From Stappia indica (GTDB taxonomy: Bacteria > Pseudomonadota > Alphaproteobacteria > Rhizobiales > Stappiaceae), in NCBI RefSeq assembly GCF_009789575.1, contig NZ_CP046908.1:3129001-3193000 (forward strand): 64,000 nucleotides of DNA, given 5' to 3'. The notes below the pieces were generated by a model. The model did no database searches. It was not told the origin of the DNA and saw nothing but the letters and a program-made list of their open reading frames with translations. Below are positions 1 through 64,000 of the stretch, piece by piece. Position 1 is the first letter of the stretch. Every line of letters begins with the position of its first letter. Position numbers and translations under genes: made by a program.

Positions 1-382
1 GCTCGACGATCAGGCGCAGCTCGATGCCGTTGAGCATGTCGCCGATGCGCTCCAGCGCATCCCGGTCGTCGTCGTCCCCCACCGCCCGTTCGCGGCTGGC
101 GCCGAGCGCGTTCTGGACATAGTTGCCGGAGCCGCGCACAGAGGAGATCAGCCCGTCCTCGCGCAGCTTGTCCAGCGCCTCGCGCAGCACGGGCCGCGAC
201 ACGTCGAACTCGCCGGCGAGCACGTTTTCCGGCGGCAGCTTGGTGCCGGCCGTGATCATGCCGGTGACGATGGCGTGGAACAGGTTCTCGTAGACCCGGT
301 CGGCCAGCCGCTCGGCTTTGCTCTGCTGAAGGTCGGCGAAGGAGAACTCCCCCGACCGCGGTGTCGATGCGGCCTTGTCCAT
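1..382 (-). CDS. GntR/FadR-family transcriptional regulator (C-terminus beyond window edge)
   Basis: Only the first 127 codons are in the window; the reading frame runs off the left edge without a stop. The start is the ATG at 382. After a short basic N-terminus (about residues 1-25) the protein shows a GntR winged helix: a helix with RVYENLFHAIV, the turn TKLPPENVLAGEFDVS, a recognition helix with SRPVLREALDKL, and the wing GLISSVRGSGNYV. The remaining part should be an FCD-type effector domain, but it is not visible. It is divergent from the TRAP/tetronate operon and is the obvious local regulator. Family is confident; the effector (a tetronate or derivative) is inferred from neighbours. 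Confidence 0.9.
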   Translation of the reverse strand, partial: MDKAASTPRSGEFSFADLQQSKAERLADRVYENLFHAIVTGMITAGTKLPPENVLAGEFDVSRPVLREALDKLREDGLISSVRGSGNYVQNALGASRERAVGDDDDRDALERIGDMLNGIELRLIVE

Positions 383-393
383 GTCTCGACTTA

Positions 394-418
394 TTGGTCA
401 AACCTGCCGTTTGGTCAA
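394..418. promoter_or_regulatory. Putative GntR operator: direct repeat TTGGTCAA x2
   Basis: Two identical octamers TTGGTCAA (394-401 and 411-418) lie 17 bp apart, just upstream of the GntR start and in the divergent region before the TRAP operon. FadR-subfamily operators often contain TGGT/ACCA half-sites, so this is a reasonable autoregulatory operator. No footprint data; inference from motif and position. Confidence 0.45.
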
Positions 419-578
419 CATCGCGGGGTGCCGATGCTCCCATTGCGGCAATTGCCAGGTCCTGCCTTGCTGGTGATCATCATACCAGTTACAGTTAAGT
501 TGTAAAACGTGTTGACTGGATTGCCGATCGCCGCCAAACTCCGCGACCGGTGCAGGAGACACCAGGGAGGATATCGTT

Positions 579-1562
579 ATGTTTCGTTTCCGCAGTTTGA
601 CAGTCGCGTCCGTGCTCGCCCTTTCGGTGGCGATGGGGGGAACCGCCACGGCGCAGACCGTCCTCAACTTCGCGCATTCCACGGCGCAGAATTCCCACTA
701 CAGCATGGGCGTCCAGGCCTTCGGCAAGAAGCTCTCCGAGCTCAGCGGCGGCAAGTTCGAGATCCGCGAGCAGGCCGCCGGCGCGCTCGGCGGTGAGCGC
801 GACGTGATCGAGGGCCTGCAGATCGGCTCGGTCGAGCTGACCGTGTCCTCGACCGGCCCGCTCGGCAACTTCGTGCCCGAGGCGCTCGTGCTCGACCTGC
901 CGTTCCTGTTCAAGGACTATGCGGCCGCTCGCGGCATCCTCGACGGCGAGATCGGCCAGGAACTGCTCGCCAAGGTCAGCGAGAACAACCTCGTGGCGCT
1001 CGCCTGGACCGAGAACGGCTTCCGCCATGTCACCAACTCCAACCGTCCGATCAACACTCCGGCCGACCTCGAGGGCCTGAAGATCCGCACCATGGAGAAC
1101 CCGGTGCACATGGAAGCCTTCCGGGCCGCCGGCGCTTCGCCGACGCCGATGGCCTTCCCGGAGGTCTTCGCCGCGCTCCAGCAGAACGTCATCGACGGCC
1201 AGGAAAACCCGATCCCGGTGATCACCGCCTCGAAGTTCTGGGAAGTGCAGAGCAACCTGACCCTGACCGGCCACGTCTACTCGCCGGCCATCATTCTCGC
1301 TTCGCCGAGCCTGTGGGACGGCCTCTCAGACGAGGAGAAGGGCTGGTTCCGCGAGGCTGCCAAGGTTGCCGTCGAGGCGACCCGCGCCAAGGTCGAGTCG
1401 GATGAAGCCAACGGTGTCGAGCTGCTGCGCAAGAACGGCATGAACGTCGTGGAGAACGTCGACAAGGCCGCCTTCCAGAAGGCCGTCGCCCCCGCCTACG
1501 ACACCTTCAAGGCGAAGTATGGCGACGAGATGCTGAAGCGCATCCAGGCCGCCCAGCAGTAA
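579..1562 (+). CDS. TRAP transporter solute-binding protein (DctP family)
   Basis: Periplasmic solute receptor of a TRAP transporter, 327 aa, the usual DctP size. Residues 1-26 form a Sec signal peptide (basic MFRFR, hydrophobic core, TATA-Q cleavage region). The mature part has the typical DctP stretches: LNFAHSTAQNSHYS near the N-terminus, VLDLPFLF around 105-112, and the ligand-arginine segment LKIRTMENP around 167-175. The ATG at 579 follows a GGGAGG ribosome site. It heads an operon of DctP-DctQ-DctM and tetronate-degrading enzymes, so the substrate is probably a tetronate or similar C4 sugar acid (inference). Confidence 0.95.
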   Translation: MFRFRSLTVASVLALSVAMGGTATAQTVLNFAHSTAQNSHYSMGVQAFGKKLSELSGGKFEIREQAAGALGGERDVIEGLQIGSVELTVSSTGPLGNFVPEALVLDLPFLFKDYAAARGILDGEIGQELLAKVSENNLVALAWTENGFRHVTNSNRPINTPADLEGLKIRTMENPVHMEAFRAAGASPTPMAFPEVFAALQQNVIDGQENPIPVITASKFWEVQSNLTLTGHVYSPAIILASPSLWDGLSDEEKGWFREAAKVAVEATRAKVESDEANGVELLRKNGMNVVENVDKAAFQKAVAPAYDTFKAKYGDEMLKRIQAAQQ

Positions 1563-1593
1563 GGTCCTCCCAAGGCCTCGCCCTCCGGCGTCC

Positions 1594-1621
1594 CCGGGGT
1601 GGCCGTACGCGGCCGCCCCGG
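1594..1621 (+). other. Intercistronic hairpin between dctP and dctQ
   Basis: A 12-bp stem (1594-1605 with 1610-1621, one G-U pair) closes a TACG loop directly after the solute-binding gene and touches the ribosome site of dctQ. No U-tract follows. Such hairpins commonly stabilise or partly terminate binding-protein mRNA so that the receptor exceeds the permease; that role is inferred. Confidence 0.6.
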
Positions 1622-1634
1622 CAGGAGTTCGATC

Positions 1635-2153
1635 ATGCAATGGTTCTTCGCTGCCGAGCGCCGGGTGACCCGCGTCGCTCTAGAGCTGTCCATCGTCGCC
1701 CTGGCGGTGATCGTCGCTCTCACCTTCTATCAGGTCGTGACGCGCTTCGTGTTCGGGCATCCTTCCGCGTGGTCGGAAGTGGCGGCCCGCTCGGCGATGA
1801 TGTGGATGGTCTTCCTCGGTCTTGCCGCCGCGTTCCGCCAGGGCGCGATGATCGCCGTCGATTTCCTGATCGACGTCGGGCCGAAGCCGCTGCGGCAGGT
1901 CCTCACCATCGTCATCGCGCTCGCCTCGCTGACGTTTCTCGCCCTGCTGATCTGGTACGGCACGGCCATGGCGTTCCGCGTTCAGCGGCAGAACCTTGCA
2001 GGCCTCGAAGTCAGCATCGCCTGGGTCTATGCGGCCTTGCCCGCCGGTGCCTTGCTGGCCGTGCCCGGGGTCATCGCCCGCACCATCGTCAGCCTCACCG
2101 GTCAGGACGACCTGCGGTCCGGCGAACTGAAGGATGTGGAGGGCCAGGTATGA
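1635..2153 (+). CDS. TRAP transporter small permease (DctQ family)
   Basis: Small membrane subunit of the TRAP transporter, 172 aa from the ATG at 1635, chosen because GCAGGAG lies 7 bp upstream; an earlier GTG start would add 12 residues overlapping the hairpin. Four hydrophobic helices are visible: VALELSIVALAVIVALTFY, the RSAMMWMVFLGLAAAF region, LTIVIALASLTFLALLIWY and VYAALPAGALLAVPGV. The W-S-E-V-A-A-R segment between helices 1 and 2 is typical of DctQ. The stop overlaps the dctM start by 4 bp (ATGA), indicating translational coupling. Confidence 0.93.
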   Translation: MQWFFAAERRVTRVALELSIVALAVIVALTFYQVVTRFVFGHPSAWSEVAARSAMMWMVFLGLAAAFRQGAMIAVDFLIDVGPKPLRQVLTIVIALASLTFLALLIWYGTAMAFRVQRQNLAGLEVSIAWVYAALPAGALLAVPGVIARTIVSLTGQDDLRSGELKDVEGQV

Positions 2154-3427
2154 ACGCGGCTCTGGCCTTTTCGCTGCTGATCCTCTTTGCCGCCGCCGTC
2201 CCCATCGGCGTGTCGCTGGTCCTTGCCAGCGCCTTCGGCATCCAGTTCTTCTCGACCGTGCCGCTGCTGCTCGCCGTGCAGCGCATCTTCGCCAGCCTCG
2301 ACTCCTTCCCGCTGCTCGCCGTCCCGCTGTTCATCCTGTCGGGCAACCTTATGGCGGCCGCGGGCATATCCGAGCGGCTTGTGGAGCTGGCCAAGTCGAT
2401 GGTCGGCGGCATCCAGGGCGGCCTTGCCTGCACCTGCGTCGTCACCTGCATGATCTTCGCCTCGGTCTCAGGCTCCTCGGTCGCCACGACCTTCGCGATC
2501 GGCGTCATTCTCATTCCGGCCATGGTGCGCCATGGCTATCCGGTCGGCACCGCCGCCGCCATCCAGGCCTCCTCGGCAGAGCTCGGCGTGCTGATCCCGC
2601 CGTCGATCCCGCTCATTCTCTACGGCGTTGCGACGGAAACCTCCATCGGCCAGCTGTTCCTGGCCGGCATCGGCCCCGGCATCCTGGTCGCCAGCGCCCT
2701 GTTCATCTACCTGATCATCCTGTGCCGGGTGAAAGGCTACGGAAAGATGGACGGCGACGGGCGCAAGCCCTTCGTCGAGGCCGTGGTGCATGCACTGTGG
2801 GCGCTGCTCATGCCGGTGATCGTGCTCGGCGGCATCTACGGCGGCATCTTCACGCCGACAGAGGCGTCCTCCATCGCGGTCGTCTACGCGCTGTTCGTCG
2901 GCCTCTTCGTCTATCGCTCGCTGACCTTCGCCAAGATCTACGCGGCGCTGCGCACCTCGGCGATCTCCAGCACGGTGATCATGGTCATCATCGCCGGCGC
3001 AGGGCTGTTCTCCTTCCTCGTGACCCGCTCGGGCCTGCCGGCGATCATCGCCGAATGGGTGCAGCAGGTGTTCACCGACCGCATCAGCTTCCTGATGGCG
3101 GTGAACGTCTTCCTCTTCATCGTCGGCATGTTCGTCGAGACCTCGGCGGCCATCCTGGTGCTGGCGCCCCTGCTGGCGCCCATCGCCGTCGCCTATGGCG
3201 TCGATCCGGTGCATTTCGGCCTGATCATCGTGGTGAACCTTGCACTCGGCATGTTCACGCCGCCGGTCGGCGTCAATCTCTTCGCCGCCTGCGCGGTGGC
3301 GAAGATATCCATCCAGAAGATCATTCCGGCCCTGGTGCCGATGGTGCTGGTGGTGATGGGCTGCGTGCTGCTGGTGACCTACGTGCCGTTCATCTCGCTC
3401 GGCCTTGTCGAGCTGTTCTACAGGTAG
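2150..3427 (+). CDS. TRAP transporter large permease (DctM family)
   Basis: Transport-channel subunit, 425 aa, about 12 membrane segments, the standard DctM length. The ATG at 2150 overlaps the dctQ stop. Characteristic stretches are PLFILSGNLMAAAGI (about 55-70), the SGSSVATTFAIG loop, the LGVLIPPSIPLILYG segment (about 145-160) and GIYGGIFTPTEAS (about 230). The C-terminus has FGLIIVVNLALGMFTPPVGVN. It acts with the DctP and DctQ upstream and delivers substrate to the enzymes encoded downstream in the same operon. Confidence 0.95.
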   Translation: MNAALAFSLLILFAAAVPIGVSLVLASAFGIQFFSTVPLLLAVQRIFASLDSFPLLAVPLFILSGNLMAAAGISERLVELAKSMVGGIQGGLACTCVVTCMIFASVSGSSVATTFAIGVILIPAMVRHGYPVGTAAAIQASSAELGVLIPPSIPLILYGVATETSIGQLFLAGIGPGILVASALFIYLIILCRVKGYGKMDGDGRKPFVEAVVHALWALLMPVIVLGGIYGGIFTPTEASSIAVVYALFVGLFVYRSLTFAKIYAALRTSAISSTVIMVIIAGAGLFSFLVTRSGLPAIIAEWVQQVFTDRISFLMAVNVFLFIVGMFVETSAAILVLAPLLAPIAVAYGVDPVHFGLIIVVNLALGMFTPPVGVNLFAACAVAKISIQKIIPALVPMVLVVMGCVLLVTYVPFISLGLVELFYR

Positions 3428-3458
3428 CGGTGGCGCTGCCTTTTTTCGGGAGACTGCA

Positions 3459-4208
3459 ATGAAACTGAAGGACAAGGTGGCCATCGTCACCGGTGCTGGC
3501 GGCGGCTATGGCGAGGGCATTGCCCACTACTTCGCCGAGCAGGGCGCCAAGGTCGTCGTCGCCGACATTCGCGGCGATGCGGCGGAAAAGGTCGCCGGCG
3601 ACATCGGCGCTGCCGCCGTGGCCTGCACCGCAGACGTCACCAGCAGCGAGTCCACCAAGGCGATGGTGCAGGCCGCGCTCGACGCGTTCGGCAAGCTCGA
3701 CATCCTCGTCAACAATGCCGGCACCACCCACAAGAACCAGTCGATGCTGCTGGTCGACGAGGCGACTTTCGACAAGGTCTATGCGGTCAACGTCAAGTCG
3801 ATCTACCACGCGGCGATCCATGCGGTGCCGGTGCTGGAAAAGAACGGCGGCGGCGTCATCATCAACATCGCCTCCACCGCCGGCGTGCGTCCGCGCCCGG
3901 GCCTGACCTGGTACAACGGCTCCAAGGGCGCGGCCATTGCCATCACCCGCTCGATGGCCGTGGAACTCGCCGACCGCAAGATCCGCGTCTGCGGCATCAA
4001 CCCGGTGATGGGCGAGACCGGCCTGACCGGCCAGTTCCTGCCGGGCGACGACACGCCGGAGACCCGTGCGAAGATCGTTGCCGGCATCCCGCTCGGCCGC
4101 ATGTCGCGTCCGCTCGACATCGCCAAGGCCTGCGGCTTCCTCGCCTCCGACGAGGCCGAGTTCATCACCGGCGTCCTGCTGGAAGTCGACGGCGGCCGCT
4201 GCATCTAG
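3459..4208 (+). CDS. SDR-family NAD(P)-dependent oxidoreductase
   Basis: Classical short-chain dehydrogenase, 249 aa from the ATG at 3459; an upstream start would add an 18-residue non-conserved tail. The Rossmann motif GAGGGYGEG is at about 13-21, the NNAG motif at about 86-89, the catalytic Ser in the IASTAG segment, and Y-x3-K as YNGSK (about 152-156). The FLASDEAEFITGVLLEVDGG tail is typical. Position between the transporter and tetronate genes suggests oxidation or reduction of a sugar acid or alcohol entering the pathway. The exact substrate cannot be read from sequence. Confidence 0.93.
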   Translation: MKLKDKVAIVTGAGGGYGEGIAHYFAEQGAKVVVADIRGDAAEKVAGDIGAAAVACTADVTSSESTKAMVQAALDAFGKLDILVNNAGTTHKNQSMLLVDEATFDKVYAVNVKSIYHAAIHAVPVLEKNGGGVIINIASTAGVRPRPGLTWYNGSKGAAIAITRSMAVELADRKIRVCGINPVMGETGLTGQFLPGDDTPETRAKIVAGIPLGRMSRPLDIAKACGFLASDEAEFITGVLLEVDGGRCI

Positions 4209-4219
4209 GCTCCCATGAA

Positions 4220-4263
4220 CGACACCCGGCGCCGGCCCGTATCGGGTGGGGCGCCGGGTGTCG
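4220..4263 (+). other. Intercistronic hairpin, 14-bp perfect stem
   Basis: CGACACCCGGCGCC (4220-4233) is perfectly inverted at 4250-4263 around a 16-nt loop. It lies between the SDR stop and the ribosome site of the next gene and has no U-tract, so it is more likely an mRNA-stability or attenuation element than a full terminator. Confidence 0.6.
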
Positions 4264-4298
4264 CGCCCGGCCCCGCCGCCCGCAAGGAGAGAGTGACA

Positions 4299-5282
4299 AT
4301 GACGACCTGCCTCATCATCGGTGGCGGCGGCATGCTCGGCCAGGGGCTGGCCGGGGCGCTGACCGCGCGGGGAACCCTCGCCGGTGCCGCCCTTTCGCAC
4401 CTGACCCTTTTCGATGTCGTCCCGGCCCGCGCGCCGGAGGGCGGCATTCCCGTCTCGGTCGAGACCGGCGACCTGTGCGCGCCCGGCGAGGCGGAGCGGC
4501 TCGTCTCCTCCCGCCCCGACGTCATCTACCACCTGGCCGCCATCGTCTCCGGCGAGGCCGAGCGCGACTTCGAGAAGGGCTACCGGATCAATCTCGACGG
4601 CACCCGCAACCTGTTCGAGGCGATCCGCGCCGAGAACGGGCGTTCGGGCTACTGCCCCCGTGTCGTGTTCACCTCTTCGCTGGCGGTGTTCGGCATTCCG
4701 CTGCCCGATGTGATCGGCGACGACTACGTGGTCACGCCGCTGTCGAGCTACGGCACGCAGAAGGCCATCGGCGAGTTGCTGCTTGCCGACTACAGCCGCC
4801 GCGGCTTCTTCGACGGCATCGGCCTGCGCCTGCCGACCATCGTGATCCGGCCGGGCAAGCCCAATGCGGCGGCCTCCGGCTTCTTCTCCTCCATCCTGCG
4901 CGAGCCGCTCGCCGGCAAGGAAGCCGTGCTGCCGGTCGGCACCGACGTGCGCCACTGGCTGGCCAGCCCGCGGGCGGCCGTCGGCTATCTCGTCCATGCC
5001 GGCGATCTCGACAGTGGCGCCATGGGCGGGCGTCGCAATATCACGCTGCCGGGCGTCTCCGTGACCGTCGGCGAGCAGATCGAGGCGCTGCGCAAGGTGG
5101 CGGGCGATGAGGCCGTCGCCCTGATCCGCCACCAGCCTGATCCCGCCATCGAGGCGATCATCTCCACCTGGCCGAAAGCCTTCGACACACGCCGCGCGCT
5201 CGATCTCGGCTTTGCCGGCGATGCCTCCATCGAGGCGATCATCACCGCCTATCTCGAGGACCACGCGGGAGCTGCCGCATGA
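4299..5282 (+). CDS. denD: NAD-dependent epimerase/dehydratase-family, D-erythronate dehydrogenase-like
   Basis: Extended-SDR protein, 327 aa from the ATG at 4299, which follows AAGGAGA by 8 bp. The N-terminal Rossmann motif is IIGGGGMLGQGL; the active-site tyrosine and lysine are in SSYGTQKAIGELLL (about 150-165), and RLPTIVIRPGKPN is typical of the DenD family. DenD oxidises D-erythronate to 2-oxo-tetronate. It lies with otnI-, otnK- and otnC-like genes, matching the established tetronate gene neighbourhood. Function assigned from family plus context; a related 4-carbon acid remains possible. Confidence 0.85.
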   Translation: MTTCLIIGGGGMLGQGLAGALTARGTLAGAALSHLTLFDVVPARAPEGGIPVSVETGDLCAPGEAERLVSSRPDVIYHLAAIVSGEAERDFEKGYRINLDGTRNLFEAIRAENGRSGYCPRVVFTSSLAVFGIPLPDVIGDDYVVTPLSSYGTQKAIGELLLADYSRRGFFDGIGLRLPTIVIRPGKPNAAASGFFSSILREPLAGKEAVLPVGTDVRHWLASPRAAVGYLVHAGDLDSGAMGGRRNITLPGVSVTVGEQIEALRKVAGDEAVALIRHQPDPAIEAIISTWPKAFDTRRALDLGFAGDASIEAIITAYLEDHAGAAA

Positions 5283-6238
5283 GCGAGACCGGTCCGCTCG
5301 TCCTCATCGGCCTCGGCGCCATGGGGCTCGGCATGGCGCGCTCGCTGCTGCGCGCCGGCCTCGATGTCACCGGCATCGACCGGGAGCAGGCGGCCATGGC
5401 TGCCTTCGAGGCGGATGGCGGACGCATCGCCGCTGATCGCGCCGCGCGCGATGCCGCGCTTCGCGAGGCCTCGGCCGTCGTGCTCGTCGTCGTCAACGCG
5501 GCCCAGACCGAGGCCGTGCTTTTCGGCGAGGACGGCATCGCGCCGCATCTTGCCCCCGGCACCGTGGTCGTCTCCTGCGCCACCTTCGCCCCCGAACATG
5601 CCGTGCGTTTCGAGGCGAAGCTCGCCGAAACCGGCCTGCTCTATCTCGATGCGCCGATCTCCGGCGGCGCGGTCCGTGCCGCCGAGGGGCGCCTGTCGAT
5701 CATGGCCTCGGGCACAGCCGAGGCCTTCTCAGCGGCCCGCCCCGCGCTTGACGCGATGGCCGAGACGGTGTTCGAACTCGGCGACCGCGCCGGTCCGGGT
5801 TCGGCCATGAAGGTGGTCAACCAGCTGCTTGCCGGCGTCCACATCGCCGCCACTGCCGAGGCGCTGACCTTCGGCGTTGGTCAGGGCATCGAGGTGGCGC
5901 GCATGGTGGAGGTGATCTCCCGCTGCGCCGGCTCGTCCTGGATGTTCGAGAACCGCGGCCCCTTCATCGCCGATGGCGACTATCGCCCGCATTCGGCGGT
6001 CGATATCTTCGTCAAGGATCTCGGCATCGTCGCCGAGGCGGCGACGGCCGGTGGGCTCTCCGTTCCGCTGACGGAAACGGCGCTCGCCCGCTTCCGGTCC
6101 GCCCATGACGCAGGTCTCGGCCGCGAGGGCGACGTGGCGGTCGCCAAGATCTATGCCCGCGAGGGCAACATCGCCCTGCCGGGCGTCCCGGCACCGGGCG
6201 CGGACGTTTTGGGCGGGACTTCCAGCGACAAGGATTGA
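5279..6238 (+). CDS. ltnD: 3-hydroxyisobutyrate-dehydrogenase-like, L-threonate dehydrogenase
   Basis: Beta-hydroxyacid dehydrogenase, 319 aa. It has the N-terminal GLGAMGLGMA nucleotide-binding motif, the substrate-binding DAPISGGAVRAAEG segment (about 124-137) and the catalytic Lys in GSAMKVVNQLL (about 180). The start overlaps the denD stop by 4 bp. LtnD oxidises L-threonate to 2-oxo-tetronate, so this operon seems able to feed both D-erythronate and L-threonate into one intermediate. Substrate is inferred from family and the otn neighbours. Confidence 0.88.
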   Translation: MSETGPLVLIGLGAMGLGMARSLLRAGLDVTGIDREQAAMAAFEADGGRIAADRAARDAALREASAVVLVVVNAAQTEAVLFGEDGIAPHLAPGTVVVSCATFAPEHAVRFEAKLAETGLLYLDAPISGGAVRAAEGRLSIMASGTAEAFSAARPALDAMAETVFELGDRAGPGSAMKVVNQLLAGVHIAATAEALTFGVGQGIEVARMVEVISRCAGSSWMFENRGPFIADGDYRPHSAVDIFVKDLGIVAEAATAGGLSVPLTETALARFRSAHDAGLGREGDVAVAKIYAREGNIALPGVPAPGADVLGGTSSDKD

Positions 6239-6240
6239 CC

Positions 6241-7503
6241 ATGCTGCTCGGCTGCATCGGCGACGACTTCACCGGCTCCTCGGACCTTGCCAACACGCTC
6301 GTCAAGGGCGGCATGGCGGTCACGCAATATTGCGGCCTGCCGGACGGCCCGGCCGCACCCGGCGTCGAGGCCGGCGTCGTTGCGCTGAAGACCCGCAGCG
6401 TGCCGGTGGCGGAGGCGGTGGAACAGTCGCTGGCGGCACTCGACTGGCTGCTGGCGCAGGGCTGCCGGCAGATCTTCTTCAAATACTGCTCGACCTTCGA
6501 TTCGACGCCGCAGGGCAATATCGGCCCGGTGATCGATGCCCTGATGGACCGGCTCGGCGCAAAGACCGCCATCGTCTGTCCGGCCTTTCCCGGCACGGGC
6601 CGCACGCTCTACCAGGGGCACCTTTTCGTCGGCGACCGGCTGCTCAGCGAGTCCGGCATGCAGGATCACCCGCTGACGCCGATGACCGACCCGGACATCC
6701 GCCGCTGGCTCTCCCTGCAGACGCCGCGCAAGGTCGGCCATGTCGCCCATGCAGACGTCGCCAAGGGCGCCGAAGCCATCGCCAGGGGGCTTGCCCGCGA
6801 GCTTGCAGACGGGGCCGGCCCGGTGGTCGTCGATGCGATCGCGGATGCGGATCTTCACGCCATCGGCGCGGCGGCGGAAGGCTTGGTGCTGATCACCGGC
6901 GGCTCCGGCGTTGCGCTCGGCCTGCCGGAGAACTTCCGCCGTGCGGGAGGGCTTGCCGGCGGCAGCGACAGCTTTGCCGGGGTCGAGGGGCCGGGCGTCG
7001 TGCTGTCGGGCTCCTGCTCGCGCGCAACCCGCGCGCAGGTAGCGCGCTACAAGGCGAACCACCCTGCGCTGGAAGTCACGGCCGACGATGTCATGTCCGG
7101 CAAGACCACCGTCGCGACCCTGCGCGCGTTCGTGCTGGAGCACCAGGACGCCGCGCCGCTCGTCTATTCCTCCGCCGATCCGGAGGAGGTGCGCCGCGCT
7201 CAGGGCATCTACGGAATGGAGACGCTGGCGGGCGCCATCGAGACGCTGTTCGCCGATCTTGCCGGCGAGCTGGCGCGCTCCGGCATCCGCCGCATCGTGT
7301 CGGCCGGCGGCGAGACTTCGGGCGCGGTCGTGCGCGGCCTTGGCTGCGAGGCGCTGCGCATCGGACCCGAGATCGATCCCGGCGTCCCGGCCTTGCGCGT
7401 GGAAGGGGCCGAGCTGGCGCTGGCGCTGAAGTCCGGCAATTTCGGCGGCGAGGACTTCTTCGAGCGCGCGCTGGCGATCCTGTCCGAAAAGGGCGCGGCA
7501 TGA
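6241..7503 (+). CDS. otnK: 3-oxo-tetronate kinase (DUF1537 family)
   Basis: Four-carbon acid sugar kinase, 420 aa from the ATG at 6241; a TTG two codons earlier is also in frame, but the ATG sits about 7 bp after ACAAGGA. The N-terminal domain has GDDFTGSSDLANTL, and FKYCSTFDSTPQGNIGP is a hallmark of OtnK. The C-terminal nucleotide-binding domain has GSCSRATRAQ and SAGGETSGAVV. It phosphorylates 3-oxo-tetronate at the 4-position in the cytoplasm before OtnC acts. It overlaps otnC by 4 bp. Confidence 0.93.
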   Translation: MLLGCIGDDFTGSSDLANTLVKGGMAVTQYCGLPDGPAAPGVEAGVVALKTRSVPVAEAVEQSLAALDWLLAQGCRQIFFKYCSTFDSTPQGNIGPVIDALMDRLGAKTAIVCPAFPGTGRTLYQGHLFVGDRLLSESGMQDHPLTPMTDPDIRRWLSLQTPRKVGHVAHADVAKGAEAIARGLARELADGAGPVVVDAIADADLHAIGAAAEGLVLITGGSGVALGLPENFRRAGGLAGGSDSFAGVEGPGVVLSGSCSRATRAQVARYKANHPALEVTADDVMSGKTTVATLRAFVLEHQDAAPLVYSSADPEEVRRAQGIYGMETLAGAIETLFADLAGELARSGIRRIVSAGGETSGAVVRGLGCEALRIGPEIDPGVPALRVEGAELALALKSGNFGGEDFFERALAILSEKGAA

Positions 7504-8150
7504 GCGAGGAAGCGAGGCTGCGCGAGCTTCTGTGCACGCTCGCCCGCTCCATGTTCGACCGCGGCCTGACGGGCGGCGCCTCGGGAAACATCTCGCTGCG
7601 CCTCTCCGACGGCGGGCTGCTGGTCACGCCCACCGGCACCTCGCTCGGCCGCCTCGACCCCGGCCGCCTGTCGCGCTTCGATGCAGGGGGGCGGCATGTC
7701 GACGGCGATGCGCCGACCAAGGAAATGCCGCTGCATTCGGCCTTTTACGAGACGCGCGGTGCCAAGGCCGGGGCCATCGTTCACCTGCATTCCAGCCATT
7801 CGGTGGCTCTCTCCATGCTGCCGGAAGTCGATCCGGACAATGTGCTGCCGCCGCTCACGCCCTATTCGATCATGCGGCTCGGCAAGGTGAAGCTGCTGCC
7901 CTTTTTCCGTCCGGGCGATGCCGCGATGGGCGAGGCGATCCGCGGGCTTGCCGGTCGCCGCAGCGCGGTGCTGCTGGCCAACCACGGTCCGGTGGTGGCG
8001 GCCAAGGACCTGGAGGCGGCGGTCTACGCCATGGAGGAGCTGGAGGAGACCGCCCGTCTCGCCCTCTTGCTGCGCGGGATGAACCCGCGCCTCCTGAGCG
8101 AGGGCGAGATCCGCTCGATTGTCGATCACTTCGATGTGGAATGGGACTGA
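7500..8150 (+). CDS. otnC: 3-oxo-tetronate 4-phosphate decarboxylase (class II aldolase family)
   Basis: Class II aldolase/adducin-type protein, 216 aa; the ATG at 7500 overlaps the otnK stop. GGASGNISLR is the substrate-phosphate loop, the metal-binding histidines are in HLHSSHS (about 98-104) and LANHGPV (about 158-165), and KEMPLHSAFYE supplies the catalytic acid region. OtnC converts 3-oxo-tetronate 4-phosphate to dihydroxyacetone phosphate and CO2. Adjacent kinase and isomerase support this over fuculose-phosphate aldolase. Confidence 0.9.
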   Translation: MSEEARLRELLCTLARSMFDRGLTGGASGNISLRLSDGGLLVTPTGTSLGRLDPGRLSRFDAGGRHVDGDAPTKEMPLHSAFYETRGAKAGAIVHLHSSHSVALSMLPEVDPDNVLPPLTPYSIMRLGKVKLLPFFRPGDAAMGEAIRGLAGRRSAVLLANHGPVVAAKDLEAAVYAMEELEETARLALLLRGMNPRLLSEGEIRSIVDHFDVEWD

Positions 8151-8156
8151 GGCGAG

Positions 8157-8945
8157 ATGACCGTGAACAAGACCTCCCTGCCGCTTTCGGCCAATCTCGG
8201 CTTCTTGTGGACCGATCTTGCGCTGCCGCAAGCGGTGCATGCGGCGGCGGCTGCCGGCTTCGGCGCGGTCGAGCTGCACTGGCCCTATGAGGTGCCGGCG
8301 GCCGAGCTTGCCGCCGCCCTCAAAGAGACCGGCCTGCCGGTGCTCGGGCTCAACACGGTGCGCGGCGACGTGGCGAAGGGCGAGTTCGGTCTCGCCGCCC
8401 TTGCCGGGCGCGAGGACGAGGCGCTCGCCGCCTTCACGCAGGCGCTCGACTATGCGGTGGCCATCGGCGCCGGCAATATCCATGTCATGGCCGGAAAGGC
8501 GGACGGGGAGGCCGCGCGCCGCACCTTCGTCGCCAACCTGCGCCGTTTCCGCGACCTCGCTGCCCCCAGGGGCGTGAGCCTGCTGCTGGAGCCGATCAAC
8601 ACCCGCGATGTGCCGGGCTACTTCCTGTCGGACTGCGAGAGCGCCGCTTCGATCATTTCGGAATGCGGCGGCGAGGGCATCCGCATCATGTATGACTGCT
8701 ACCACATGCAGATCATGCGCGGCGACCTGCTGCGCCAGGCCGAGCGCTGGATGGACTTGATCGGCCACGTCCAGTTCGCCGCCGTCCCCGACCGGGGCGA
8801 GCCGGGCCGGGGCGAGGTCGACTATGGCTGGTTGCTGCCGGCCTTGCGCGATGCCGGTTATCGGGGCCATTTCGGCGCGGAATACCGGCCACGCGGCGCG
8901 ACCGGCGAGGGTCTCGGCTGGATGAAGGCTTTCGCGGGCGCCTGA
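8157..8945 (+). CDS. otnI: 2-oxo-tetronate isomerase (hydroxypyruvate isomerase family)
   Basis: TIM-barrel isomerase of the Hyi/OtnI family, 262 aa, 6 bp after otnC. Metal-binding residues are in LLEPINTRDVPGYF (about 140-153), MYDCYHMQIM (about 180) and GHVQFAAVPDRGEP, ending with the GAEYRP segment. OtnI interconverts 2-oxo- and 3-oxo-tetronate, linking the two dehydrogenases upstream to the kinase. It is the last gene of the operon, followed by a convergent gene. Confidence 0.9.
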   Translation: MTVNKTSLPLSANLGFLWTDLALPQAVHAAAAAGFGAVELHWPYEVPAAELAAALKETGLPVLGLNTVRGDVAKGEFGLAALAGREDEALAAFTQALDYAVAIGAGNIHVMAGKADGEAARRTFVANLRRFRDLAAPRGVSLLLEPINTRDVPGYFLSDCESAASIISECGGEGIRIMYDCYHMQIMRGDLLRQAERWMDLIGHVQFAAVPDRGEPGRGEVDYGWLLPALRDAGYRGHFGAEYRPRGATGEGLGWMKAFAGA

Positions 8946-8958
8946 GGCCCCGCGCCGC

Positions 8959-9798
8959 TCAGCCGAGCTCCAGCGTCGTCGTCGCAAGCACGCGGGACGC
9001 ATCGCCCGCCGGTACGCCGTTGCGGTACATGCGCGCGGTGGCGAACCCTTGCGTGAAGCCGGCCTGCTCCAGCCACTCACCGAAGCCGTGCCCCGTATCG
9101 GGCACGTCGAGATGCAGCTCCTCGCCGCCCGTTGCCTCACCGAGTGCGGCAAGGAGCGCAGTTCCATCCGCCAATGTGTCCGCAAAGAGCGGGCCGATCT
9201 TCCAGCCCTGAAGGCATTTTCGCGCGGTGCCGTAGCCGACGATGCGTTCGCCCCTGACCGCCATGCGCGTGATGCGTGGGCCGGAAACCCAGGCGGAGAG
9301 GAAAGCCTCGCGCGGGGCCGGGAAGACTGCCGCATCATAGGCGGCAAGGCCGGCGTCGCCGGGATCGGCCGGGACGATGCGGGTGCCGGCCGACGGAGCC
9401 GCCTCCGGCGCGTGCCCCGAAAAGCGCAAGGTGCGATAGGCGACGGCAAAGCCCATGCGGCGGTAATTGTCTTCCTGCGCCGGCACGCCGTCGAGGCCGA
9501 TGCAGCGCTCGCCGAGCCTTGCCATGCCGGCATCCCAGACCTGGCGCCCCAGCCCCTTGCCGCGCAGATCCGGCCGGCAGATGTAGAGCCCGACGAAGCC
9601 GAAGTGCGGCCCATAGGCAACGGCGGAAATCCCTGCCGCCATTTCGGTGCCGAGGAAGAGCCCGAGAAAGCCGCCGGGATCGGCGGCATGGAAGGCCGGG
9701 GCGTCGTCGAGGCCGGGATTCCAGCCCTCGCTGGCGGCCCAGTCGATCAGCTGGGGAAGCTCGCCGGGGGCAAGCGCGCGCAGTGTCGGTTCGGTCAT
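8959..9798 (-). CDS. GNAT-family N-acetyltransferase
   Basis: Two-part acetyltransferase, 279 aa. The N-terminal half (about 1-140) is a GNAT fold with GFVGLYICRPDLRGKGLGRQVWDAG; the R/Q-x-x-G-x-G/A acetyl-CoA loop is R-G-K-G-L-G. The C-terminal half resembles the YobR-type second domain seen in similar proteins (IGPLFADTLADGTALLAAL). The start overlaps the racemase stop by 4 bp, so the two are co-transcribed on the minus strand. Substrate unknown; an amino-acid derivative handled by the racemase/transporter cluster is possible. Confidence 0.88.
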   Translation of the reverse strand: MTEPTLRALAPGELPQLIDWAASEGWNPGLDDAPAFHAADPGGFLGLFLGTEMAAGISAVAYGPHFGFVGLYICRPDLRGKGLGRQVWDAGMARLGERCIGLDGVPAQEDNYRRMGFAVAYRTLRFSGHAPEAAPSAGTRIVPADPGDAGLAAYDAAVFPAPREAFLSAWVSGPRITRMAVRGERIVGYGTARKCLQGWKIGPLFADTLADGTALLAALGEATGGEELHLDVPDTGHGFGEWLEQAGFTQGFATARMYRNGVPAGDASRVLATTTLELG

Positions 9799-10541
9799 TC
9801 GGTCCCTGCCGGCATCGGAGCGAAGGAGGCCATCGCGCCGCTGTAGCGCTTGGGCGAGGGGGCAGCATAGGCGCCGCGCTTGGAGGTGAACAGTCCCAGC
9901 GCTGCCAGCGCCTCCGCCTGTTTGACCGCGGCGCTCACCCCGTCGATCACCGGCACGCCGAATTCGTCCGAGAGCTGCCGGGCAAGGTCCGCCATGCCGG
10001 CGCAGCCGAGCACGATCGCCTCCGCGTGGTCGCAGGTCAGCGCCGCGCGGATCTCAGCTCGCAGCAGTTCGCCGGATCCGGAGGCCGGGTCCTCCAGCGA
10101 CAGCACGGACATGCCGGCCGCCCGCACCCTCGCCCGGCCCGTCATGCCGTAGCGCGCGACCAGATCCTCGACCGGCACGCGCGCGGCCTCCGCCGTCGTC
10201 ACCACGGTGAAGCGGCGGGCAACGAAGGCGGCAAGCGACAGCGCCGCCTCGCAGATGCCGAGCACCGGGATGCGCGCCATCGCCCGTGCCGCGTCCAGCC
10301 CGGTATCGTCGAAACAGGCGATCACCGCCGCTCTCGCGCCGGCCCGCTCGCCCTCGCGAATTTCGGCGAGCAACCCCGGCACGGAGAGCGCCTCGTCGTA
10401 ATAGCCCTCGATGGAGGCGGGCCCGGCCTGCGAGGTGGCGGCGACGATCCGCGTACCGGGCGCTGCGACGGCCGTTGCTGCGGCCTCGATGGTGCGGGTC
10501 ATCGAGGCCGTGCTGTTCGGGTTGACGATCAGGAGGTCCAT
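9795..10541 (-). CDS. Aspartate/glutamate racemase-family protein (hydantoin racemase-like)
   Basis: Asp/Glu/hydantoin racemase superfamily, 248 aa. The N-terminus MDLLIVNPNSTASMT is characteristic of HyuE and allantoin racemases. The two catalytic cysteines are visible in VIACFDDTGLDAAR (about Cys 76) and IVLGCAGMADLARQL (about Cys 180). It follows the ABC permease gene on the minus strand and precedes the GNAT gene. Likely racemises an imported cyclic amide or amino acid. Exact substrate not determinable. Confidence 0.9.
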   Translation of the reverse strand: MDLLIVNPNSTASMTRTIEAAATAVAAPGTRIVAATSQAGPASIEGYYDEALSVPGLLAEIREGERAGARAAVIACFDDTGLDAARAMARIPVLGICEAALSLAAFVARRFTVVTTAEAARVPVEDLVARYGMTGRARVRAAGMSVLSLEDPASGSGELLRAEIRAALTCDHAEAIVLGCAGMADLARQLSDEFGVPVIDGVSAAVKQAEALAALGLFTSKRGAYAAPSPKRYSGAMASFAPMPAGTE

Positions 10542-10554
10542 TGTCTGCCGTCCG

Positions 10555-11382
10555 TCACGCGGTGCCCTGGCCGCGGGCGCGGCGGCGGCCGAGCCAGAGG
10601 ATGGCGCCCAGCGTTGCCACGATCACGAGGAAGGAGAACAGTGTCGTCACCGTGCCGAGCGCGTAGAGCACCGGCGTCGTGACATTGGTGGTCATGCCGT
10701 AGATCTCCAGCGGCAGGGTGTTGTAGGTGCCCGAGGTCATCAGCGAGCGCGCGAACTCGTCATAGGACAGGGTGAAGCCGAACAGGCCGACGCCGACCAG
10801 CATCGGCGCGATCATCGGCAGCAGCACATGCAGGAAGGTCTGCCAGGCGCTGGCGCCAAGGTCCCGGGCCGCCTCCTCGTAGGCAGGCGAGAAGCGGTTG
10901 AACACGGCGAACATGATCAGCACGCCGAAGGGCAGCGTCCAGGTCAGGTGCGCGCCGAAGGCGGAGCTGTACCAGGCCGGCCGCAGGCCCACCTGCTGGA
11001 ACATCACGCCGATGCCGAGCGAGACGATGATCGAGGGCACCACGAGGCTGGCGACCGAGAGATAGAACAGCGGCGTCGCGCCGAGGAAGCGGCGGCGGAA
11101 GGCGAGCCCCGCCAGCAGCGACACCACGACGGTGACCAGCATGACGCCGATGCCCAGCGTCAGCGAGCGGCGGAAGCTGCCGCCGAAATCGCCGACCGCC
11201 TGGCGCTCCGTCAGGTTGCGGAACCAGTGCAGCGAGGTGCCGTTGAGCGGGAAGGTCAGCCCGCCGTCCGGTCCCTGGAAGGACAGGATGACGATGGCCG
11301 ACAGCGGCCCATAGAGGAACACCACGAACAGCGCGAAGAACAGCGCCAGGATCCAGAACTCGAGGCCGCGGGTCTCGCTCAT
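10555..11382 (-). CDS. ABC transporter permease (PotC type)
   Basis: Inner-membrane permease, 275 aa from the ATG at 11382, chosen because AAGGAGC lies just upstream; a longer frame begins inside the preceding gene. About six membrane helices and the EAA loop YEEAARDLGASAWQTFLHVLLP (about 175-195), which contacts the ATPase. It starts 1 bp before the preceding permease stop. Forms a heterodimer with the PotB-type permease upstream. Confidence 0.93.
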   Translation of the reverse strand: MSETRGLEFWILALFFALFVVFLYGPLSAIVILSFQGPDGGLTFPLNGTSLHWFRNLTERQAVGDFGGSFRRSLTLGIGVMLVTVVVSLLAGLAFRRRFLGATPLFYLSVASLVVPSIIVSLGIGVMFQQVGLRPAWYSSAFGAHLTWTLPFGVLIMFAVFNRFSPAYEEAARDLGASAWQTFLHVLLPMIAPMLVGVGLFGFTLSYDEFARSLMTSGTYNTLPLEIYGMTTNVTTPVLYALGTVTTLFSFLVIVATLGAILWLGRRRARGQGTA

Positions 11383-11383
11383 C

Positions 11384-12310
11384 TCACAGCTCCTTGCGGA
11401 TGTCGACGACGCGCAGGATCGCGGCGACGAGCAGGAGGACGATGGCCAGCAGCACCACCGCATTGGCGGCGGCGGCCGGATATTGCAGCAAGGACATCTG
11501 GTTGCGCATCATCAGGGCGACCGAGGCGCTCTGCCCGCCCGACATCACCTGGACGGTGATGAAGTCGGCCATCACCAGCGTCACGACGAAGATCGTGCCG
11601 ATTGCCATGCCGGGCTTGGCCAGCGGCAGGATCACGTTGGTCAAAACCTGGAAGCTGGAGGCGCCGGCATCGCGTGCCGCCTCCACCAGGGCGCGGTCGA
11701 TGCGCATCAAGGTGTTGAAGATCGGCGTCACCATGAACAGCGTGTAGAGATGCACCATGGCCAGCACCACGGCGAAGTCGGAATAGAGCAGCCATTCGAT
11801 CGGGGCCGGCACGATGCCGAGGTCGACGAGCGCCGTGTTGACCAGCCCGTTGCGCCCCAGCACCGGGATCCACGAGATCATGCGGATGATGTTGGAGGTC
11901 AGGAACGGCACCGTGCAGACCAGGAACAGCACCATCTGCATGGTCTGGCTGCGCACGTGGAAGGCGAGGAAATAGGCGACCCAGAAGCCGATGACGAGGG
12001 TCAGGACCCAGACGATCGCGGCATATTTGAGCGTGTTGAGATAGATCCGCCAGGTCACCGCCGAACCCAGCGTCTCGATGTAGTTGGTCAGCACGAAGTC
12101 GGGATAGAGCCGCGCGAAGTCGTAATCCCAGAAGCTCACCGCGACGATCATCGCCAGCGGCGCCAGCAGGAAGGCGCCGAGGATCAGCGCCAGCGGGGCC
12201 GCCTGCAGATAGGCGGCGGCAGCCGTGCCGATGCGGGCAAGACGGCGGGCGGGCGGCGTTCCGTCCGGCGCGGCCTCGTGTGCGGCAGGCGGATTGGCGG
12301 CGGCGGTCAT
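11384..12310 (-). CDS. ABC transporter permease (PotB type)
   Basis: Inner-membrane permease, 308 aa, with a cytoplasmic proline/alanine-rich N-terminus (about 1-30) then six helices. The EAA loop reads LVEAARDAGASSFQVLTNVILPLA. WISPWIPVL-like helices and the SNIIRMISWIPVLG segment match the PotB/opine permease group. Located between the solute-binding gene and the PotC-type permease on the minus strand. Confidence 0.93.
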   Translation of the reverse strand: MTAAANPPAAHEAAPDGTPPARRLARIGTAAAAYLQAAPLALILGAFLLAPLAMIVAVSFWDYDFARLYPDFVLTNYIETLGSAVTWRIYLNTLKYAAIVWVLTLVIGFWVAYFLAFHVRSQTMQMVLFLVCTVPFLTSNIIRMISWIPVLGRNGLVNTALVDLGIVPAPIEWLLYSDFAVVLAMVHLYTLFMVTPIFNTLMRIDRALVEAARDAGASSFQVLTNVILPLAKPGMAIGTIFVVTLVMADFITVQVMSGGQSASVALMMRNQMSLLQYPAAAANAVVLLAIVLLLVAAILRVVDIRKEL

Positions 12311-12349
12311 GCCTCGGCTCCTTGCGGATCTTCAGAAAGGGGCGGGGAA

Positions 12350-12387
12350 CCGCTCTCCCGGGCGACTGGCCTTTCCCGGGAGAGCGG
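12350..12387 (-). other. Intercistronic hairpin after solute-binding gene
   Basis: A perfect 13-bp inverted repeat (12350-12362 and 12375-12387, CCGCTCTCCCGGG) with a 12-nt loop lies between the binding-protein stop and the permease start. No U-run follows. Placement is the same as the hairpin after the first TRAP dctP, consistent with mRNA stabilisation of the receptor transcript. Confidence 0.6.
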
Positions 12388-12398
12388 AGCGGCGCGCG

Positions 12399-13703
12399 TC
12401 AGGCGGCGATGAACTCGTTCCAGCGGCGGACCATGTAGCGGTCCTCGTCCATCACCGAGTTCCAGCAGGCGACCTTGCCCATGCGCTCAGTGAAGGAGCC
12501 GCCGTCGCGCACGGCGCCGGCCTTTTCCATCACCTTGCCGTCCGGCGACAGGATGTCGCCCGCCGCCGGCTTGCCCTCGACCCAGAAGCCCCACTCGTCC
12601 TCGGACATGTGCTGCTTCGCCGTCTCCATGGCGGCGGAGTAGTAGCCCTGGCGGTTGAGATAGGCGCCGACCCAGCCGGACAGGTACCAGTCGATATACT
12701 CGTACGCCGCGTCGAGCTTGGCGCCGGAAAGATGCTTGGCAAGGCCGATGCCGCCGCCCCAGGCGCGGTAGCCTTCCTTGAGCGGCTGGTAGACGCAAGG
12801 GATGCCGCGCGAACGCACGGCGGCGACCGCCGGCGACCACATCGACTGGATCACCACCTCGCCCGAGGCCATCAGGTTGACGCTCTCGTCGAAGGACTTC
12901 CAGAAGGCGCGGAACTGGCCGTCCTTCTTGGCCTTGATGAGGAAATCGATGGTCTTGTCGATCTCCTCCTGGGTCATGTTGCCCTTGTCGGCATATTCGA
13001 TCTCGCCCAACGCCTCCATGATCATGGCTGCGTCCATGATGCCGATGGAAGGGATGTTGAGGATCGAGGTCTTGCCCTTGAAGGCCGGGTCCATGATGTC
13101 GGCCCAGCTGGTGATCTCGCGGCCGACCAGATCCGGGCGGATGCCCAGCGTGTCGGCGTTGTAGATCGTCGGCACCATGGTCAGCCAGTCGGTCGGGGCG
13201 CTGGCGAAGGTGGTGGAGTCCTTGCCGTCGACGAAGCCGACCGTGTGCGGTGCCGTGCCTTGCGCGATGACGCTGTCCGGGGCCAGCTTGCCGTCGATGA
13301 ACAGCGGCACGATCTTGTCGTAATACTTCAGCCGCGAGACCTCCATCGGCTGCATGACGCCGGCCGGGAACACCTTCTTGGCGATCCAGTACTCGATATC
13401 GGCAATGTCGTAGCTGTCCGGCTGGGTGACGGCGCGCTGGGCGGCGGCGTCGGAATCGGTCGCCGTCATTTCCAGCGTGATGCCGAGGTCTTCCTTGCAC
13501 TTCTCGGCGATGGCGTTGAGGTTCGACACGCCGGTGCCGAACTGGCGCAGGGTGATCGGGTTCTGCGCCCAGATGGTCGGAAAGCCGGTGATGGCCCCGC
13601 TGCCGGCGGCAAGGCCTGCGGCGGCCGCGCCGGACTTCAGCAGCGTGCGGCGGGAGAGCCCGCCGGTTCCGGCGGCGGTCTTGCTGGTCGGTGTCGTCGT
13701 CAT
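12399..13703 (-). CDS. ABC transporter solute-binding protein (PotD-like), Tat-exported
   Basis: Extracellular solute-binding family 1 protein, 434 aa from the ATG at 13703. Residues about 15-45 hold a twin-arginine signal (S-R-R-T-L-L-K followed by an Ala/Gly-rich core), so it is exported folded. The mature domain contains IEYWIAKKVFPAGVMQP and DPAFKGKTSILN, typical of polyamine/opine-type receptors. GAGGGG precedes the start. Works with the adjacent permeases and ATPase. Substrate not determinable; the neighbouring racemase suggests an amino-acid-like compound. Confidence 0.9.
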   Translation of the reverse strand: MTTTPTSKTAAGTGGLSRRTLLKSGAAAAGLAAGSGAITGFPTIWAQNPITLRQFGTGVSNLNAIAEKCKEDLGITLEMTATDSDAAAQRAVTQPDSYDIADIEYWIAKKVFPAGVMQPMEVSRLKYYDKIVPLFIDGKLAPDSVIAQGTAPHTVGFVDGKDSTTFASAPTDWLTMVPTIYNADTLGIRPDLVGREITSWADIMDPAFKGKTSILNIPSIGIMDAAMIMEALGEIEYADKGNMTQEEIDKTIDFLIKAKKDGQFRAFWKSFDESVNLMASGEVVIQSMWSPAVAAVRSRGIPCVYQPLKEGYRAWGGGIGLAKHLSGAKLDAAYEYIDWYLSGWVGAYLNRQGYYSAAMETAKQHMSEDEWGFWVEGKPAAGDILSPDGKVMEKAGAVRDGGSFTERMGKVACWNSVMDEDRYMVRRWNEFIAA

Positions 13704-13741
13704 TTCAGTTCCCCTCTCTTGTGATGGTCGGCCTTGGTTTT

Positions 13742-14830
13742 TCAGGAAGCGAGACGGCCGAGGACGATCGCGTCCTCCCGGTCCCACGCGAGCGGCGCCG
13801 CATCGCCGACCTTCACGGGCGCGGCGAAGAAGTCGGTGTCGCTGACGATTGCTGTGAAGTCGTCCACCCCGGCTCCGGCGACGGTGAGCTTCACCGACGA
13901 GCCGCGATACTCGATGTTCTCGACGACGCCGGTGAAGCCGAGGCCGGGCGCGGAGGCCGGCCCGATCCGCACCCGGTCGGTGCGCACGGCGATGTCGATG
14001 GGCGCGTCCGCGTCCTGCGGGGTGCCGATGGCGGAAAACAGCCCGCCGCCGGCCGGGGCGATGCTGACCCCGCGCTCGTCGTGGTCCGCAAGGCGCCCGG
14101 AGATCACGTTGTGGTCGCCCATGAAGCGCGCGACGAAGGCGGTGGCGGGCCGCTCGAACACCTCGCGCGGCGCCGCCGCCTGCTCGATCCGCCCGGCATT
14201 CATCACCACGATCACGTCGGCGAGCGCCATCGCCTCTTCCTGGGAGTGGGTGACATGCACGAAGGTGATGCCGAGCGAGGCCTGCAGCCGCTTCAACTCG
14301 GCGCGCATCTTCACCTTCAGGAACGGGTCGAGCGCCGACAGCGGCTCGTCGAGCAGCAGGGCCTGCGGATCGGTGATCAAGGCGCGGGCGAGCGCCACGC
14401 GCTGCTGCTGGCCGCCGGACAGCTGCGCCGGCCGGCGCGCGGCATAGGGCTCCATATGCACCAGCTGCAGCATGTCCAGAGCCCGGCGCCGCCGTTCTTC
14501 TCTGGCCACGCCCTTCATCTTCAGGCTGAAGGCGACATTGTCGGTGACGTCGAGATGCGGAAACAGCGCGTAGGACTGGAACATCATCGAGGTGCCGCGC
14601 CGCGCCGGCGGCAGGTCGGTCACCACCTGGTTGCCGAGCCGCACATCGCCTCCCGAGATGCTTTCGTGGCCGGCGATCATCCGCAGCGTCGTGCTCTTGC
14701 CGCAGCCCGACGGTCCCAGCAGGCAGCAATAGCTCCCGGCCGGGATCTTCAGGCTGATCGCATGCACGGCCGTGGTCGACCCGTAGACCTTGGTGACGGA
14801 GGCAATGTCGATGGCGGCAGCCTTGCTCAT
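13742..14830 (-). CDS. ABC transporter ATP-binding protein (PotA/FbpC type)
   Basis: ATPase subunit, 362 aa from the ATG at 14830. Walker A is GPSGCGKST (about 40-48), Q-loop MMFQSYALFPH, signature LSGGQQQR (about 137-144), Walker B ALLLDEP with the D-loop LSALD, and switch His in FVHVTHSQ. The C-terminal 110 residues form a TOBE domain. First gene of the ABC operon; divergent from the GntR gene at 15089. Confidence 0.95.
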   Translation of the reverse strand: MSKAAAIDIASVTKVYGSTTAVHAISLKIPAGSYCCLLGPSGCGKSTTLRMIAGHESISGGDVRLGNQVVTDLPPARRGTSMMFQSYALFPHLDVTDNVAFSLKMKGVAREERRRRALDMLQLVHMEPYAARRPAQLSGGQQQRVALARALITDPQALLLDEPLSALDPFLKVKMRAELKRLQASLGITFVHVTHSQEEAMALADVIVVMNAGRIEQAAAPREVFERPATAFVARFMGDHNVISGRLADHDERGVSIAPAGGGLFSAIGTPQDADAPIDIAVRTDRVRIGPASAPGLGFTGVVENIEYRGSSVKLTVAGAGVDDFTAIVSDTDFFAAPVKVGDAAPLAWDREDAIVLGRLAS

Positions 14831-15000
14831 ATGCGTTCCCCTCTGACGTGCATGCTGCAATGCATCATGCGTGCCAGTCGCAGCGCGTGGACGCTCCGTC
14901 AGGAATCCCAAGGGGTTCGGCAAAGACCGCAGCAGCCCGCAAAAGCGGCATCGTGCTGCGCTGCACAGTTTCTGTGCGATTGTCTGCAAAGCGTGAAAAG

Positions 15001-15012
15001 ATTGTATGCAAT
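15001..15012. promoter_or_regulatory. Putative GntR/FCD operator ATTGTATGCAAT
   Basis: A palindrome-like 12-mer with ATTG/CAAT half-sites lies in the divergent region between the ABC operon and the GntR gene. FCD-type GntR operators frequently have this TTGTATNCAA form. A related AT/GC alternation with GCATGCTGCAATGCAT is found near 14850. Motif and position only. Confidence 0.5.
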
Positions 15013-15088
15013 CTATTCAGAGGATCGTGTGCGGTCCCTGTGCGCGGCGCGTGAAACGCGCTACAACGGCGACAGGGAATCATATGCC

Positions 15089-15802
15089 ATGACTGTCCAC
15101 GATCATGCCGCCGCCGGCGGCCCGCTTTCCGACGACCGTGCCGGTGCCATCCGCGACCGGCTGCGGCTGGCCATTGTCGGCCGCAAGCTGGCACCCGGTA
15201 CCAAGCTGTCGGAGGCCGAGGTCGGCGCCCTGTTCGAGGTCAGCCGCACGGTCGTGCGCGCGGCGCTGCAGATGCTGGCCTTCGAGGGGCTGGTGCGCAG
15301 CGAGCGCAATCGCGGGGCCTTCGTCGCCAATCCCTCGCCCGACGAGGCGCGGCAGATCTTCGCCTCCCGCCGCCTGATCGAGCCGGGCATCGCCCGCGAG
15401 GCCTGCGCCCGCGTCGATGCGGCCGCGCTGGAGCGCTTCGCCGCGCTGATCGCCGAGGAGGCGAGCCAGATCGCCGCTGCCGGACCGCAGGCCCGCCAGG
15501 CCGAGATCAAGGCGTCCGGCGATTTTCACCTGTTGCTGGCCGAGGTGGCGGGCAACGCCATCCTGCACCGCTTCATGGAGGAGCTGGTGGCCCGCTCCTC
15601 GCTGGTCATCGCGCTCTATGGCCGCTCGGATGCCTCCAGCTGCGCCCATGCCGAGCATCGCGGCATTCTCGACGCGCTGGCCGCGGGCGACGCGGACCGG
15701 CTTGCCCGGCTGGTCGGCGAGCACATCGACCATATCGAGGCCGACCTCGACCTTGCTCCGCAGGGCCGCGCCCCGGCGCTGAAGGATGCGCTCGGGCTCT
15801 AG
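15089..15802 (+). CDS. GntR-family transcriptional regulator with FCD domain
   Basis: 237 aa from the ATG at 15089 (an ATG five bases upstream is out of frame). Winged helix at about 15-80 with APGTKLSEAEVGALFEVSRTVVRAALQML and GLVRSERNRGAFVANPS; the FCD domain (about 90-225) has the metal-binding histidines in DFHLLLAEVAGN, CAHAEHRGILDAL and LVGEHIDHIEADL. It is divergent from the PotABCD-like operon and probably represses it in response to its substrate. Confidence 0.93.
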   Translation: MTVHDHAAAGGPLSDDRAGAIRDRLRLAIVGRKLAPGTKLSEAEVGALFEVSRTVVRAALQMLAFEGLVRSERNRGAFVANPSPDEARQIFASRRLIEPGIAREACARVDAAALERFAALIAEEASQIAAAGPQARQAEIKASGDFHLLLAEVAGNAILHRFMEELVARSSLVIALYGRSDASSCAHAEHRGILDALAAGDADRLARLVGEHIDHIEADLDLAPQGRAPALKDALGL

Positions 15803-17028
15803 GACGTCTGCTTGAGCTTCGTCTCGCGCGCCTCGGCCGCCCGCTCCGCCTCGAACATGTAATCCCGGGTGATCGGCACCGTGTCGATCCGCTTTGCCAG
15901 CTGCAACTGGAACACCATGTTGGTGCGTCGCCGGAAACCGACCTCGCACAGCGCCAGATAGAACTCCCACATCCTGAGGAAACACGCGTCGTAGATCTTC
16001 AGAACCTCGTCGCTGCGGGCCAGGAACCGCTCGCGCCAGTGGCGCAGCGTCTCCGCATAATGCAGCCGCAGGATCTCCAGATCGGTGGCATAAAGCCCGG
16101 TCTTCTCCACTTCGGTGAATACTTCCGACATCGCCGGCAGGTCGGCGCCGGGGAAAATATACTTGCGGATGAAGGGGTTGATCGGGGCCGGCACGTCCGA
16201 GTAGCCGATGGCGTGGATCAGCGCGACACCGTCCTCGGTGAGGAGTTCACGGAGCTTGGAGAAATATTCCAGGTAATGCCGCTTGCCGACATGCTCGAAC
16301 ATGCCGACCGAGACGATCCGGTCGAACGGGCCCTGCTGCTCGCGGTAGTCCCGCAAGTGGAACGAGACCTGCGCGCCCGCCGGCGAGCGGGCAGCGCGCG
16401 CGCTCGCATGGGCATACTGCTCCTCGCTCAGCGTCACGCCGGTCACCTCGGCGCCGTGCTCCTCGGCAAGATAGAGCGCCAGCCCGCCCCAGCCCGAGCC
16501 GATGTCGAGGACCTTCAGGCCCGGCCGGTCGAGCATCAGCTTGGCCGCGATATGCCGCTTCTTGTTGAGCTGCGCCTCTTCCAGCGTGTCGTCGGGCGAG
16601 CGGAAATAGGCGCAGGAATACTGCCGGTCGCTGTCGAGAAAGAGATCGTAGAGTGCCGGCGACAGGTCGTAGTGATGGGCGACGTTGCGCCGGGCTCGGC
16701 CCATCGGATTGGACTGCTTGAGTCGCGCGGTCGCCCGCTCCAGCAGCGACATCCAGGGATGGCCGGCCTCGGTGCCGTAGTTGCGGGCAAGCAGGTCCAG
16801 AAACTCGTAAAGCCGTCCATCGTCGACCGTGAGGCTGCCGTCCATATAGGCTTCGCCGATGCCGAGCACCGGGTTGCGGACCAACTGCCAGTCGGAGGCT
16901 TGCGGCGACAGGCGGACGGTTGCGACCGGCTTTGAGCCGTCGCCGAGAAGATGGCGGCGGCCGGCCCTGTCGATCACGGCAAGGCTGCCGCGGCGAAGGA
17001 TGGTACGAAGGATGCGCAGGAAGATCAT
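15799..17028 (-). CDS. cfa: Cyclopropane-fatty-acyl-phospholipid synthase family methyltransferase
   Basis: 409 aa, usual length for the family. The SAM-binding motif VLDIGSGWGGLALYL is at about 180-194, the substrate-acidic motif FDRIVSVGMFEHVGKRHY at about 245-262, and an N-terminal domain (1-130) with FLDLLARNYG. Catalyses methylene transfer from SAM to unsaturated acyl chains of membrane phospholipids. Its stop overlaps the convergent GntR stop by 4 bp. Several paralogues exist in many alphaproteobacteria, so the precise role (cyclopropanation versus related chemistry) is not certain. Confidence 0.9.
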   Translation of the reverse strand: MIFLRILRTILRRGSLAVIDRAGRRHLLGDGSKPVATVRLSPQASDWQLVRNPVLGIGEAYMDGSLTVDDGRLYEFLDLLARNYGTEAGHPWMSLLERATARLKQSNPMGRARRNVAHHYDLSPALYDLFLDSDRQYSCAYFRSPDDTLEEAQLNKKRHIAAKLMLDRPGLKVLDIGSGWGGLALYLAEEHGAEVTGVTLSEEQYAHASARAARSPAGAQVSFHLRDYREQQGPFDRIVSVGMFEHVGKRHYLEYFSKLRELLTEDGVALIHAIGYSDVPAPINPFIRKYIFPGADLPAMSEVFTEVEKTGLYATDLEILRLHYAETLRHWRERFLARSDEVLKIYDACFLRMWEFYLALCEVGFRRRTNMVFQLQLAKRIDTVPITRDYMFEAERAAEARETKLKQTS

Positions 17029-17166
17029 GGGTGGGGCTCGCGCTCATGTGGGTCCGGTCGGGCCGCCGGGGAGGCGGTCCACATGTACAGGCGAGCGGCG
17101 GGAGCACCCGCCGCAGGGCGAGCCTAACACGCTATCGTTGCAGAGCGAAAGGCGGCCTTTGACGCC

Positions 17167-17733
17167 CTAGAAACTGGGCGGCGTGCAGGCGCTGACCACG
17201 ATGCAGGGCTCCGGCCCGACGGCGCGAAAGCGGTGCGGCTCGGTGCTGTCGAAGGCATAGGCATCGCCCGGCCCCAGGATCTTGCGCTGGTCGCCGACCG
17301 TGACCTCCAGCCGGCCGGAGATGACCACGCCGCCTTCCTCGCCGTCATGCGACAGCGGCGCGCGCCCGGTATCGGCGCCGGGCTCGTAGCGCTCGTGCAG
17401 GATCTGTAGCCGCCGGCCGAACAGGTTACCCCCGACCTGGCGATAGGATATCCTCCCCTTACCGATTTCCTTGAGCTCCTCGGCCTGGAAGAACACCTGC
17501 CGCTCGGCGCCGGGCTCATAGGCGAAGAAGTCGGTGAGGCTGACCGGGATGCCGTCGAGCACCCGTTTCAGCGCGCCGACGGATGGGTTCATGCGCCCGG
17601 ACTCGATCAGCGAGATCGTCGCGTTGGTGACGCCGGCCCGCTTGGCCAGGGTGCGCTGGGAAAGCCCGTGCCCGGCGCGCAGCGCTCGCAGCCGGCCGCC
17701 GATATCGAGTTCCGCATCGCCGCCGTTAGACAT
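17167..17733 (-). CDS. XRE-family regulator with C-terminal cupin (PuuR-like)
   Basis: 188 aa. HTH of the Xre/Cro type at about 12-66 (LRALRAGHGLSQRTLAKRAGVTN...ISLIESGRMNPS), then a cupin at about 110-185 (SHDGEEGGVVISGRLEVTVGDQ...GDAYAFDSTEPHRF), the layout of PuuR and related regulators of amine catabolism. Divergent from the omega-aminotransferase at 17866, with a palindrome between them, so it most likely controls that gene. Confidence 0.92.
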   Translation of the reverse strand: MSNGGDAELDIGGRLRALRAGHGLSQRTLAKRAGVTNATISLIESGRMNPSVGALKRVLDGIPVSLTDFFAYEPGAERQVFFQAEELKEIGKGRISYRQVGGNLFGRRLQILHERYEPGADTGRAPLSHDGEEGGVVISGRLEVTVGDQRKILGPGDAYAFDSTEPHRFRAVGPEPCIVVSACTPPSF

Positions 17734-17794
17734 GTTTACGATCCCGAACGTTTTTCTGCTCGGGCTAGTAAAAACAAAGGCTTGCGAAAATCAA

Positions 17795-17809
17795 GAAACA
17801 GACTGTTTC
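17795..17809. promoter_or_regulatory. Putative XRE-cupin operator GAAACA-GAC-TGTTTC
   Basis: A perfect 6-bp inverted repeat with a 3-bp spacer sits between the divergent regulator and aminotransferase, about 57 bp upstream of the aminotransferase start. Position and symmetry suit a dimeric HTH repressor. Confidence 0.55.
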
Positions 17810-17865
17810 AGGATGGAAAAAGAGCGCAGGCTACAGGCTGATAAAAATCCGCCAGAGAGGCCGCC

Positions 17866-19206
17866 ATGGACATGCTGGACGACACGCCCCGGGGCAAGAG
17901 CAATCGCAAGCTCGACGCCTACTGGATGCCCTTTACCGCCAACCGCCAGTTCAAGGCGTCGCCGCGCATGCTGGTCGGTGCCAAGGGGCTGCACTACACC
18001 AGCGACGACGGGCGCGAGATCCTCGACGGCACCGCCGGTCTGTGGTGCTGCAATGCCGGCCACGGCCACACCGAGATCGCCGATGCGGTGCATCGCCAGC
18101 TGCTCGAGATGGACTACGCGCCGTCCTTCCAGATGGGCCACCCGCTGGCGTTCGAGTTCGCCGAGCGGCTCAAGGACCTGGCGCCGGACGGCTTCGAGCA
18201 TGTCTTCTTCACCGGTTCGGGTTCCGAATCCGTCGACACGGCGCTGAAGATCGCGCTGGCCTGGCACCGGGCCCGCGGCGAGGGCTCGCGCACCCGCCTG
18301 ATCGGCCGCGAGCGCGGCTATCATGGCGTCGGCTTCGGCGGCATCTCCGTCGGCGGCCTCGTCAACAACCGCCGCCATTTCGGCACGCTGCTGACCGGCG
18401 TCGACCACCTGCCGCACACCCATGCGCCGGAGCACAACGCCTTCTCGCGCGGTCAGCCGGAATGGGGCGCGCATCTCGCCGACGAGCTGGAGCGTCTCGT
18501 CGGCCTGCACGGTGCGGAGACCATCGCCGCGGTGATCGTCGAGCCGGTCGCCGGCTCCACCGGCGTGCTGGTGCCGCCGAAGGGCTACCTGCAGCGCCTG
18601 CGCGAGATCTGCGACAAGCACGGCATCCTGCTGATCTTCGACGAGGTGATCACCGGGTTCGGCCGTCTCGGCACGCCCTTCGCGTCGCAGTTCTTCGGCG
18701 TCATGCCGGATATCTTCACCACCGCCAAGGGCCTGACCAACGGCGCGGTGCCGATGGGCGCGGTCTTCACGACCGACCGCATCCACGATGCCTTCATGAA
18801 CGGGCCGGAAGGCACGATCGAGCTGTTCCACGGCTACACCTATTCGGGGCACCCGATCGCCTGCGCCGCCGGCCTTGCCACGCTCGACATCTACGAGCGC
18901 GACGGCCTGCTGACCCGCGCCGCCTCCATCGCCCCGGTCTGGGAAGAGGCGCTGCACGGGCTGAAGGATGCGCCGCATGTTGTCGACATCCGCAATCTCG
19001 GCCTGATCGGCGGCATCGAGCTCGCCTCGCGCCCCGGCGCGCCGGGCGCCCGCGCCTATGACGTGTTCACCGCCTGCTTCCAGGAAGGTTGCATGATCCG
19101 CGTCACCGGCGATGTCATCGCCATGTCGCCGCCGCTCTCCATCGGCGAGGCGGAGATCGCCCAGCTGATCGGCACGCTGCGCAAGGTGCTCGAGCGCACG
19201 CAGTAA
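17866..19206 (+). CDS. Omega-aminotransferase (class III; beta-alanine-pyruvate type)
   Basis: PLP-dependent class III aminotransferase, 446 aa. N-terminal YWMPFTANRQFK is the hallmark of omega-amino-acid:pyruvate transaminases. PLP-site features: FTGSGSESVDTALKIA (about 117-132), LIFDEVITGFGRLG (about 253-266) and the Schiff-base Lys in TTAKGLTNGAVPMGAVF (about 285-300). Controlled probably by the divergent XRE-cupin regulator. It transfers an omega-amino group, e.g. from beta-alanine or a polyamine-derived amine, to pyruvate; the exact donor is unknown. Confidence 0.93.
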   Translation: MDMLDDTPRGKSNRKLDAYWMPFTANRQFKASPRMLVGAKGLHYTSDDGREILDGTAGLWCCNAGHGHTEIADAVHRQLLEMDYAPSFQMGHPLAFEFAERLKDLAPDGFEHVFFTGSGSESVDTALKIALAWHRARGEGSRTRLIGRERGYHGVGFGGISVGGLVNNRRHFGTLLTGVDHLPHTHAPEHNAFSRGQPEWGAHLADELERLVGLHGAETIAAVIVEPVAGSTGVLVPPKGYLQRLREICDKHGILLIFDEVITGFGRLGTPFASQFFGVMPDIFTTAKGLTNGAVPMGAVFTTDRIHDAFMNGPEGTIELFHGYTYSGHPIACAAGLATLDIYERDGLLTRAASIAPVWEEALHGLKDAPHVVDIRNLGLIGGIELASRPGAPGARAYDVFTACFQEGCMIRVTGDVIAMSPPLSIGEAEIAQLIGTLRKVLERTQ

Positions 19207-19238
19207 GGCCGGTCGAGGCCTCTCGCTTCGAGGTGCTA

Positions 19239-19502
19239 GGTCGTGGACTCATAATTGTGCCGGAAACGGCGTCCGGTCGGGCAAAGATATGCCAGGAGGA
19301 TCGCGAGGGCCGGGGCAGTTCCCCCGTCCGAGCGGTCCGACGCCGCAGATCGCAGCCGGGTCGACGCCGTTCGGGTATGCCGGAACCCGCCGGCAACAGC
19401 GTCGCAAGCTCTTGAAAACCTGATGGTTTCCTGCGGTCTTGCTTCTTGTATCCGATCGGGTTCGGGCATACCGTTTCTCGTCAGAATTATGAGTTCACGA
19501 CC
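19239..19502. repeat. MITE-like element, 264 bp, TA-flanked
   Basis: Terminal inverted repeats of about 30 bp: the left end starts GGTCGTGGACTCATAATT, and the right end, read inward on the other strand, GGTCGTGAACTCATAATT, with further matches beyond. The element is bounded by TA at 19237-19238 and TA at 19503-19504, the target duplication of many IS5/IS630-type elements. It contains no convincing transposase frame, so it is probably a non-autonomous derivative mobilised in trans. Confidence 0.65.
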
Positions 19503-19518
19503 TAAGGCCTGTGGGGAT

Positions 19519-19905
19519 TCATCGTGAGTTGATGACGGCGGCGGTGAGGTAGATCATGGCCTCGAAGCTCTGATCGGTTTTGCAGGCGCGCATGGCGATG
19601 CGTTTGAACTCCTTGAGTTTGCAGAAGAAGTTTTCGATCAGATGGCGCCATTTGTACATCTCGACGTCGAGCGGGATGGGCTTGGCGCGGCGTGGGTGCT
19701 GCGAGATGACGATCTTCGCGCCGCGTTCATTGAGGTTGGCGACAATGTCGTTGCTATCGAAAGCCTTGTCAGCGAGCAGAGCTCCGAACTCGACGCCGTC
19801 GATGAGCGGGGCAACGCCAACGGTGTCGAAGCGGTGGCCGGGCATCAGGCGGAAGCGGACAAGGTTCCCGAGCCCATCAGTCAGGGCCAGAACCTTGGTC
19901 GTCAT
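19519..19905 (-). CDS. IS5-family transposase, OrfB (C-terminal part)
   Basis: 128 aa from the first ATG; the frame is open back to about 19950, giving R-G-T-Q-S-Q-A-I-G-R-S-K-G-G before the ATG, so translation normally arrives by frameshift from OrfA. It carries the second catalytic Asp in LLADKAFDSND and the Glu in HLIENFFCKLKEFKRIAMR, the IS5 Y/R-E-K-type signature. Together with the Asp in OrfA this completes the DDE triad. Confidence 0.85.
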   Translation of the reverse strand: MTTKVLALTDGLGNLVRFRLMPGHRFDTVGVAPLIDGVEFGALLADKAFDSNDIVANLNERGAKIVISQHPRRAKPIPLDVEMYKWRHLIENFFCKLKEFKRIAMRACKTDQSFEAMIYLTAAVINSR

Positions 19906-19922
19906 GCCGCCTTTGGAGCGGC

Positions 19923-20270
19923 CTATGGCCTGGCTCTGAGTCCCCCTTTTGCGCCCTGACCGTGCCGGTGAACCTTGACGATGGTGGCATCAATCATGGC
20001 GTATTCCATGTCCGGCTCATCCGACAGAGCATCGAAAATCCGCTTGAAAACGTCGGCTTTGCGCCAGTCGCTGAACCGCCGGAACGCCGTACTCCAGTTG
20101 CCGAACATGGCAGGCAGATCACGCCACGGACTACCCGTGCGAGCAATCCACAGCACCGCCTCCATGAACAGTCGGTTGTTACCCCCGCTGCGTCCAGGGT
20201 CCGTCGGCTTGCCCAAACAGTGCGGTTCCATCTTCGCCCATTGGGCGTCGGTCAGTACGAAGCGTTCCAT
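19923..20270 (-). CDS. IS5-family transposase, OrfA (N-terminal part)
   Basis: 115 aa, DUF4096-type N-terminus (FVLTDAQWAKMEPHCLG, GSPWRDLPAMFGNWSTAFRRFSDW) and the first catalytic Asp in MIDATIVKVHRHGQGAKGG. It ends shortly after an A4G5 run (minus strand, 19942-19950), where a -1 shift enters the OrfB frame. Intact, so the element could still be active. Confidence 0.88.
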   Translation of the reverse strand: MERFVLTDAQWAKMEPHCLGKPTDPGRSGGNNRLFMEAVLWIARTGSPWRDLPAMFGNWSTAFRRFSDWRKADVFKRIFDALSDEPDMEYAMIDATIVKVHRHGQGAKGGLRARP

Positions 20271-20324
20271 CCGGAGTGTGAATCACATCTCCGGCAAAAT
20301 GGGAATCCTGAATCCCCACAGGCC

Positions 20325-20999
20325 TTAGAGCAGCGCCTCGAAGCACCGTTCGCCCTCTCGTGTGAAAGCGACGATCCGGGTCTTGCGGTCGGTCCGCGCC
20401 CAGCCGAGCGCCTCCATGTGGGCAAGCAGGGCGCGGCCGAGGCTGCCGGCAAGGTGCGAGCGCCGTTCGCTCCAGTCGAGACAGTCGCGACACAGTGCAG
20501 CCCGGCCGCTGCGCAAGGCCTGGGTGTCTATGCCGAGGCCCGCGAAGAACGTCTCGCCGTCTGCCGTCAGCTCCAGCGTCTCGCCGTTGCGCGCAAGACG
20601 TCCGCGTTCCAGCAGGGCGTCGAGCAGCCGGGTGCCCATCTGTCCGGCGAGATGGTTGTAGCACACGCGTGCCTTGCGCAGCGCGGCGTCCTTCGGCCCC
20701 GTGCGGGCGCGCAGGTGGCCGGCCCCGGCGGCGATGCCCATCAATCCCTCCAGCACTGCCGCAACGCTCTCGTCCGCCAGCGCGAAATATCTATGCCGGC
20801 CCTGGCGCCGCACAGTGACGAGGCCGCCCTGTTCCAGCTTGGCGAGATGCGAACTCGTGGTCGGCAGGGTCACGCCGGCCTCCTGGGCAAGCTCGGACGC
20901 CGTCAGGGCCTTGCCGCTCATCAGGGCGGTCAGCATGTTGGCGCGGGCCGGCTCTCCCATCAGGGCGGCGATCCGGGAAATGTCGGGTCCTTCCTTCAT
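20325..20999 (-). CDS. ArsR-type winged-helix transcriptional regulator
   Basis: 224 aa. N-terminal ArsR winged helix at about 5-85 (IAALMGEPARANMLTALMSGKALTASELAQEAGVTLPTTSSHLAKLEQGGLVTVRRQGRHRYFAL). The C-terminal half contains CYNHLAGQMGTRLLDALLERG, seen in regulators linked to quinone/antibiotic-monooxygenase genes. It is divergent from the NIPSNAP/ABM pair at 21072. Its stop codon TAA takes its last base from the IS end (20325); before insertion it would have been TAG. Confidence 0.9.
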   Translation of the reverse strand: MKEGPDISRIAALMGEPARANMLTALMSGKALTASELAQEAGVTLPTTSSHLAKLEQGGLVTVRRQGRHRYFALADESVAAVLEGLMGIAAGAGHLRARTGPKDAALRKARVCYNHLAGQMGTRLLDALLERGRLARNGETLELTADGETFFAGLGIDTQALRSGRAALCRDCLDWSERRSHLAGSLGRALLAHMEALGWARTDRKTRIVAFTREGERCFEALL

Positions 21000-21071
21000 A
21001 CTTAGATCATGGCCGAAGCATGAAGGGGGCGCAAGAGGCTAGAATGGGTGGGCAACGCACAAGGAGAACCC

Positions 21072-21395
21072 ATGCTCACCTGCATCATCCGCTACCATAT
21101 CGATCCGGCCAGGAAGGAGCAGTTCGAGCGCTACTGCCGCAACTGGGGGGAGGCAATCCCGCGCTGCGGCGCAGATCTGATCGGCTACTTCGCCCCTCAC
21201 GAAGGCTCCAGCACCCTGGCCTACGGCATCTACAACATCGAGAGCCTGGCCGCCTACGAGGCCTATCGCGCGCGCCTCGCCGCCGATCCGCTGGGCCGGG
21301 AGAACTACGAGTTCGCGCAGAAGGAGCGCTTCCTGTTGCGCGAGGACCGGACCTGGCTGAGGCTTGCCTCGGCTCCGCACGGACGCGCGTCGTGA
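21072..21395 (+). CDS. NIPSNAP-family small protein
   Basis: 107 aa from the ATG at 21072, preceded by AAGGAG; an upstream GTG would include the ribosome site in the protein. Dimeric alpha-beta-barrel fold: IIRYHIDPARKEQFERYCRNWGEAI, then DLIGYFAPHEGSSTLAYGIYNIESLAAYEAYRARL. Cytoplasmic, biochemical role unknown. Probably controlled by the divergent ArsR-like regulator and translationally coupled to the next gene by a 4-bp overlap. Confidence 0.85.
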   Translation: MLTCIIRYHIDPARKEQFERYCRNWGEAIPRCGADLIGYFAPHEGSSTLAYGIYNIESLAAYEAYRARLAADPLGRENYEFAQKERFLLREDRTWLRLASAPHGRAS

Positions 21396-21739
21396 TCGTC
21401 GTGATCTTCGAGCTGGAGCCGTTGGAGGGGCGCCAGGACACCTATCTCGACATCGCCGCCGAGTTGCTGCCTCTCGCAGAGCAGGTGGAGGGCTTCGTCT
21501 CGGTGGAGCGGTTTCGCAGCCTCAAGCATCCCGAGAAGCTGCTGTCGCTCTCTGTCTTCGAGGACGAGGCGGCGGTGCGACGGTGGCGCACGCTCCTTGC
21601 CCACCGGGCCGCGCAGCGTCGCGGCCGGGACGGCATCTTCCGCGACTACCGGCTGCGCGTTGCGAAGGTGCTGCGCGACTACGGGATGCACGCGCGTGAC
21701 GAGGCGCCCGCCGACAGCCGCGCCGTTCACGACGTATGA
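21392..21739 (+). CDS. Antibiotic biosynthesis monooxygenase (ABM)-domain protein
   Basis: 115 aa from the GTG at 21392, overlapping the NIPSNAP stop (GTGA). ABM fold: VIFELEPLEGRQDTYLDIAAELLPLA, then GFVSVERFRSLKHPEKLLSLSVFEDEAAVRRWR. These small ferredoxin-like proteins act on quinones, aromatic compounds or reactive species. The 3' end overlaps the convergent sigma-factor gene by 13 bp. Confidence 0.88.
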   Translation: MIVVIFELEPLEGRQDTYLDIAAELLPLAEQVEGFVSVERFRSLKHPEKLLSLSVFEDEAAVRRWRTLLAHRAAQRRGRDGIFRDYRLRVAKVLRDYGMHARDEAPADSRAVHDV

Positions 21740-22662
21740 GCCGGCCCGGGCGCCTCGTCCGGGCCGCCGGCCTCGGCCCACAGCCGCGCCAGCTTGTCCG
21801 GGTTGCGGAGCACGTAGACCGCTTGCACCCGGCCGTCGGCGACCTCCACGGCCGTCGCTTGCCGGGTGCCGTCGGCCTCCAGCGTCAACTCGCCGGGCAG
21901 GCCGCCCAGCTGCACCCGGCATCGCCAGGCGGGCGGGCGGCCGAACTTGCGCGCGACGCCGGCAAAGAACCGGGCAACGCGCAGGGCGCCGCTGATCAGG
22001 TTGCGCGCGGCGATCTTCTGGCCGCCGCCGTCCGAATGCAGCACGGCGCCCTCGGCCAGCAGCCGGCTCAGCCCCTCCACATCGTTCTGCCGGGCCGCGC
22101 TCAGGAAGGCGGACGCCACGGCTTCGTGCTCCTGTTGATCGACGGAAAAACGCGGCCGTGCCTTGCGGATGTTGTCGCGGGCGCGGCTGGCGAGCTGCCG
22201 GCAGGCGGCCTCGCTCCGGCCCAGCATTTCGGCGATCTCGCCAAAGCCCATGTCGAAGACGTCGTGCAGCAGGAAAGCCGCCCGTTCCAGCGGCGACAGC
22301 CGCTCCAGCGCCAGCATCAGGGCGAAGGAAATGTCGGAGGCGAAGATCTCTTCCGCCGGTTCGGCAGACGCGCCGCCGGCCGCGCCGAGCAGCGGCTCGG
22401 GCAGCCAGGGGCCGTCATAGGCCGCCTGTTCGCGCCGGCGCCGGCGCAGCCGGTCGAGGCACAGGCGAGTGACCACGGTGGAGAGGAACGCCTCCGGCTC
22501 CTCCACCTTGCTGCGATCCGTGCGTTGCCAGCGCAGCCAGGCGTCCTGGACCGCGTCCTCGGCATCGGCGCGAAGGCCCGTCATCCGGTAGGCGAGGCCG
22601 GTCAGCCGGCCCCGCACCTTCTCGAACGTGTCTACCGCGTCGCTCGCGGCGTCATGCTGCAT
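21727..22662 (-). CDS. sigJ: ECF41-type RNA polymerase sigma factor with SnoaL-like C-terminal domain
   Basis: 311 aa, far longer than ordinary ECF factors. Sigma region 2 at about 10-75 (LTGLAYRMTGLRADAEDAVQDAWLRW), region 4 at about 125-175 (LSPLERAAFLLHDVFDMGFGEIAEMLGRSEAACRQLASRAR), then a SnoaL-like extension. The extension holds the two ECF41 marks, DGGG (about 212-215) and NPDKL near the end. In this family the extension replaces an anti-sigma factor. The start overlaps the carboxymuconolactone-decarboxylase-like stop by 11 bp, the classic ECF41 partner arrangement. Confidence 0.93.
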   Translation of the reverse strand: MQHDAASDAVDTFEKVRGRLTGLAYRMTGLRADAEDAVQDAWLRWQRTDRSKVEEPEAFLSTVVTRLCLDRLRRRRREQAAYDGPWLPEPLLGAAGGASAEPAEEIFASDISFALMLALERLSPLERAAFLLHDVFDMGFGEIAEMLGRSEAACRQLASRARDNIRKARPRFSVDQQEHEAVASAFLSAARQNDVEGLSRLLAEGAVLHSDGGGQKIAARNLISGALRVARFFAGVARKFGRPPAWRCRVQLGGLPGELTLEADGTRQATAVEVADGRVQAVYVLRNPDKLARLWAEAGGPDEAPGPAHTS

Positions 22663-23128
22663 CGGCCTTGCCCGTTCCCTTTTCCGGCGCCTTCGGATGC
22701 TCGCTGCGAAAGCCCACCGCCAGCCGGTTCCAGGCGTTGATGGTGCAGATCAGCATCGACAGTTGTACCCGCTCCGCCTCGTCGAAATGCTCGGCGATGC
22801 CGGCGTAATCCTCGTCCGGCGCGCCGGTCTGCGCAAGCAGGGTCAGCGCCTCGGTCCAGGCAAGCGCGGCGCGCTCGCGCGGCGAGTAGAGCGAAGATTC
22901 GCGCCATGCCGGCAGCAGGTCGAGCCGGGTCTGGTCCATGCCGCCGGCCCGCGCGTCGCGCGAATGCATGTGGAGGCAGTAGGCGCAGCCGTTGATCTGC
23001 GAGGCGCGCAGCTTCACCAGCTCGACGAGCTCGCGTTCCAGCGCCCCGCCGCGCACCGCGGCCTCCAGCGCCAGCATCGGCTTCAGCATGTCGGGGGCGA
23101 TATTGTAATAGTCGAGACGGGCAGTCAT
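22652..23128 (-). CDS. Carboxymuconolactone decarboxylase/AhpD-like protein (ECF41 partner)
   Basis: 158 aa from the ATG at 23128, preceded by GGAGACC; a longer frame reaching 23188 would pass through the promoter. AhpD-like CxxC is present as NGCAYCLHMHSRDAR (Cys about 48 and 51, followed by the His). COE-type proteins of this kind are the best known target of ECF41 sigma factors. Probably a peroxidase/disulfide reductase-like enzyme in the cytoplasm, first gene of the operon with sigJ. Confidence 0.92.
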   Translation of the reverse strand: MTARLDYYNIAPDMLKPMLALEAAVRGGALERELVELVKLRASQINGCAYCLHMHSRDARAGGMDQTRLDLLPAWRESSLYSPRERAALAWTEALTLLAQTGAPDEDYAGIAEHFDEAERVQLSMLICTINAWNRLAVGFRSEHPKAPEKGTGKADAA

Positions 23129-23160
23129 GGAGGTCTCCGTTGCGTTGGTGTCACTCCCTA

Positions 23161-23187
23161 GACGCTCGAGCCTTGCCTGCTGTGACA
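23161..23187 (-). promoter_or_regulatory. ECF41-dependent promoter TGTCACA-N16-CGTC
   Basis: On the minus strand TGTCACA (complement of 23181-23187) is followed after exactly 16 bp by CGTC (complement of 23161-23164), matching the described ECF41 promoter consensus. The start of the AhpD-like gene is about 33 bp downstream. It implies that the sigma factor activates its own operon. Confidence 0.85.
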
Positions 23188-23278
23188 TGGACGCGCAAAA
23201 AATCTGTCCCCGCGTGCGGGCGCAGGTTCCCGCCGCTTCCGCGCGCCCTGTCCCCGCCTCTTGCGGTTTGCAGAAATT

Positions 23279-23323
23279 GAGACGGATTTTGCAAAATTCC
23301 GTCTCGAAATCGCGAAATTTCGG
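23279..23323. promoter_or_regulatory. Two adjacent palindromes upstream of the ECF41 operon
   Basis: GAGACGGA, TTTTGCAAAA, then TCCGTCTC (23279-23305) forms a near-perfect palindrome with one unpaired base. It is followed directly by CGAAAT-N6-ATTTCG (to 23323). Located about 150 bp upstream of the AhpD-like gene. Could be a dimeric repressor site or an mRNA hairpin of an unseen transcript; function unknown. Confidence 0.4.
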
Positions 23324-23964
23324 CGCGCGCCTCTCGAAATCGCCAAACCATCACCTGCTGGCCGTCGATCCGAATTCGGGCTTGGGCGAGGGCCGGTTCT
23401 CGCGTCCGCGCGAGTGCGGCACGGGCCAGGCCATCAAAAAATATGATGTCAGACAAGCGTAGATCTCAGTCGCTCGGGAAGGGAGGCGGGGCCGGACGGG
23501 GGAGGCGGGCTTGGCGGGGAGGTGGGGGCGAGATGGTCCGCCGACCTGGAAAGTGGCAGCGGCTCCGTGGAGGGCAGAGAGCCTCTAGAGGGGCGGCGCA
23601 CTCGTGAAGGGGTGGCGGACTTTGGAGAAGCGAAGAGGAGGCAGCAGACCAGGTGAGGGCAGCGGGCCTGAAGAGGGGCACCTAAGCGCACACCGAGCGG
23701 TGATGAGCTTGGCAAGCCGGTGGATGGAGGCGCCGCGTGGGCTGCTGCTTATGTGATGCATCCTTGGAGGGGCACCGCACTCTGACATCAGACGAGACTC
23801 TGCCAGCGACCGGCGATGAAAACGCACTGCATGAGCGCGCCTGGCCTCAGAGCAATAAAGCCTCAAAAAAGGCGAAGGACTGCGGAGCGGAATGCTGTGT
23901 TTGTGGTGTTGCTTAGCTGTGCGCGCTGATTGACGAGCGTGTCGTCAGGCTGCAATCTCGCAGG
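23324..23964. other. 640-bp intergenic stretch, no supported gene
   Basis: Several short frames overlap here but none has a credible ribosome site or recognisable protein. 23470-23720 is strikingly purine-rich on the plus strand (runs of GGAGGCGGG and GGGGGCGAGATGG type). It marks the boundary between the ECF41 operon and the lower-GC PLD-like gene and may be decayed DNA. Confidence 0.5.
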
Positions 23965-25236
23965 ATGGCTATACTCGATGAATTTGCCGCCCTCGAAGAA
24001 ATTCGCACGATACTGGCTTCGACAGATCGCGCGAAACTGGCTGTTGCTTTCTGGGGGGATGGGGCGATCAAACGCTTGGGGCTGGTTGGCTCTGGAGTTC
24101 AGCTCCAAATCCTCTGCAACCTAGAATCCGGGGCTTGTAACCCAAATGAGTTGCGCAAGTTGCTTGGCCTATCGAATGTAGTGCTCAAGTCGCACTCAGC
24201 ACTCCACGCCAAAGTCTGGTGGACGCCGAATGCCGCGGTGCTTGGCTCGTCCAACGCTTCGACCAATGGCCTTGCGCTCGAGCACGAGACCGGAAGCGGT
24301 TGGCATGAGGCCAATGTCCGGATCGACGATGCCACAACGCTCAACAGCATTTCCAAGTGGTTCGAGAAACTGTTCAACGAGGGGCACCGCATCGAGGAAG
24401 CAGATCTCGCACGGGCGGAAGAGCTTTGGAAGGCGCGTAAGCGCCTTGTTCTCTCTGGTGTGATGTCGGCTAGTACTCTGTTTGCGGCTTTTGAGAAAGC
24501 GCCCCAGAATTCAGCATGGAGTCGTGTGAAAATCGCATATTCCAGTGAATATATCAGCAAAAATATAAGTGATTGGCTTAAAAATAAGCAAAAACAAGGC
24601 TTTTATTCTGAAGGTATATTTATTTATGAAGGTTGGAATAAGTGTATGTTTCCGGGCGATTTCATATTGGATTATGATTTTTCCAAAAATTTTGCAAAAT
24701 ATGGAGGCATATGGAAGGTCATTGATGAAGACGTTCATCCTGAAGGCGTGCGTCTCGTGGTGAAATTAGAACGGTTGCCAGTCGGTCCGGTTCATCAGTT
24801 CGAGGTATCTGCTGAGGAGCAGGCAGAGTTGGCCGGCATCGCCCCTGCAGCAATCAAGCAGTATGGTGAGGATAGTGGCAGTGCTCTGCTCACACTTGCG
24901 CAAGCAATGGAACTGATTGGCGCGCGTGCCTCAGTCGCGACCGACAAGGCCTTCCATCGCGCAATGCTCGGCATCTACGAAGAGACCATGAGCTTTGGCT
25001 ACAAGCCGACGACTTTCAGAAGAATGGTCGCCGATCACGGCGGGGTTGAGGCTGCGCGGCGGTTGATTCGGGGGACGGCTACGAGTGGCTTCGAGAAGCT
25101 TTGGGAAAATGGACGCTTAGATATTTCGGTGGAGGCCCTCATTCTGCGCCCGGAATGGCATTCGCTATTCACTGACGAGGATCGTGAAATCGCACGTAAG
25201 AGATTGAAGCAATATAATTTTCAGGTTGCAGACTGA
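23965..25236 (+). CDS. Phospholipase-D-like (HxK) protein of defence-type architecture
   Basis: 423 aa. N-terminal PLD-like domain: H81-A-K83 in SALHAKVWW followed by VLGSSNASTNGL (about 92-103), i.e. a HxK...N half-site; a second one is not seen, so a dimer would be needed. The middle part (about 180-260) is Lys/Phe/Tyr-rich and AT-rich in DNA. The C-terminus (about 335-420) has ETMSFGYKPTTFRRMVADHGG and WENGRLDISVEALILRPEWHSLF, a helical module often attached to nuclease-like proteins. GC and codon use differ from neighbours, suggesting transfer. Stand-alone; likely a nuclease, function unproven. Confidence 0.75.
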   Translation: MAILDEFAALEEIRTILASTDRAKLAVAFWGDGAIKRLGLVGSGVQLQILCNLESGACNPNELRKLLGLSNVVLKSHSALHAKVWWTPNAAVLGSSNASTNGLALEHETGSGWHEANVRIDDATTLNSISKWFEKLFNEGHRIEEADLARAEELWKARKRLVLSGVMSASTLFAAFEKAPQNSAWSRVKIAYSSEYISKNISDWLKNKQKQGFYSEGIFIYEGWNKCMFPGDFILDYDFSKNFAKYGGIWKVIDEDVHPEGVRLVVKLERLPVGPVHQFEVSAEEQAELAGIAPAAIKQYGEDSGSALLTLAQAMELIGARASVATDKAFHRAMLGIYEETMSFGYKPTTFRRMVADHGGVEAARRLIRGTATSGFEKLWENGRLDISVEALILRPEWHSLFTDEDREIARKRLKQYNFQVAD

Positions 25237-25259
25237 CGCTGACTAAGCAGCGATAAGGA

Positions 25260-25895
25260 TTACGGGCGGTACGATGGCGGGCTTGCGGAACCCTCTTGTC
25301 CCGCCCGGGCCATGTCCGTGCGCATCCGGCTGGAATCGCCCCAGGTCGAAAGCCAGATCATCAGGTCGGTCAGGCCACTGACGAGCGGCAGCAGCAGCGC
25401 GTGGGCGAGGCCCCGCCCCTGCTGGCGGCTTTCGGCCTCGCGCAGGTGCGCCAGTTCCTGTTGCTGGATCGAGGCGATGAGGGCGTGCAGCTGCGGATCG
25501 CGGTCGGCGAGGAAGGCGAGCTGGTCCTCCAGGTGGCGGTGGACGGCGCTTTCCACGGCCTCGGTGCAGATCCAGACCGTGTTGCGCCCGCCGAGCGCGG
25601 TCAGGGCGCCGAGCACATAGCCGCCAAGGCTCCACAGCGACATGATGCGGCAGGGCCGGGCGCCTCTTGCGGGCATCGCCTCGCGGAACAGGCGGCAATG
25701 GTCGATCTCGTCGGCGCGCATCTCTTCCAGAACCGGCACGATGTCCGGAAAAAGGTGCCGGGCGACCGTGATCTGGGCACCATAGATCCGGATGGCGCCG
25801 AACTCGCCCGCGTGGTTGACCTTGAGAATACGGCGGACGGTGAGCTGCGGGTCACGGCCGCGGGTGTCGGGCGCGGCTGGCGGACTGGTCGTCAT
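25260..25895 (-). CDS. coq7: COQ7-family di-iron hydroxylase (demethoxyubiquinone hydroxylase)
   Basis: 211 aa ferritin-like protein. Iron ligands are visible in NHAGEFGAIRIYGAQ (about 28-42), EMRADEIDHCRLF (ExxH, about 58-70), CTEAVESAVHRHLEDQL and QQQELAHLREAE (ExxH near 150). COQ7 carries out the last ring hydroxylation of ubiquinone at the membrane face; in many alphaproteobacteria it substitutes for UbiF. Monocistronic here, set between the PLD-like gene and an amidase operon. Confidence 0.93.
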   Translation of the reverse strand: MTTSPPAAPDTRGRDPQLTVRRILKVNHAGEFGAIRIYGAQITVARHLFPDIVPVLEEMRADEIDHCRLFREAMPARGARPCRIMSLWSLGGYVLGALTALGGRNTVWICTEAVESAVHRHLEDQLAFLADRDPQLHALIASIQQQELAHLREAESRQQGRGLAHALLLPLVSGLTDLMIWLSTWGDSSRMRTDMARAGQEGSASPPSYRP

Positions 25896-26023
25896 CGATG
25901 TCGCTCGCCCCTTATCGCCGATACATCCGCAAACCCATACAGAAAGCGCGCGGGCGCGTCATCAAGAGGGGAGGCGCAGGCGTTCGGATGCAAGAGCTCT
26001 CTCCCCGCAACAAGACACAACAA

Positions 26024-26059
26024 TACCCGGTATCGCAGGCGGACCTGCGATACCGGGTA
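26024..26059. other. Perfect 16-bp hairpin between coq7 and the amidase operon
   Basis: TACCCGGTATCGCAGG (26024-26039) is exactly inverted at 26044-26059 around the tetraloop CGGA. There is no T-run on either side. It lies about 130 bp upstream of coq7 and 160 bp downstream of the amidase stop. May act as a bidirectional barrier or a coq7 leader structure. Confidence 0.6.
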
Positions 26060-26173
26060 CCGTAGCGGCGATGGGGCGCCGTGTGCTGGCCTCCCGGTCC
26101 GGCATGTGAGCCCCGGCTTCCGGGCGCGGGGGTCTTCCTGCAGGTTTTCGGGCGGCCAGTTTCCTGTTCTGCC

Positions 26174-26207
26174 TTCCGGACGGCCGGCCTCAGCCGGCTG
26201 TCCGGAA
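26174..26207 (-). terminator. Probable terminator hairpin of the TRAP/hydrolase/amidase operon
   Basis: A 15-bp stem (26174-26188 with 26193-26207, one G-T pair) and CTCA loop, 10 bp beyond the amidase stop. The downstream sequence on the minus strand lacks a strong U-run, so efficiency is uncertain. Confidence 0.55.
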
Positions 26208-26216
26208 AGCCGTTGT

Positions 26217-27788
26217 TCAGGCCAGCATCTTGGCGATGACGCGCTCGACCTCGGCAGCGATGCGCAGCAGCTGCTCGTCGCTGCCGAAGGCGCCGGCAAG
26301 CTGCACGCCGATGGGCAGGCCGGCCGAGTTGACGCCGCAGGGCAGGGTGATCGCCGGCAGGCCGGACTGGTTGAACGGCGTGGTGAAGCGGGTCAGCGCC
26401 GGGTGCAGCGGCCGCTCGGCACCGTCGATGATCACGCTGGTCGCGCCGATCGTCGGGGCGGTGGTCGCAATCGTCGGGGTGATCAGCACGTCGACATCGG
26501 CGAAGGCGGCCTGCAGCGCATCGCGCTGCACCGTGCGCAGGCGCTGCGCCTTGACATAGTCGACGGCGGCGAGGAACTGCCCGACCTCGAGCCGCACCCG
26601 CACGTCCTCGCCGAGCAGCTCGGGATGCTCCGCCAGCGCTTGCCAATAGGCCTGCGAGGCCTCGGCACTGACCGTCTGGACATGGATCGGCAGGCAGTTT
26701 TCGACTGCGCTCAAGGGCGTGGGAACGATGGCATGGCCTTCGCCGGCGAGCAGGGTGATCAGGCTCTCCAGGCGGGCAAGGATCTCGCCGTCGACCTCGT
26801 CGTAGAAATGGTTGGTCGGCTTGCCGAAGCGCAGGCGTCCGATCTTCAGGTCGGACGGGGGAACGCAGGTTTCCGGCGTGCGCCCGGCCATCACGGCGAA
26901 GAGTAGCGCGGCATCGCGCACGTTGCCGGCAATCGGCCCGACATGGTCGAGCGACCAGGCCAGCGGCATCACGCCCTCGCGGCTGATGCTCTCGTAGCTC
27001 GGCTTGAAGCCGGTCGCCCCGCACAGCGCGGACGGCAGGCGGATCGAGCCGGACGTGTCGGTGCCGACCGCAACCGGCGCAAGGCCGGCCGCGATCGCGC
27101 CGGCCGAGCCGGAACTGGAGCCGCCGATGATGTGGCCGGGATGGCCGGGATTGGCGACGGCGCCGAAATGCGGGTTGATGCCGGTCGCGCCATAGGCGAG
27201 CTCGTGCAGGTTGGTCATGCCGCCGATCAGGGCGCCGGCCGCCCGCAGGTTGGCGACGACCGGCGCATCGTCGTGGTCGAGGCTCGCGGGCAACGCCCTG
27301 GTGCCGCCGGTGCGCGGATAGCCGCGCACGAACATGTAGTCCTTGACCGGAACCGGCACACCGGCGAGCGGGCCGAGATCCTCGCCCTTCGCCGCACGCT
27401 CGTCGAGGGCGCGGGCCTCCTTGCGCACCAGATCGGCGTCGAAGGCGGTGAAGAGGTTCATGTCGGCGGCGGCTTCCGCGCGGGCGATATAGGCCTCGGC
27501 GATCTCCGACACGGAGGCCTCGCCCCGCCGCACGCTGGCGGCAATGGCAAGGGCGGTGCCGGGCGCGCCTTCGCTCAAGGGAGCGGCGGCGGGCTTTTCG
27601 GCGGCCGCGGGCAGGCCGGCGGCGAACTGCGGCTGGGCCTCCTCATGCGGCAGGGCGGCGAACTGGCGCAGCTCCAGCTCGTTGACGCGCAGGCGCTCCT
27701 CCCACTGCGGAATGCGGTCGAGGTGCCCGTAGTCGCGATAGTCGGCGACGGTGCGAAGCAGTTCCGGCAGTTCCTTGCTCTTCCACAT
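26217..27788 (-). CDS. Amidase (amidase signature family)
   Basis: 523 aa. The Ser-cisSer-Lys triad is visible: Lys in VPVPVKDYMF (about 190), Ser in IIGGSSSGSAGA (about 265), and nucleophile Ser in AVGTDTSGSIRLPS (about 290). An unusual 80-residue N-terminal extension (MWKSKELPELLRTVADYRDYGHLDR...) precedes the core. Last gene of the minus-strand operon with the TRAP transporter and alpha/beta hydrolase, so it probably cleaves an imported amide. Cytoplasmic; substrate unknown. Confidence 0.92.
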   Translation of the reverse strand: MWKSKELPELLRTVADYRDYGHLDRIPQWEERLRVNELELRQFAALPHEEAQPQFAAGLPAAAEKPAAAPLSEGAPGTALAIAASVRRGEASVSEIAEAYIARAEAAADMNLFTAFDADLVRKEARALDERAAKGEDLGPLAGVPVPVKDYMFVRGYPRTGGTRALPASLDHDDAPVVANLRAAGALIGGMTNLHELAYGATGINPHFGAVANPGHPGHIIGGSSSGSAGAIAAGLAPVAVGTDTSGSIRLPSALCGATGFKPSYESISREGVMPLAWSLDHVGPIAGNVRDAALLFAVMAGRTPETCVPPSDLKIGRLRFGKPTNHFYDEVDGEILARLESLITLLAGEGHAIVPTPLSAVENCLPIHVQTVSAEASQAYWQALAEHPELLGEDVRVRLEVGQFLAAVDYVKAQRLRTVQRDALQAAFADVDVLITPTIATTAPTIGATSVIIDGAERPLHPALTRFTTPFNQSGLPAITLPCGVNSAGLPIGVQLAGAFGSDEQLLRIAAEVERVIAKMLA

Positions 27789-27798
27789 GGGCCTGCTC

Positions 27799-28611
27799 CT
27801 ATTGACTGGCGGCTGCGATGGGGGAGGTCGCCCGGCCTGCGACCAGGAAGTCGTGCAGGTGGCGATGGTAGAGGTCCGGCTGGGTCTGCGGGCAGAAATG
27901 CCCGCCGGTCGGCAGCGTGGTCAGCACCGCGTTCGGAATGTTCTGCGCCAGCTCGTTCCACAGGTATCGCGGGGTGATCGCGTCGTCCTCGGCGCCGATC
28001 ACCAGGGTGCGCGAGGAGATGCGCGGCAGCTCGGCGCGGGAATCGAAGTCGAGCAGTACGCCGATGCGGCTGGCGATGATCTCCTCGCTGCCGCTTTCGC
28101 CGACCGTCGGGGTCAGGGCCTCGGGCTCCTCGCCGAAATACCAGGGCGGATAGCGGAACAGCCGGCCGAACTGCTCGTAGGCCTCGAGCCCGAGCCCCTT
28201 GAGGACGGCGAGACGAAGGCCGAACAGGCTGCGGAAATAGGCATCGCCATGCGCCCAGGAGGCGCTGAGCACCAGGTCGTCGACCCGCCCGGGATGGGCG
28301 ATCGCCAGGGTCTGGGCGATGATGCCGCCGGTCGAGTGGCCGACGAAGGAGGCCCGCTCGATGCCGAGATGGTCCATCAGGGCCAGCACGTCGCCGGCCA
28401 TCAGCTCGACCGTGTAGTCGCAGGTCTGCGTCTCGCTCTGCCCCGTCCCGCGGTGGTCGTGCAGGACGACGCGAAAGTCGCGCGCCAGACGCTCGGCCTG
28501 GGCGCGCCAGAACTCGCCGACGCCGCCGAGACCGGAGACGAGAAACAGGGGGCGTCCCTGCCCGAGCACCTCGTAGTGGAGGCGCCCGTTTTCGATATCT
28601 GCAAAGGCCAA
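27799..28611 (-). CDS. Alpha/beta-hydrolase
   Basis: 270 aa. Oxyanion segment VSGLGGVGEFW, HDHRGTGQSE (about 52-61), nucleophile elbow GHSTGG (about 93-98), acid in VIGAEDDAITP, and the catalytic His in TGGHFCPQTQP. It lies 10 bp before the amidase and downstream of the TRAP permease. Probably hydrolyses an ester, lactone or C-C bond in the same catabolic route. Confidence 0.92.
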   Translation of the reverse strand: MAFADIENGRLHYEVLGQGRPLFLVSGLGGVGEFWRAQAERLARDFRVVLHDHRGTGQSETQTCDYTVELMAGDVLALMDHLGIERASFVGHSTGGIIAQTLAIAHPGRVDDLVLSASWAHGDAYFRSLFGLRLAVLKGLGLEAYEQFGRLFRYPPWYFGEEPEALTPTVGESGSEEIIASRIGVLLDFDSRAELPRISSRTLVIGAEDDAITPRYLWNELAQNIPNAVLTTLPTGGHFCPQTQPDLYHRHLHDFLVAGRATSPIAAASQ

Positions 28612-28689
28612 TACACACTTCCCGGTCTTGAGATGCCGGGAGCAGCCCGGCGCAATGCTTGCAAGGAAAGGCAGCCCGCGGCCGGAGGC

Positions 28690-29994
28690 CTACCGAAGCA
28701 GGTTCGGCAGGAACAGGACGAGCGAGGGGAACAGGATCATCACGGCGATGCGGAGGATGTCGGCGACGATGAACGGCGCGACGCCCTTGTAGATTTCCCA
28801 GATGTCGGTGTTCTTCGATATGCCCTTGATGACGAAGACGTTCAGGCCGAAGGGCGGACTGATCATGCCGATCTCGACGGTCATGGTGACGATCACGCCG
28901 AACCAGATCGGGTCGAAGCCGAGCTGGGTGATGATCGGATAGACGATCGGCACGGTGAGGATGACGACCGCGGCCGAGTCCATCACGCAGCCCAGCACCA
29001 GCATCACGGCAAGGATCACCAGCAGCGTGCCATAGGCGCCGAGATCGGCATCCAGCAGCACCTGCGCCACCTTCTGCGGCGTCTGGGTGATCGTCAGGAA
29101 GTAGCCGAACAGCAGGGCGCCGGCGAGGATCGTCAGGATCGCGGCGGCCGTGCGCACGCTCTCGGTCAGCGAGATGAACAGGCGCTCGAAGGAAAAGCGC
29201 CGCGAGGCGAAGGCGATGACGATGGCGCCGGTGGCGCCGACGGCGCCCGCCTCTGTCGGCGTGAAGATGCCGCCATAAATGCCGCCGATCACGGTGAGGC
29301 AGAGCAGAATGATCGGGCTGAGCCGGGTGAGGCTGACGACGCGCTCGCGCAAGGGCGGCACGATGCCGGCCGGCGCATCCTGGGGGCGGCGCATCAGCCA
29401 CAGCCGTGCGGTCAGCATGTAGAAGCCGATGGCGATGATGCCCGGCACCACGCCGGCCATGAACAGCAGGCCGATGCTCTGCTGGGTCAGGAGCCCGTAG
29501 ATGGCGAGCGCGATGGAGGGCGGGATGAGCACGCCGAGCGTGCCGCCGGCGGCGATGACGCCGGTGGCCAGGCGCTCGGAATAGCCGTAGCGGGTCATCT
29601 CCGGCAGGGCGAGGCGGGTCATGGTTGCAGCGGTCGCAGCCGACGAGCCGCAGATCGCGGCAAAGCCGCCGCAGGAGGCGATGGTCGCCGCCGCGAGCCC
29701 GCCGCGGAAGCCGCCGAACCACAGCTGGGCGGCGCGGAACAGGTCGGCGCTGATGCCCGAGGCGACCGCGACCGCACCCATCAGGATGAACAGCGGGATC
29801 AGGCCCATCGTGTAGTCGGAAAAGGTCGAGATGACCGAATGGGAGACCAGGCGGAAGGCGGGCTCGAACCCGGTCAGCAGGCCGAAGCCGAGGATGCCCG
29901 AGCTGCCCATGGCAAGGCCGATGGGCACGCGCAGCGCGCACAGCACCAAGGTCAGACCGAACCCGAGGAACATCACGAGGTTGGTGTCCAGCAT
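28690..29994 (-). CDS. TRAP transporter large permease (DctM family), second system
   Basis: 434 aa, about 12 membrane helices. Typical motifs: PLFILMGAVAVASGISADLF (about 45-65), GGFAAICGSSAATAATM, GGTLGVLIPPSIALAIYGLLT and GIYGGIFTPTEAGAVGA. The C-terminus has GMISPPFGLNVFVIKGI. Third gene of the minus-strand TRAP operon; separated by 69 bp from dctQ. Confidence 0.94.
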   Translation of the reverse strand: MLDTNLVMFLGFGLTLVLCALRVPIGLAMGSSGILGFGLLTGFEPAFRLVSHSVISTFSDYTMGLIPLFILMGAVAVASGISADLFRAAQLWFGGFRGGLAAATIASCGGFAAICGSSAATAATMTRLALPEMTRYGYSERLATGVIAAGGTLGVLIPPSIALAIYGLLTQQSIGLLFMAGVVPGIIAIGFYMLTARLWLMRRPQDAPAGIVPPLRERVVSLTRLSPIILLCLTVIGGIYGGIFTPTEAGAVGATGAIVIAFASRRFSFERLFISLTESVRTAAAILTILAGALLFGYFLTITQTPQKVAQVLLDADLGAYGTLLVILAVMLVLGCVMDSAAVVILTVPIVYPIITQLGFDPIWFGVIVTMTVEIGMISPPFGLNVFVIKGISKNTDIWEIYKGVAPFIVADILRIAVMILFPSLVLFLPNLLR

Positions 29995-30063
29995 GTCTTG
30001 TCTCTCAGGGTCTGAAGTCGGGGTCTCGAAACGGGGGCGGCAGGTGGGCGCGCGGCAGCCGGA

Positions 30064-30552
30064 TTACAGCGCCGGGTCGATGGGCTGTTCGTCGACGAGA
30101 TGCGCGGGCGGCCAGATGGTCTGGGCGAGCAGCACGGCGACGGAGGCAAGCGTCCCGAGCCAGGCGGCGAACTGGAACCCCCAGACCGACAGGCCGAGGT
30201 CGATGGTCAGCAGGCCGGCCTTCATCGTGTCGAGCACCTTGAAGAGCAGCGCCACCGAATAGATGCCGACGATGACGAGGCTGAGAACGGTGCCGGTGCG
30301 CGACAGGATCCTGCGGGCGAGCGGGCCGGCGCGGCCCCAGAACACGTCCAGGCGGATATGGTCGTTGTAGTGGAAGGCGGCGGCCATGCCCCAGCAGACG
30401 ACGATGCTGAGCAGCATGCGCGAGATCTCGAATTCGTCGGGAACCGGCGTGTTGATCAGGTAGCGCGTCGCGGCCGACACGGAGGTGAGAAGCGCCATGG
30501 CGAGCAGCAGAACCGCTGGCACAGCTTCCAGAATGGTCTTCAGAGTTCGCAT
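30064..30552 (-). CDS. TRAP transporter small permease (DctQ family), second system
   Basis: 162 aa, four hydrophobic helices (AVPAVLLLAMALLTSVSAATRY, MLLSIVVCWGMAAAFHY, TGTVLSLVIVGIYSVALLF, FAAWLGTLASVAVLLAQ). PVPDEFEISRMLL replaces the usual W-x-E-E segment. Sits between the binding protein and large permease. Confidence 0.9.
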   Translation of the reverse strand: MRTLKTILEAVPAVLLLAMALLTSVSAATRYLINTPVPDEFEISRMLLSIVVCWGMAAAFHYNDHIRLDVFWGRAGPLARRILSRTGTVLSLVIVGIYSVALLFKVLDTMKAGLLTIDLGLSVWGFQFAAWLGTLASVAVLLAQTIWPPAHLVDEQPIDPAL

Positions 30553-30593
30553 GGCGCTTCTCGTTTTTCAGGTGCGGCCCCGGAGGGCAGGCA

Positions 30594-31631
30594 TCAGTAG
30601 GCGGCGTCGTACTTTTCGAGCAGCGTCTTCAGGTCGCCGAACACCTTCTCGCCGTCGACACCCTTGCCCGCGACATCGGCGGCCCACTTGGCCTGGACGC
30701 CCTTGGCAAGCTCCTTCCACTCGCCGAGCTGTTCGTCGGTGAGCTTGTAGACGTCATGCTCCGGCTTGCCGAGCAGGACCTCGCGGCCCTCGTTCTCGAA
30801 GTTTGTCCAGGCGACGGGCAGCTTTTCCGACCAGTCGGCGCTGCAATGGCTGTCGATCACGGCCTTCTGCGCATCGGACAGGCGCTCGTAGGAGCCCTTG
30901 TTGATCAGGATCGCGGTGGCCAGCGAGTAGAGCGTCGTGTCCATGTGGTAGTGCAGGGTGCGGTCGGCGCCGAGCGCCTGGAGCAGCTTCCACGGGAAGG
31001 AGATCGCGTCGACGACGCCGCGCTCTACGGCCTCGGCCGCATCGTTCGCCGACATCTGGATCGGCGAGGCGCCGCCGAGGCGATAGAGCTCGGCCGCCAT
31101 CACGTTGGGAGAGCGGATCTTCAGGCCGGCGAGATCGGCCGGACGCTCGATCTTCTTCTTGGCGTGGACGGTGCCGCCGCCGTCATAGAAGGTGTTGCAG
31201 ACCTTGACGTCGGCCATCTCGGTCTCGGCATAGGGCATGTACCATTCGTACAGCGCCCGCGAGCCGCGGTCGTTGGCCGAGACGAGGAACGGGATCTCCG
31301 CCGCCGAAACGATGGGGAAACGGCCCGGCTCGATGCCGACCAGGTAGAAGGCGATGTCGACGATGCCGTCGCGCGCCATGTTGTAGTGGTCCTTGGCCGG
31401 ACCCATCTGCTGCGCCGGGAAAATGTCGATGGCGATCGAGCCGTTCGACGCCTCGCCGATGGACTTCGCCCAGGGCTCCAGCACGCCGTAATGCAGCGCA
31501 TTGTTGGTCGGCAGGTTGTGCGACAGGCGCAGGCGGACCTGCGCGTCTTCCGCCATGCTCGCCGTCGTCAGGGCGCAGGCCCCCATCAGCGCGACGCCGA
31601 GCGCACCGGTGAACTTCTTGAACTTCCTCAT
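30594..31631 (-). CDS. TRAP transporter solute-binding protein (DctP family), second system
   Basis: 345 aa from the ATG at 31631; a longer frame extends through the promoter/operator region and is rejected. Signal peptide at about 1-28 (MRKFKKFTGALGVALMGACALTTASMAE). Mature protein: RLRLSHNLPTNNALHYG, FPAQQMGPAKDHYNMARDGIVDIAFY, and the ligand-arginine segment LAGLKIRSPNVMAAEL (about 165-180). First gene of the operon, divergent from iclR. Confidence 0.94.
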   Translation of the reverse strand: MRKFKKFTGALGVALMGACALTTASMAEDAQVRLRLSHNLPTNNALHYGVLEPWAKSIGEASNGSIAIDIFPAQQMGPAKDHYNMARDGIVDIAFYLVGIEPGRFPIVSAAEIPFLVSANDRGSRALYEWYMPYAETEMADVKVCNTFYDGGGTVHAKKKIERPADLAGLKIRSPNVMAAELYRLGGASPIQMSANDAAEAVERGVVDAISFPWKLLQALGADRTLHYHMDTTLYSLATAILINKGSYERLSDAQKAVIDSHCSADWSEKLPVAWTNFENEGREVLLGKPEHDVYKLTDEQLGEWKELAKGVQAKWAADVAGKGVDGEKVFGDLKTLLEKYDAAY

Positions 31632-31692
31632 AAGACCCACTTCCCTCTGGTTTGTTGGAAAGGCACTCGAACCCTGGTCGTTCCACCCTTTG

Positions 31693-31744
31693 GTTCCGCT
31701 TGGCGGAGGTTCCGTTTGGCGAAACAAGTTCCGTTTAGTGGAAC
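31693..31744. promoter_or_regulatory. Three tandem IclR-type operator boxes
   Basis: Three related GTTCCG-N5-7-GGAAC boxes lie side by side: GTTCCGCTTGGCGGA (31693), GTTCCGTTTGGCGAAAC (31709-31725) and GTTCCGTTTAGTGGAAC (31728-31744). Starts are 16 and 19 bp apart. They occupy the divergent region between dctP and iclR. IclR proteins bind such short palindromes as dimers or tetramers; assignment is from motif and position. Confidence 0.7.
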
Positions 31745-31834
31745 TTTTGTATTGCAATATGGAACAAACTTGTGATGATGACAGTGCGGACGTCAAGCGC
31801 TTTTTGAACGGCGCCAAGCGAGGGGGAGAAGCAG

Positions 31835-32659
31835 GTGTCGGAGAAGACAACCGAAAGTCGCGATCTTCTGGAGCGCCAGCTGCAGCTGCTGGAACTGGTG
31901 GCGCGCAATCCCGACGGGCTGGGCTTCAGCGGCTTGCAGACGGCGCTGGACCTGCCGAAGGCCTCCATCCACCGGCTGATCGCCGGGCTGGTCAAGGCCG
32001 ACTGCATCGCCGTCGGCGGCGCCGATGCGGACGGCGAGCCGGGCGAGGGCACGGGGCGCGGGCGCAAGGTCTACATGCTCGGCAACCGCATCCGCCGGTT
32101 GCTCGGCAGCGCCGTCGACCCGCAGCAGATCGTCGCCCTGTCGCAGACGGTGCTGCATCGCCTGGCGGAGGAGTTCAAGGAATCCGCCTTCCTGTCGGTG
32201 CTGCGCGGCGACCGCGTCGAGACCGCGGTGCTGGTGACCCCGGCCAAGGACGCGCACGGCTTCGTCAATCCCGGACGGATCATGCCGGCCCATGCCGCCG
32301 CCTCCGCCAAGGCGATCTTCGCCTTTCGCGACGAGGCCGAATGGGACCGCATCCTCAAGCAGGAGCTCACCGCCCTGACCGACCTGACGCTGACCTCGCC
32401 GGCGGCGGTGAAGAAGGAATACCGGGCGGTGCGCGAGAGCGGCATCGCCTATTGCCGCGAGGAGATCGACCGCGGGCTGATGGGCATCGCCGCCCCGCTG
32501 CACCTGCCGCAGATCGGCGTGATCTACGCCGTCTCCATCGTCGGCCCGAGCAACCGCATCCGCGAACACGACGAAAAGCAGCTGGAAGCCTCGCTGATCA
32601 AGGCGGCCGGCGAGCTGTCGGAAATTTTCACCGCCAATTTGAGGATCGACAGGGCGTGA
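31835..32659 (+). CDS. IclR-family transcriptional regulator
   Basis: 274 aa from the GTG at 31835, preceded by GCAGGTG-type purines. HTH at about 12-65 (LLERQLQLLELVARNPDGLGFSGLQTALDLPKASIHRLIAGLVKADCI); effector domain at about 95-265 with FLSVLRGDRVETAVLV, HAAASAKAIFAF and YCREEIDRGLMGIAAPL. Divergent from the TRAP/hydrolase/amidase operon and 4-bp overlapped with an aspartate-dehydrogenase-like gene. Likely regulates both units through the tandem boxes. Confidence 0.93.
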   Translation: MSEKTTESRDLLERQLQLLELVARNPDGLGFSGLQTALDLPKASIHRLIAGLVKADCIAVGGADADGEPGEGTGRGRKVYMLGNRIRRLLGSAVDPQQIVALSQTVLHRLAEEFKESAFLSVLRGDRVETAVLVTPAKDAHGFVNPGRIMPAHAAASAKAIFAFRDEAEWDRILKQELTALTDLTLTSPAAVKKEYRAVRESGIAYCREEIDRGLMGIAAPLHLPQIGVIYAVSIVGPSNRIREHDEKQLEASLIKAAGELSEIFTANLRIDRA

Positions 32660-33456
32660 CGGCAAACATCGCGATCATCGGCTTCGGCAGCATCACCCGG
32701 ACGCTGCTCGCCTCGCTCGCCGGCAACGGGGCCGTGCGCGTCAAGAACATCGTCGTTCGCCCCGAGCGCATCGGCGCGCCGGACCACAGCTGGCAGGACG
32801 CCCGTTTCGTTAGTTCCATCGGGGAGCTGGAAGCGGATGTCGACACGGTGATCGAAGCGGCCGGCCATGCGGCGCTGAGGCAGCATGCCGGCGATGTGGT
32901 GGCGAGCGGCCGCCGTCTGGTGCTCGCCTCCTCCGGCGCGCTGGCGGACGATGCGTTCCGAAAGGGGCTGGAGAAGACGGCGCGCGAAACCGGCGCGGAG
33001 ATCCACGTGGTCAGCGGCGCCATCGGCGCGCTCGATGCGCTGGCGACGGCGCAGATCGCCGGCCGGCAGGCGGTGCACTATACCGGCATCAAGCCGAGCC
33101 GCGCCTGGCGCGGCACGCCGGCCGAACACTGCGTCGATCTCGATGCGCTGGAAGCCCCGACGACCTTCTTCACCGGCTCGGCGCGCGAGGTGGCCCGGCT
33201 CTACCCGGCCAATGCCAATGTCGCCGCGACCGTCGCCCTGGCCGGCCCCGGCTTCGACGCGACGACCGTCTCGCTGATCGCGGATCCCGATGCGGCGCTC
33301 AACCGCCACGTGGTGGAAGCGGACGGCGTGCTCGGCAGCTTCCGCTTCGAGACGACCGCAACCCCCTTGAGCATCAACCCGCGCACCTCCGGCACGACGG
33401 TCTTCAGCATCCTGTCGTTCCTGAACAGCGGCTCGAATTCGGTGAGGCTGGTGTAG
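32656..33456 (+). CDS. L-aspartate dehydrogenase-like (DUF108/NadX family) protein
   Basis: 266 aa from the GTG at 32656, overlapping the iclR stop. N-terminal Rossmann motif IGFGSITRTLLASL; the family segments EAAGHAALRQHAGDVVASG (about 68-86), GAIGALDALATAQ (about 125-137), VARLYPANANVAATVALAGPGFD (about 180-202) and the C-terminal NPRTSGTTVFSIL are all present. Family members oxidise L-aspartate to iminoaspartate; with no nadA/nadC nearby, this paralogue probably works in the catabolic route encoded by the divergent operon. Confidence 0.88.
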   Translation: MTANIAIIGFGSITRTLLASLAGNGAVRVKNIVVRPERIGAPDHSWQDARFVSSIGELEADVDTVIEAAGHAALRQHAGDVVASGRRLVLASSGALADDAFRKGLEKTARETGAEIHVVSGAIGALDALATAQIAGRQAVHYTGIKPSRAWRGTPAEHCVDLDALEAPTTFFTGSAREVARLYPANANVAATVALAGPGFDATTVSLIADPDAALNRHVVEADGVLGSFRFETTATPLSINPRTSGTTVFSILSFLNSGSNSVRLV

Positions 33457-33672
33457 GGGGGGCTTGCGTCCCCTCTGCCCAACAAGACATCCAGTTCGGC
33501 AAAAGGATGGTCAGTTCGCGGAACATCTCGACGGCTGCGCTCGTGAAAGCTCTGCTTTGGCACGACAGGCGGAATGCTCCGCCCGGTGATTACACGCGGG
33601 ACGTGCCGTCTAAGTCTTCTTTAAGCTAGGTTGAGGTAGGGAGATCTCCGACAACCTTGCCGGGAGAAAGCA

Positions 33673-35328
33673 ATGAAACCACTGGGGCGGCCCTTCCTCC
33701 TCTTCGTCTCCATGGCGACAATTACGGTTCACTTCGGCACCGGTCTGCTCGCAAGTTTCACCGAGCAGGTCCCGCCTGCGGTCGCAGCCATGGACACGGT
33801 GCTAGGCGTTGGCTTGGTGTCCTGGCTCGGCCATTTCGGCACCTTGGCATTCCTGGCGTTCCTGACAGTTCTCTTGCCGATTTTGGCATATCGTCAGAAC
33901 CTGCATGAGAAGCGGTTGGCTCAACCTCCGCATCGGATCATCAAGCCGGCGCGTACGCAGCGCATGGTCGGTAAAGCGCCCAAAGCCGGCATCAGCCCGG
34001 AAGACAAGAAGTTTGTGTCGGAATTGTTTATGGGCGCGGCTGAAGCAGTTCGGCGCGGCAGGGAGATGGCGGCGGCGAACGAGCGGCCGAGCCTTTTCGT
34101 GCGTCTGGTACCACGGGTCCCGATAGTCTCCGGTGTGCCGGCATGCAGTTGGTTGGGTGGCAATCCATCGCTTCCGGCTGGCACGAGCTGGCCGCTCTGT
34201 GAGGGGCAGCCGGCGGCATTCTTGGCGCAGATTGACTGTTCCAGTCTTCCTCCCGGCTTGTGGGAAGGCGCTGGACCGCGCACCGGCTGGCTGTCCTTTT
34301 TCTTTGGCGTCGAAAACGACCGTATCGTGGCGAAGGTACTCCACACCCTGGATCTCGGTCGTCCGGTGGAGCCGCCCTCGGCGGTTGGCTTTCAGTTTTT
34401 CCTCTCCCACCAGACATGGGAAACGGACGTGGATTGGCCGATCCCAAAGGGAACTCCGCAATGGCCTGTCGATGTGGTCCAGGTGTCCAGGCAGGAAGAG
34501 GACCCCTGGATCTGGCGGTATGGTGCCTCCGACAAAGACGACAATCCGCGCTCTATTCGCTACCGAACAGGGGCCAGTCTCAATGATCCCGGTTTGAAGC
34601 CGTTCGACTGGACGACGACCTTGTTGATGCTCGACACCGCGGCCGCCCACGCGCAGTCGCATGTGAAACGATCGGAAAAAAGCCTCGCCAGCGTACAAAA
34701 AGCCCTGGACCACGTTTCTGCTAATCCTGAGCGCTATGGCGATTTAGACGCCGCACGCGCGCGAATAAAATCTCACGCCTTAGGCGACGATCATCGCGCA
34801 TCCGTCTGGAAGGCATGTGAACTCAAGGTGAGGGCGTTGCGCGCAAGAGTGGCAGAAGATGCGGCGCGTCTTCCGTTTTCGGAGGCGCTGCTTGACGATG
34901 TGATCGTCGAGCTCTCAACCATAGAGCTGCAACGGCGCGACGGGGAACCTGCCGCAAGAGCTTTTCGGATGGAGCGTCCGCCAAACTCAGGATTGGGATA
35001 TTGGCTGTATAGCTGGGAATCGATCGCACAGAGCCATGCAAAGCATCTGTATGTGTCGGACCCTCAAATGTTGCCGCCCGCGTGGCGTGAAAATCTGGAA
35101 GCGCAGGCCGCATTTGATGCTCAGCGCGAAATGGGAATAATGTGTGAGGTGCCTTACGGGTATGTGCATGAGTTTACGATCGGTAGAGAAGTGACGCTTT
35201 TGGAGCTGCCCACAAGTGATCTTTTGAATTGGAAGTGGGGTGACGTTGATAATCTCGTGCTGACTATTCAGAAATCGGATCTCGTTCGTAATAACTTCAG
35301 TAGAATAAACGCTCAAATCACAAATTGA
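33673..35328 (+). CDS. Membrane-anchored DUF1963 (YwqG-like) protein
   Basis: 551 aa. Two N-terminal hydrophobic helices (about 5-28 and 44-70: LVSWLGHFGTLAFLAFLTVLLPILAY), then a DUF1963-type region with SWLGGNPSLPAGTSWPLCEGQPAAFLAQIDCSSLP (about 155-190) and TGWLSFFF. The C-terminal 250 residues contain a helical stretch (HVKRSEKSLASVQKALDHVSANPERYGDLDAARARI) and a second YwqG-like part. Base composition is more even than in neighbours, and it is followed by AT-rich DNA, so it may be acquired. Function unknown; anchoring of DUF1963 to the membrane is less usual. Confidence 0.75.
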   Translation: MKPLGRPFLLFVSMATITVHFGTGLLASFTEQVPPAVAAMDTVLGVGLVSWLGHFGTLAFLAFLTVLLPILAYRQNLHEKRLAQPPHRIIKPARTQRMVGKAPKAGISPEDKKFVSELFMGAAEAVRRGREMAAANERPSLFVRLVPRVPIVSGVPACSWLGGNPSLPAGTSWPLCEGQPAAFLAQIDCSSLPPGLWEGAGPRTGWLSFFFGVENDRIVAKVLHTLDLGRPVEPPSAVGFQFFLSHQTWETDVDWPIPKGTPQWPVDVVQVSRQEEDPWIWRYGASDKDDNPRSIRYRTGASLNDPGLKPFDWTTTLLMLDTAAAHAQSHVKRSEKSLASVQKALDHVSANPERYGDLDAARARIKSHALGDDHRASVWKACELKVRALRARVAEDAARLPFSEALLDDVIVELSTIELQRRDGEPAARAFRMERPPNSGLGYWLYSWESIAQSHAKHLYVSDPQMLPPAWRENLEAQAAFDAQREMGIMCEVPYGYVHEFTIGREVTLLELPTSDLLNWKWGDVDNLVLTIQKSDLVRNNFSRINAQITN

Positions 35329-35451
35329 TCTATGTTTGATATAGATGATTATATTTTCTGGAGTTTATTGTATTAATTATCGAAATATATTTTATGTATA
35401 TTGGTTTTCGTTCAAGGTTTTTTGAAAATGCAGCATGTAACCCCCTTTGAC

Positions 35452-35880
35452 CTAGAAATCGATGGTGACCGAGGGCACGTTGCGCTGGGCCTCGCCCTGG
35501 TAGACCGCCTCGATATTGTTCCCGTCCGGGTCGAGCAGGAAGGCTGCATAGTAGCCCGGGTGATAGGCCCGCAGGCCGGGGGCGCCGTTGTCGCGGCCGC
35601 CATTTTCCAGCCCGGTGCGGTGGAAGGCGTCGACGCTCTCGCGGTCCTTCGCCTGGAGGGCGATGTGGTGCCGCCCGGTCAGGCTGCCCGATGCCGTGAC
35701 GCTGTCGGGAGAGGAGACGACGAGTTCGTCTGCCATGAAGTAGCCGTTGCCCGTGCTGACGACGGGGATATCCAGCACCGACAGGACCGCCGTGTAGAAG
35801 GTCTCGCTCGCCTTCAGATCGCGCACCACAAGCTGGATGTGATCGATCAGGCGGCCGCGATGCAGTCGGGTGGTTTCCAT
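35452..35880 (-). CDS. VOC-family (glyoxalase/bleomycin resistance-like) protein
   Basis: 142 aa from the ATG at 35880, preceded by AAGGAA. Two beta-alpha-beta-beta-beta modules: IDHIQLVVRDLKASETFYTAVL (first metal His about 14), then HHIALQAKDRESVDAFH and YYAAFLLDPDGNNIEAVY (Glu near 130). Metal-dependent enzyme or binding protein, substrate unknown. Stand-alone between the DUF1963 gene and MocR. Confidence 0.88.
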   Translation of the reverse strand: METTRLHRGRLIDHIQLVVRDLKASETFYTAVLSVLDIPVVSTGNGYFMADELVVSSPDSVTASGSLTGRHHIALQAKDRESVDAFHRTGLENGGRDNGAPGLRAYHPGYYAAFLLDPDGNNIEAVYQGEAQRNVPSVTIDF

Positions 35881-36029
35881 GGGCGTTCCTTCTGTGGCGG
35901 TGGGCCGGGCGGTGCTGTGCCCGTCGCCGGATTTCGAGGAAACACCAGAGCGCGGCCCGGACGCAATGGCTCGCAACGTCGCGGGCAGGCCGGATGGGCG
36001 CGTCTCTACCCGGCCCTCTGTCCGGCCGC

Positions 36030-37505
36030 TCAGCGATACGCGGTTGCCAGCTTGCGGACCGCGGTCTCGATCTCGGCCGGCGTGTAGGCGGCAAAGCCCA
36101 TCAGGACCCCCGTTTCGGGTTTGCCGAGGGCATGCAGGGCGGACAGTCCCAGAAGCTCGATCCCGACATGCCGCGCCGCGTCGATGGCGGCGCGCTCCGA
36201 CAGGGTGCCGGTCAGGGCGCAGGGCATCTGCAACCCGCCGATGGGAACCCGCGGTTCGACGAAATCCCCCAGATGCGTGCGCACGAGGCGCGCCAGAATG
36301 TCGAGCCGCTCGGCATAGATGCCGCGCATGGTGCGGACATGGGCGCCGAAATGCCCGCCTTCCATGAAACGGGCGAGCGTCAGCTGCGGCAGCGGCGCGG
36401 AATGCCCGTCGAGCAGCGTGCGCGCCGTCGTCATCGGTTTCACCAGCTGCGGCGGCAGCACCACATAACCGATCCGCAGGCCCGGAAAGAGCGACTTGGT
36501 GAAGGTGCCGATATAGATGGTGCGATCATGGGGATCGAGACCCTGCACGCAGGCCGTCGGCTTGCCGGCATAGTGGAACTCGCTGTCGTAATCGTCCTCG
36601 ATGATCCACGCCTGCTGCCGGGCGGCCCATTCGATCAGCGCCAGGCGGCGATCCAGCGCCAGCGTCGCGCCGGTCGGGAACTGATGCGATGGCGTCAGGT
36701 ACACGGCCTTGACCTCGCGTGCCTCCGCTGCGATCTGCTCGACGGCAATGCCCTGCCGGTCCACGCGCACGGGCACGCAGTCGAGCCCGGCCGCGTCGAA
36801 CGCCTTGCGCGCGCCGTAATAGGCGGGGTCCTCGATGAAGATGGGATCGCCGGGATCGAGCAGCATGGTGGCGCACAGCGACATGGCCTGCTGCGAGCTG
36901 GTGAGGACCAGCACCCGGTCGGCGGTGGCGCGCGCCCCGCGCTCCAGGTTCACATAGTCGGCGATGGCTCGGCGCAGCGGCTCGGTTCCCTGCGGATCGC
37001 CATGAGCCAGCGCCTGGGTACCGACCTCCTTGACGACCTGCCGTTCCAGCCGTTCCCACAGCGCCAGGGGAAAGGTGCGGGTTTCCGGCACGCCGGGCGC
37101 GAACGGGCGCGGGTCCAGCATCTCGCGCACCCCGCCGCCGCGGAACACGGCCGCCCCGCGCCGGCTGAGGGCCGGCGCCCGATGGCGTGCGAGCGCGTCG
37201 CGGCGGGACTGCCGGTGTCCCGGCGTGAACTCGCTCATCTGCGAGACGAAGCTGCCGCTGCCGACCCGGCGCTCGATGAAGCCCTCCGCATGAAGCTGTC
37301 CGTAGGCCGCCTCCACCGTATCGCGAGACACGCTGAGCGATGCGGCAAGCGCCCGCGAGGCCGGCAGCGGCTTGCCCGGCCCCAGCGCGCCATCGACGAT
37401 CAACTGGCGGATAGCCCGCTGGATCCGCGCATGAAGCGGCATCGCCGCATGGGCGGGATGGGCGATCCACGCCTTCACCGATTCCAGTTGGGAGTGCTTG
37501 AACAA
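36030..37505 (-). CDS. MocR/PdxR-type regulator (GntR HTH fused to aminotransferase)
   Basis: 491 aa. GntR winged helix at about 22-90 (PLHARIQRAIRQLIVDGALGPGKPLPASRALAASLSVSRDTVEAAYGQL), then a fold-type-I aminotransferase domain (about 130-490). PLP site: LTSSQQAMSLCATML, EDPAYYGARKAFDAAG, SEFHYAGKP and the Lys in YIGTFTKSLFPGLRIGYV. These use PLP as effector ligand. Divergent from the BenE-type transporter; the region between them carries strong inverted repeats, so it probably regulates that gene. Confidence 0.94.
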   Translation of the reverse strand: MFKHSQLESVKAWIAHPAHAAMPLHARIQRAIRQLIVDGALGPGKPLPASRALAASLSVSRDTVEAAYGQLHAEGFIERRVGSGSFVSQMSEFTPGHRQSRRDALARHRAPALSRRGAAVFRGGGVREMLDPRPFAPGVPETRTFPLALWERLERQVVKEVGTQALAHGDPQGTEPLRRAIADYVNLERGARATADRVLVLTSSQQAMSLCATMLLDPGDPIFIEDPAYYGARKAFDAAGLDCVPVRVDRQGIAVEQIAAEAREVKAVYLTPSHQFPTGATLALDRRLALIEWAARQQAWIIEDDYDSEFHYAGKPTACVQGLDPHDRTIYIGTFTKSLFPGLRIGYVVLPPQLVKPMTTARTLLDGHSAPLPQLTLARFMEGGHFGAHVRTMRGIYAERLDILARLVRTHLGDFVEPRVPIGGLQMPCALTGTLSERAAIDAARHVGIELLGLSALHALGKPETGVLMGFAAYTPAEIETAVRKLATAYR

Positions 37506-37582
37506 ATGGTCTGGTCCATTGACGAAAAGTGGAGGGGCGTATCAGGCCATTGGCCGGATACTTGTCAAGCCGGCCAATGGCC
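37504..37582. promoter_or_regulatory. MocR/benE divergent control region with 13-bp perfect inverted repeat
   Basis: GGCCATTGGCCGG (37545-37557) is exactly inverted at 37570-37582. The 12-bp spacer itself contains CTTG-T-CAAG. Just outside the MocR start, TGGTCTGGTC is a direct repeat inside an AATGG...CCATT pair (37505-37520). Combined direct and inverted half-sites are typical for MocR operators. The inverted repeat could also form an mRNA hairpin ahead of the transporter start. Confidence 0.55.
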
Positions 37583-37615
37583 GCCCCTCCCAACGTCCGG
37601 AGACCATCGCAGATC

Positions 37616-38830
37616 ATGTCGTCCCGCACCTCCCCGTCCTCCCTCCGCCCGAGCGACCTGACGCATCCTGTCGTGGCGGGCCTGATCTCCGTCATCGTCA
37701 ACTATGGCGGCACCTTCATCCTGGTGTTCCAGGCCGCCAAGGTTGCCGGGCTCAGCCCGGAGCTCACGGCCTCCTGGGTCTGGTCGGTCTCCATCGGCGT
37801 CGGGCTGACGGGGCTGTTCCTGAGCTGGCGCTACCGCGAGCCGATCATCACCGCCTGGTCCACGCCGGCAGCGGCGTTCCTGGTCGCGGCACTGACGACG
37901 ACGCCCTATCCGCAAGCCATCGGCGCCTACATGATCTCGGCGGCGGCATTTGTCGCGCTCGGGCTTTCGGGCTGCTTCGAGAAGGTCATCCGGCTGATCC
38001 CGCCGGGCATCGCCTCGGGGCTGCTTGCCGGCATCCTGCTGCAATTCGGCATCGGCGCGTTCGGCGGGGCGAATGTCGATCCGCTGCTGGTGGGTCTGCT
38101 GGTCATCGCCTATGTGGTGCTGAAGCGCTTTTCCGCCCGCTATGCGGTCGTCGGCATCCTCGGCCTCGGGCTGGTCTTCCTGCTGACGCAGGACCGGGTC
38201 GACCTGTCGGGGCTGACGCTGGAGCTTGCCGCTCCCGTCTTCACCATGCCGGAATTCTCGCTGAACGCGCTGCTTTCCGTCGCGCTGCCGCTGTTCCTCA
38301 TCACCCTGACCGGCCAGTACATGCCGGGGATGCTGGTGCTGCGCAACGACGGCTTCAAGACCAGCGCCAATCCGATCGTCACCGTGACCGGGCTCGGCTC
38401 GCTTCTCATGGCCCCGTTCGGGTCGCATGCCTTCAACATCGCGGCGATCACGGCGGCCATCGCCACCGGCCGGGAAGCGCATGAGGACCCGGCCAAGCGC
38501 TGGATCGCCGGTATCGCGGCCGGTTGCTTCTATGTGCTGGTCGGCGTGTTCGGCGTGACGCTCGCCGCCGTCTTCATGGCCTTTCCGGCGAGTTTCATCA
38601 CGACGCTGGCCGGTCTGGCGCTGCTCGGCACCATCGGCGGCAGCCTGGCCGGCGCGATGGCCGACCCGGCCTCGCGCGAGGCGGCGCTGATCACGTTCCT
38701 CGCCTCGGCGGCGAACATCACGCTGCTCGGCATCGGCGGTGCGTTCTGGGGGCTGGTGATCGGCCTTGTCGCCCATCTCGTGCTCAATGGCCGCCTGCCA
38801 CGCTACAAAACCCGCAGCCGGGTGGTATAA
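37616..38830 (+). CDS. Benzoate/H+ symporter (BenE family) transporter
   Basis: 404 aa from the ATG at 37616; starts at 37529 and 37577 are in frame but would lie in the inverted repeat. About 12 membrane helices. BenE-family stretches: GGTFILVFQAAKVAGLSPELTASWVWSVSIG (about 27-57), WSTPAAAFL, IPPGIASGLLAGILLQFG and LTGQYMPGMLVLRNDGF (about 235-251). Transports an aromatic acid or similar small acid with protons. No ring-cleavage genes are adjacent, so the substrate is uncertain. Confidence 0.92.
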   Translation: MSSRTSPSSLRPSDLTHPVVAGLISVIVNYGGTFILVFQAAKVAGLSPELTASWVWSVSIGVGLTGLFLSWRYREPIITAWSTPAAAFLVAALTTTPYPQAIGAYMISAAAFVALGLSGCFEKVIRLIPPGIASGLLAGILLQFGIGAFGGANVDPLLVGLLVIAYVVLKRFSARYAVVGILGLGLVFLLTQDRVDLSGLTLELAAPVFTMPEFSLNALLSVALPLFLITLTGQYMPGMLVLRNDGFKTSANPIVTVTGLGSLLMAPFGSHAFNIAAITAAIATGREAHEDPAKRWIAGIAAGCFYVLVGVFGVTLAAVFMAFPASFITTLAGLALLGTIGGSLAGAMADPASREAALITFLASAANITLLGIGGAFWGLVIGLVAHLVLNGRLPRYKTRSRVV

Positions 38831-38896
38831 GGCCGGATCTCGCGCAGGTGCGCGGCGGCTCGGCCGACAGGCGCGGGCCGGCGATTCGGGTCGAAC

Positions 38897-39853
38897 ATGG
38901 TCAATCTCACCGCCTGCCGCTATTTCCTGGAAGTCGTGCATCTGGGGTCGATCCGCCTGGCGGCGGACCGGCTGCACGTCTCGCCCTCGGCGATCAGCCG
39001 CCAGATCGCCAAGCTGGAGCGGGAGTTCGGCGAGCCGCTGCTCGACCGGCGGGCGAACGGCGTGCAGCTGACCGAGGCGGGCACGCTGGCGGCCGAGCAT
39101 TTCGCCTCGATCCTCGGCCAGATCGACCTGATCCGCGGGGAAATGTCCGACCTGCGCAAGCTGAAGTCGGGCAGCGTCTCCATCGCGACGGTCGACGGGG
39201 TGACCGATCCCTACCTGTCGGAACAGATCCTGGCGTTCCGCAAGCGGTTTCCGGCGGTCGACTTCCGCATGCGGATCCGGGGGCGCGAGCGCGTGCTGGA
39301 GGCGCTGGAAAAGCGCATCTGCCAGGTCGGCTTCGTCTACGACCACTTCTCCCATCCGATGATGGAAATCGTCGGGCAATGGCGCCAGCCGCTGCTCGCC
39401 CTCGTCCCGCCCTCGCACCCCTTTGCCGACGGGCGGGCGGTGAAGCTGCCGGACATCGCCGACTGCGACTGCGTGCTGCCGGACGACAGCTACGGCATCC
39501 ATCACTTGGTCCACAGGGCGTTTCGCAAGTTCGGCGGCAAGCCGAAGGCGATCATGGTCGCGGACCAGCTGCACTTCCTGATCCGCCACGCGATCCGGTC
39601 GAACGCGATCGTCTATGTGCCGCTGCAGGCGGCCCTGCGCGAGGTCGAGGCGGGCGAACTCGTGCCGCTCAGCCTCGCCTGCGGCGACTTCGAGCACCGC
39701 TTCATCTACGCGATCGTGCGGCGGGACCAGCGGCGATCACCGGCCTGCGACGCGTTCATCGCCATGCTGACGTCGAACTTCCCGAAACACGAGAAGGCCG
39801 ACGCCGCCATGCTGAAGCGGTTGAGAGCTGCCCAGGCTGAGGGGAAGGCGTGA
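38897..39853 (+). CDS. LysR-family transcriptional regulator
   Basis: 318 aa. HTH at about 1-60 (YFLEVVHLGSIRLAADRLHVSPSAISRQIAKLEREFGEPLLDRR), effector domain 88-295. ISEIA-type CbnR/CynR signature, with VSIATVDGVTDPYLSEQILAFRKRFP. Located between benE and the convergent ridA; it may control the RidA/amidase/TRAP region or benE. Confidence 0.92.
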   Translation: MVNLTACRYFLEVVHLGSIRLAADRLHVSPSAISRQIAKLEREFGEPLLDRRANGVQLTEAGTLAAEHFASILGQIDLIRGEMSDLRKLKSGSVSIATVDGVTDPYLSEQILAFRKRFPAVDFRMRIRGRERVLEALEKRICQVGFVYDHFSHPMMEIVGQWRQPLLALVPPSHPFADGRAVKLPDIADCDCVLPDDSYGIHHLVHRAFRKFGGKPKAIMVADQLHFLIRHAIRSNAIVYVPLQAALREVEAGELVPLSLACGDFEHRFIYAIVRRDQRRSPACDAFIAMLTSNFPKHEKADAAMLKRLRAAQAEGKA

Positions 39854-39869
39854 CGCTCAGGCCTGAAGA

Positions 39870-40355
39870 TCAGGCGTGCAGCTCGACCGTCAGGTCGGCC
39901 TCGACCGGCGCGTTGAGGCCCAGCTCGTGCTGGGTGAGCGCGGCGCGCGCGTGCTTGCCGCTTTCCTCGCCCCACAGCTCGACGAAGAGATCCGAGGCGC
40001 CGTTCAGCACCAGGTGCGGCTCGGTGAAGCCCGGCGCGCAGGTGACGTAGCCGATCATCTTGACGATCCGCTTGACCCGGTCGAGATCGCCCAGCACCGC
40101 CTTCATCATGGCCAGGTGGTTGATCGCCATCAGGCGGGCCGAGGCGTAGCCTTCCTCGATGGTGAGATCCGAGCCGACCTTGCCGACATAGGGCAGGACA
40201 TCGTTGTCGTTCTCGTCGGGCCGGGTGCCCAGCGTGCCGGACGTGAAGAGGAGGTTCCCGACGACGACGCCGGGCAGGTAGTTGCCGATGGGCTTGGGCC
40301 TGCGGGGCAGGACGATTCCCATTTCCTTCAGACGTGCTTCGGTCGCATGCGGCAT
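39870..40355 (-). CDS. RidA-family protein (Rid/YjgF/YER057c/UK114)
   Basis: 161 aa, YjgF-like fold: GIVLPRRPKPIGNYLPGVVVGNLLFTSG (about 13-40), DLDRVKRIVKMIGYVTCAPGF (about 90-110). The usual active-site Arg of RidA (about 105 in RidA numbering) is not evident; CAPGF replaces the C-N-[V]-R-like segment, so it belongs to a Rid subgroup rather than classical RidA. Divergent from an amidase and likely processes reactive imine/enamine or deaminates a product. Confidence 0.88.
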   Translation of the reverse strand: MPHATEARLKEMGIVLPRRPKPIGNYLPGVVVGNLLFTSGTLGTRPDENDNDVLPYVGKVGSDLTIEEGYASARLMAINHLAMMKAVLGDLDRVKRIVKMIGYVTCAPGFTEPHLVLNGASDLFVELWGEESGKHARAALTQHELGLNAPVEADLTVELHA

Positions 40356-40636
40356 GAACGTGCTCCAGGATTAGGCGTTGACCGATGGCAAACTAGGCAA
40401 AACCGGTGCGGCTGCGTGTGCGTTGACGGCAACGCAGTGTTGCCATTTCGGCAACTTATGACCTAGGGTAAGGTTCGGTTTGAGGCTGAATTAATATTAT
40501 AATACATATATTTAATCGAATGTGCGCCGCCGCGATCCCGCGCGGCGGTGCTGCGTTGCAGCGAAGAGGCGAGTGGTCGCGCATCCGTTTTCTCGTAATG
40601 TCCCGGCTTGGGTTTCACACCAGCAGGGGCCAACAG
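40356..40636. promoter_or_regulatory. Divergent promoter region between ridA-like gene and amidase
   Basis: 281 bp with an AT-rich core (about 40485-40520: TTAATATTATAATACATA) in otherwise GC-rich DNA, suitable for RNA polymerase melting. The upstream segment contains GTGTTGCCATTTCGGCAAC-like symmetry near 40435-40455 that could be a LysR box. No gene is visible. Confidence 0.5.
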
Positions 40637-42016
40637 GTGCAGTCTCAATCTCTGGCAGCAATCGCGGCGGACCTTCGCGCCGGCAAGGTGCGGTCTTCGG
40701 ATCTCGTGGCCCTGGCCGTGGAGCGCCATGCGGCGAGCGAGCCGGTGCTGAAGGCCTACCGGACCTGGGCCGGCGACCGGGCCAAGGCCCAGGCGGCAGC
40801 GCTCGACACGCTCATCGCCTCCGGCATCGATCTCGGGCCGCTGATGGGCATTCCCGTCTCGGTCAAGGACCTGTTCGGCGTTCCCGGCCTGCCGACCCAT
40901 GCGGGCACCAATGCCGCCTTCCCGAAAGAGTGGCAGGCCGCCGGTCCGGTGGTGAAGGCGCTGCTGGCGCAGATGGGCGTGGTGACCGGCAAGACGCATA
41001 CGGTCGAGTTTGCGTTCGGCGGGCTGGGCACCAACCCGCATGCCGGAACGCCGGTCAATCCGTGGTCGTCGCGCGAGACCCCTCGCGTGCCGGGCGGATC
41101 GAGCTCGGGCGCTGGCGTGTCGCTGGCGCAAGGTTCGGCGCTGCTGGCGCTGGGCACCGACACGGCCGGGTCGGTCCGTATCCCCGCCTCCTTCACCGGA
41201 CAGACGGCGCTGAAGATCACCCATGGCCGCTGGTCGCTGGAGGGCATCGTCCCGCTGTCGCCCTCGCTCGATACGCCCGGCCTGCTGGCCCGCACGGTTG
41301 CGGACCTGGCCTATGCCTTCGCCGCGCTGGACCCGGAAGCGGCAGCGCCGGTTGCAGCAAGCGACCTTGCCGGCCTGCGCATCGGCGTCGTCCGCAACAC
41401 GGTCTGGGACGATATCGAGCCGTCGATTGCCGAGAACACCGGCCAGGCGCTGCGGGTACTGGAAAAGGCCGGCGCGCATGTGAGCGACGTGACGCTGGCC
41501 TGCACGGAGGAGGCGCTCGCCATCTTCCGCGCCGGCGGCCTGGCGGCGGCGGAGCTGCGGGCGTTCCTCGAGCGCAATTTCCCCGAGCGGATCGGCCAGC
41601 TCGATCCGGCGGTGATGGCGCGCGTCGAAGCCGTCAACGACCTGACCGCGTCCGGCTACCTGCAGCGCGCGGCGAACCTTGCGCAGTACGGCCGGACCGC
41701 GGCGCGGGCTTTCGAGACCGTCGACGTGCTGGTCTCGCCGACCATTCCGGTCACCGCGCCGACCATCGCCGAGGTGGCGGATCCCGAAACCTATCGAAAG
41801 GCCAACATGCTGGCCCTTCGCAACACCGCGCTCGCCAACCTGTTCGGCTGGTGCGCGGCGACACTGCCGACCGGGCTGGATGCCAACGGCATTCCGTCCG
41901 GCCTTCAGATCATGGCGCCGCCGATGGCGGAACGCCGCCTGCTGGCGGCGGCCCTGGCCATCGAGACTGCCATCGGATCCGGGCCCGAAATGCTCGGGAA
42001 AGCACCGCTGGCCTGA
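40637..42016 (+). CDS. Amidase (amidase signature family)
   Basis: 459 aa from the GTG at 40637, which follows AGCAGGGG by about 8 bp; an earlier ATG at 40598 lacks a ribosome site. Catalytic residues: Lys in IPVSVKDLFG (about 75), Ser in VPGGSSSGAGVS (about 155) and Ser in LGTDTAGSVRIPAS (about 180). Upstream of a TRAP system in the same direction, so it probably hydrolyses the transported amide. Compared with the amidase at 26217 it lacks the N-terminal extension. Confidence 0.92.
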   Translation: MQSQSLAAIAADLRAGKVRSSDLVALAVERHAASEPVLKAYRTWAGDRAKAQAAALDTLIASGIDLGPLMGIPVSVKDLFGVPGLPTHAGTNAAFPKEWQAAGPVVKALLAQMGVVTGKTHTVEFAFGGLGTNPHAGTPVNPWSSRETPRVPGGSSSGAGVSLAQGSALLALGTDTAGSVRIPASFTGQTALKITHGRWSLEGIVPLSPSLDTPGLLARTVADLAYAFAALDPEAAAPVAASDLAGLRIGVVRNTVWDDIEPSIAENTGQALRVLEKAGAHVSDVTLACTEEALAIFRAGGLAAAELRAFLERNFPERIGQLDPAVMARVEAVNDLTASGYLQRAANLAQYGRTAARAFETVDVLVSPTIPVTAPTIAEVADPETYRKANMLALRNTALANLFGWCAATLPTGLDANGIPSGLQIMAPPMAERRLLAAALAIETAIGSGPEMLGKAPLA

Positions 42017-42054
42017 CCCCTGTTTACATTGCCAGCCCCTTGGAGGAGAGACCT

Positions 42055-43041
42055 ATGAAAAACCTGAGCAGAGCGATCATTCTCGCCGTCGGCGCCACGT
42101 TCGCCGGCGCGGCCCATGCCGCCGACTTCACCTTCACCTTCGCCCACGTCCTGACCGAGGACACGCCGAACGCCCGCGCGGCGGTGGTCTTCAAGGAAGA
42201 GGTCGAGAAGAACTCCAACGGCCGGATCGAGATCAACATCCGCCCGGCCGCGCAGCTCGGCGGCGACGTCGAGATCATCGAGCAGACGCAGATGGGCCTC
42301 GTCCACATCGCGATCCCGCCGACCGGCAACCTCGCCAACTTCAACGAGCAGATGTACCTGTTCGACCTGCCGTTCCTGCTGAACGACAACGCCGCGATGA
42401 TGCGCGTTCTCGACGGCGAGGTCGGCACCGAGCTGCTGGCGACGCTCGACGGCAACAATCTGCACGGCATCGCCATGTGGGGCGCCGGCTTCCGCCACAT
42501 GACCAACAACATCCGCCCGATCAACGGCCCGGCCGATCTCGCCGGCATCAAGATGCGCACCCTGCAGGCGCCGACCATCCTGTCGACCTACCGCGCCTAT
42601 GGCGCGAACCCGACCGCGATGGCCTATGTCGAGGTCTATAACGGGTTGCAGCAGGGCGTCATCGAGGGCCAGGAGAACCCGCTCGCCAACATCGCCTCGA
42701 TGAAGTTCTACGAGGTGCAGAAGTACATGACCCTGACCGGCCATGCCTACCACACCTATGCGGCCGTGATGAACAAGCAGGCCTGGGAAAGCCTGCCGGA
42801 AGACCTGCAGACCGTGATCGCGGACGCCATGATCGTCGGTCGCGACGCTGCCCGCCAGTTCACCAACGAGGACGAGGCCAAGACCCTCGACGCGATCAAG
42901 GACCAGATCGAGATCCAGTCGCTGTCCGACGAAGGCCGCGCGGCGTTCATCGAGGCTTCCAAGCCGATCTACGACGAGTTCCGCGACAAGGTCACGCCGG
43001 CCCTGATGGACAAGGCGATCGCGCTCGCCAAGGGCGAGTAA
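42055..43041 (+). CDS. TRAP transporter solute-binding protein (DctP family), third system
   Basis: 328 aa from the ATG at 42055, preceded by GGAGGAGAG. Signal peptide 1-22 (MKNLSRAIILAVGATFAGAAHA). Similar to the DctP at 579 (shared FAHVLTEDTPNARAA-type start, QTQMGLVHIAIPPTGNLANF, VYNGLQQGVIEGQENPL). Ligand arginine in LAGIKMRTLQAPT (about 165-178). 38 bp after the amidase, same operon. Confidence 0.95.
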   Translation: MKNLSRAIILAVGATFAGAAHAADFTFTFAHVLTEDTPNARAAVVFKEEVEKNSNGRIEINIRPAAQLGGDVEIIEQTQMGLVHIAIPPTGNLANFNEQMYLFDLPFLLNDNAAMMRVLDGEVGTELLATLDGNNLHGIAMWGAGFRHMTNNIRPINGPADLAGIKMRTLQAPTILSTYRAYGANPTAMAYVEVYNGLQQGVIEGQENPLANIASMKFYEVQKYMTLTGHAYHTYAAVMNKQAWESLPEDLQTVIADAMIVGRDAARQFTNEDEAKTLDAIKDQIEIQSLSDEGRAAFIEASKPIYDEFRDKVTPALMDKAIALAKGE

Positions 43042-43064
43042 ACCACGAAGAAGAGGGTCGCGGC

Positions 43065-43574
43065 ATGATCACCTGGTTGAACAAGCTGGTTGACGTCATC
43101 GAGAACACGCTGGTCAGCGGGTTGATATTGACCGCGACCCTCGTCGCCATCGCGCAGGTCATCGCGCGCTACGTCTTCAACAATTCGCTCTACTGGTCGG
43201 AGGAGGTGGTTCTCTACTCCTTCATCACCATGAGCTTCCTGACGATGGGCATGGGCGTGCGCTACGCCTCCCATATCAGCGTCGAGGCGATCTACGCCTT
43301 CGTGCCGGAAAAGATGGTCCGGCCGCTGCAGATCGGCGCCGCCTGCCTCGGCCTGATCTTTGCCGGCGTGGTGCTGTGGTACGGCAGCAAGCTGGTCATC
43401 AACACCTCGCGCATGGGCCAGCTCTCGCCGGCCCTGCGCATCCCCGTCGGCTACATCTATTCCGTCATCCCCTTTGCGGCGGGACTGATGATCACCCGTT
43501 ATCTCCTGGTCCTGCAGGAGCTCGTATCCGGGCGCGCCTATACGCCGCCCGCCGTCGACATCAAAACGAGCTGA
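43065..43574 (+). CDS. TRAP transporter small permease (DctQ family), third system
   Basis: 169 aa, four hydrophobic helices, with the DctQ landmark ARYVFNNSLYWSEEVVLYSFITMSFLTMGMGVRYASHISVE (about 28-68). Between the solute receptor and large permease, 12 bp before the latter. Confidence 0.94.
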   Translation: MITWLNKLVDVIENTLVSGLILTATLVAIAQVIARYVFNNSLYWSEEVVLYSFITMSFLTMGMGVRYASHISVEAIYAFVPEKMVRPLQIGAACLGLIFAGVVLWYGSKLVINTSRMGQLSPALRIPVGYIYSVIPFAAGLMITRYLLVLQELVSGRAYTPPAVDIKTS

Positions 43575-43586
43575 GGAGCCCCATCC

Positions 43587-44861
43587 ATGGTCGGCGCACT
43601 CGTCCCCGTCTTCTTCGGCCTGCTCGTTTTCGGCCTGCCCATCTTTGCCGCCCTGGCGCTGTCGGTGGCAGCCGCGCTCTATTTCTGGGGCGGCCTCGAT
43701 CCCGTGCTCGTGCCGATGCGCATGTTCTCGGGCATGAACAACTTCTCGCTGATGTCGATCCCGTTCTTCATCCTGGCGGCCGAGCTGATGCGCATCGGCG
43801 GCCTGTCGGAACGGCTGATCAACCTGGCGCGCGCCATCGTCGGATGGCTGCCGGGCGGCCTTGCGGCCGCCGCCGTCGTCGCCTGCCTGATGTTCGGATC
43901 GATCTCCGGCTCCAGCCCGGCGACGGTGATCGCCATCGGCTCGATCCTCTACCCGGCGATGGTCAAGGCAGGCTACGACAAGTACTTCTCCATCGGCCTG
44001 ATCACCACCGCCGGCACGCTCGGCCCCATCGTGCCGCCGTCCATCGCGCTGATCATCTACGGCTCGGTCACCGGCACCTCGGTCGGCAAGCTGTTCGCAG
44101 CCGGCCTGCTGCCGGCGCTGCTGATCGGCGGCATCCTGATCGCCTATGCCAGCTGGTATTCGGCGCGCAAGGGATACCCGCGCGACGCGATGCCGACCAT
44201 CGCCAGCATCTGGGCGGCCTTGACGCAGGCGGCCTGGGGCCTCGGCCTGCCGTTCATCCTGCTCGGCGGCATCTATTCGGGCGTCTTCACGCCGACCGAG
44301 GCGGCGGCCGCGGCCTGCCTCTACGGCTGGCTGGTCGGCGCGGTGGTCTACCGGACCATCTCGCTCAAGGACACGCTGGTGGTGCTGCGCAACACCGGCC
44401 TGATCTCCGGCCCGCTGCTGCTGATCACCGCGGGCGCCTCGGCCTTCTCCTGGCTGCTGGCGAGCTCCGGCACCCCGGCGCAGCTGGCGAGCTTCATCCT
44501 CAGCGACACCAGCAATTCCATCGTGGTGATGCTGCTGTTCAACCTGATCCTGCTGGTGGCCGGCTGCTTCCTCGACAGCGCCTCGGCGATCATCATCCTC
44601 GGCCCGCTGATGATGCCCATCGCGGCGCAGGTCGGCGTTGACCCGATCCATTTCGGCATCATCATGCTGGTCAACCTGTCGGTCGGCATGCTGACCCCGC
44701 CCGTCGGGCTCAACCTGTTCGTCGCCATGGGCGTCGCCAACATGAAGCTGGGTGAGATCTTCCGCGCCGCCCTGCCGACGATCGTCCTGATGCTGGTGGC
44801 GCTGGTGATCCTGACCTACGTGCCGTTCTTCAGCATGCTGCTGCCGAACACGTTCTTCTAG
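43587..44861 (+). CDS. TRAP transporter large permease (DctM family), third system
   Basis: 424 aa, about 12 helices. DctM motifs IPFFILAAELMRIGGLSERL (about 54-73), FGSISGSSPATVIAIGS, AGTLGPIVPPSIALIIYG (about 140-158), GIYSGVFTPTEAAAAACLYG and the terminal FGIIMLVNLSVGMLTPPVGLNLFV. Last gene of the amidase/TRAP operon; followed by a strong terminator at 44928. Confidence 0.95.
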   Translation: MVGALVPVFFGLLVFGLPIFAALALSVAAALYFWGGLDPVLVPMRMFSGMNNFSLMSIPFFILAAELMRIGGLSERLINLARAIVGWLPGGLAAAAVVACLMFGSISGSSPATVIAIGSILYPAMVKAGYDKYFSIGLITTAGTLGPIVPPSIALIIYGSVTGTSVGKLFAAGLLPALLIGGILIAYASWYSARKGYPRDAMPTIASIWAALTQAAWGLGLPFILLGGIYSGVFTPTEAAAAACLYGWLVGAVVYRTISLKDTLVVLRNTGLISGPLLLITAGASAFSWLLASSGTPAQLASFILSDTSNSIVVMLLFNLILLVAGCFLDSASAIIILGPLMMPIAAQVGVDPIHFGIIMLVNLSVGMLTPPVGLNLFVAMGVANMKLGEIFRAALPTIVLMLVALVILTYVPFFSMLLPNTFF

Positions 44862-44910
44862 GCAGACACGTTTCCAGGCATACCCGCGCGGGCCCGCGCA
44901 CCGGCGAAGC

Positions 44911-45150
44911 TACCGCCCCGATCACCGACCAGCGCGCATGGGCTCATGTGCGCTGGTTTTGTTTTTTTTGGGGGGGGGCGAGGGGGCGTGATGGCGCGAG
45001 CGAGATGGCTCTCTCTTGGGAGTGCGTGAAACGCAGAGTGACGTCCACGCCATAGCCCTTCTGATTGAGGAAGGAGAGCCGGCCGCGATGGGGTGGGAAC
45101 CGGAAGGGCAGCTTCTGGGCGGCGAAGCTGGGATAGCGGCCGTTCACGTA
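44911..45150. repeat. Dispersed repeat R, copy 1 (terminator, G-tract, conserved tail)
   Basis: Two conserved blocks with a variable middle are shared with 57737-58015 in the same orientation. Block one is CCCCGATCACC... through the terminator and G-tract (about 44915-44980). Block two begins CCACGCCATAGCCC (45045) and includes TGATTGAGGAAGGAGAG, then weaker similarity to about 45150. No protein is supported here; this accounts for most of the 430-bp gap before the reverse transcriptase. Confidence 0.65.
44928..44969 (+). terminator. Intrinsic terminator after TRAP operon
   Basis: A 13-bp stem (ACCAGCGCGCATG with CATGTGCGCTGGT, one G-T pair), GGCT loop, then TTTTG followed by T8. Located 66 bp after the dctM stop. 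Immediately followed by a run of G residues (44970 on), an unusual feature shared with the copy at 57753. Confidence 0.9.
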
Positions 45151-45294
45151 GCCGCCGCACTTCGGCGGCAACGCGCCTTCATCTCGGTCGTTCGAGCTCC
45201 GCTTCCCTCTCCCTGATAGCTGTCGTTCGCTGCGACCCCGACTAATGACCGGATTCCTCAGAAAGCTGACCGGGCTGCAACAAACAGAATCTGC

Positions 45295-46632
45295 TTATTT
45301 TGCTGCTTTCTTCTGAGCGTGGTCGAACATATCTGCTGTCGAAGGGACGCCAAGTATCATTGCTTTGACCCGATGATCGGCCTTCCCAAGCTGCCGAACA
45401 ATCACGCCGTGGTAGTCGGCGACCTGTTTCGCAATGTAATCGTCGAGATGCTCGAAGGGTTGACGTTGATTGCAGAAGGAGAAAGATTTTTGCCACCCAT
45501 AGATGCGCTTACCCAGGGAGTCCAACGTGGCGCTCTGTGAATGCTTGGAGTTCAGGGGAGTGCCCTTCGTTAGAGCTTCCTTGATCGCTGCCTTTGAAGA
45601 TGCAAGCGTCTCTCGGACGCCTTCCTTCATGTTATCGATGGATTTCGCGCTGGGGACGCATCGCTTCGGCTGAAGAGTACAGCCAAGGAAGTTGATGGAC
45701 TTGCTACACTCCCCTTGCGCGGCCTTGTCTGGGCCGTCTGCGGGATTGTAGAGGCCAAAGCCAAAGTCTGTCAGGGTTTTCTCAGCATGAGTTTTGGCAG
45801 CGTCGATGGATGCTTGGTCGGCACCGACCATGAGAATGTCATCTATGTATCTCACCGCCGTCACGCCCATAGTGTTCAGCTTCTGATCCATGTCGTAAAG
45901 CAACACATTCCCCGCGAAGGCCGAGAGAGAAGATCCTTGGGCAACGCCGATGCCGCCCTTAGGAAACAGGTGTGTGTAGCCAACAAGCTCATCTTCATTT
46001 CCCAAGTGAACTTCAAGGGCCTTAGAAAACAGTGCAACGAATGCTTCGTCTCCGGTTTCACGCTGAACGAAGCTGACCACCTTGTCTGTGGGTATCTTGG
46101 TGAAGAAAGCCCGGATGTCGGACTGAAAGTAGAGGCCTGCGCCACCGTCAATCGCGGTCATGATTGTCTCGATGGCGGGGCGAACACCGCCATGAGGGTA
46201 GATCAGCCCACCAACGCCATACTTCGATCGGTTGACGTCGTTGATGCGCCCCAGCCGGTCGTCGCGAACAGTCTCATATCGTGTGTTCGGGTCGCGCAGG
46301 TTACGCGCCTGCCGTGGCTGTAGAACCTGTAGGATCGCCCGCTGCACAACACGGTTCTGGATGGTGGATATTGCGATGGGGCGTGGGTCTTTACCTGCTG
46401 CAAGACGCTTGCGCTTGTCCTTCAAGACGCCCTCGACAGGATCAAAGGAGAGTTTGCCGGTACGCAGTTGGCCGATAATGCGCCTAAGGTGGCGCTGATG
46501 AGCGTGCTCGAACTCGGAGGCTTTGCCGCGAATGTCCGCGTTGCCTGAGGTCAAAGCGCTGCGCTTTACGTGTCGCCAAGCTGAGAAGATGTTTTGTTCG
46601 CTTCTGACCTCTTCGAATAGTGTCTTCGCCAT
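45295..46632 (-). CDS. Reverse transcriptase (unassigned, not group II intron or classical DGR)
   Basis: 445 aa from the ATG at 46632; a longer frame begins at 46686 inside the preceding small frame. RT motifs in order: R84-P-I-A-I-S region with QNRVVQRAILQ (93-103), motif A with catalytic Asp in FQSDIRAFFTKI (169-180), motif B GGIGVAQGSSLSAFAGN (226-242), motif C YIDD (262-265), and INFLGCTL (313-320). A thumb-like helical C-terminus follows (KRIYGWQKSFSF...DDYIAKQV), with no HNH, maturase X or protease domain. DGR RTs have a different motif B. GC is lower than in flanking metabolic genes. Probably a stand-alone, defence-type (UG/DRT-like) RT; subgroup not assignable by eye. Confidence 0.85.
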   Translation of the reverse strand: MAKTLFEEVRSEQNIFSAWRHVKRSALTSGNADIRGKASEFEHAHQRHLRRIIGQLRTGKLSFDPVEGVLKDKRKRLAAGKDPRPIAISTIQNRVVQRAILQVLQPRQARNLRDPNTRYETVRDDRLGRINDVNRSKYGVGGLIYPHGGVRPAIETIMTAIDGGAGLYFQSDIRAFFTKIPTDKVVSFVQRETGDEAFVALFSKALEVHLGNEDELVGYTHLFPKGGIGVAQGSSLSAFAGNVLLYDMDQKLNTMGVTAVRYIDDILMVGADQASIDAAKTHAEKTLTDFGFGLYNPADGPDKAAQGECSKSINFLGCTLQPKRCVPSAKSIDNMKEGVRETLASSKAAIKEALTKGTPLNSKHSQSATLDSLGKRIYGWQKSFSFCNQRQPFEHLDDYIAKQVADYHGVIVRQLGKADHRVKAMILGVPSTADMFDHAQKKAAK

Positions 46633-46654
46633 GGTCTTCGCTCGGGTCCTCCGC

Positions 46655-46846
46655 TCATACAAACCCGACCGTTGACGGACACCCATCCTCTGCGCACGGC
46701 ATGGCCGCTACGACAGACACCTCAGCGGCAACTGCCACCTTGGCGAGGTCTACCTGGCGCACGATCCGCATGGACAGGTCCAGCTTCACGTCGGACGCCA
46801 TGGCGACCATGAACGCTGCAGCGAGCGCGACCAGAGTTCTGCGCAC
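46655..46846 (-). CDS. Possible small ORF immediately upstream of the reverse transcriptase
   Basis: 63 codons from a GTG at 46846, ending 22 bp before the RT start. It begins like a signal peptide (MRRTLVALAAAFMVAMAS) and has four Ala/Val-rich residues per turn after that. Most of it lies within the 130-bp repeat. In the upstream repeat copy the same residues occur in a frame with a different start, and there is one Ser/Tyr change. No strong ribosome site. It may be coding, or only the sense of a structured RNA leader. Confidence 0.35.
   Translation of the reverse strand: MRRTLVALAAAFMVAMASDVKLDLSMRIVRQVDLAKVAVAAEVSVVAAMPCAEDGCPSTVGFV
46682..46811. repeat. 130-bp repeat, RT-proximal copy
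   Basis: Identical to 47043-47172 except at one base (G at 46773, T at 47134; C and A in the RT sense). Direct orientation, 361 bp apart. Flanks diverge, although a few codons beyond the core still agree in sense (T-V-G-F). Lies between the RT promoter and the RT start, i.e. in its transcribed leader. Confidence 0.95.
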
Positions 46847-46907
46847 GCCGGTAAGCCAGCTCAGGCGAGCCGGTTTTTCGGGGCAAGTTCACACATTTCT
46901 CCGCCTT

Positions 46908-46936
46908 CTACCTTAGCAGGTTTTTGGCAATGTCAA
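46908..46936 (-). promoter_or_regulatory. Possible promoter for the RT transcript
   Basis: On the minus strand TTGACA (complement of 46931-46936) is followed 15-17 bp on by TAAGGT/AGGTAG. It would start a transcript near 46900 containing the RT-proximal repeat copy as a 270-nt leader. The -10 match is weak. Confidence 0.35.
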
Positions 46937-47042
46937 GCGCGTTTCGCCCCGGCCACGCCCGCCGCTTTGAATGCTTATCTGCTGCTTGGAGGCCGTCGGA
47001 AGACGGTGCATTCACAGCTTCAAAGCCAACGGTCAGGCCTAG

Positions 47043-47172
47043 CCCATCCTCTGCGCACGGCATGGCCGCTACGACAGACACCTCAGCGGCAACTGCCACC
47101 TTGGCGAGGTCTACCTGGCGCACGATCCGCATGTACAGGTCCAGCTTCACGTCGGACGCCATGGCGACCATG
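47043..47172. repeat. 130-bp repeat, RT-distal copy
   Basis: Partner of 46682-46811 (129 of 130 bases identical). It is inside a longer minus-strand frame (46908-47330) that shows no recognisable protein. The surrounding sequence up to the tRNA copy (47173-47537) contains no other supported gene and could hold non-coding RNA. Confidence 0.95.
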
Positions 47173-47537
47173 GACATGCGTGTTATTGTGGTAACGCGGG
47201 GCCACCCGTTCAAGAGGGCAGAAAACACTATTCCCCGAGATTCATGAATGTGGTCGACATCCGAGGTTAGGATCTGCCGTTTACTGCTAGGGTCATCAAA
47301 GACTACTAAGGGCCGGAAGCGCCGGTGCATTCAGCACCAACGGATGCCAGCTAACCGCACTCGGAGCACGCTGACCGCAAGTTTCCTTACGCCCCCGATT
47401 AAGTCGATAGATGGGTACGCTGGGAACGACAGCTTTCGGGAAGCCGTCAATGATCATGGGATGACAGAGATGGCGTCGAAAGCCACCGCTACCGACCTTC
47501 CAGAACTATCGTCCGGAGTTTAGATCCTGCGATGTGG

Positions 47538-47702
47538 TATGCCAGTCGACGCTCGCCGCTCGCTAGCACTACCGCATTATAGAAAATAGGGGGAAATGGC
47601 GGAGAGAGAGGGATTCGAGCCCTCGATACGGTTTTCCGTATACAGGCGTTCCAGGCGTGCGCCTTAAACCGCTCGGCCACCTCTCCGCAGCCGGCCCGTC
47701 CA
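47538..47702. repeat. tRNA-Ser-containing segmental repeat, copy 1
   Basis: About 160 bp matching 59804-59972 in direct orientation: a tRNA-Ser with roughly 50 bp beyond its 3' end (GCACTACCGCATTATAG versus GCACTATCGCATTATAG) and 16 identical bases before its 5' end (CGCAGCCGGCCCGTCC). It extends past the tRNA on both sides, unlike an ordinary att core. Confidence 0.75.
47597..47686 (-). tRNA. Degenerate tRNA-Ser(GGA) copy
   Basis: 90 nt including encoded CCA, long variable arm, anticodon GGA in loop CTGGAAC. It differs from the intact copy at 59867 by four bases. One puts a C-C mismatch in the anticodon stem, and another changes the invariant T54 of the T-loop to C (CTCGAAT). Probably a pseudogene or weak tRNA. 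Confidence 0.7.
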
Positions 47703-48173
47703 GCTGGCTCCGGGCGTGCCAGCCGTGACGGCGGTCGAGGAGGCCGGTTTCGTCTCCGCGTTTCTTCAGAAGCGCCAATCGCTCATTGCGGCCGGAGCTC
47801 ACGAGGAAAGGGACCCTGACCCCATCTTCTCGACCAATCTTGGCGTGGGGTCAATTGCGCGCAGCGCCAGCGGCTGCCGGATACTCTCCGGTCTTCAAAT
47901 CGAGACGAGGCCGGGCCGCGAGCCGCTTTTCAACTCTTTCAGCGGTGAGGAAACGGGATGCTCGCCGCCGCGCTGAGCCAATCGGCGACTGCCAGCCTGA
48001 TGCTCGCCCGCAAGGCCGGTGAGCTGTTCTTCCGCGAGCCGTGACCGCTTCATTGCCCGCCTCCTTTTTTGAGGAACAGGCAAACCGAAGATCGGGGATA
48101 TCTCGGGGAGAACGTCATCCTCTACGGCAAGGGCATGCCGCACCTGCGAGTCTCCAAAGACCTGCAGGCGTCT
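47703..48173. other. 470-bp gap, no supported gene
   Basis: Short frames only. A stretch around 47958-48043 reads MLAAALSQSATASLMLARKAG then ELFFREP before a stop, and 48066-48185 has another open segment, so decayed coding DNA is possible. No tRNA, terminator or insertion ends were recognised. Confidence 0.4.
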
Positions 48174-49742
48174 TTATCCGGTGGAACGCGCGGAGGGAGC
48201 GCCCTCGGCAGATTTCGCCGCTTGCCGATACTCCTGTTGCAACAGGCGCTTCAGCAGCTTGCCATTGGGCTCGCGTGGCAGACGGAGGCGGAAATCCACC
48301 GTTCGCGGGCATTTGATGGGGGACAGCCGCGTCCGGCAAAAGGCGATCAACTCTTCAGCCAGTGCCGGTGACGGCTGCGCTCCATCCACGAGTTCGACGA
48401 CCGCTTTCACCTCTTCTCCGAAGTCGGCGTTGGGCACGCCGAACACTGCAGCGTCGGCCACCGCCGGATGCGTGACAAGAATGTTCTCGGTCTCCTGAGG
48501 ATAGATGTTCACGCCGCCGGAGATGATTACAAAGGACTTGCGGTCGGTCAGGTAGAGATAGCCGTCTGCATCGACCCGCCCGATATCGCCCAGCGTCGTC
48601 CAGCCCAGACGGTTGCGTGCCTTGCGGGTCTTGTCCGGATCGTTGTGATACTCGAAGGGAACGCCGTTGGCGAAGTAGACCTCGCCTTCGCTGCCGAGCG
48701 GCAGTTCTTCCCCTCCGTCATTGCAGATGTGCAGCCTGCCCAGCTTGGCACGACCCACCGACCCGGGATGGGCCAGCCATTCTCCAGTGTCGAGAGCGCA
48801 GAAACCGTTGTTCTCCGTACCCGCGTAATATTCCATCAGGATCGGACCCCACCAGTCGATCATCTGCCGCTTGACCTCGATGGGGCAGGGAGCAGCGGCA
48901 TGGACCGCCATCTGCAGGGAAGACAGATCGTAGCGGCGGCGCACCTCGTCCGACAGCTTCAGCATCCGCACGAACATCGTCGGCACCCACTGGCTGTGCG
49001 TGATCCGATGCGCCTCGATGAGAGCCAGGGCTTCTTCCGCGTCGAACTTCGGCATGATGACCGCCGATCCCCCGCGCTTCAGCGTCGTCATGGTGTGCCG
49101 CAACGGCGCAGCATGGTAGAGCGGCGCCGGATTGAGATAGCGGGTCTGCGCGCCATACCCGAACAGATCGCACAGGAGCTCGATCAGAAAGGTCATCCGG
49201 CCGGGAGGCTGCGCCGGCAGCGGCCATTTCACGCCCTTGGGTCGGCCCGTGGTCCCCGACGAATACAACATGTCGAGCCCCTGCGCCGGATCGGCAATCT
49301 CATGCGTGGGCATGTCGCGGCACATATCGTCCCAGCAGGCTGCGCCCGCGCAGGGCTCTCCCACCATGAAGATCGGGACCTCCGGCGGCAGCTGGGCACG
49401 CAACATGCCGGCGACCTCGGCAAATCGCCCGGAGGTGATCACCAGCTTCGCGCCGCAATCGCGCGCGATGTAGAGCACTTCGTCTGCGGAAAGCTGGGTG
49501 CTGGCCGTCGTGTAGTAGAGCCCCGACCGGTCGGCAGCGAAACAGGTTTCCAGAAACTCGCGGCGGTTCTCCATCAGGATGAGAATGTGGTCGCCGACGA
49601 CAAGACCTTGCGCGCGCAGAAGATGCGCCCCCTGGTTGGACCGCCGGTCGAGGTCTGCGAAGGTAACGGTCTCTCCCGTGTCCGCCATGACATAGGCGAG
49701 CCGGTTCGGGTCGCGCCTGGCAACCTGATCGATGTACAACAT
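48174..49742 (-). CDS. AMP-dependent acyl-CoA synthetase/ligase
   Basis: 522 aa from the ATG at 49742 (a GTG at 49781 would add 13 unconserved residues). ATP/AMP motif LYSSGTTGRPKGVKWP (about 160-175), EYYAGTENNG (about 305), WTTLGDIGRVDADGYLYLTDRKSFVIISGGVNIYP (about 400-434), and the catalytic Lys in PNGKLLKR near the C-terminus. Activates a carboxylic acid to its CoA ester in the cytoplasm. Last gene of the Liv/acyl-CoA operon, 81 bp after the oxidoreductase. Confidence 0.93.
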   Translation of the reverse strand: MLYIDQVARRDPNRLAYVMADTGETVTFADLDRRSNQGAHLLRAQGLVVGDHILILMENRREFLETCFAADRSGLYYTTASTQLSADEVLYIARDCGAKLVITSGRFAEVAGMLRAQLPPEVPIFMVGEPCAGAACWDDMCRDMPTHEIADPAQGLDMLYSSGTTGRPKGVKWPLPAQPPGRMTFLIELLCDLFGYGAQTRYLNPAPLYHAAPLRHTMTTLKRGGSAVIMPKFDAEEALALIEAHRITHSQWVPTMFVRMLKLSDEVRRRYDLSSLQMAVHAAAPCPIEVKRQMIDWWGPILMEYYAGTENNGFCALDTGEWLAHPGSVGRAKLGRLHICNDGGEELPLGSEGEVYFANGVPFEYHNDPDKTRKARNRLGWTTLGDIGRVDADGYLYLTDRKSFVIISGGVNIYPQETENILVTHPAVADAAVFGVPNADFGEEVKAVVELVDGAQPSPALAEELIAFCRTRLSPIKCPRTVDFRLRLPREPNGKLLKRLLQQEYRQAAKSAEGAPSARSTG

Positions 49743-49861
49743 GTTCGTGCTTTCGCTGGCTGGAGCCCGTCGGCCGGTCACACCCGGCCGGGATCTTTCT
49801 CGATAGACGGAGGCCGCTCGGCGCCCGGACCCGGAGCGCGCCGACTTTTCACTGAACCGCT

Positions 49862-50878
49862 CTAGAACTCGATGACTGTCTTGCCGAAGCGATCGGCCTG
49901 CGCGAAATGGGCCATTGCCTCCTTCAATCCCTCGAAGGGGAAGGAGCTGCCGACGAGCGGACGCACCCGATGCGCTGCCATCGCTCTCAACATGGCCTCG
50001 AAGTCGTCGCGATGGCCTACCGTCACCCCCTGAAGGCGGATCTGCCGGGTCACGATCGGACCCAGCGACAGGCTCAGGTCCAGACCACTCAAGACGCCGA
50101 TCATTGCAATCGTACCGCCGGGCCGGATCGCCCTGAGCGACTGGCCCAGTGTCTGAGCCCCGCCCAGTTCCACGATCGCATCATACCCGCCCCGCTCGGC
50201 CACCAGCGCCCGGGTCGCACGGGCCCAGTCGGCGTGCTCCCGGTAATTGACGAGATGGTCCGCGCCCATCTCGCGAACGCGCGCCAGTTTCTCGTCGCTG
50301 GAGGACAGCACCGTGACGGTCGCACCGTGCAGCTTGGCGAACTGCAATGCGAAGAGCGCCACCCCGCCCGTACCCTGAAGGAGCACGTGATCGCCGGGGC
50401 GCAGCCGGGCTTCTCCGGACACCGCACTCCAGGCGGTCAGTGCCGCGCACGGCAGGCTCGCGGCTTCCGCATCGTCCAGATACTCCGGTACTTTCACCAC
50501 CCCCTCTTCGGACAGGCACACATATTCGGCCATCACGCCATCCAGAGGCCCGCCCAACGCCGATGCGAAGGCTGCTGCCGAAGGAGACCCGGCCACCCAG
50601 TTCTGGAAGAAGGTCGGACAGACCCGGTCGCCCAGCGCCACGCGGGTCACGTCGGCACCGACCTCCACCACCTCTCCCACGCCATCGGACAGCGGGATCA
50701 GCGGCAACTCGCCCGTCGCTCGGCCGTATCCACGCTCCGGCACGATCAGATCGCGGGCATTTAACGCGGCACGGCGCATCTTCAGCAGCACCTGCCCCCG
50801 CCCGGCTCGCGGCACTTCGCGCTGGCCCGGACGCAGATTGTCCAGCCCCCAGTCATCCCTGATTTCAAATACACGCAA
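49862..50878 (-). CDS. Zinc-type alcohol dehydrogenase / quinone oxidoreductase (MDR superfamily)
   Basis: 338 aa. MDR layout: N-terminal GroES-like part (ALNARDLIVPERGYG, IPLSDGVGEVVEVGADV) and the Rossmann part with LQGTGGVALFALQFAKLHGATVTVLSS (about 153-180). Structural-zinc cysteines and typical zinc ligands are largely absent, so it is nearer the zinc-independent quinone-reductase/enoyl-reductase group. 3 bp after the acyl-CoA dehydrogenase. Confidence 0.9.
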   Translation of the reverse strand: MRVFEIRDDWGLDNLRPGQREVPRAGRGQVLLKMRRAALNARDLIVPERGYGRATGELPLIPLSDGVGEVVEVGADVTRVALGDRVCPTFFQNWVAGSPSAAAFASALGGPLDGVMAEYVCLSEEGVVKVPEYLDDAEAASLPCAALTAWSAVSGEARLRPGDHVLLQGTGGVALFALQFAKLHGATVTVLSSSDEKLARVREMGADHLVNYREHADWARATRALVAERGGYDAIVELGGAQTLGQSLRAIRPGGTIAMIGVLSGLDLSLSLGPIVTRQIRLQGVTVGHRDDFEAMLRAMAAHRVRPLVGSSFPFEGLKEAMAHFAQADRFGKTVIEF

Positions 50879-50881
50879 GGT

Positions 50882-52045
50882 TCATCCCTCCCGAAAAAGC
50901 TCGGTTTTCCGGCGCCCGGTCAGCGCCGCCACCCGCTCCAGCAGCATCTCGGTCGAACCGTCCACCAGCCCCACCACCTGGGCCGCTGCCAGATGCGCCT
51001 TCATCGGCGTTTGTCCCGACAGTCCCGCCGCTCCCAGCGCATGGAGAAGCTCCGGCATCCAGCGCCCCAGCGCCTGCGTTGCCGCGATTTTCGCCTGGGC
51101 CGCCAGAAGCTGGGCCGATGCCGCCTCTTCGGCGACGGCTTCCACCGCCGCCGCAGTCAGAGCCCGCGCCGCGGCAAGCGCAACCTCGCCCTCCGCCACC
51201 CGCAAGCGCCAATGCTGATGGGCTTGCAACGGTTGACCGAAGCTCCTGCGTTCGCGACCGAAGCCGTGCGCACTCTCCAGCGCGGCGGCCAACATCCCGC
51301 AGCACATGGCCGCCACATAGGCGCGCGCGCCGTTTATCTCGTTCAGGATTGCGCGGAATGCCCCACCCGGCGGCAACAGCATCTCACCCTCGGGCACCCG
51401 ATAGGCGTCCAGCGTGAAACCACCCGTAGGCGCCGGCACAAAGGCATCGACCGAACACGCCGTGCGGCTCACCGCCGGATCGTCAAGTCTCACGAGGAAG
51501 GCTGCGATTCCGTCCCGCTCGCCGACCGTCCCGGTCTGGGCGTAGACAATCGACAGGCCCGCGACCGCGCCATTGGCGATCCACGCCTTCTCGCCGTGGA
51601 GGCACCAGCCGTCCGCGGTACGCTGTGCCATCGTGGAAATCGCAAAGAAGTCCGATCCGGCATGAGGCTCGGTCAGCGCGGTGCAGGCATGGTGCCGCCC
51701 TGCCAGAAGGTCCGGCAGGAGGCGCGCCGCCAGCTCGGGCGGGGCCGTGACAGCCAGCCTGGCCGCCACGTTGTGCGTATTGACCAGCGACAACGCAAAG
51801 CCGAAATCGACGCCTGCCAGGATCTCGCAGGCCTTGGCCTTTTCACGAAAGCCCAATCCAAGCCCGCCGGCTGACCGGGGTACCTCGATGCCGGTCAGCC
51901 CCAGATCGGCAGCCCGTCGCAGAAGCTGCGCATTCCTTGCCGCGTCGAGCGGTCCCGCCGCCGCCTGTTCCGCCAGTTCCCCGGCAGCGAAGGCGCGGAC
52001 CTGATCCAGGAAACCCCGGTCGCACTCCCAGTCGAGGCCGGTCAT
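50882..52045 (-). CDS. Acyl-CoA dehydrogenase
   Basis: 387 aa flavoprotein. ACAD stretches: GLTGIEVPRSAGGLGLGFREKAKACEILA (about 52-80), CTALTEPHAGSDFFAISTMAQRTADGWCLHGEKAWIANG (about 136-174), and the C-terminal HALGAAGLSGQTPMKAHLAAAQVVGLVDGSTEMLLERVA (about 335-373). The usual Glu base (E of the Y/G-x-G-x-x-x-E type) is not clear near 370. Overlaps livM by 4 bp; presumably oxidises the CoA ester made by the ligase. Confidence 0.92.
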   Translation of the reverse strand: MTGLDWECDRGFLDQVRAFAAGELAEQAAAGPLDAARNAQLLRRAADLGLTGIEVPRSAGGLGLGFREKAKACEILAGVDFGFALSLVNTHNVAARLAVTAPPELAARLLPDLLAGRHHACTALTEPHAGSDFFAISTMAQRTADGWCLHGEKAWIANGAVAGLSIVYAQTGTVGERDGIAAFLVRLDDPAVSRTACSVDAFVPAPTGGFTLDAYRVPEGEMLLPPGGAFRAILNEINGARAYVAAMCCGMLAAALESAHGFGRERRSFGQPLQAHQHWRLRVAEGEVALAAARALTAAAVEAVAEEAASAQLLAAQAKIAATQALGRWMPELLHALGAAGLSGQTPMKAHLAAAQVVGLVDGSTEMLLERVAALTGRRKTELFREG

Positions 52046-53007
52046 CGCGCACGCCTCTTCTTCAGGAGGCCGAGCGCATCACTGGCCAACCCGACGATCC
52101 CGCGCGGCATGAAGATCGTCGCCAGGATGAGAATCAGGCCATAGATCACCAGGCGGAAGCTGTCGGCAAACCGTAGATATTCCGGCAGGAAAACGATGGC
52201 GAAGGCGCCGATGATCGGCCCCGTGATCGTCCCGCTGCCCCCCAGGATCACGGCCAGAACCGCATCCATGGATTGTGCGATGGTGAAGATCTCGGGATTG
52301 ATGAAGCTCTGGTAGTGGGCATAGAGCGCCCCGGCAAAACCGGCAAACATCGCGCTGACGACAAAGGCAAAGAGCTTGTACTTCCAGGCAGCCAGTCCGG
52401 CGGCTCCGACCAGTGTTTCGTTCTGGCGGATCGCGACCAGGACCCGGCCCAGCCGGGAATTGACGATCAGGGCCGTCAGCGCGGTCACGCCCGTCGCTGC
52501 GATCAGCACAAAATAATAATAGGTCGTGCGGTCGGCGAAATTGATCGCCCCGTCCTTGCCGGCGCCGGGCTTGGGAATCCCCATCAGGCCGGCCTCGCCA
52601 TTGGTCAGGTCGGTCAGATTCAGCAAGACGATGAAAATGACCATGTTGAAGGCGAGCGTGACGATGGCGAAATAATGCCCCTTCACACGCAGGCTCGGAT
52701 ACCCCGCGACGAGCGCGAAAAGAGCCGTGATCAGCGGCGCAGACAGGATCGTCAACCAGACAGGAAGGCCGAAGTTCAGCCCCAGAAGGGCCGTTCCATA
52801 GGCCCCGATCCCCATGAACCCGGCCTGGGCAATCGATACATAGCCGGTGAAGCCCTGTATCAGGTTCTGCCCCTGCGCAACAATCACCCAGATCAGCGCA
52901 AGGACCGACAGGTGGATGTAGTACTTGGTCGAAATAAAGGAGGGAAGGACGATCAGTCCGGCCAGAATTGCCAGATAAAGCAACCCGTTTTTCCTGGTGA
53001 GCGTCAT
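52042..53007 (-). CDS. livM: Branched-chain amino acid ABC transporter permease (LivM type)
   Basis: 321 aa, about 9-10 helices. LivM signatures: QNLIQGFTGYVSIAQAGFMGIGAYGTALL (about 48-76), MVIFIVLLNLTDLTNGEAGLMGIP, and the EAA-like VAIRQNETLVGAAGLAAWKYKLFAFVVSAMFAGFAGALYAHY (about 190-232). Acts with LivH, LivG, LivF and the binding protein. Overlaps both neighbours by 4 bp. Confidence 0.94.
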   Translation of the reverse strand: MTLTRKNGLLYLAILAGLIVLPSFISTKYYIHLSVLALIWVIVAQGQNLIQGFTGYVSIAQAGFMGIGAYGTALLGLNFGLPVWLTILSAPLITALFALVAGYPSLRVKGHYFAIVTLAFNMVIFIVLLNLTDLTNGEAGLMGIPKPGAGKDGAINFADRTTYYYFVLIAATGVTALTALIVNSRLGRVLVAIRQNETLVGAAGLAAWKYKLFAFVVSAMFAGFAGALYAHYQSFINPEIFTIAQSMDAVLAVILGGSGTITGPIIGAFAIVFLPEYLRFADSFRLVIYGLILILATIFMPRGIVGLASDALGLLKKRRAR

Positions 53008-53864
53008 TTCGTGCCTCCGAGCAATCCTTGCGGCCGGAACAACAGGACGACAATCATCACGACGAAGGCAATGACGTCCTTGTAGGCTGAGGACAGAAAG
53101 CCGGCCGCCAGCGCCTCTGTGACGCCCAGCACGAGGCCGCCGATGATTGCCCCGGGAATAGAGCCGAGCCCCCCCAGGATCAGCACGGCAAAGCCCTTCA
53201 CGACCATCGCCTCGCCGACGCCCGGCGCGATGGCGAAGAGGGAGCCGACCATGACGCCTGCCGCAACGCCGAGCATGGTGGACATCGCGAAGACAATCAG
53301 CGGGATGCTGCGGACATTCACGCCCATCAGGATCGCCGCATCGCGGTTCTGCGCCACCGCCCGGATCGCCTGGCCGGTCTTGGTTCCCTCCACGAAGGCG
53401 GTCATGGCGATGACCAGCACCGTCGCGGCCAGGATGACGTAGAGCCGCGTCTCGGGAATGGTCACCCCCGCGATCTCGAACACCCGGTCGAAGCCGGTCG
53501 GGATCACCACCTGATCGGCCCCGAAAAGCTGGAGATTGATCCCTTCGACCATCATGGTCAGCCCGAGCGCGATGATGAAAGCATTGATGTGATTGGCGTT
53601 TCTGACCGGCCGATAGGCAAGAAACTCAATGAGCCCGCCCACCCCCATGCCCACGACCAACGCGACCGGAATGGCAAGCCAGAGCGAAACGCCCTGGGAA
53701 GCCACGAGCACATAGACCAGATACCCGCCGAACATCGACACCGACCCGTGTGCGAAATGCGCGATGCCGAGGATGCCGAACACCGTGGTCAGGCCGAGGG
53801 CGATCAGCACATAGACACTGCCGATCGCCACGCCATTCGTGATCTGCTGAACAAGCTCCAGCAT
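53004..53864 (-). CDS. livH: Branched-chain amino acid ABC transporter permease (LivH type)
   Basis: 286 aa from the ATG at 53864, 5 bp beyond the binding-protein stop; the longer frame to 53996 lies inside that gene. MLELVQQITNGVAIGSVYVLIALGLTTVFGI is the typical LivH N-terminus, and RAVAQNRDAAILMGVNVRSIPLIVFAMSTMLGVAAGVMVG (about 185-224) is the ATPase-contact loop region. Confidence 0.94.
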   Translation of the reverse strand: MLELVQQITNGVAIGSVYVLIALGLTTVFGILGIAHFAHGSVSMFGGYLVYVLVASQGVSLWLAIPVALVVGMGVGGLIEFLAYRPVRNANHINAFIIALGLTMMVEGINLQLFGADQVVIPTGFDRVFEIAGVTIPETRLYVILAATVLVIAMTAFVEGTKTGQAIRAVAQNRDAAILMGVNVRSIPLIVFAMSTMLGVAAGVMVGSLFAIAPGVGEAMVVKGFAVLILGGLGSIPGAIIGGLVLGVTEALAAGFLSSAYKDVIAFVVMIVVLLFRPQGLLGGTK

Positions 53865-53868
53865 GGTC

Positions 53869-55089
53869 TCAACCGTCGATGGAGCTGAGGAAGCGGGAAT
53901 AGTCCTCGGCAACCGAAGGCAACTCCTGCACGAACACCCATGCACCGTCCTGCCACTGGAATGCGCCGTTGGTGGTGTAGGCCTGTCCGTTGCCATCGAA
54001 CATGCGTCCGTCGATGGGGATGTATTGCATCACCGCCTCCTTCGGCACCGGCAGGTCCCGCAGGGCCTTGGCCACGGCCGCGGCATCCTCGACCGTCCCG
54101 GCCTTCAGGATCGCATCGCGCAGCGCATAGAGTTGGTCATAGGCATAGGGCGAGCTCGGCGAGGGCTGGACACCAAACCGCGCCGTGAAATTCTCGTGGT
54201 AGGCACGGCCGGTCTCCCCCGTCGACTGCAGGGTCAGTTCGGTCGGCCGCAGGTCCCACACGCCTTCCATCTGCTCGGAGGAGGCGACGCGCAGGAACTG
54301 TTCCTCGCTGCCGCTGGTAAAGCCGTAGCGCGGCACATCGAGCCCCAGTTCCACCGACTGACGGTAGACGAAGGCCGCTGGCTCGACATACCCGACCACC
54401 AGCAACGCATCCGGCTCCAGCGCCCGGATCTTGGTCAGTTGCGGGCTCATGTCGCGATCTTTCAGGCCAAAGGCCTCGCGCGTGACGATCTCACCGCCGC
54501 CTTTGACGAACTCGCGCTCGAAAGCGTCGACATACATGGCGTAGAACGAGGTTTCGAGGGCCCCGATCACAGCAACCCGCTTGTGGCCCTTCGAGGCGAC
54601 GAAGGTTCCGGCTGCCGCCCCCGTGTAGTCGGCGGGCGGGCGGGTGCGCACCAGATTGTCTATCCCGCGCGTGGTGATCGAGCGTTCGGCGGCATTGCCG
54701 ACCAGCATCACCGCATCTTCATTCTGGATGAAGGAGGCCACCGCGCCGGTCGCACCGGAACAGCAGAAGCCCAGCAGGAACCGCGCGCCATCCCGGTCGA
54801 TGAGCTTGCGCACGCTGTTCGAGGCCTCGGTCGGATTGGCCTTGTCGTCATAGGACAGGACCGTGATCTTGTAGGTATCCTCGCCGAGGCGGATGCCGCC
54901 GGCTGCATTGACCTCTTCCGCGGCCAGTTCCACCGCCCGTGCCTGCGGCACGCCATAAACGGCGGCGGGCCCGGTCAGCGCATCGCTGACGCCGACCACC
55001 AGGTCCTTTTCCGCCGCGCTGGCCAGAGACGTGGAGGCTGCGAGCACGGCAGCAGCAAGCCCCGCGCCGATCGTGGATCTGCGTTTCAT
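53869..55089 (-). CDS. Liv-type ABC transporter periplasmic binding protein
   Basis: 406 aa from the ATG at 55089, preceded by GGGAGGAA. Signal peptide at about 1-27 (MKRRSTIGAGLAAAVLAASTSLASAAE). Leu/Ile/Val-binding fold: VVGVSDALTGPAAVYGVPQARAVELAAEEVNAAGG, then FLLGFCCSGATGAVASFIQ and SPYAYDQLYALRDAI. Hydrophobic or aromatic acid receptors of this family are common in catabolic clusters; with CoA ligase and dehydrogenase downstream, a carboxylic acid rather than an amino acid is likely. Confidence 0.92.
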   Translation of the reverse strand: MKRRSTIGAGLAAAVLAASTSLASAAEKDLVVGVSDALTGPAAVYGVPQARAVELAAEEVNAAGGIRLGEDTYKITVLSYDDKANPTEASNSVRKLIDRDGARFLLGFCCSGATGAVASFIQNEDAVMLVGNAAERSITTRGIDNLVRTRPPADYTGAAAGTFVASKGHKRVAVIGALETSFYAMYVDAFEREFVKGGGEIVTREAFGLKDRDMSPQLTKIRALEPDALLVVGYVEPAAFVYRQSVELGLDVPRYGFTSGSEEQFLRVASSEQMEGVWDLRPTELTLQSTGETGRAYHENFTARFGVQPSPSSPYAYDQLYALRDAILKAGTVEDAAAVAKALRDLPVPKEAVMQYIPIDGRMFDGNGQAYTTNGAFQWQDGAWVFVQELPSVAEDYSRFLSSIDG

Positions 55090-55156
55090 GAGTTCCTCCC
55101 TAGTGTTGTTGTTCACGCCCGGTTCCGCCGGACGATTTCGGTCTCCCGCGCCCTGT

Positions 55157-55858
55157 TCAATCGCCGAGATAGGCGCGGGCGACGTCCGGGTTCTGCTGCA
55201 ACGCCTCGCCGGTTCCCTCCAGAACCACCTTGCCGACCTCGAAGAGGTAAGCGCGGTCCGCCAGCTTCAGCGCCATCAGCGAATTCTGTTCGACAAGCAG
55301 GATGGTCATGCCCCTCGCCTTGATCCGGGCGATGGTCTCGGCCACTTCCGCGACGATTTTCGGGGCCAGGCCGAGCGACGGCTCATCGAAGATGCACACT
55401 TTCGGTCGCGCCATCAGGGCACGGGCAATGGCCAGCATCTCCTGCTCGCCGCCCGACAGGGTGCCCGCGGCCTGACGCGCCCGTTTCCGCAGGATCGGAA
55501 ACATCTGCATCATTTCATCGAGATCGTCGGCCTGCTCCGCATCGCGGCGGGTATAGGCCCCGAGCTTCAGATTCTGGAGCACCGTCATTTCAGGAAAGAC
55601 CTGACGCCCCTCCGGACACATGGTGATGCCCGCCCGCACGATCTCGTGTCCGCTCGCTCCGGTGATGTCGCGGCCCTGAAACCGGACCGTTCCGCCGCGC
55701 GGCTTTACCAGACCGCAAACGGTTTTCAGCGCCGTGCTCTTTCCCGCGCCATTGGCGCCGATCAGCGCAACGCATTCCCCCTGGTTGACGTGAAAGTCGA
55801 TGCCGTGCAGCACCTCGATCTGGCCATAGCCAGCCTTCAGTCCGCTGACCTCCAGCAT
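55157..55858 (-). CDS. livF: Branched-chain amino acid ABC transporter ATPase (LivF type)
   Basis: 233 aa from the ATG at 55858, overlapping the livG stop (TGATG). Walker A GANGAGKST (about 37-45), Q-loop with ITMCPEGRQVFPEMTVLQNL, signature LSGGEQEMLAIARAL (about 135-149), Walker B KVCIFDEPSLGLAP. The short C-terminus without TOBE domain is normal for LivF. Confidence 0.94.
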   Translation of the reverse strand: MLEVSGLKAGYGQIEVLHGIDFHVNQGECVALIGANGAGKSTALKTVCGLVKPRGGTVRFQGRDITGASGHEIVRAGITMCPEGRQVFPEMTVLQNLKLGAYTRRDAEQADDLDEMMQMFPILRKRARQAAGTLSGGEQEMLAIARALMARPKVCIFDEPSLGLAPKIVAEVAETIARIKARGMTILLVEQNSLMALKLADRAYLFEVGKVVLEGTGEALQQNPDVARAYLGD

Positions 55859-56616
55859 CACGCGGCCTCCCCGAGATAGGCGTCGACGACCCTTTGGTCG
55901 GACCGGATTTCCCGCGGCGTCCCTTCGGCGATCTTCTCTCCGAAATTGAGCACGGTGATGCGGTCGCACACTTTCATGATCAGGGACATGTGATGCTCGA
56001 TCACCAGCACCGCGTGCCCGCGCGCCCCGAGCGCCAGAATGAGATGGCTCAACCGGTCCCGCTCGTGCGAAACCATGCCGGCCGCCGGTTCATCGAGAAG
56101 AATGACCGCCGGATCGGCGGCCAGCGCCGTGGCGATCATCAGGAACCTCTGATCAGCGGCAGAGACTTCCTCGATCCGGGTATCGGCGAGATCGGCAAGC
56201 CCGGTCAGTTGCAGGATCTCGTCGAGCCGGCCCCGCAATTCCGGTTCCATGCGCGCCCCGGAGCGGAGCATCGACCAGACGCCGCGCCTGGTCCTCGCCG
56301 GCTCCGCGCCCAGCAGAACCTGCTCGCGAACCGTGAATTCGGGAAAGACGCTGGCTGTCTGGAAGGTCCGCGTCAGGCCGGCCTGCACCCGGGCATATTC
56401 CGGCAGATGGTGCACCGGCTTGCCGCGCAAGCGGATCTCGCCCGAGGTTGCGGGAAACACCCCGGCCAGCGTGTTCACCGTGGTCGACTTGCCGCTGCCA
56501 TTGGGCCCGATCAGTCCCATCACCTCTCCCCGGGCGATGCCGAAGGACAGGCCGTCGAGCGCCTTCACGCCGCCAAACGTCTTTCCGAGATCGCGAACGT
56601 CTAGTGCAAGGTCCAC
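55858..56616 (-). CDS. livG: Branched-chain amino acid ABC transporter ATPase (LivG type)
   Basis: 252 aa from the GTG at 56616, which follows GGGAGGA by 5 bp; upstream starts (56661, 56700) add an unconserved glycine-rich tail. Walker A GPNGSGKST (about 41-49), TRTFQTASVFPEFTVREQVL, Walker B VILLDEPAAGM and switch His in VIEHHMSLIM. The ABC signature is degenerate: EVSAADQRFLMIATAL replaces LSYGQQR, although Walker boxes are intact. First gene of the eight-gene operon. Confidence 0.92.
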   Translation of the reverse strand: MDLALDVRDLGKTFGGVKALDGLSFGIARGEVMGLIGPNGSGKSTTVNTLAGVFPATSGEIRLRGKPVHHLPEYARVQAGLTRTFQTASVFPEFTVREQVLLGAEPARTRRGVWSMLRSGARMEPELRGRLDEILQLTGLADLADTRIEEVSAADQRFLMIATALAADPAVILLDEPAAGMVSHERDRLSHLILALGARGHAVLVIEHHMSLIMKVCDRITVLNFGEKIAEGTPREIRSDQRVVDAYLGEAA

Positions 56617-56785
56617 CGCATCCTCCCTGCCTGCGTCTCCTCCACGCAGGCCTCCATCCATCGGCACCTTAGTCAGCCGCCCTCCGGCGCGGAATTTCAA
56701 AAAACTGTCAAACTATCCAAAAATTCGATAGCCTGACGAGAAGACGCGGCACCTCAATTCAGAATTGCAGAACGGAAGCCGACAC

Positions 56786-57721
56786 TTGGACCAGATCAGA
56801 AACCTGAATTCTCTTCAGATTTTCTTTGCCGTTTCGGAGCTGAAGAGCGTCAGTGCGGCAGCGCGGGCCCTGACGACCAGCCAAAGCGCGGTCAGCTATC
56901 ATATCAAGAAATTAGAGGATGACCTCGGCGTACCGCTGTTCGACAGGCGCTTCGACGGGCTGGAGCCGACGGCGTTCGGCAGCCTGCTCGCCAGCCATGT
57001 CGGCAAGGGATTTGCCGAGATCCGCGCAGGGCTGAAGAACATCGCCAGCCTGCGCAACGGACGCGAGGTCTGCGTGGCCATGGTTCCGATGTTCGCCAGC
57101 CGCTGGCTGGCCCCGCGCATTGCCCATTTCTGGGAGGCGCATTCCGATGTCCAGCTGAGCTTCGTTCACCACGGCAACAATTACACCGAGCTGCCGCGCG
57201 GCACCCTGAATGCGGACATGGGCGTGCAATGGGGCCTCGGCAGATGGCCGGGTTTTACCGCGCAGGAGATTTTCGCCGACGACCTGGTCGTTGTCTGCAG
57301 CCCCGTCTATCTGGAGCGGACCTGCATCCGGACGGAGGCGGACCTTGCCCATTGCCGGCTGCTGCATGTCAACGATCACGACCTGTGGGGCGAATGGTTC
57401 GGGGAGGTGCTCGGTTTCCCGCCCGACCCCCGGAACCGGATGCTGCTGGAGGACCGGAGTTTTCAGCTCAGTTCCACTCTCAACGGCGTCGGCGTCTCGC
57501 TGATGGTCAAAAGCTTCGTGCAGGACGAACTGGCCGCCGGAACCCTGGTCAACCCGCTGGGCCGCACCTATCCGACGCAGTGCCGCTATTATCTGGTCCA
57601 GCCGGAGAATTTCGCCCTGTCCGGGCCGGCCCGGAAATTCCGGTCCTGGCTGTTGCAGGCGACCAAGGGGCAGGCCGGTCGGCCGATCCACGCCATGCCC
57701 GGTGCAACGCCGGCACACTAG
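56786..57721 (+). CDS. LysR-family transcriptional regulator (GcvA-like)
   Basis: 311 aa from a TTG at 56786 after ACGGAAG (8 bp); another TTG at 56765 is possible, and no ATG is available before the HTH. HTH at about 1-60 (SLQIFFAVSELKSVSAAARALTTSQSAVSYHIKKLEDDLGVPLFDRR); effector domain with GTLNADMGVQWGLGRWPGF and DRSFQLSSTLNGVGVSLMV. Divergent from livG by 170 bp, so probably activates the Liv/acyl-CoA operon. Confidence 0.9.
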   Translation: MDQIRNLNSLQIFFAVSELKSVSAAARALTTSQSAVSYHIKKLEDDLGVPLFDRRFDGLEPTAFGSLLASHVGKGFAEIRAGLKNIASLRNGREVCVAMVPMFASRWLAPRIAHFWEAHSDVQLSFVHHGNNYTELPRGTLNADMGVQWGLGRWPGFTAQEIFADDLVVVCSPVYLERTCIRTEADLAHCRLLHVNDHDLWGEWFGEVLGFPPDPRNRMLLEDRSFQLSSTLNGVGVSLMVKSFVQDELAAGTLVNPLGRTYPTQCRYYLVQPENFALSGPARKFRSWLLQATKGQAGRPIHAMPGATPAH

Positions 57722-57736
57722 CCGGCGGCGCTGCGC

Positions 57737-58015
57737 AGCGCCCCGATCACCCACCAGCGCGCATGGGCTCATGTGCGCTGGTTTTGTTTTGGGGGGGGGC
57801 TTGCTGCTGCGGCCTGTCCGACGGCGCGCCCAATCACCGCGATATCGACTGGACCTTGGAACTGCCTTCTGAGAGCCACTGCATGCCTCAGTCTTACAGA
57901 GGCTCGAGCTCCCACGCCATAGCCCCCTGATTGAGGAAGGAGAGTGGCGGCGATGGGGAGGGAGGGGAACTGGCACCCCTTGGCGTTGGCGATTGGGATA
58001 CCGGCCATCGATTGT
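57737..58015. repeat. Dispersed repeat R, copy 2
   Basis: Same orientation and blocks as 44911-45150: CCCCGATCACC, terminator stem, T-tract, G-tract, then CCACGCCATAGCCC at 57912 with TGATTGAGGAAGGAGAG, followed by the degraded tail (GGGATACCGGCC versus GGGATAGCGGCC). The middle part is unrelated or strongly diverged. Fills the gap between LysR and the HEPN-like pair, where no gene is supported. Confidence 0.65.
57753..57790 (+). terminator. Intrinsic terminator after LysR gene
   Basis: The same 13-bp stem and GGCT loop as at 44928, followed by TTTTGTTTT and then a nine-G run. 32 bp after the LysR stop. Confidence 0.9.
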
Positions 58016-58099
58016 CTGTATGGTTGGGCAGGAGTTCGTTGGCTGCACCGTCGACGGCATCTAAGGCTTGGAGTTATGCACTAGAGAGGTAATAAGCCG

Positions 58100-58579
58100 A
58101 TGCAGCCCGGCACATGGATGAACAGGCGGCTCGCCGCTTACCGAAACCTGACCATCCAGGAGAAGCGTGCCATACGGGATTTTGCGCTGCTATGGAGCTT
58201 CTTCGAGGAAATGTGGCTCGGAAATCGGGGAGATGTTCCCCGCATTCGGCTGGAAGTGGAAGCCCGCTTAGCGCCCGATGCCTCGATGGCTGCATTTGAG
58301 GGAGCCCTCACCTACTTTAGCAACCGATACGTCCATGCGGGCAATCCCAGCCCGGCGTTTGCTCACCTTCGCGTCAGCGCCAACGACCGCCAGTATGTTC
58401 TCGACGTTCTGAGCGGCCAGAACAATGAGCCGAGGCGGGTTTTAGCCGCCCTCCTCATCATTGCTTACCGGCTACGGAACAACTTTTTCCATGGCGAGAA
58501 GGCCGCTTACGGCTACCAAGGCCAGCTCGAAAACTTCCGACATGCAAATGCCGTGCTGATGCAAACGATGGACTTGTGA
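58100..58579 (+). CDS. HEPN-like protein A (R-N-N-F-F-H motif), possible toxin/defence component
   Basis: 159 aa, all-helical by composition. The R-x4-H motif of HEPN ribonucleases is R126-N-N-F-F-H131 in IIAYRLRNNFFHGEKAAYG, with Asn after Arg as in active HEPN RNases. N-terminal part: LTIQEKRAIRDFALLWSFFEEMWLG. Start ATG at 58100 (ATG at 58118 also possible). Only 4 bp before the next gene, so co-expressed. Family name not recognised; RNase activity is inference from the motif. Lies between repeat R copy 2 and tRNA-Ser. Confidence 0.75.
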   Translation: MQPGTWMNRRLAAYRNLTIQEKRAIRDFALLWSFFEEMWLGNRGDVPRIRLEVEARLAPDASMAAFEGALTYFSNRYVHAGNPSPAFAHLRVSANDRQYVLDVLSGQNNEPRRVLAALLIIAYRLRNNFFHGEKAAYGYQGQLENFRHANAVLMQTMDL

Positions 58580-58583
58580 TCAC

Positions 58584-59495
58584 ATGGCCGAGGATATCTA
58601 CAACATCTACCTGGTTATGGAGAATGACGTCTGCCGGTCAGCCCGCTACGTCGTTCACAGGTTATCTTTTGATACGGATGACGAGGCTGTTGCGTTTCTT
58701 AGAGCGCGCGTTGAAGGCGACCTGGTTGACTCAGTGGTCTTTCCGATCGCCCGTCAGTTTACCCTGTCGGAGTATTACTCTCACATTCGCCTGGGGCAGG
58801 GCATGGCGCTATATGACGATCTGCTTCAGGCTTTGAAAGCCTCTGTCTCCCCCCTTTGCGTAACGACGCTGGTGGTCGATGACCGGGTACGCGTTGACCA
58901 TGCGAGTGAACATGGCGACCCGGACATTTACCTCAACCCGCAGGTCCTAGGGGGCACGAAAATGGATGATTGGCTGTTGAAATATACCAGCGACACAAGC
59001 ATCGACCTAACCCAGCTCATCCACGATGACTACTTCACCGCCATCAAGCTTACCTACAACGCCAAGCTCTATGTCTCGGCTATGAAGCTGCTCCTGTCCT
59101 GCTTGGACAGCGTTTCCTATATCGAGTACGGCGACAAGGGCACGCCGTTCGTCCGGTGGCTGGATGATTTCGCTGATTTGTCACGCTTGGGCGTGACGTC
59201 CAAGGAACTGTGGGAGCTGCGAAACGGCTTGCTCCACATGACAAATCTCCAGTCCCGTCAAGTCCGCAACCAGAAAACACGGCGTATTTCGTTCCGCATA
59301 GGAGGCAAGCCCGGCGAAGCGGACAGCATCTACTATTTCGTCTTTTCAGATCTAATCGACGCTTACGGGAAGGCTATCGGTCGGTGGCTTGGGAGCTACA
59401 ATACCGACCGGGCAAAATTCGTAAAGTTTGTTGAGCGGTACGACGAAACCATCTCCGACAGCCGATTTGCAGTATCACCTGCCGTGTCGCCATGA
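58584..59495 (+). CDS. HEPN-like protein B (R-N-G-L-L-H motif), partner of protein A
   Basis: 303 aa. The N-terminal 130 residues have no recognised domain. The C-terminal half (about 140-290) is helical with R213-N-G-L-L-H218 in ELWELRNGLLHMTNLQS, a canonical HEPN R-N-x3-H site. Other conserved-looking parts are KLYVSAMKLLLSCLDSVSYIEYGD and FSDLIDAYGKAIGRWLG. Directly downstream of the other HEPN-like gene. Two HEPN proteins in one operon, in a lower-GC tRNA-associated island, suggest a defence or abortive-infection unit. Biochemistry unproven. Confidence 0.75.
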   Translation: MAEDIYNIYLVMENDVCRSARYVVHRLSFDTDDEAVAFLRARVEGDLVDSVVFPIARQFTLSEYYSHIRLGQGMALYDDLLQALKASVSPLCVTTLVVDDRVRVDHASEHGDPDIYLNPQVLGGTKMDDWLLKYTSDTSIDLTQLIHDDYFTAIKLTYNAKLYVSAMKLLLSCLDSVSYIEYGDKGTPFVRWLDDFADLSRLGVTSKELWELRNGLLHMTNLQSRQVRNQKTRRISFRIGGKPGEADSIYYFVFSDLIDAYGKAIGRWLGSYNTDRAKFVKFVERYDETISDSRFAVSPAVSP

Positions 59496-59803
59496 CCAAA
59501 AATCGGGACCTTGGATATCGCTTGGCCCAATTGTTCTTAGAAGTCACAACCGATGCACGGATTGAGGCCTCATGACTGCAAGCAATCCTAACCACGAACG
59601 AACGGACCAAGTGCGCGCATTTTCAGAAATGGCAGTTCTTGAGTTATTGCGCCGACTAAGGACATGATCGCTACACGACGTGCACTTCAATGGCGAATGG
59701 CTGCTTTCGGAACTTCGCCAATCGGCCACGAATGTCTTAATGGGGGCCGGAAGCTGCCGTTGCGGCTTCACGATATCATCAGGCTGTAGCGTAAAGCTGG
59801 GAT
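59496..59803. other. 308-bp gap between HEPN-like operon and tRNA repeat
   Basis: No frame with credible start and no recognisable RNA. AT content is higher than average. Similar in position to the gap before the degenerate tRNA copy, though the sequences do not match. Confidence 0.4.
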
Positions 59804-59972
59804 TATGCGCGCCAATCGACGTACGACGCTCGGCGGCACTATCGCATTATAGGAAATCGGGGAAAATGGCGGAGAGAGAGGGATTCGAACCCTCGATACG
59901 GTTTCCCGTATACACGCGTTCCAGGCGTGCGCCTTAAACCACTCGGCCACCTCTCCGCAGCCGGCCCGTCCG
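59804..59972. repeat. tRNA-Ser-containing segmental repeat, copy 2
   Basis: Direct partner of 47538-47702, containing the intact tRNA-Ser and about 50 bp past its 3' end plus 16 bp before its 5' end. Confidence 0.75.
59867..59956 (-). tRNA. tRNA-Ser(GGA)
   Basis: 90 nt with encoded CCA, type-II long variable arm (TATACGGGAAACCGTATC region), anticodon loop CTGGAAC giving GGA, T-loop TTCGAAT, and acceptor GGAGAGG paired with TCTCTCC. All stems pair, in contrast to the copy at 47597. The 3' side faces the HEPN-like genes and the Liv operon, the usual side for island integration. Confidence 0.95.
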
Positions 59973-60653
59973 GTGGGCCTGCATGGCAGGCCTTATCGTC
60001 GGTCCTCGTGCGGGAAGGCGATGGGTCCGGCAGCGCACCAAGGCGGCGCGAAGCCGGGCCGACCCGGCCCGCAAGTCGCGCAATATACTGACGATGCGGC
60101 CAAGTTCAAGCACTCATCCATGCCCTGCGGCGCTTTTCAACACGGGCGCTGAAACACAGCCGGCAACGGGTGAGAAAGCCGGCGGAAACATTGGGTTCCG
60201 GTCGGTGAGGCCAGAGGACGGGCGCTTGCGCGGGCGCTTGGCGCACGCAGCTGAGAGGCGCCGGCCTGCGGCCGGAACAGCGGGCGGCGGTCGTCCCGCG
60301 TGCTCACGGGTCGCTCCCGTGCTCTCACGCCTCGGGGAGACGCCTTTCGTCCATCTTGCGCTTTTGCGAAAGCAAGCCTATCTGATGCGCCCGGCGAGAG
60401 AGGCAAGGCGATGGCGCGCCGTGCCCATTCTCGCCGTTTTCTCGCGTTTTGCTGTCGCCCGGAAGGTCGAGGCGGGCTATGGTCCGGCCCGCGGCCGCCC
60501 GCGTATGCAATTTCGAGTGAACGAATTCCGCCGTGCGGAGTTCAGGAAGTTGCAGATGTCTGCCAGCAGACGTCTTGCTGTCGATGTTTGCACTCTGGCG
60601 CGGGCCGGCCCGATGCCTTCAGGCTTGGTGTTGGGTGGATCCGGAACGGAACG
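59973..60653. other. 680-bp gap before the small membrane protein, no supported gene
   Basis: A short hairpin GGCCTGC-ATG-GCAGGCC lies at about 59977-59993, just 5' of the tRNA on the minus strand. A long plus-strand frame (59983-60720) has arginine-rich, low-complexity sequence typical of a non-coding shadow. Nothing else recognised. Confidence 0.45.
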
Positions 60654-60983
60654 ATGTTCAGACTTGTCCTGCGGCTTCTCGGTCTCTGGTTCGTGGCACT
60701 GGCGCTGGTGGCGCTGGTGATCGACGCCACGTCGACGATCGCTGCCGGCAGCTGGTCGACCACATCCTTCGGCCAGTACTGGTTCGACTTCGCACCTGGC
60801 AGTCTCGCCGCCGCCCAGGCCTTCGTCCAGGCCGAGGTCAACCCGGTCCTGTGGGATCCGGTCGCCCTCAAGCTCCTGGTGCAGCCGGCTTGGGCGATCG
60901 TCGGACCGCTCGGCTTCCTGCTCCTGTGGATCGGCGATCTCGGCCGCGGCCGTCGCCGTCGCAGGCTCGCCGAAACCGTCTGA
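60654..60983 (+). CDS. Small membrane protein of unknown function
   Basis: 109 aa from the ATG at 60654, after GGAACGGA. Two hydrophobic helices ([29 protein letters not shown], and [23 protein letters not shown]), a periplasmic/soluble middle with [38 protein letters not shown], and a basic tail [11 protein letters not shown]. Similar short proteins occur next to msrA in alphaproteobacteria; role unknown. 49 bp before msrA. Confidence 0.75.
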
Positions 60984-61032
60984 GTTCCCTGCCCGCCGGC
61001 CTCCCCCGGCGCGCATCCCTTTGGAGGCATCC

Positions 61033-61695
61033 ATGTCGTTCATGACCATGCTCAGCAACAAGTTCTCCCTGGTCGACCCGGCCATGGCGCTGCCCGGCCG
61101 CAGCGAGCCGATCATGACCCCGGGCATCCACACGGTGCTCGGCCGCCCGCTCGATCTTGCCCCCGGCGCGGGCGAGGAAGAGGTGCTGTTCGGCCTCGGC
61201 TGTTTCTGGGGCGCCGAGCGGCTGTTCTGGACCATGCCGGGCGTTCTCGTCACCGCGGTCGGCTATGCCGGCGGCCACACGCCGAACCCGACCTATCACG
61301 AGGTCTGCACGGGCCGCACCGGCCATACCGAGGTGGTGCGGGTGGTCTTCGACACCGCGCGCCTGCCGCGCGAGGAGCTGCTCAAGGCGTTCTGGGAAGG
61401 CCACGACCCGACGCAAGGCATGCGCCAGGGCAACGACACCGGCACCCAGTACCGCTCGGCGATCTACTTCCACCCGGACAGCGAGATGGCGGCGGCGGTG
61501 GAGGCCTCGCGCGCGAGTTATGCGGCAGCGCTGAAGGCGGCCGGCCACTCGCGCACCATCACCACCGAGACCAAGCCGATGGGCGCGTTCTACTTCGCCG
61601 AGGACTATCATCAGCAGTATCTCGACAAGAACCCCGGCGGCTATTGCGGCCTCGGCGGCACGGGCGTCGCCTGCCCGGCCGGGCTCGCCGTCTGA
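61033..61695 (+). CDS. msrA: Peptide-methionine (S)-S-oxide reductase
   Basis: 220 aa from the ATG at 61033 (GGAGG 6 bp before); the longer frame adds MEAS. Catalytic [11 protein letters not shown] (Cys about 56), [30 protein letters not shown] (about 77-105), [10 protein letters not shown] and the C-terminal resolving-Cys region [15 protein letters not shown]. Repairs methionine sulfoxide in proteins. Cytoplasmic (no signal peptide). Confidence 0.95.
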
Positions 61696-61857
61696 CGCAA
61701 GCACGAAGCACTGACTGAATGAGGCGCGCGGGACGGCGGTTCCGCGCGCCTTTTCGTGCGCGCAGGCGCTGCCGCGCTGCGGCGGTCGAGAATGCCGCAG
61801 GTCCGCAGGCCGCCTTGCCGCTTTGCAAGCGGTGCGGCGGCGGCCCATATTCAGGCC

Positions 61858-62850
61858 ATGTATCCTGAAGCCATCAGACCGGCCATCACCATCGATCCCG
61901 CCGTGCGCGCCAGATACCGCCGGCGCAACCGGTTGCACACGCTCGTGCTCGCGGCCGGGGCGGTGCTGCTGCTGTCGCTGACCGCGTGGACCCTGGCGGG
62001 GCCGCAAGGCGTCTTGTGGGCGGCCGTCGGCGGCTCGCTGTCGGTGATGCTGGCGGCGCGGTTTTCCTCCGCGCTGGTGCTGCAGCTCTACGGCGCGCGC
62101 GAGGTGACGCCCGCCGCCTTTCCGCAAGCGCATTCGATCGTGCGGCTGCTGGCGCAGCGCGCCGGCCTGCCGCGCATGCCGAGGCTCTATCTGGTGCCAA
62201 GCCGGATGGTGAACGCCTTTTCCACCGGCACCCGCGAGGACAGCGCCGTCTGCATCACCGAGGGGCTGCTCGCCCGCCTGACCCCGCGCGAGTTCGTCGG
62301 CGTGATGGCGCACGAGCTCGCCCATGTGGCGCACGGCGACATCCACGTGATGGCGATGGCCGACGTGGTGGCGCGGATGACCGGCATCATGTCGGTGTTC
62401 GGCCTGGTGCTGATGATGATCAGCCTGCCGGAGGCGCTGGCCGGCGGGGCCTCGGTGCCCTGGGCCGCGGTGCTGCTGCTGATCGTGGCGCCGACGCTGG
62501 GCTCGGCGGTGCAACTGGCCCTGTCGCGCACGCGCGAGTTCGAGGCGGATCTGGGCGCCGCCTCGCTGACCGGCGATCCGGAAGGCCTTGCCAGCGCGCT
62601 GATGAAGCTGGAGCGCATCCAGGGGCGCATGTGGGAGGCGGCGCTGCCGCAGGGCGCGCGCATCCCCGACCCGTCCGTGCTGCGCAGCCATCCGCAGACG
62701 GGCGAGCGGGTGCGGCGGCTGCGCGCGCTGCGGGCCGCGCCCGAGCACTGGCTGGACACGGCCGCAATGCCGCATGTCGCGGGCCGCTCGCCCGTGCCCG
62801 ATGCCGGCGCCCCGCGCCGCCGGCTGAGCCGCTTCGGGACCTGGTACTGA
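61858..62850 (+). CDS. M48-family (HtpX-like) membrane metalloprotease
   Basis: 330 aa from the ATG at 61858. Two N-terminal helices (about 27-75), zinc motif MAHELAHVAHGD (HExxH at about 149-153) with the third ligand Glu in TREFEADLGAASLTG (about 222-236), and two more hydrophobic helices between them. RMVNAFSTGTREDSAVCITEGLL is typical of M48/HtpX. Predicted inner-membrane quality-control protease. Differs from canonical HtpX in length and N-terminus. Confidence 0.9.
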   Translation: MYPEAIRPAITIDPAVRARYRRRNRLHTLVLAAGAVLLLSLTAWTLAGPQGVLWAAVGGSLSVMLAARFSSALVLQLYGAREVTPAAFPQAHSIVRLLAQRAGLPRMPRLYLVPSRMVNAFSTGTREDSAVCITEGLLARLTPREFVGVMAHELAHVAHGDIHVMAMADVVARMTGIMSVFGLVLMMISLPEALAGGASVPWAAVLLLIVAPTLGSAVQLALSRTREFEADLGAASLTGDPEGLASALMKLERIQGRMWEAALPQGARIPDPSVLRSHPQTGERVRRLRALRAAPEHWLDTAAMPHVAGRSPVPDAGAPRRRLSRFGTWY

Positions 62851-62856
62851 CGCGCC

Positions 62857-63951
62857 CTATTCGGGCAGGCCGAGGAAGCGGAAGGGCTCGGCCTCGACGA
62901 AGGACGCGGTCGCATTGCCGGAATAGATGTGATCCTGGTCCGGCCCCAGGTCGAGCTTGCGCACCGGCGCGCCCTTCGAGAGGTCGAGCTGGTTCAGGTC
63001 CACCCAGAACGTGTTGGGGGTGAGGGCGGATTCGAAGAAATACAGCAGTCGCTGGTGGTCGACGACCGTGCGCCAGCGGGTGGAGGAGATGTTCGGCTGG
63101 TCCGGCGTGGTGATGCCGAAGGGCACGGACACGTTGCGGATGACGCTGAAGACGCTGGCGATGGCGCGGTTGGGGTCCTCGGGCCGCGGGATCGCCTCCA
63201 CATAGAAGCTCGCCCGCGTGAAGCGGTCGGCGGCGCGGTTGGTGCCGGGCAGGAACACGGTGCCGCCGATGCCGCGCCAGTATTCGGCCAGCGCCAGCTG
63301 CTCGTCGAAGGTCGGCGAGTTGGTCATCACCGTGAAGCGGCGGTTGTGATGGATGACCTGGCGGCCGCCGATGTATTCGACGATGGCGCTGTCGCCGCTG
63401 GCATCGGACATGGACAGGTGCAGCGTCGCCAGCCGGTCCTCGCCGGGCACATTGTCGGTGACGATGGTGAAGGGCTCGGTCTCCAGCGCCGCGACCGCTT
63501 CGGCGACGCTGGCGAAATTGTCGAGCACATACTGGCCCCAGGCGGCGATGGTCAGGCCCGGACGGTCGCCTTTCATCTCGGGATATTCGGACTCGGCCAG
63601 CCACAGAAGGTTGACGGCAAGGCCCTCCTCGTTGACCCCGTCCGTGGTCGACACGTCATAGCCCGAGGCGATGACGCTGCCGTATTTCGACGTCCATTTC
63701 AGCGAGTTCGGCCCGGCCTCGCCGCTGCGCTCCATGCCGCGCGGCATCGCCCACAGGTTGGTGGCGATCTCGGTCCTCCAGTCCATGGAACGGGCGGTGA
63801 TCACCGTGTCGCCGGCGCCGTGATAGACGAGGCGGGTGCAGGCCTCTGCAAGGGCGACACCGCCGGTGGCGATGAGCGCTGCGAGCGCGATACGCGCGCT
63901 CATGCGCGTGCCGAGGCGGCGGGCGCGGGCGGAAAACGGCGTGCGGGGCAT
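62857..63951 (-). CDS. Linear amide C-N hydrolase, choloylglycine/penicillin V acylase family
   Basis: 364 aa. Signal peptide at about 1-37 with the nucleophile Cys as first mature residue (LAEA-C38-TRLVYHG), as expected for Ntn hydrolases. Family residues: ARSMDWRTEIATNLWAMPRGMER (about 53-75), YDVSTTDGVNEEGLAVNLLWL (about 97-117), and VMTNSPTFDEQL (about 208). Periplasmic enzyme cleaving an acyl-amide such as an acyl-homoserine lactone, beta-lactam or bile-salt analogue. The start at 63951 follows AAAGGT; a later ATG at 63903 is also possible. Convergent with the M48 gene. Confidence 0.93.
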   Translation of the reverse strand: MPRTPFSARARRLGTRMSARIALAALIATGGVALAEACTRLVYHGAGDTVITARSMDWRTEIATNLWAMPRGMERSGEAGPNSLKWTSKYGSVIASGYDVSTTDGVNEEGLAVNLLWLAESEYPEMKGDRPGLTIAAWGQYVLDNFASVAEAVAALETEPFTIVTDNVPGEDRLATLHLSMSDASGDSAIVEYIGGRQVIHHNRRFTVMTNSPTFDEQLALAEYWRGIGGTVFLPGTNRAADRFTRASFYVEAIPRPEDPNRAIASVFSVIRNVSVPFGITTPDQPNISSTRWRTVVDHQRLLYFFESALTPNTFWVDLNQLDLSKGAPVRKLDLGPDQDHIYSGNATASFVEAEPFRFLGLPE

Positions 63952-64000
63952 CGGGGGACCTTTCGGCGAGCCTTGTGGGGGGCGAATATGCCGCCCGGAA

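Follow-up and report, generated by a model that had tools for sequence, protein, structure and literature searches.

The G2L4 reverse transcriptases (RTs) form a bacterial group with solved structures to which a role in DNA repair has been assigned, and their defining feature is the motif YIDD instead of YADD in RT5 (PMC4244168). Passages of PMC12337344 describe double-strand break repair by microhomology end joining for the RT of Pseudomonas aeruginosa, and a preference of G2L4 RT for strand annealing. DRT2 joins an RT to a noncoding RNA (ncRNA), and its concatemeric cDNA creates a gene (PMC12632851); DRT10 combines a UG17 RT, a SLATT protein, and an ncRNA with tandem-repeat cDNA. Here we compare with these systems a locus of Stappia indica that lies in a window of 64,000 nucleotides, the whole stretch of DNA analyzed.

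On its sequence, the RT of this locus is a G2L4-type group II intron-like enzyme. In a phmmer search against solved structures it matches the G2L4 RT entries 9d5x (E = 3e-55) and 9d4s (E = 5e-55), with the next match at 5e-12. The active-site motif is RYIDDIL, and Y/FIDD is present in every G2L4 locus examined. In an alignment of six G2L4 RT sequences, the RT3a (plug) insertion before the AQG motif is retained, with a two-residue gap in this region relative to 9d5x. The P. aeruginosa enzyme thus resembles the window RT in RT group, YIDD motif, RT3a-region insertion, and the lack of any intron RNA found, at 32% protein identity. An Rfam scan of 44800-48200 (E up to 5) returned no group II intron family, on which ground a group II intron remnant is rejected, and no retron RNA. 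The retron RT profile falls far under its cut-off, and the PADLOC RT_UG17 and NCBIfam group II RT profiles match far below their family cut-offs or through the RT core only. The original prediction had proposed to place this enzyme among the UG/DRT, Abi, retron, and DGR RTs; that placement was not supported. By sequence the RT is of the G2L4 type and not an ordinary UG/DRT, Abi, or DGR enzyme, and probably not a retron RT.

The features of the locus, all on the minus strand, are as follows.

45295-46686, minus: RT open reading frame (ORF) as given in the ORF list
45295-46632, minus: G2L4-type RT, 445 aa, YIDD, insertion before RT4 (RT3a plug region), from phmmer and alignment
46633-46681, minus: RT 5' leader, with the R2-frame stop TGA at 46657-46655 and a TCGGG...CCCGA hairpin around GGAGG
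46682-46814, minus: R2, proximal 133-bp copy, encoding the part of the small ORF after the membrane helix
46815-47042, minus: spacer S, 228 bp
within spacer S, minus: S3', containing P2 and the first (5') half of the frame for the small membrane protein
46856-46878, minus: AAAAAC followed by the hairpin CCGGCTC-GCCT-GAGCTGG
46908-46936, minus: candidate internal promoter P2, TTGACA (46936-46931) and TAAGGTAG (46915-46908)
46948-47042, minus: S5', following R1; conserved, with a predicted RNA fold and a frame that is open from R1
47043-47175, minus: R1, distal 133-bp copy, immediately downstream of candidate promoter P1
47185-47213, minus: candidate promoter P1 by consensus match only, TTGAAC (47213-47208), 17 nt, CACAAT (47190-47185)
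45209-47314, minus: mobile cassette, approximate, inferred from other loci
47597-47686, minus: tRNA-Ser (GGA) copy upstream of the cassette, an accessory-gene hotspot

The likely RT start is the ATG at 46632 (MAKTLFEE...), with GGAGG upstream at 46652-46648 and a start region kept among relatives; the ATG at 46686 lies within the end of R2, in the RT frame and out of the R frame. The locus order is P1-R1-S(P2)-R2-RT, and the 5.1-Mb genome holds a single copy of it. R1 and R2 are identical at 131 of 133 positions (BLAST E = 5e-61, far beyond chance), and the sequences flanking the two copies are unrelated, confirming the direct repeat before the RT that the original prediction described. Its count of 129 out of 130 refers to the same repeat minus three end bases. 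The single A-to-C difference that it reported is present at R position 42 (distal A, proximal C), and there is a second difference at position 3 (distal C, proximal T).

Close relatives of the locus number 21 (in Rhodobacterales, Rhizobiales, Acetobacteraceae, and others), with RTs mostly 80-93% identical and down to 61-65%; further close loci include one in another genus of the same family and one in a Mu-like prophage contig. Every one of these loci has R immediately upstream of the RT (in L016 as 112 bp only, at a contig edge). Most have two copies with a start-to-start distance of 361, or 355 in two loci. One locus, L002, has three copies in the order R-S-R-S-R, all R identical and both S identical. 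About seven have a single R, among them one whose RT is truncated and one that runs off its contig; in the single-R loci, either the pair is not strictly required or the loci are decaying. In Alpha proteobacterium BAL199 (L021, 5001-8928), the RT is seemingly split by an insertion, with matches at 5001-5550 and 8402-8928 and an opposite-strand ORF between them.

The two R copies evolve in concert. Among 15 two- or three-copy elements, the copies within an element show zero to five differences (mean 0.93) and are identical in eight, versus a mean of 9.4 differences between orthologous proximal copies of different elements (P = 6e-9, Mann-Whitney). Departures from the R consensus are common to both copies in 62 cases and occur in one copy only in 14. 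The near-identity of the copies therefore reflects ongoing copying or homogenization, as had been proposed from the window.

The paired layout is conserved far beyond this clade. Every intact G2L4 locus with ~1 kb of upstream DNA, at RT identities of 27-35%, has a repeat pair of its own, with the proximal copy near the RT start. The deep-clade pairs are 103-137 bp long, 95.6-100% identical, and 328-392 bp apart, and are mostly unalignable between deep clades. Among distant G2L4 loci, the copies are identical over 132 bp in L053, 99% identical in L054, L055, L080, and L084, 98.5% in L068, 97% in L056, and 96% in L057; among nearer ones, the values are 100% in L067 and L069 and 99% in L081. One P. 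aeruginosa G2L4 locus, in a plasmid-borne island, shares the paired-repeat architecture of the window, having two 132-bp copies, 100% identical and 376 bp apart, 69 bp before the RT. The same arrangement accompanies three YADD RTs (L087/L095, L096, and L097), of which L087 has 22% identity to the window RT. When 698 kb of sequence from 98 loci, some overlapping, were searched for direct repeats of at least 95 bp with at least 95% identity and a spacing of 280-400 bp, all 47 pairs recovered adjoined an RT of this kind. The pair is absent from six control RT loci (group II introns and others) and from the YADD group II-like RT loci L070/L071 and L088-L091, where the upstream sequence is mostly short. 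Two further G2L4 loci, L085 and L086, lack a leader and have RTs truncated at the 5' end, L082 and L083 stop at contig edges, and L059 combines a single R with an RT that contains an in-frame TGA. A query of viral contigs with the P. aeruginosa RT found nothing.

The association of repeat and RT claimed for the window therefore extends to homologous RT loci, since close relatives carry R one to three times and distant G2L4 loci carry a pair of their own. A generic dispersed repeat is rejected as well: R occupies one locus in the genome of the window, and RT-less R was seen only as decayed fragments on two Rhizobium plasmids (L035 4001-4124 and L036 4001-4082). Recognition by covariance models, also foreseen in the original prediction, succeeds in part. 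Models of R or S5' from the close clade score in L067, L069, L081, and L059, and the S5' fold is recognized in the first three; neither R nor S5' was found by these models in P. aeruginosa-type loci, so that they do not establish one RNA family across the clades. A paired, homogenized repeat is thus a constant feature of loci that encode G2L4 RTs and also accompanies some YADD relatives, and the same layout with unrelated repeat sequences in distant relatives indicates that the copies are actively kept alike.

Within the close clade, synonymous divergence (pS) is 0.635 for the RT gene, against 0.127 for R and 0.106 for S5'. R and S5' are therefore held at the nucleotide level, under a constraint approximately fivefold tighter than that on RT synonymous sites. 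R has a closed predicted fold whose ends coincide with the repeat ends; in this fold 97% of cells are paired and five pairs are changed on both sides, a result reached by none of 500 shuffles. For S5', whose fold is a prediction, the covariation test was uninformative. Covariation in the R fold and the synonymous constraint agree with the expectation of a conserved, structured leader that belongs to the RT.

The repeat is also part of a reading frame. The R2 frame continues a hydrophobic helix begun in S3' and crossing the S|R2 boundary, and it does so in distant clades as well, in unrelated DNA. In the loci inspected, a 17-aa hydrophobic window across or just before this boundary mostly scores 1.4-2.6 (L084 is weaker, at 1.17); in the YADD loci, the helix lies entirely in S, ahead of R2. 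The membrane frame starts with MQKRA (ATG or TTG) in six distant clades, and most distant clades have an ATG or TTG start; the N-terminal half in the window clade has only GTG in the R frame and no good start codon. Downstream of R1, the frame chosen from R2 runs into S without a stop for a median of 61.5 codons, compared with 9.5 for the other frames (P = 2e-6) and with 16 codons for the same frame after R2 (P = 7e-6), where the tail is short and unconserved. In the close clade, the frame is open from R1 to S+108 in 15 out of 15 loci, both other frames being closed in all 15, and pN/pS in the open frame is 0.40 in R and 0.48 in S5'. R2 thus continues the S3' membrane-helix ORF in frame, and the frame stays open from R1 into S5'. 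Since the sequence that would complete the protein follows R1 and not R2, the two halves of the small gene appear to be stored in permuted order, overlapping in R. In L002, the three identical R and two identical S mean that the joined frame is physically present in that genome. These frame tests (pN/pS and the open frame after R1) weaken the idea that R is a structured ncRNA only.

Distant G2L4 loci carry TGCAAAAACGTGCCA and a hairpin in place of the AAAAAC-hairpin of the window. An overlapping mini-ORF (M..CKNVP) is present in L053 (4765-4959) and in S3' of L053-L057 and L068, and it shares TGCAAAAACGTGCCA and the hairpin with the MQKRA start, the whole being invariant amid unrelated flanking DNA; the site could be an overlapping start or a frameshift site. 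Candidate P1 ends 9 nt ahead of R1 and appears in most close relatives as CTTGAA/CTTGACC...TATATC, and candidate P2 is kept within the close clade. The S5' sequence GACCGTTG (47027-47034) is the reverse complement of CAACGGTC (46667-46674) in the RT leader and is kept throughout the close clade, so that long-range pairing between the sequences after R1 and after R2 is possible.

Unrelated loci often stop matching one another at -500 and +1605, counted from the R2 start, which identifies a cassette of ~2.1 kb as the unit of transfer; similarity of the window to other loci ends at ~47222 and ~45215. The window RT lies between a tRNA-Ser gene and a TRAP transporter operon, and the cassette adjoins tRNA-Ser in three distant G2L4 loci as well. 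Three sister genomes (L092, L093, and L094, same genus) have different genes at the TRAP|tRNA-Ser site, where the cargo includes ~386-aa and ~459-aa proteins of unassigned family; these sites carry other cargo, and no clean empty site was seen among them. In L030 the cassette sits inside a Mu-like prophage (2262-4372), antisense between the phage protease and virion-morphogenesis genes, and the related phage KT381864 has a 126-bp intergenic gap at this site. Nearby ORFs encode integrases and invertases or match PADLOC families, a setting that fits anti-phage or other accessory cargo.

The tRNA-Ser(GGA) is part of a 161-bp duplication in the window (47541-47701 and 59811-59971, 91% identical); the RT-side copy is altered in its anticodon stem and T-loop, possibly a sign of decay. 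Shorter repeat pairs lie at 44914-44979/57739-57800 (92%) and 45045-45098/57912-57963 (89%). Both tRNA-Ser copies thus stand in matching islands comprising a gene end, a terminator-like repeat, accessory cargo, and tRNA-Ser, and the cargo of the second island (58.1-59.5 kb) consists of uncharacterized ORFs. The window also has three paralogous TRAP-type transporter segments (1-3394, 29236-29567, and 42219-44831), with 64-68% DNA identity over long stretches and up to 87% in short ones.

We tentatively favor a reading in which a template switch by the RT, from one R copy to the other, joins the halves of the membrane-protein gene, a mechanism that we regard as plausible though short of probable. 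The locus would store the gene in permuted form, the C-terminal half as R1-S5' and the N-terminal half as S3'-R2, overlapping in R. A transcript from P1 would have its first nucleotide at the 5' end of R1 or close to it; the RNA would therefore begin with R and hold a second R. The RT would copy to the RNA 5' end, the nascent cDNA would be transferred from R1 to R2, and the product would be an R-S circle or tandem (R-S)n DNA, in which P2 would drive the joined gene S3'-R-S5', analogous to gene assembly in DRT2. Identity of the R copies would be maintained by this copying or by recombination between the product DNA and the locus, and the cassette would serve as accessory cargo, probably anti-phage. 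Whether G2L4-type RTs and some YADD relatives are in general gene-assembly machines, with a permuted gene, an R overlap of ~100-137 bp, and a joined gene absent from the chromosome, is a more speculative proposal that we hold with some doubt, and with the same doubt its corollary that this process also keeps the overlaps identical over deep evolutionary time. Several findings count against template switching as the explanation. The frame is open for just 17 codons after R1 in L087, and L015 has a stop codon inside R; P1 and P2 are consensus matches and are weak in several clades; the N-terminal half has only a GTG to start from in the window clade; some RTs at least are intact in single-R loci; RecA recombination between 130-bp direct repeats could homogenize, expand, or contract them free of any RT; and double-strand break repair is the one function that experiments have assigned to G2L4 RTs.

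The main rival, somewhat unlikely in our judgment, is that R is a bifunctional RNA element: R1-S5' would be a partner ncRNA of the RT (template or scaffold), R2 an RT-binding element in the mRNA leader that mediates autoregulation, RecA gene conversion would keep the copies alike, and the open frames would be a by-product of GC-rich constrained RNA. The strong conservation of R and S5' at synonymous sites, the covariation in the R fold, the S5' fold found again in L067, L069, and L081, and the hairpin around the RT ribosome-binding site all agree with this; the DRT2, DRT9, and DRT10 RTs have upstream ncRNAs, and RecA conversion of direct repeats is ordinary biology. However, it leaves unexplained why a membrane-helix frame crosses S|R2 in unalignable loci, why a long open frame follows R1 specifically, and why pN/pS is below 1 in that frame only. 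It is improbable that two small genes, a membrane-anchored S3'-R2 and a leaderless R1-S5' expressed from P1, share a repeated coding module homogenized by gene conversion. R1 in the close clade begins ATGTCCATGG a few nucleotides after the -10 box, and several deep clades have an early ATG in R1, both in favor of this reading; but in G2L4 loci the membrane helix has already begun where R starts, an odd design for an R1 protein made by itself, L053, L057, and L084 have no early in-frame ATG, and the tail after R2 is short and unconserved. A role of the RT solely in double-strand break repair by microhomology end joining, with a regulatory leader irrelevant to its activity, draws on the published function as given in passages of PMC12337344 and on the closest solved homologs being G2L4 RT structures. 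We think this improbable too, given a leader more conserved than RT synonymous sites that accompanies RTs only 22-35% identical, YADD enzymes included.

A selfish LTR-like retroelement, whose repeats enable retrotransposition, would account for a ~2.1-kb cassette with recurrent ends in unrelated loci and genera and for the decayed R fragments in Rhizobium plasmids, and LTR retroelements likewise have identical direct repeats that evolve in concert and an RNA that, as proposed here, begins with R. We consider it very improbable, since both repeats lie upstream of the RT with no second LTR, each genome has one copy, the cassette has no integrase or endonuclease, and a target-site duplication is not established; an LTR element proper is rejected on the position of the repeats. 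The layout also recalls diversity-generating retroelements (DGRs) in having two near-identical repeats of ~130 bp near an RT, one of them in the 3' portion of a small gene, but the order and the RT group differ. Over all loci the base in R1 at R1/R2 mismatches may be A, T, C, or G, with no adenine bias; DGR mutagenesis is thus rejected, and the A-to-C difference singled out in the window is no DGR signature.

Returning to template switching between the R copies, its proposed logic is that of DRT2: template switching at a repeat during reverse transcription assembles an ORF that the chromosome lacks. The two differ in RT group and in the repeats, which are ~100-137 bp here, and the joined product is here a prediction. 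Unit lengths (361, 376, 368, 367, 346, 352, and others) are mostly not multiples of three, and an endless ORF in the manner of DRT2 is therefore rejected. DRT10 shares with the locus an upstream RNA, a membrane protein, and an RT, and UG17 is the best PADLOC profile for the window RT; however, this match is generic to the RT domain and the G2L4 structures score higher, the DRT10 motif is YVDD rather than YIDD, and its template is a short A-B-A' motif. No SLATT-like ORF was found in the cassette, whose neighbors are the tRNA gene and TRAP transporter and AMP-ligase genes.

The passages searched in two G2L4 papers contain no mention of a duplicated leader or membrane frame. A text search of the literature for G2L4 together with direct repeats returned general RT surveys only; an earlier mention is possible, as Park et al. 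2022, reportedly the original functional paper on G2L4, was outside its scope. G2L4 loci thus appear to hold a large second component, a homogenized repeat pair and a split membrane-protein frame, for which there appears to be no description in the literature searched. This suggests that the natural substrate of these RTs may be the RNA or DNA of their own locus rather than random breaks. The paired repeat would offer a reason for an RT that favors strand annealing, and these loci provide a natural case of repeat homogenization by RT copying or recombination.
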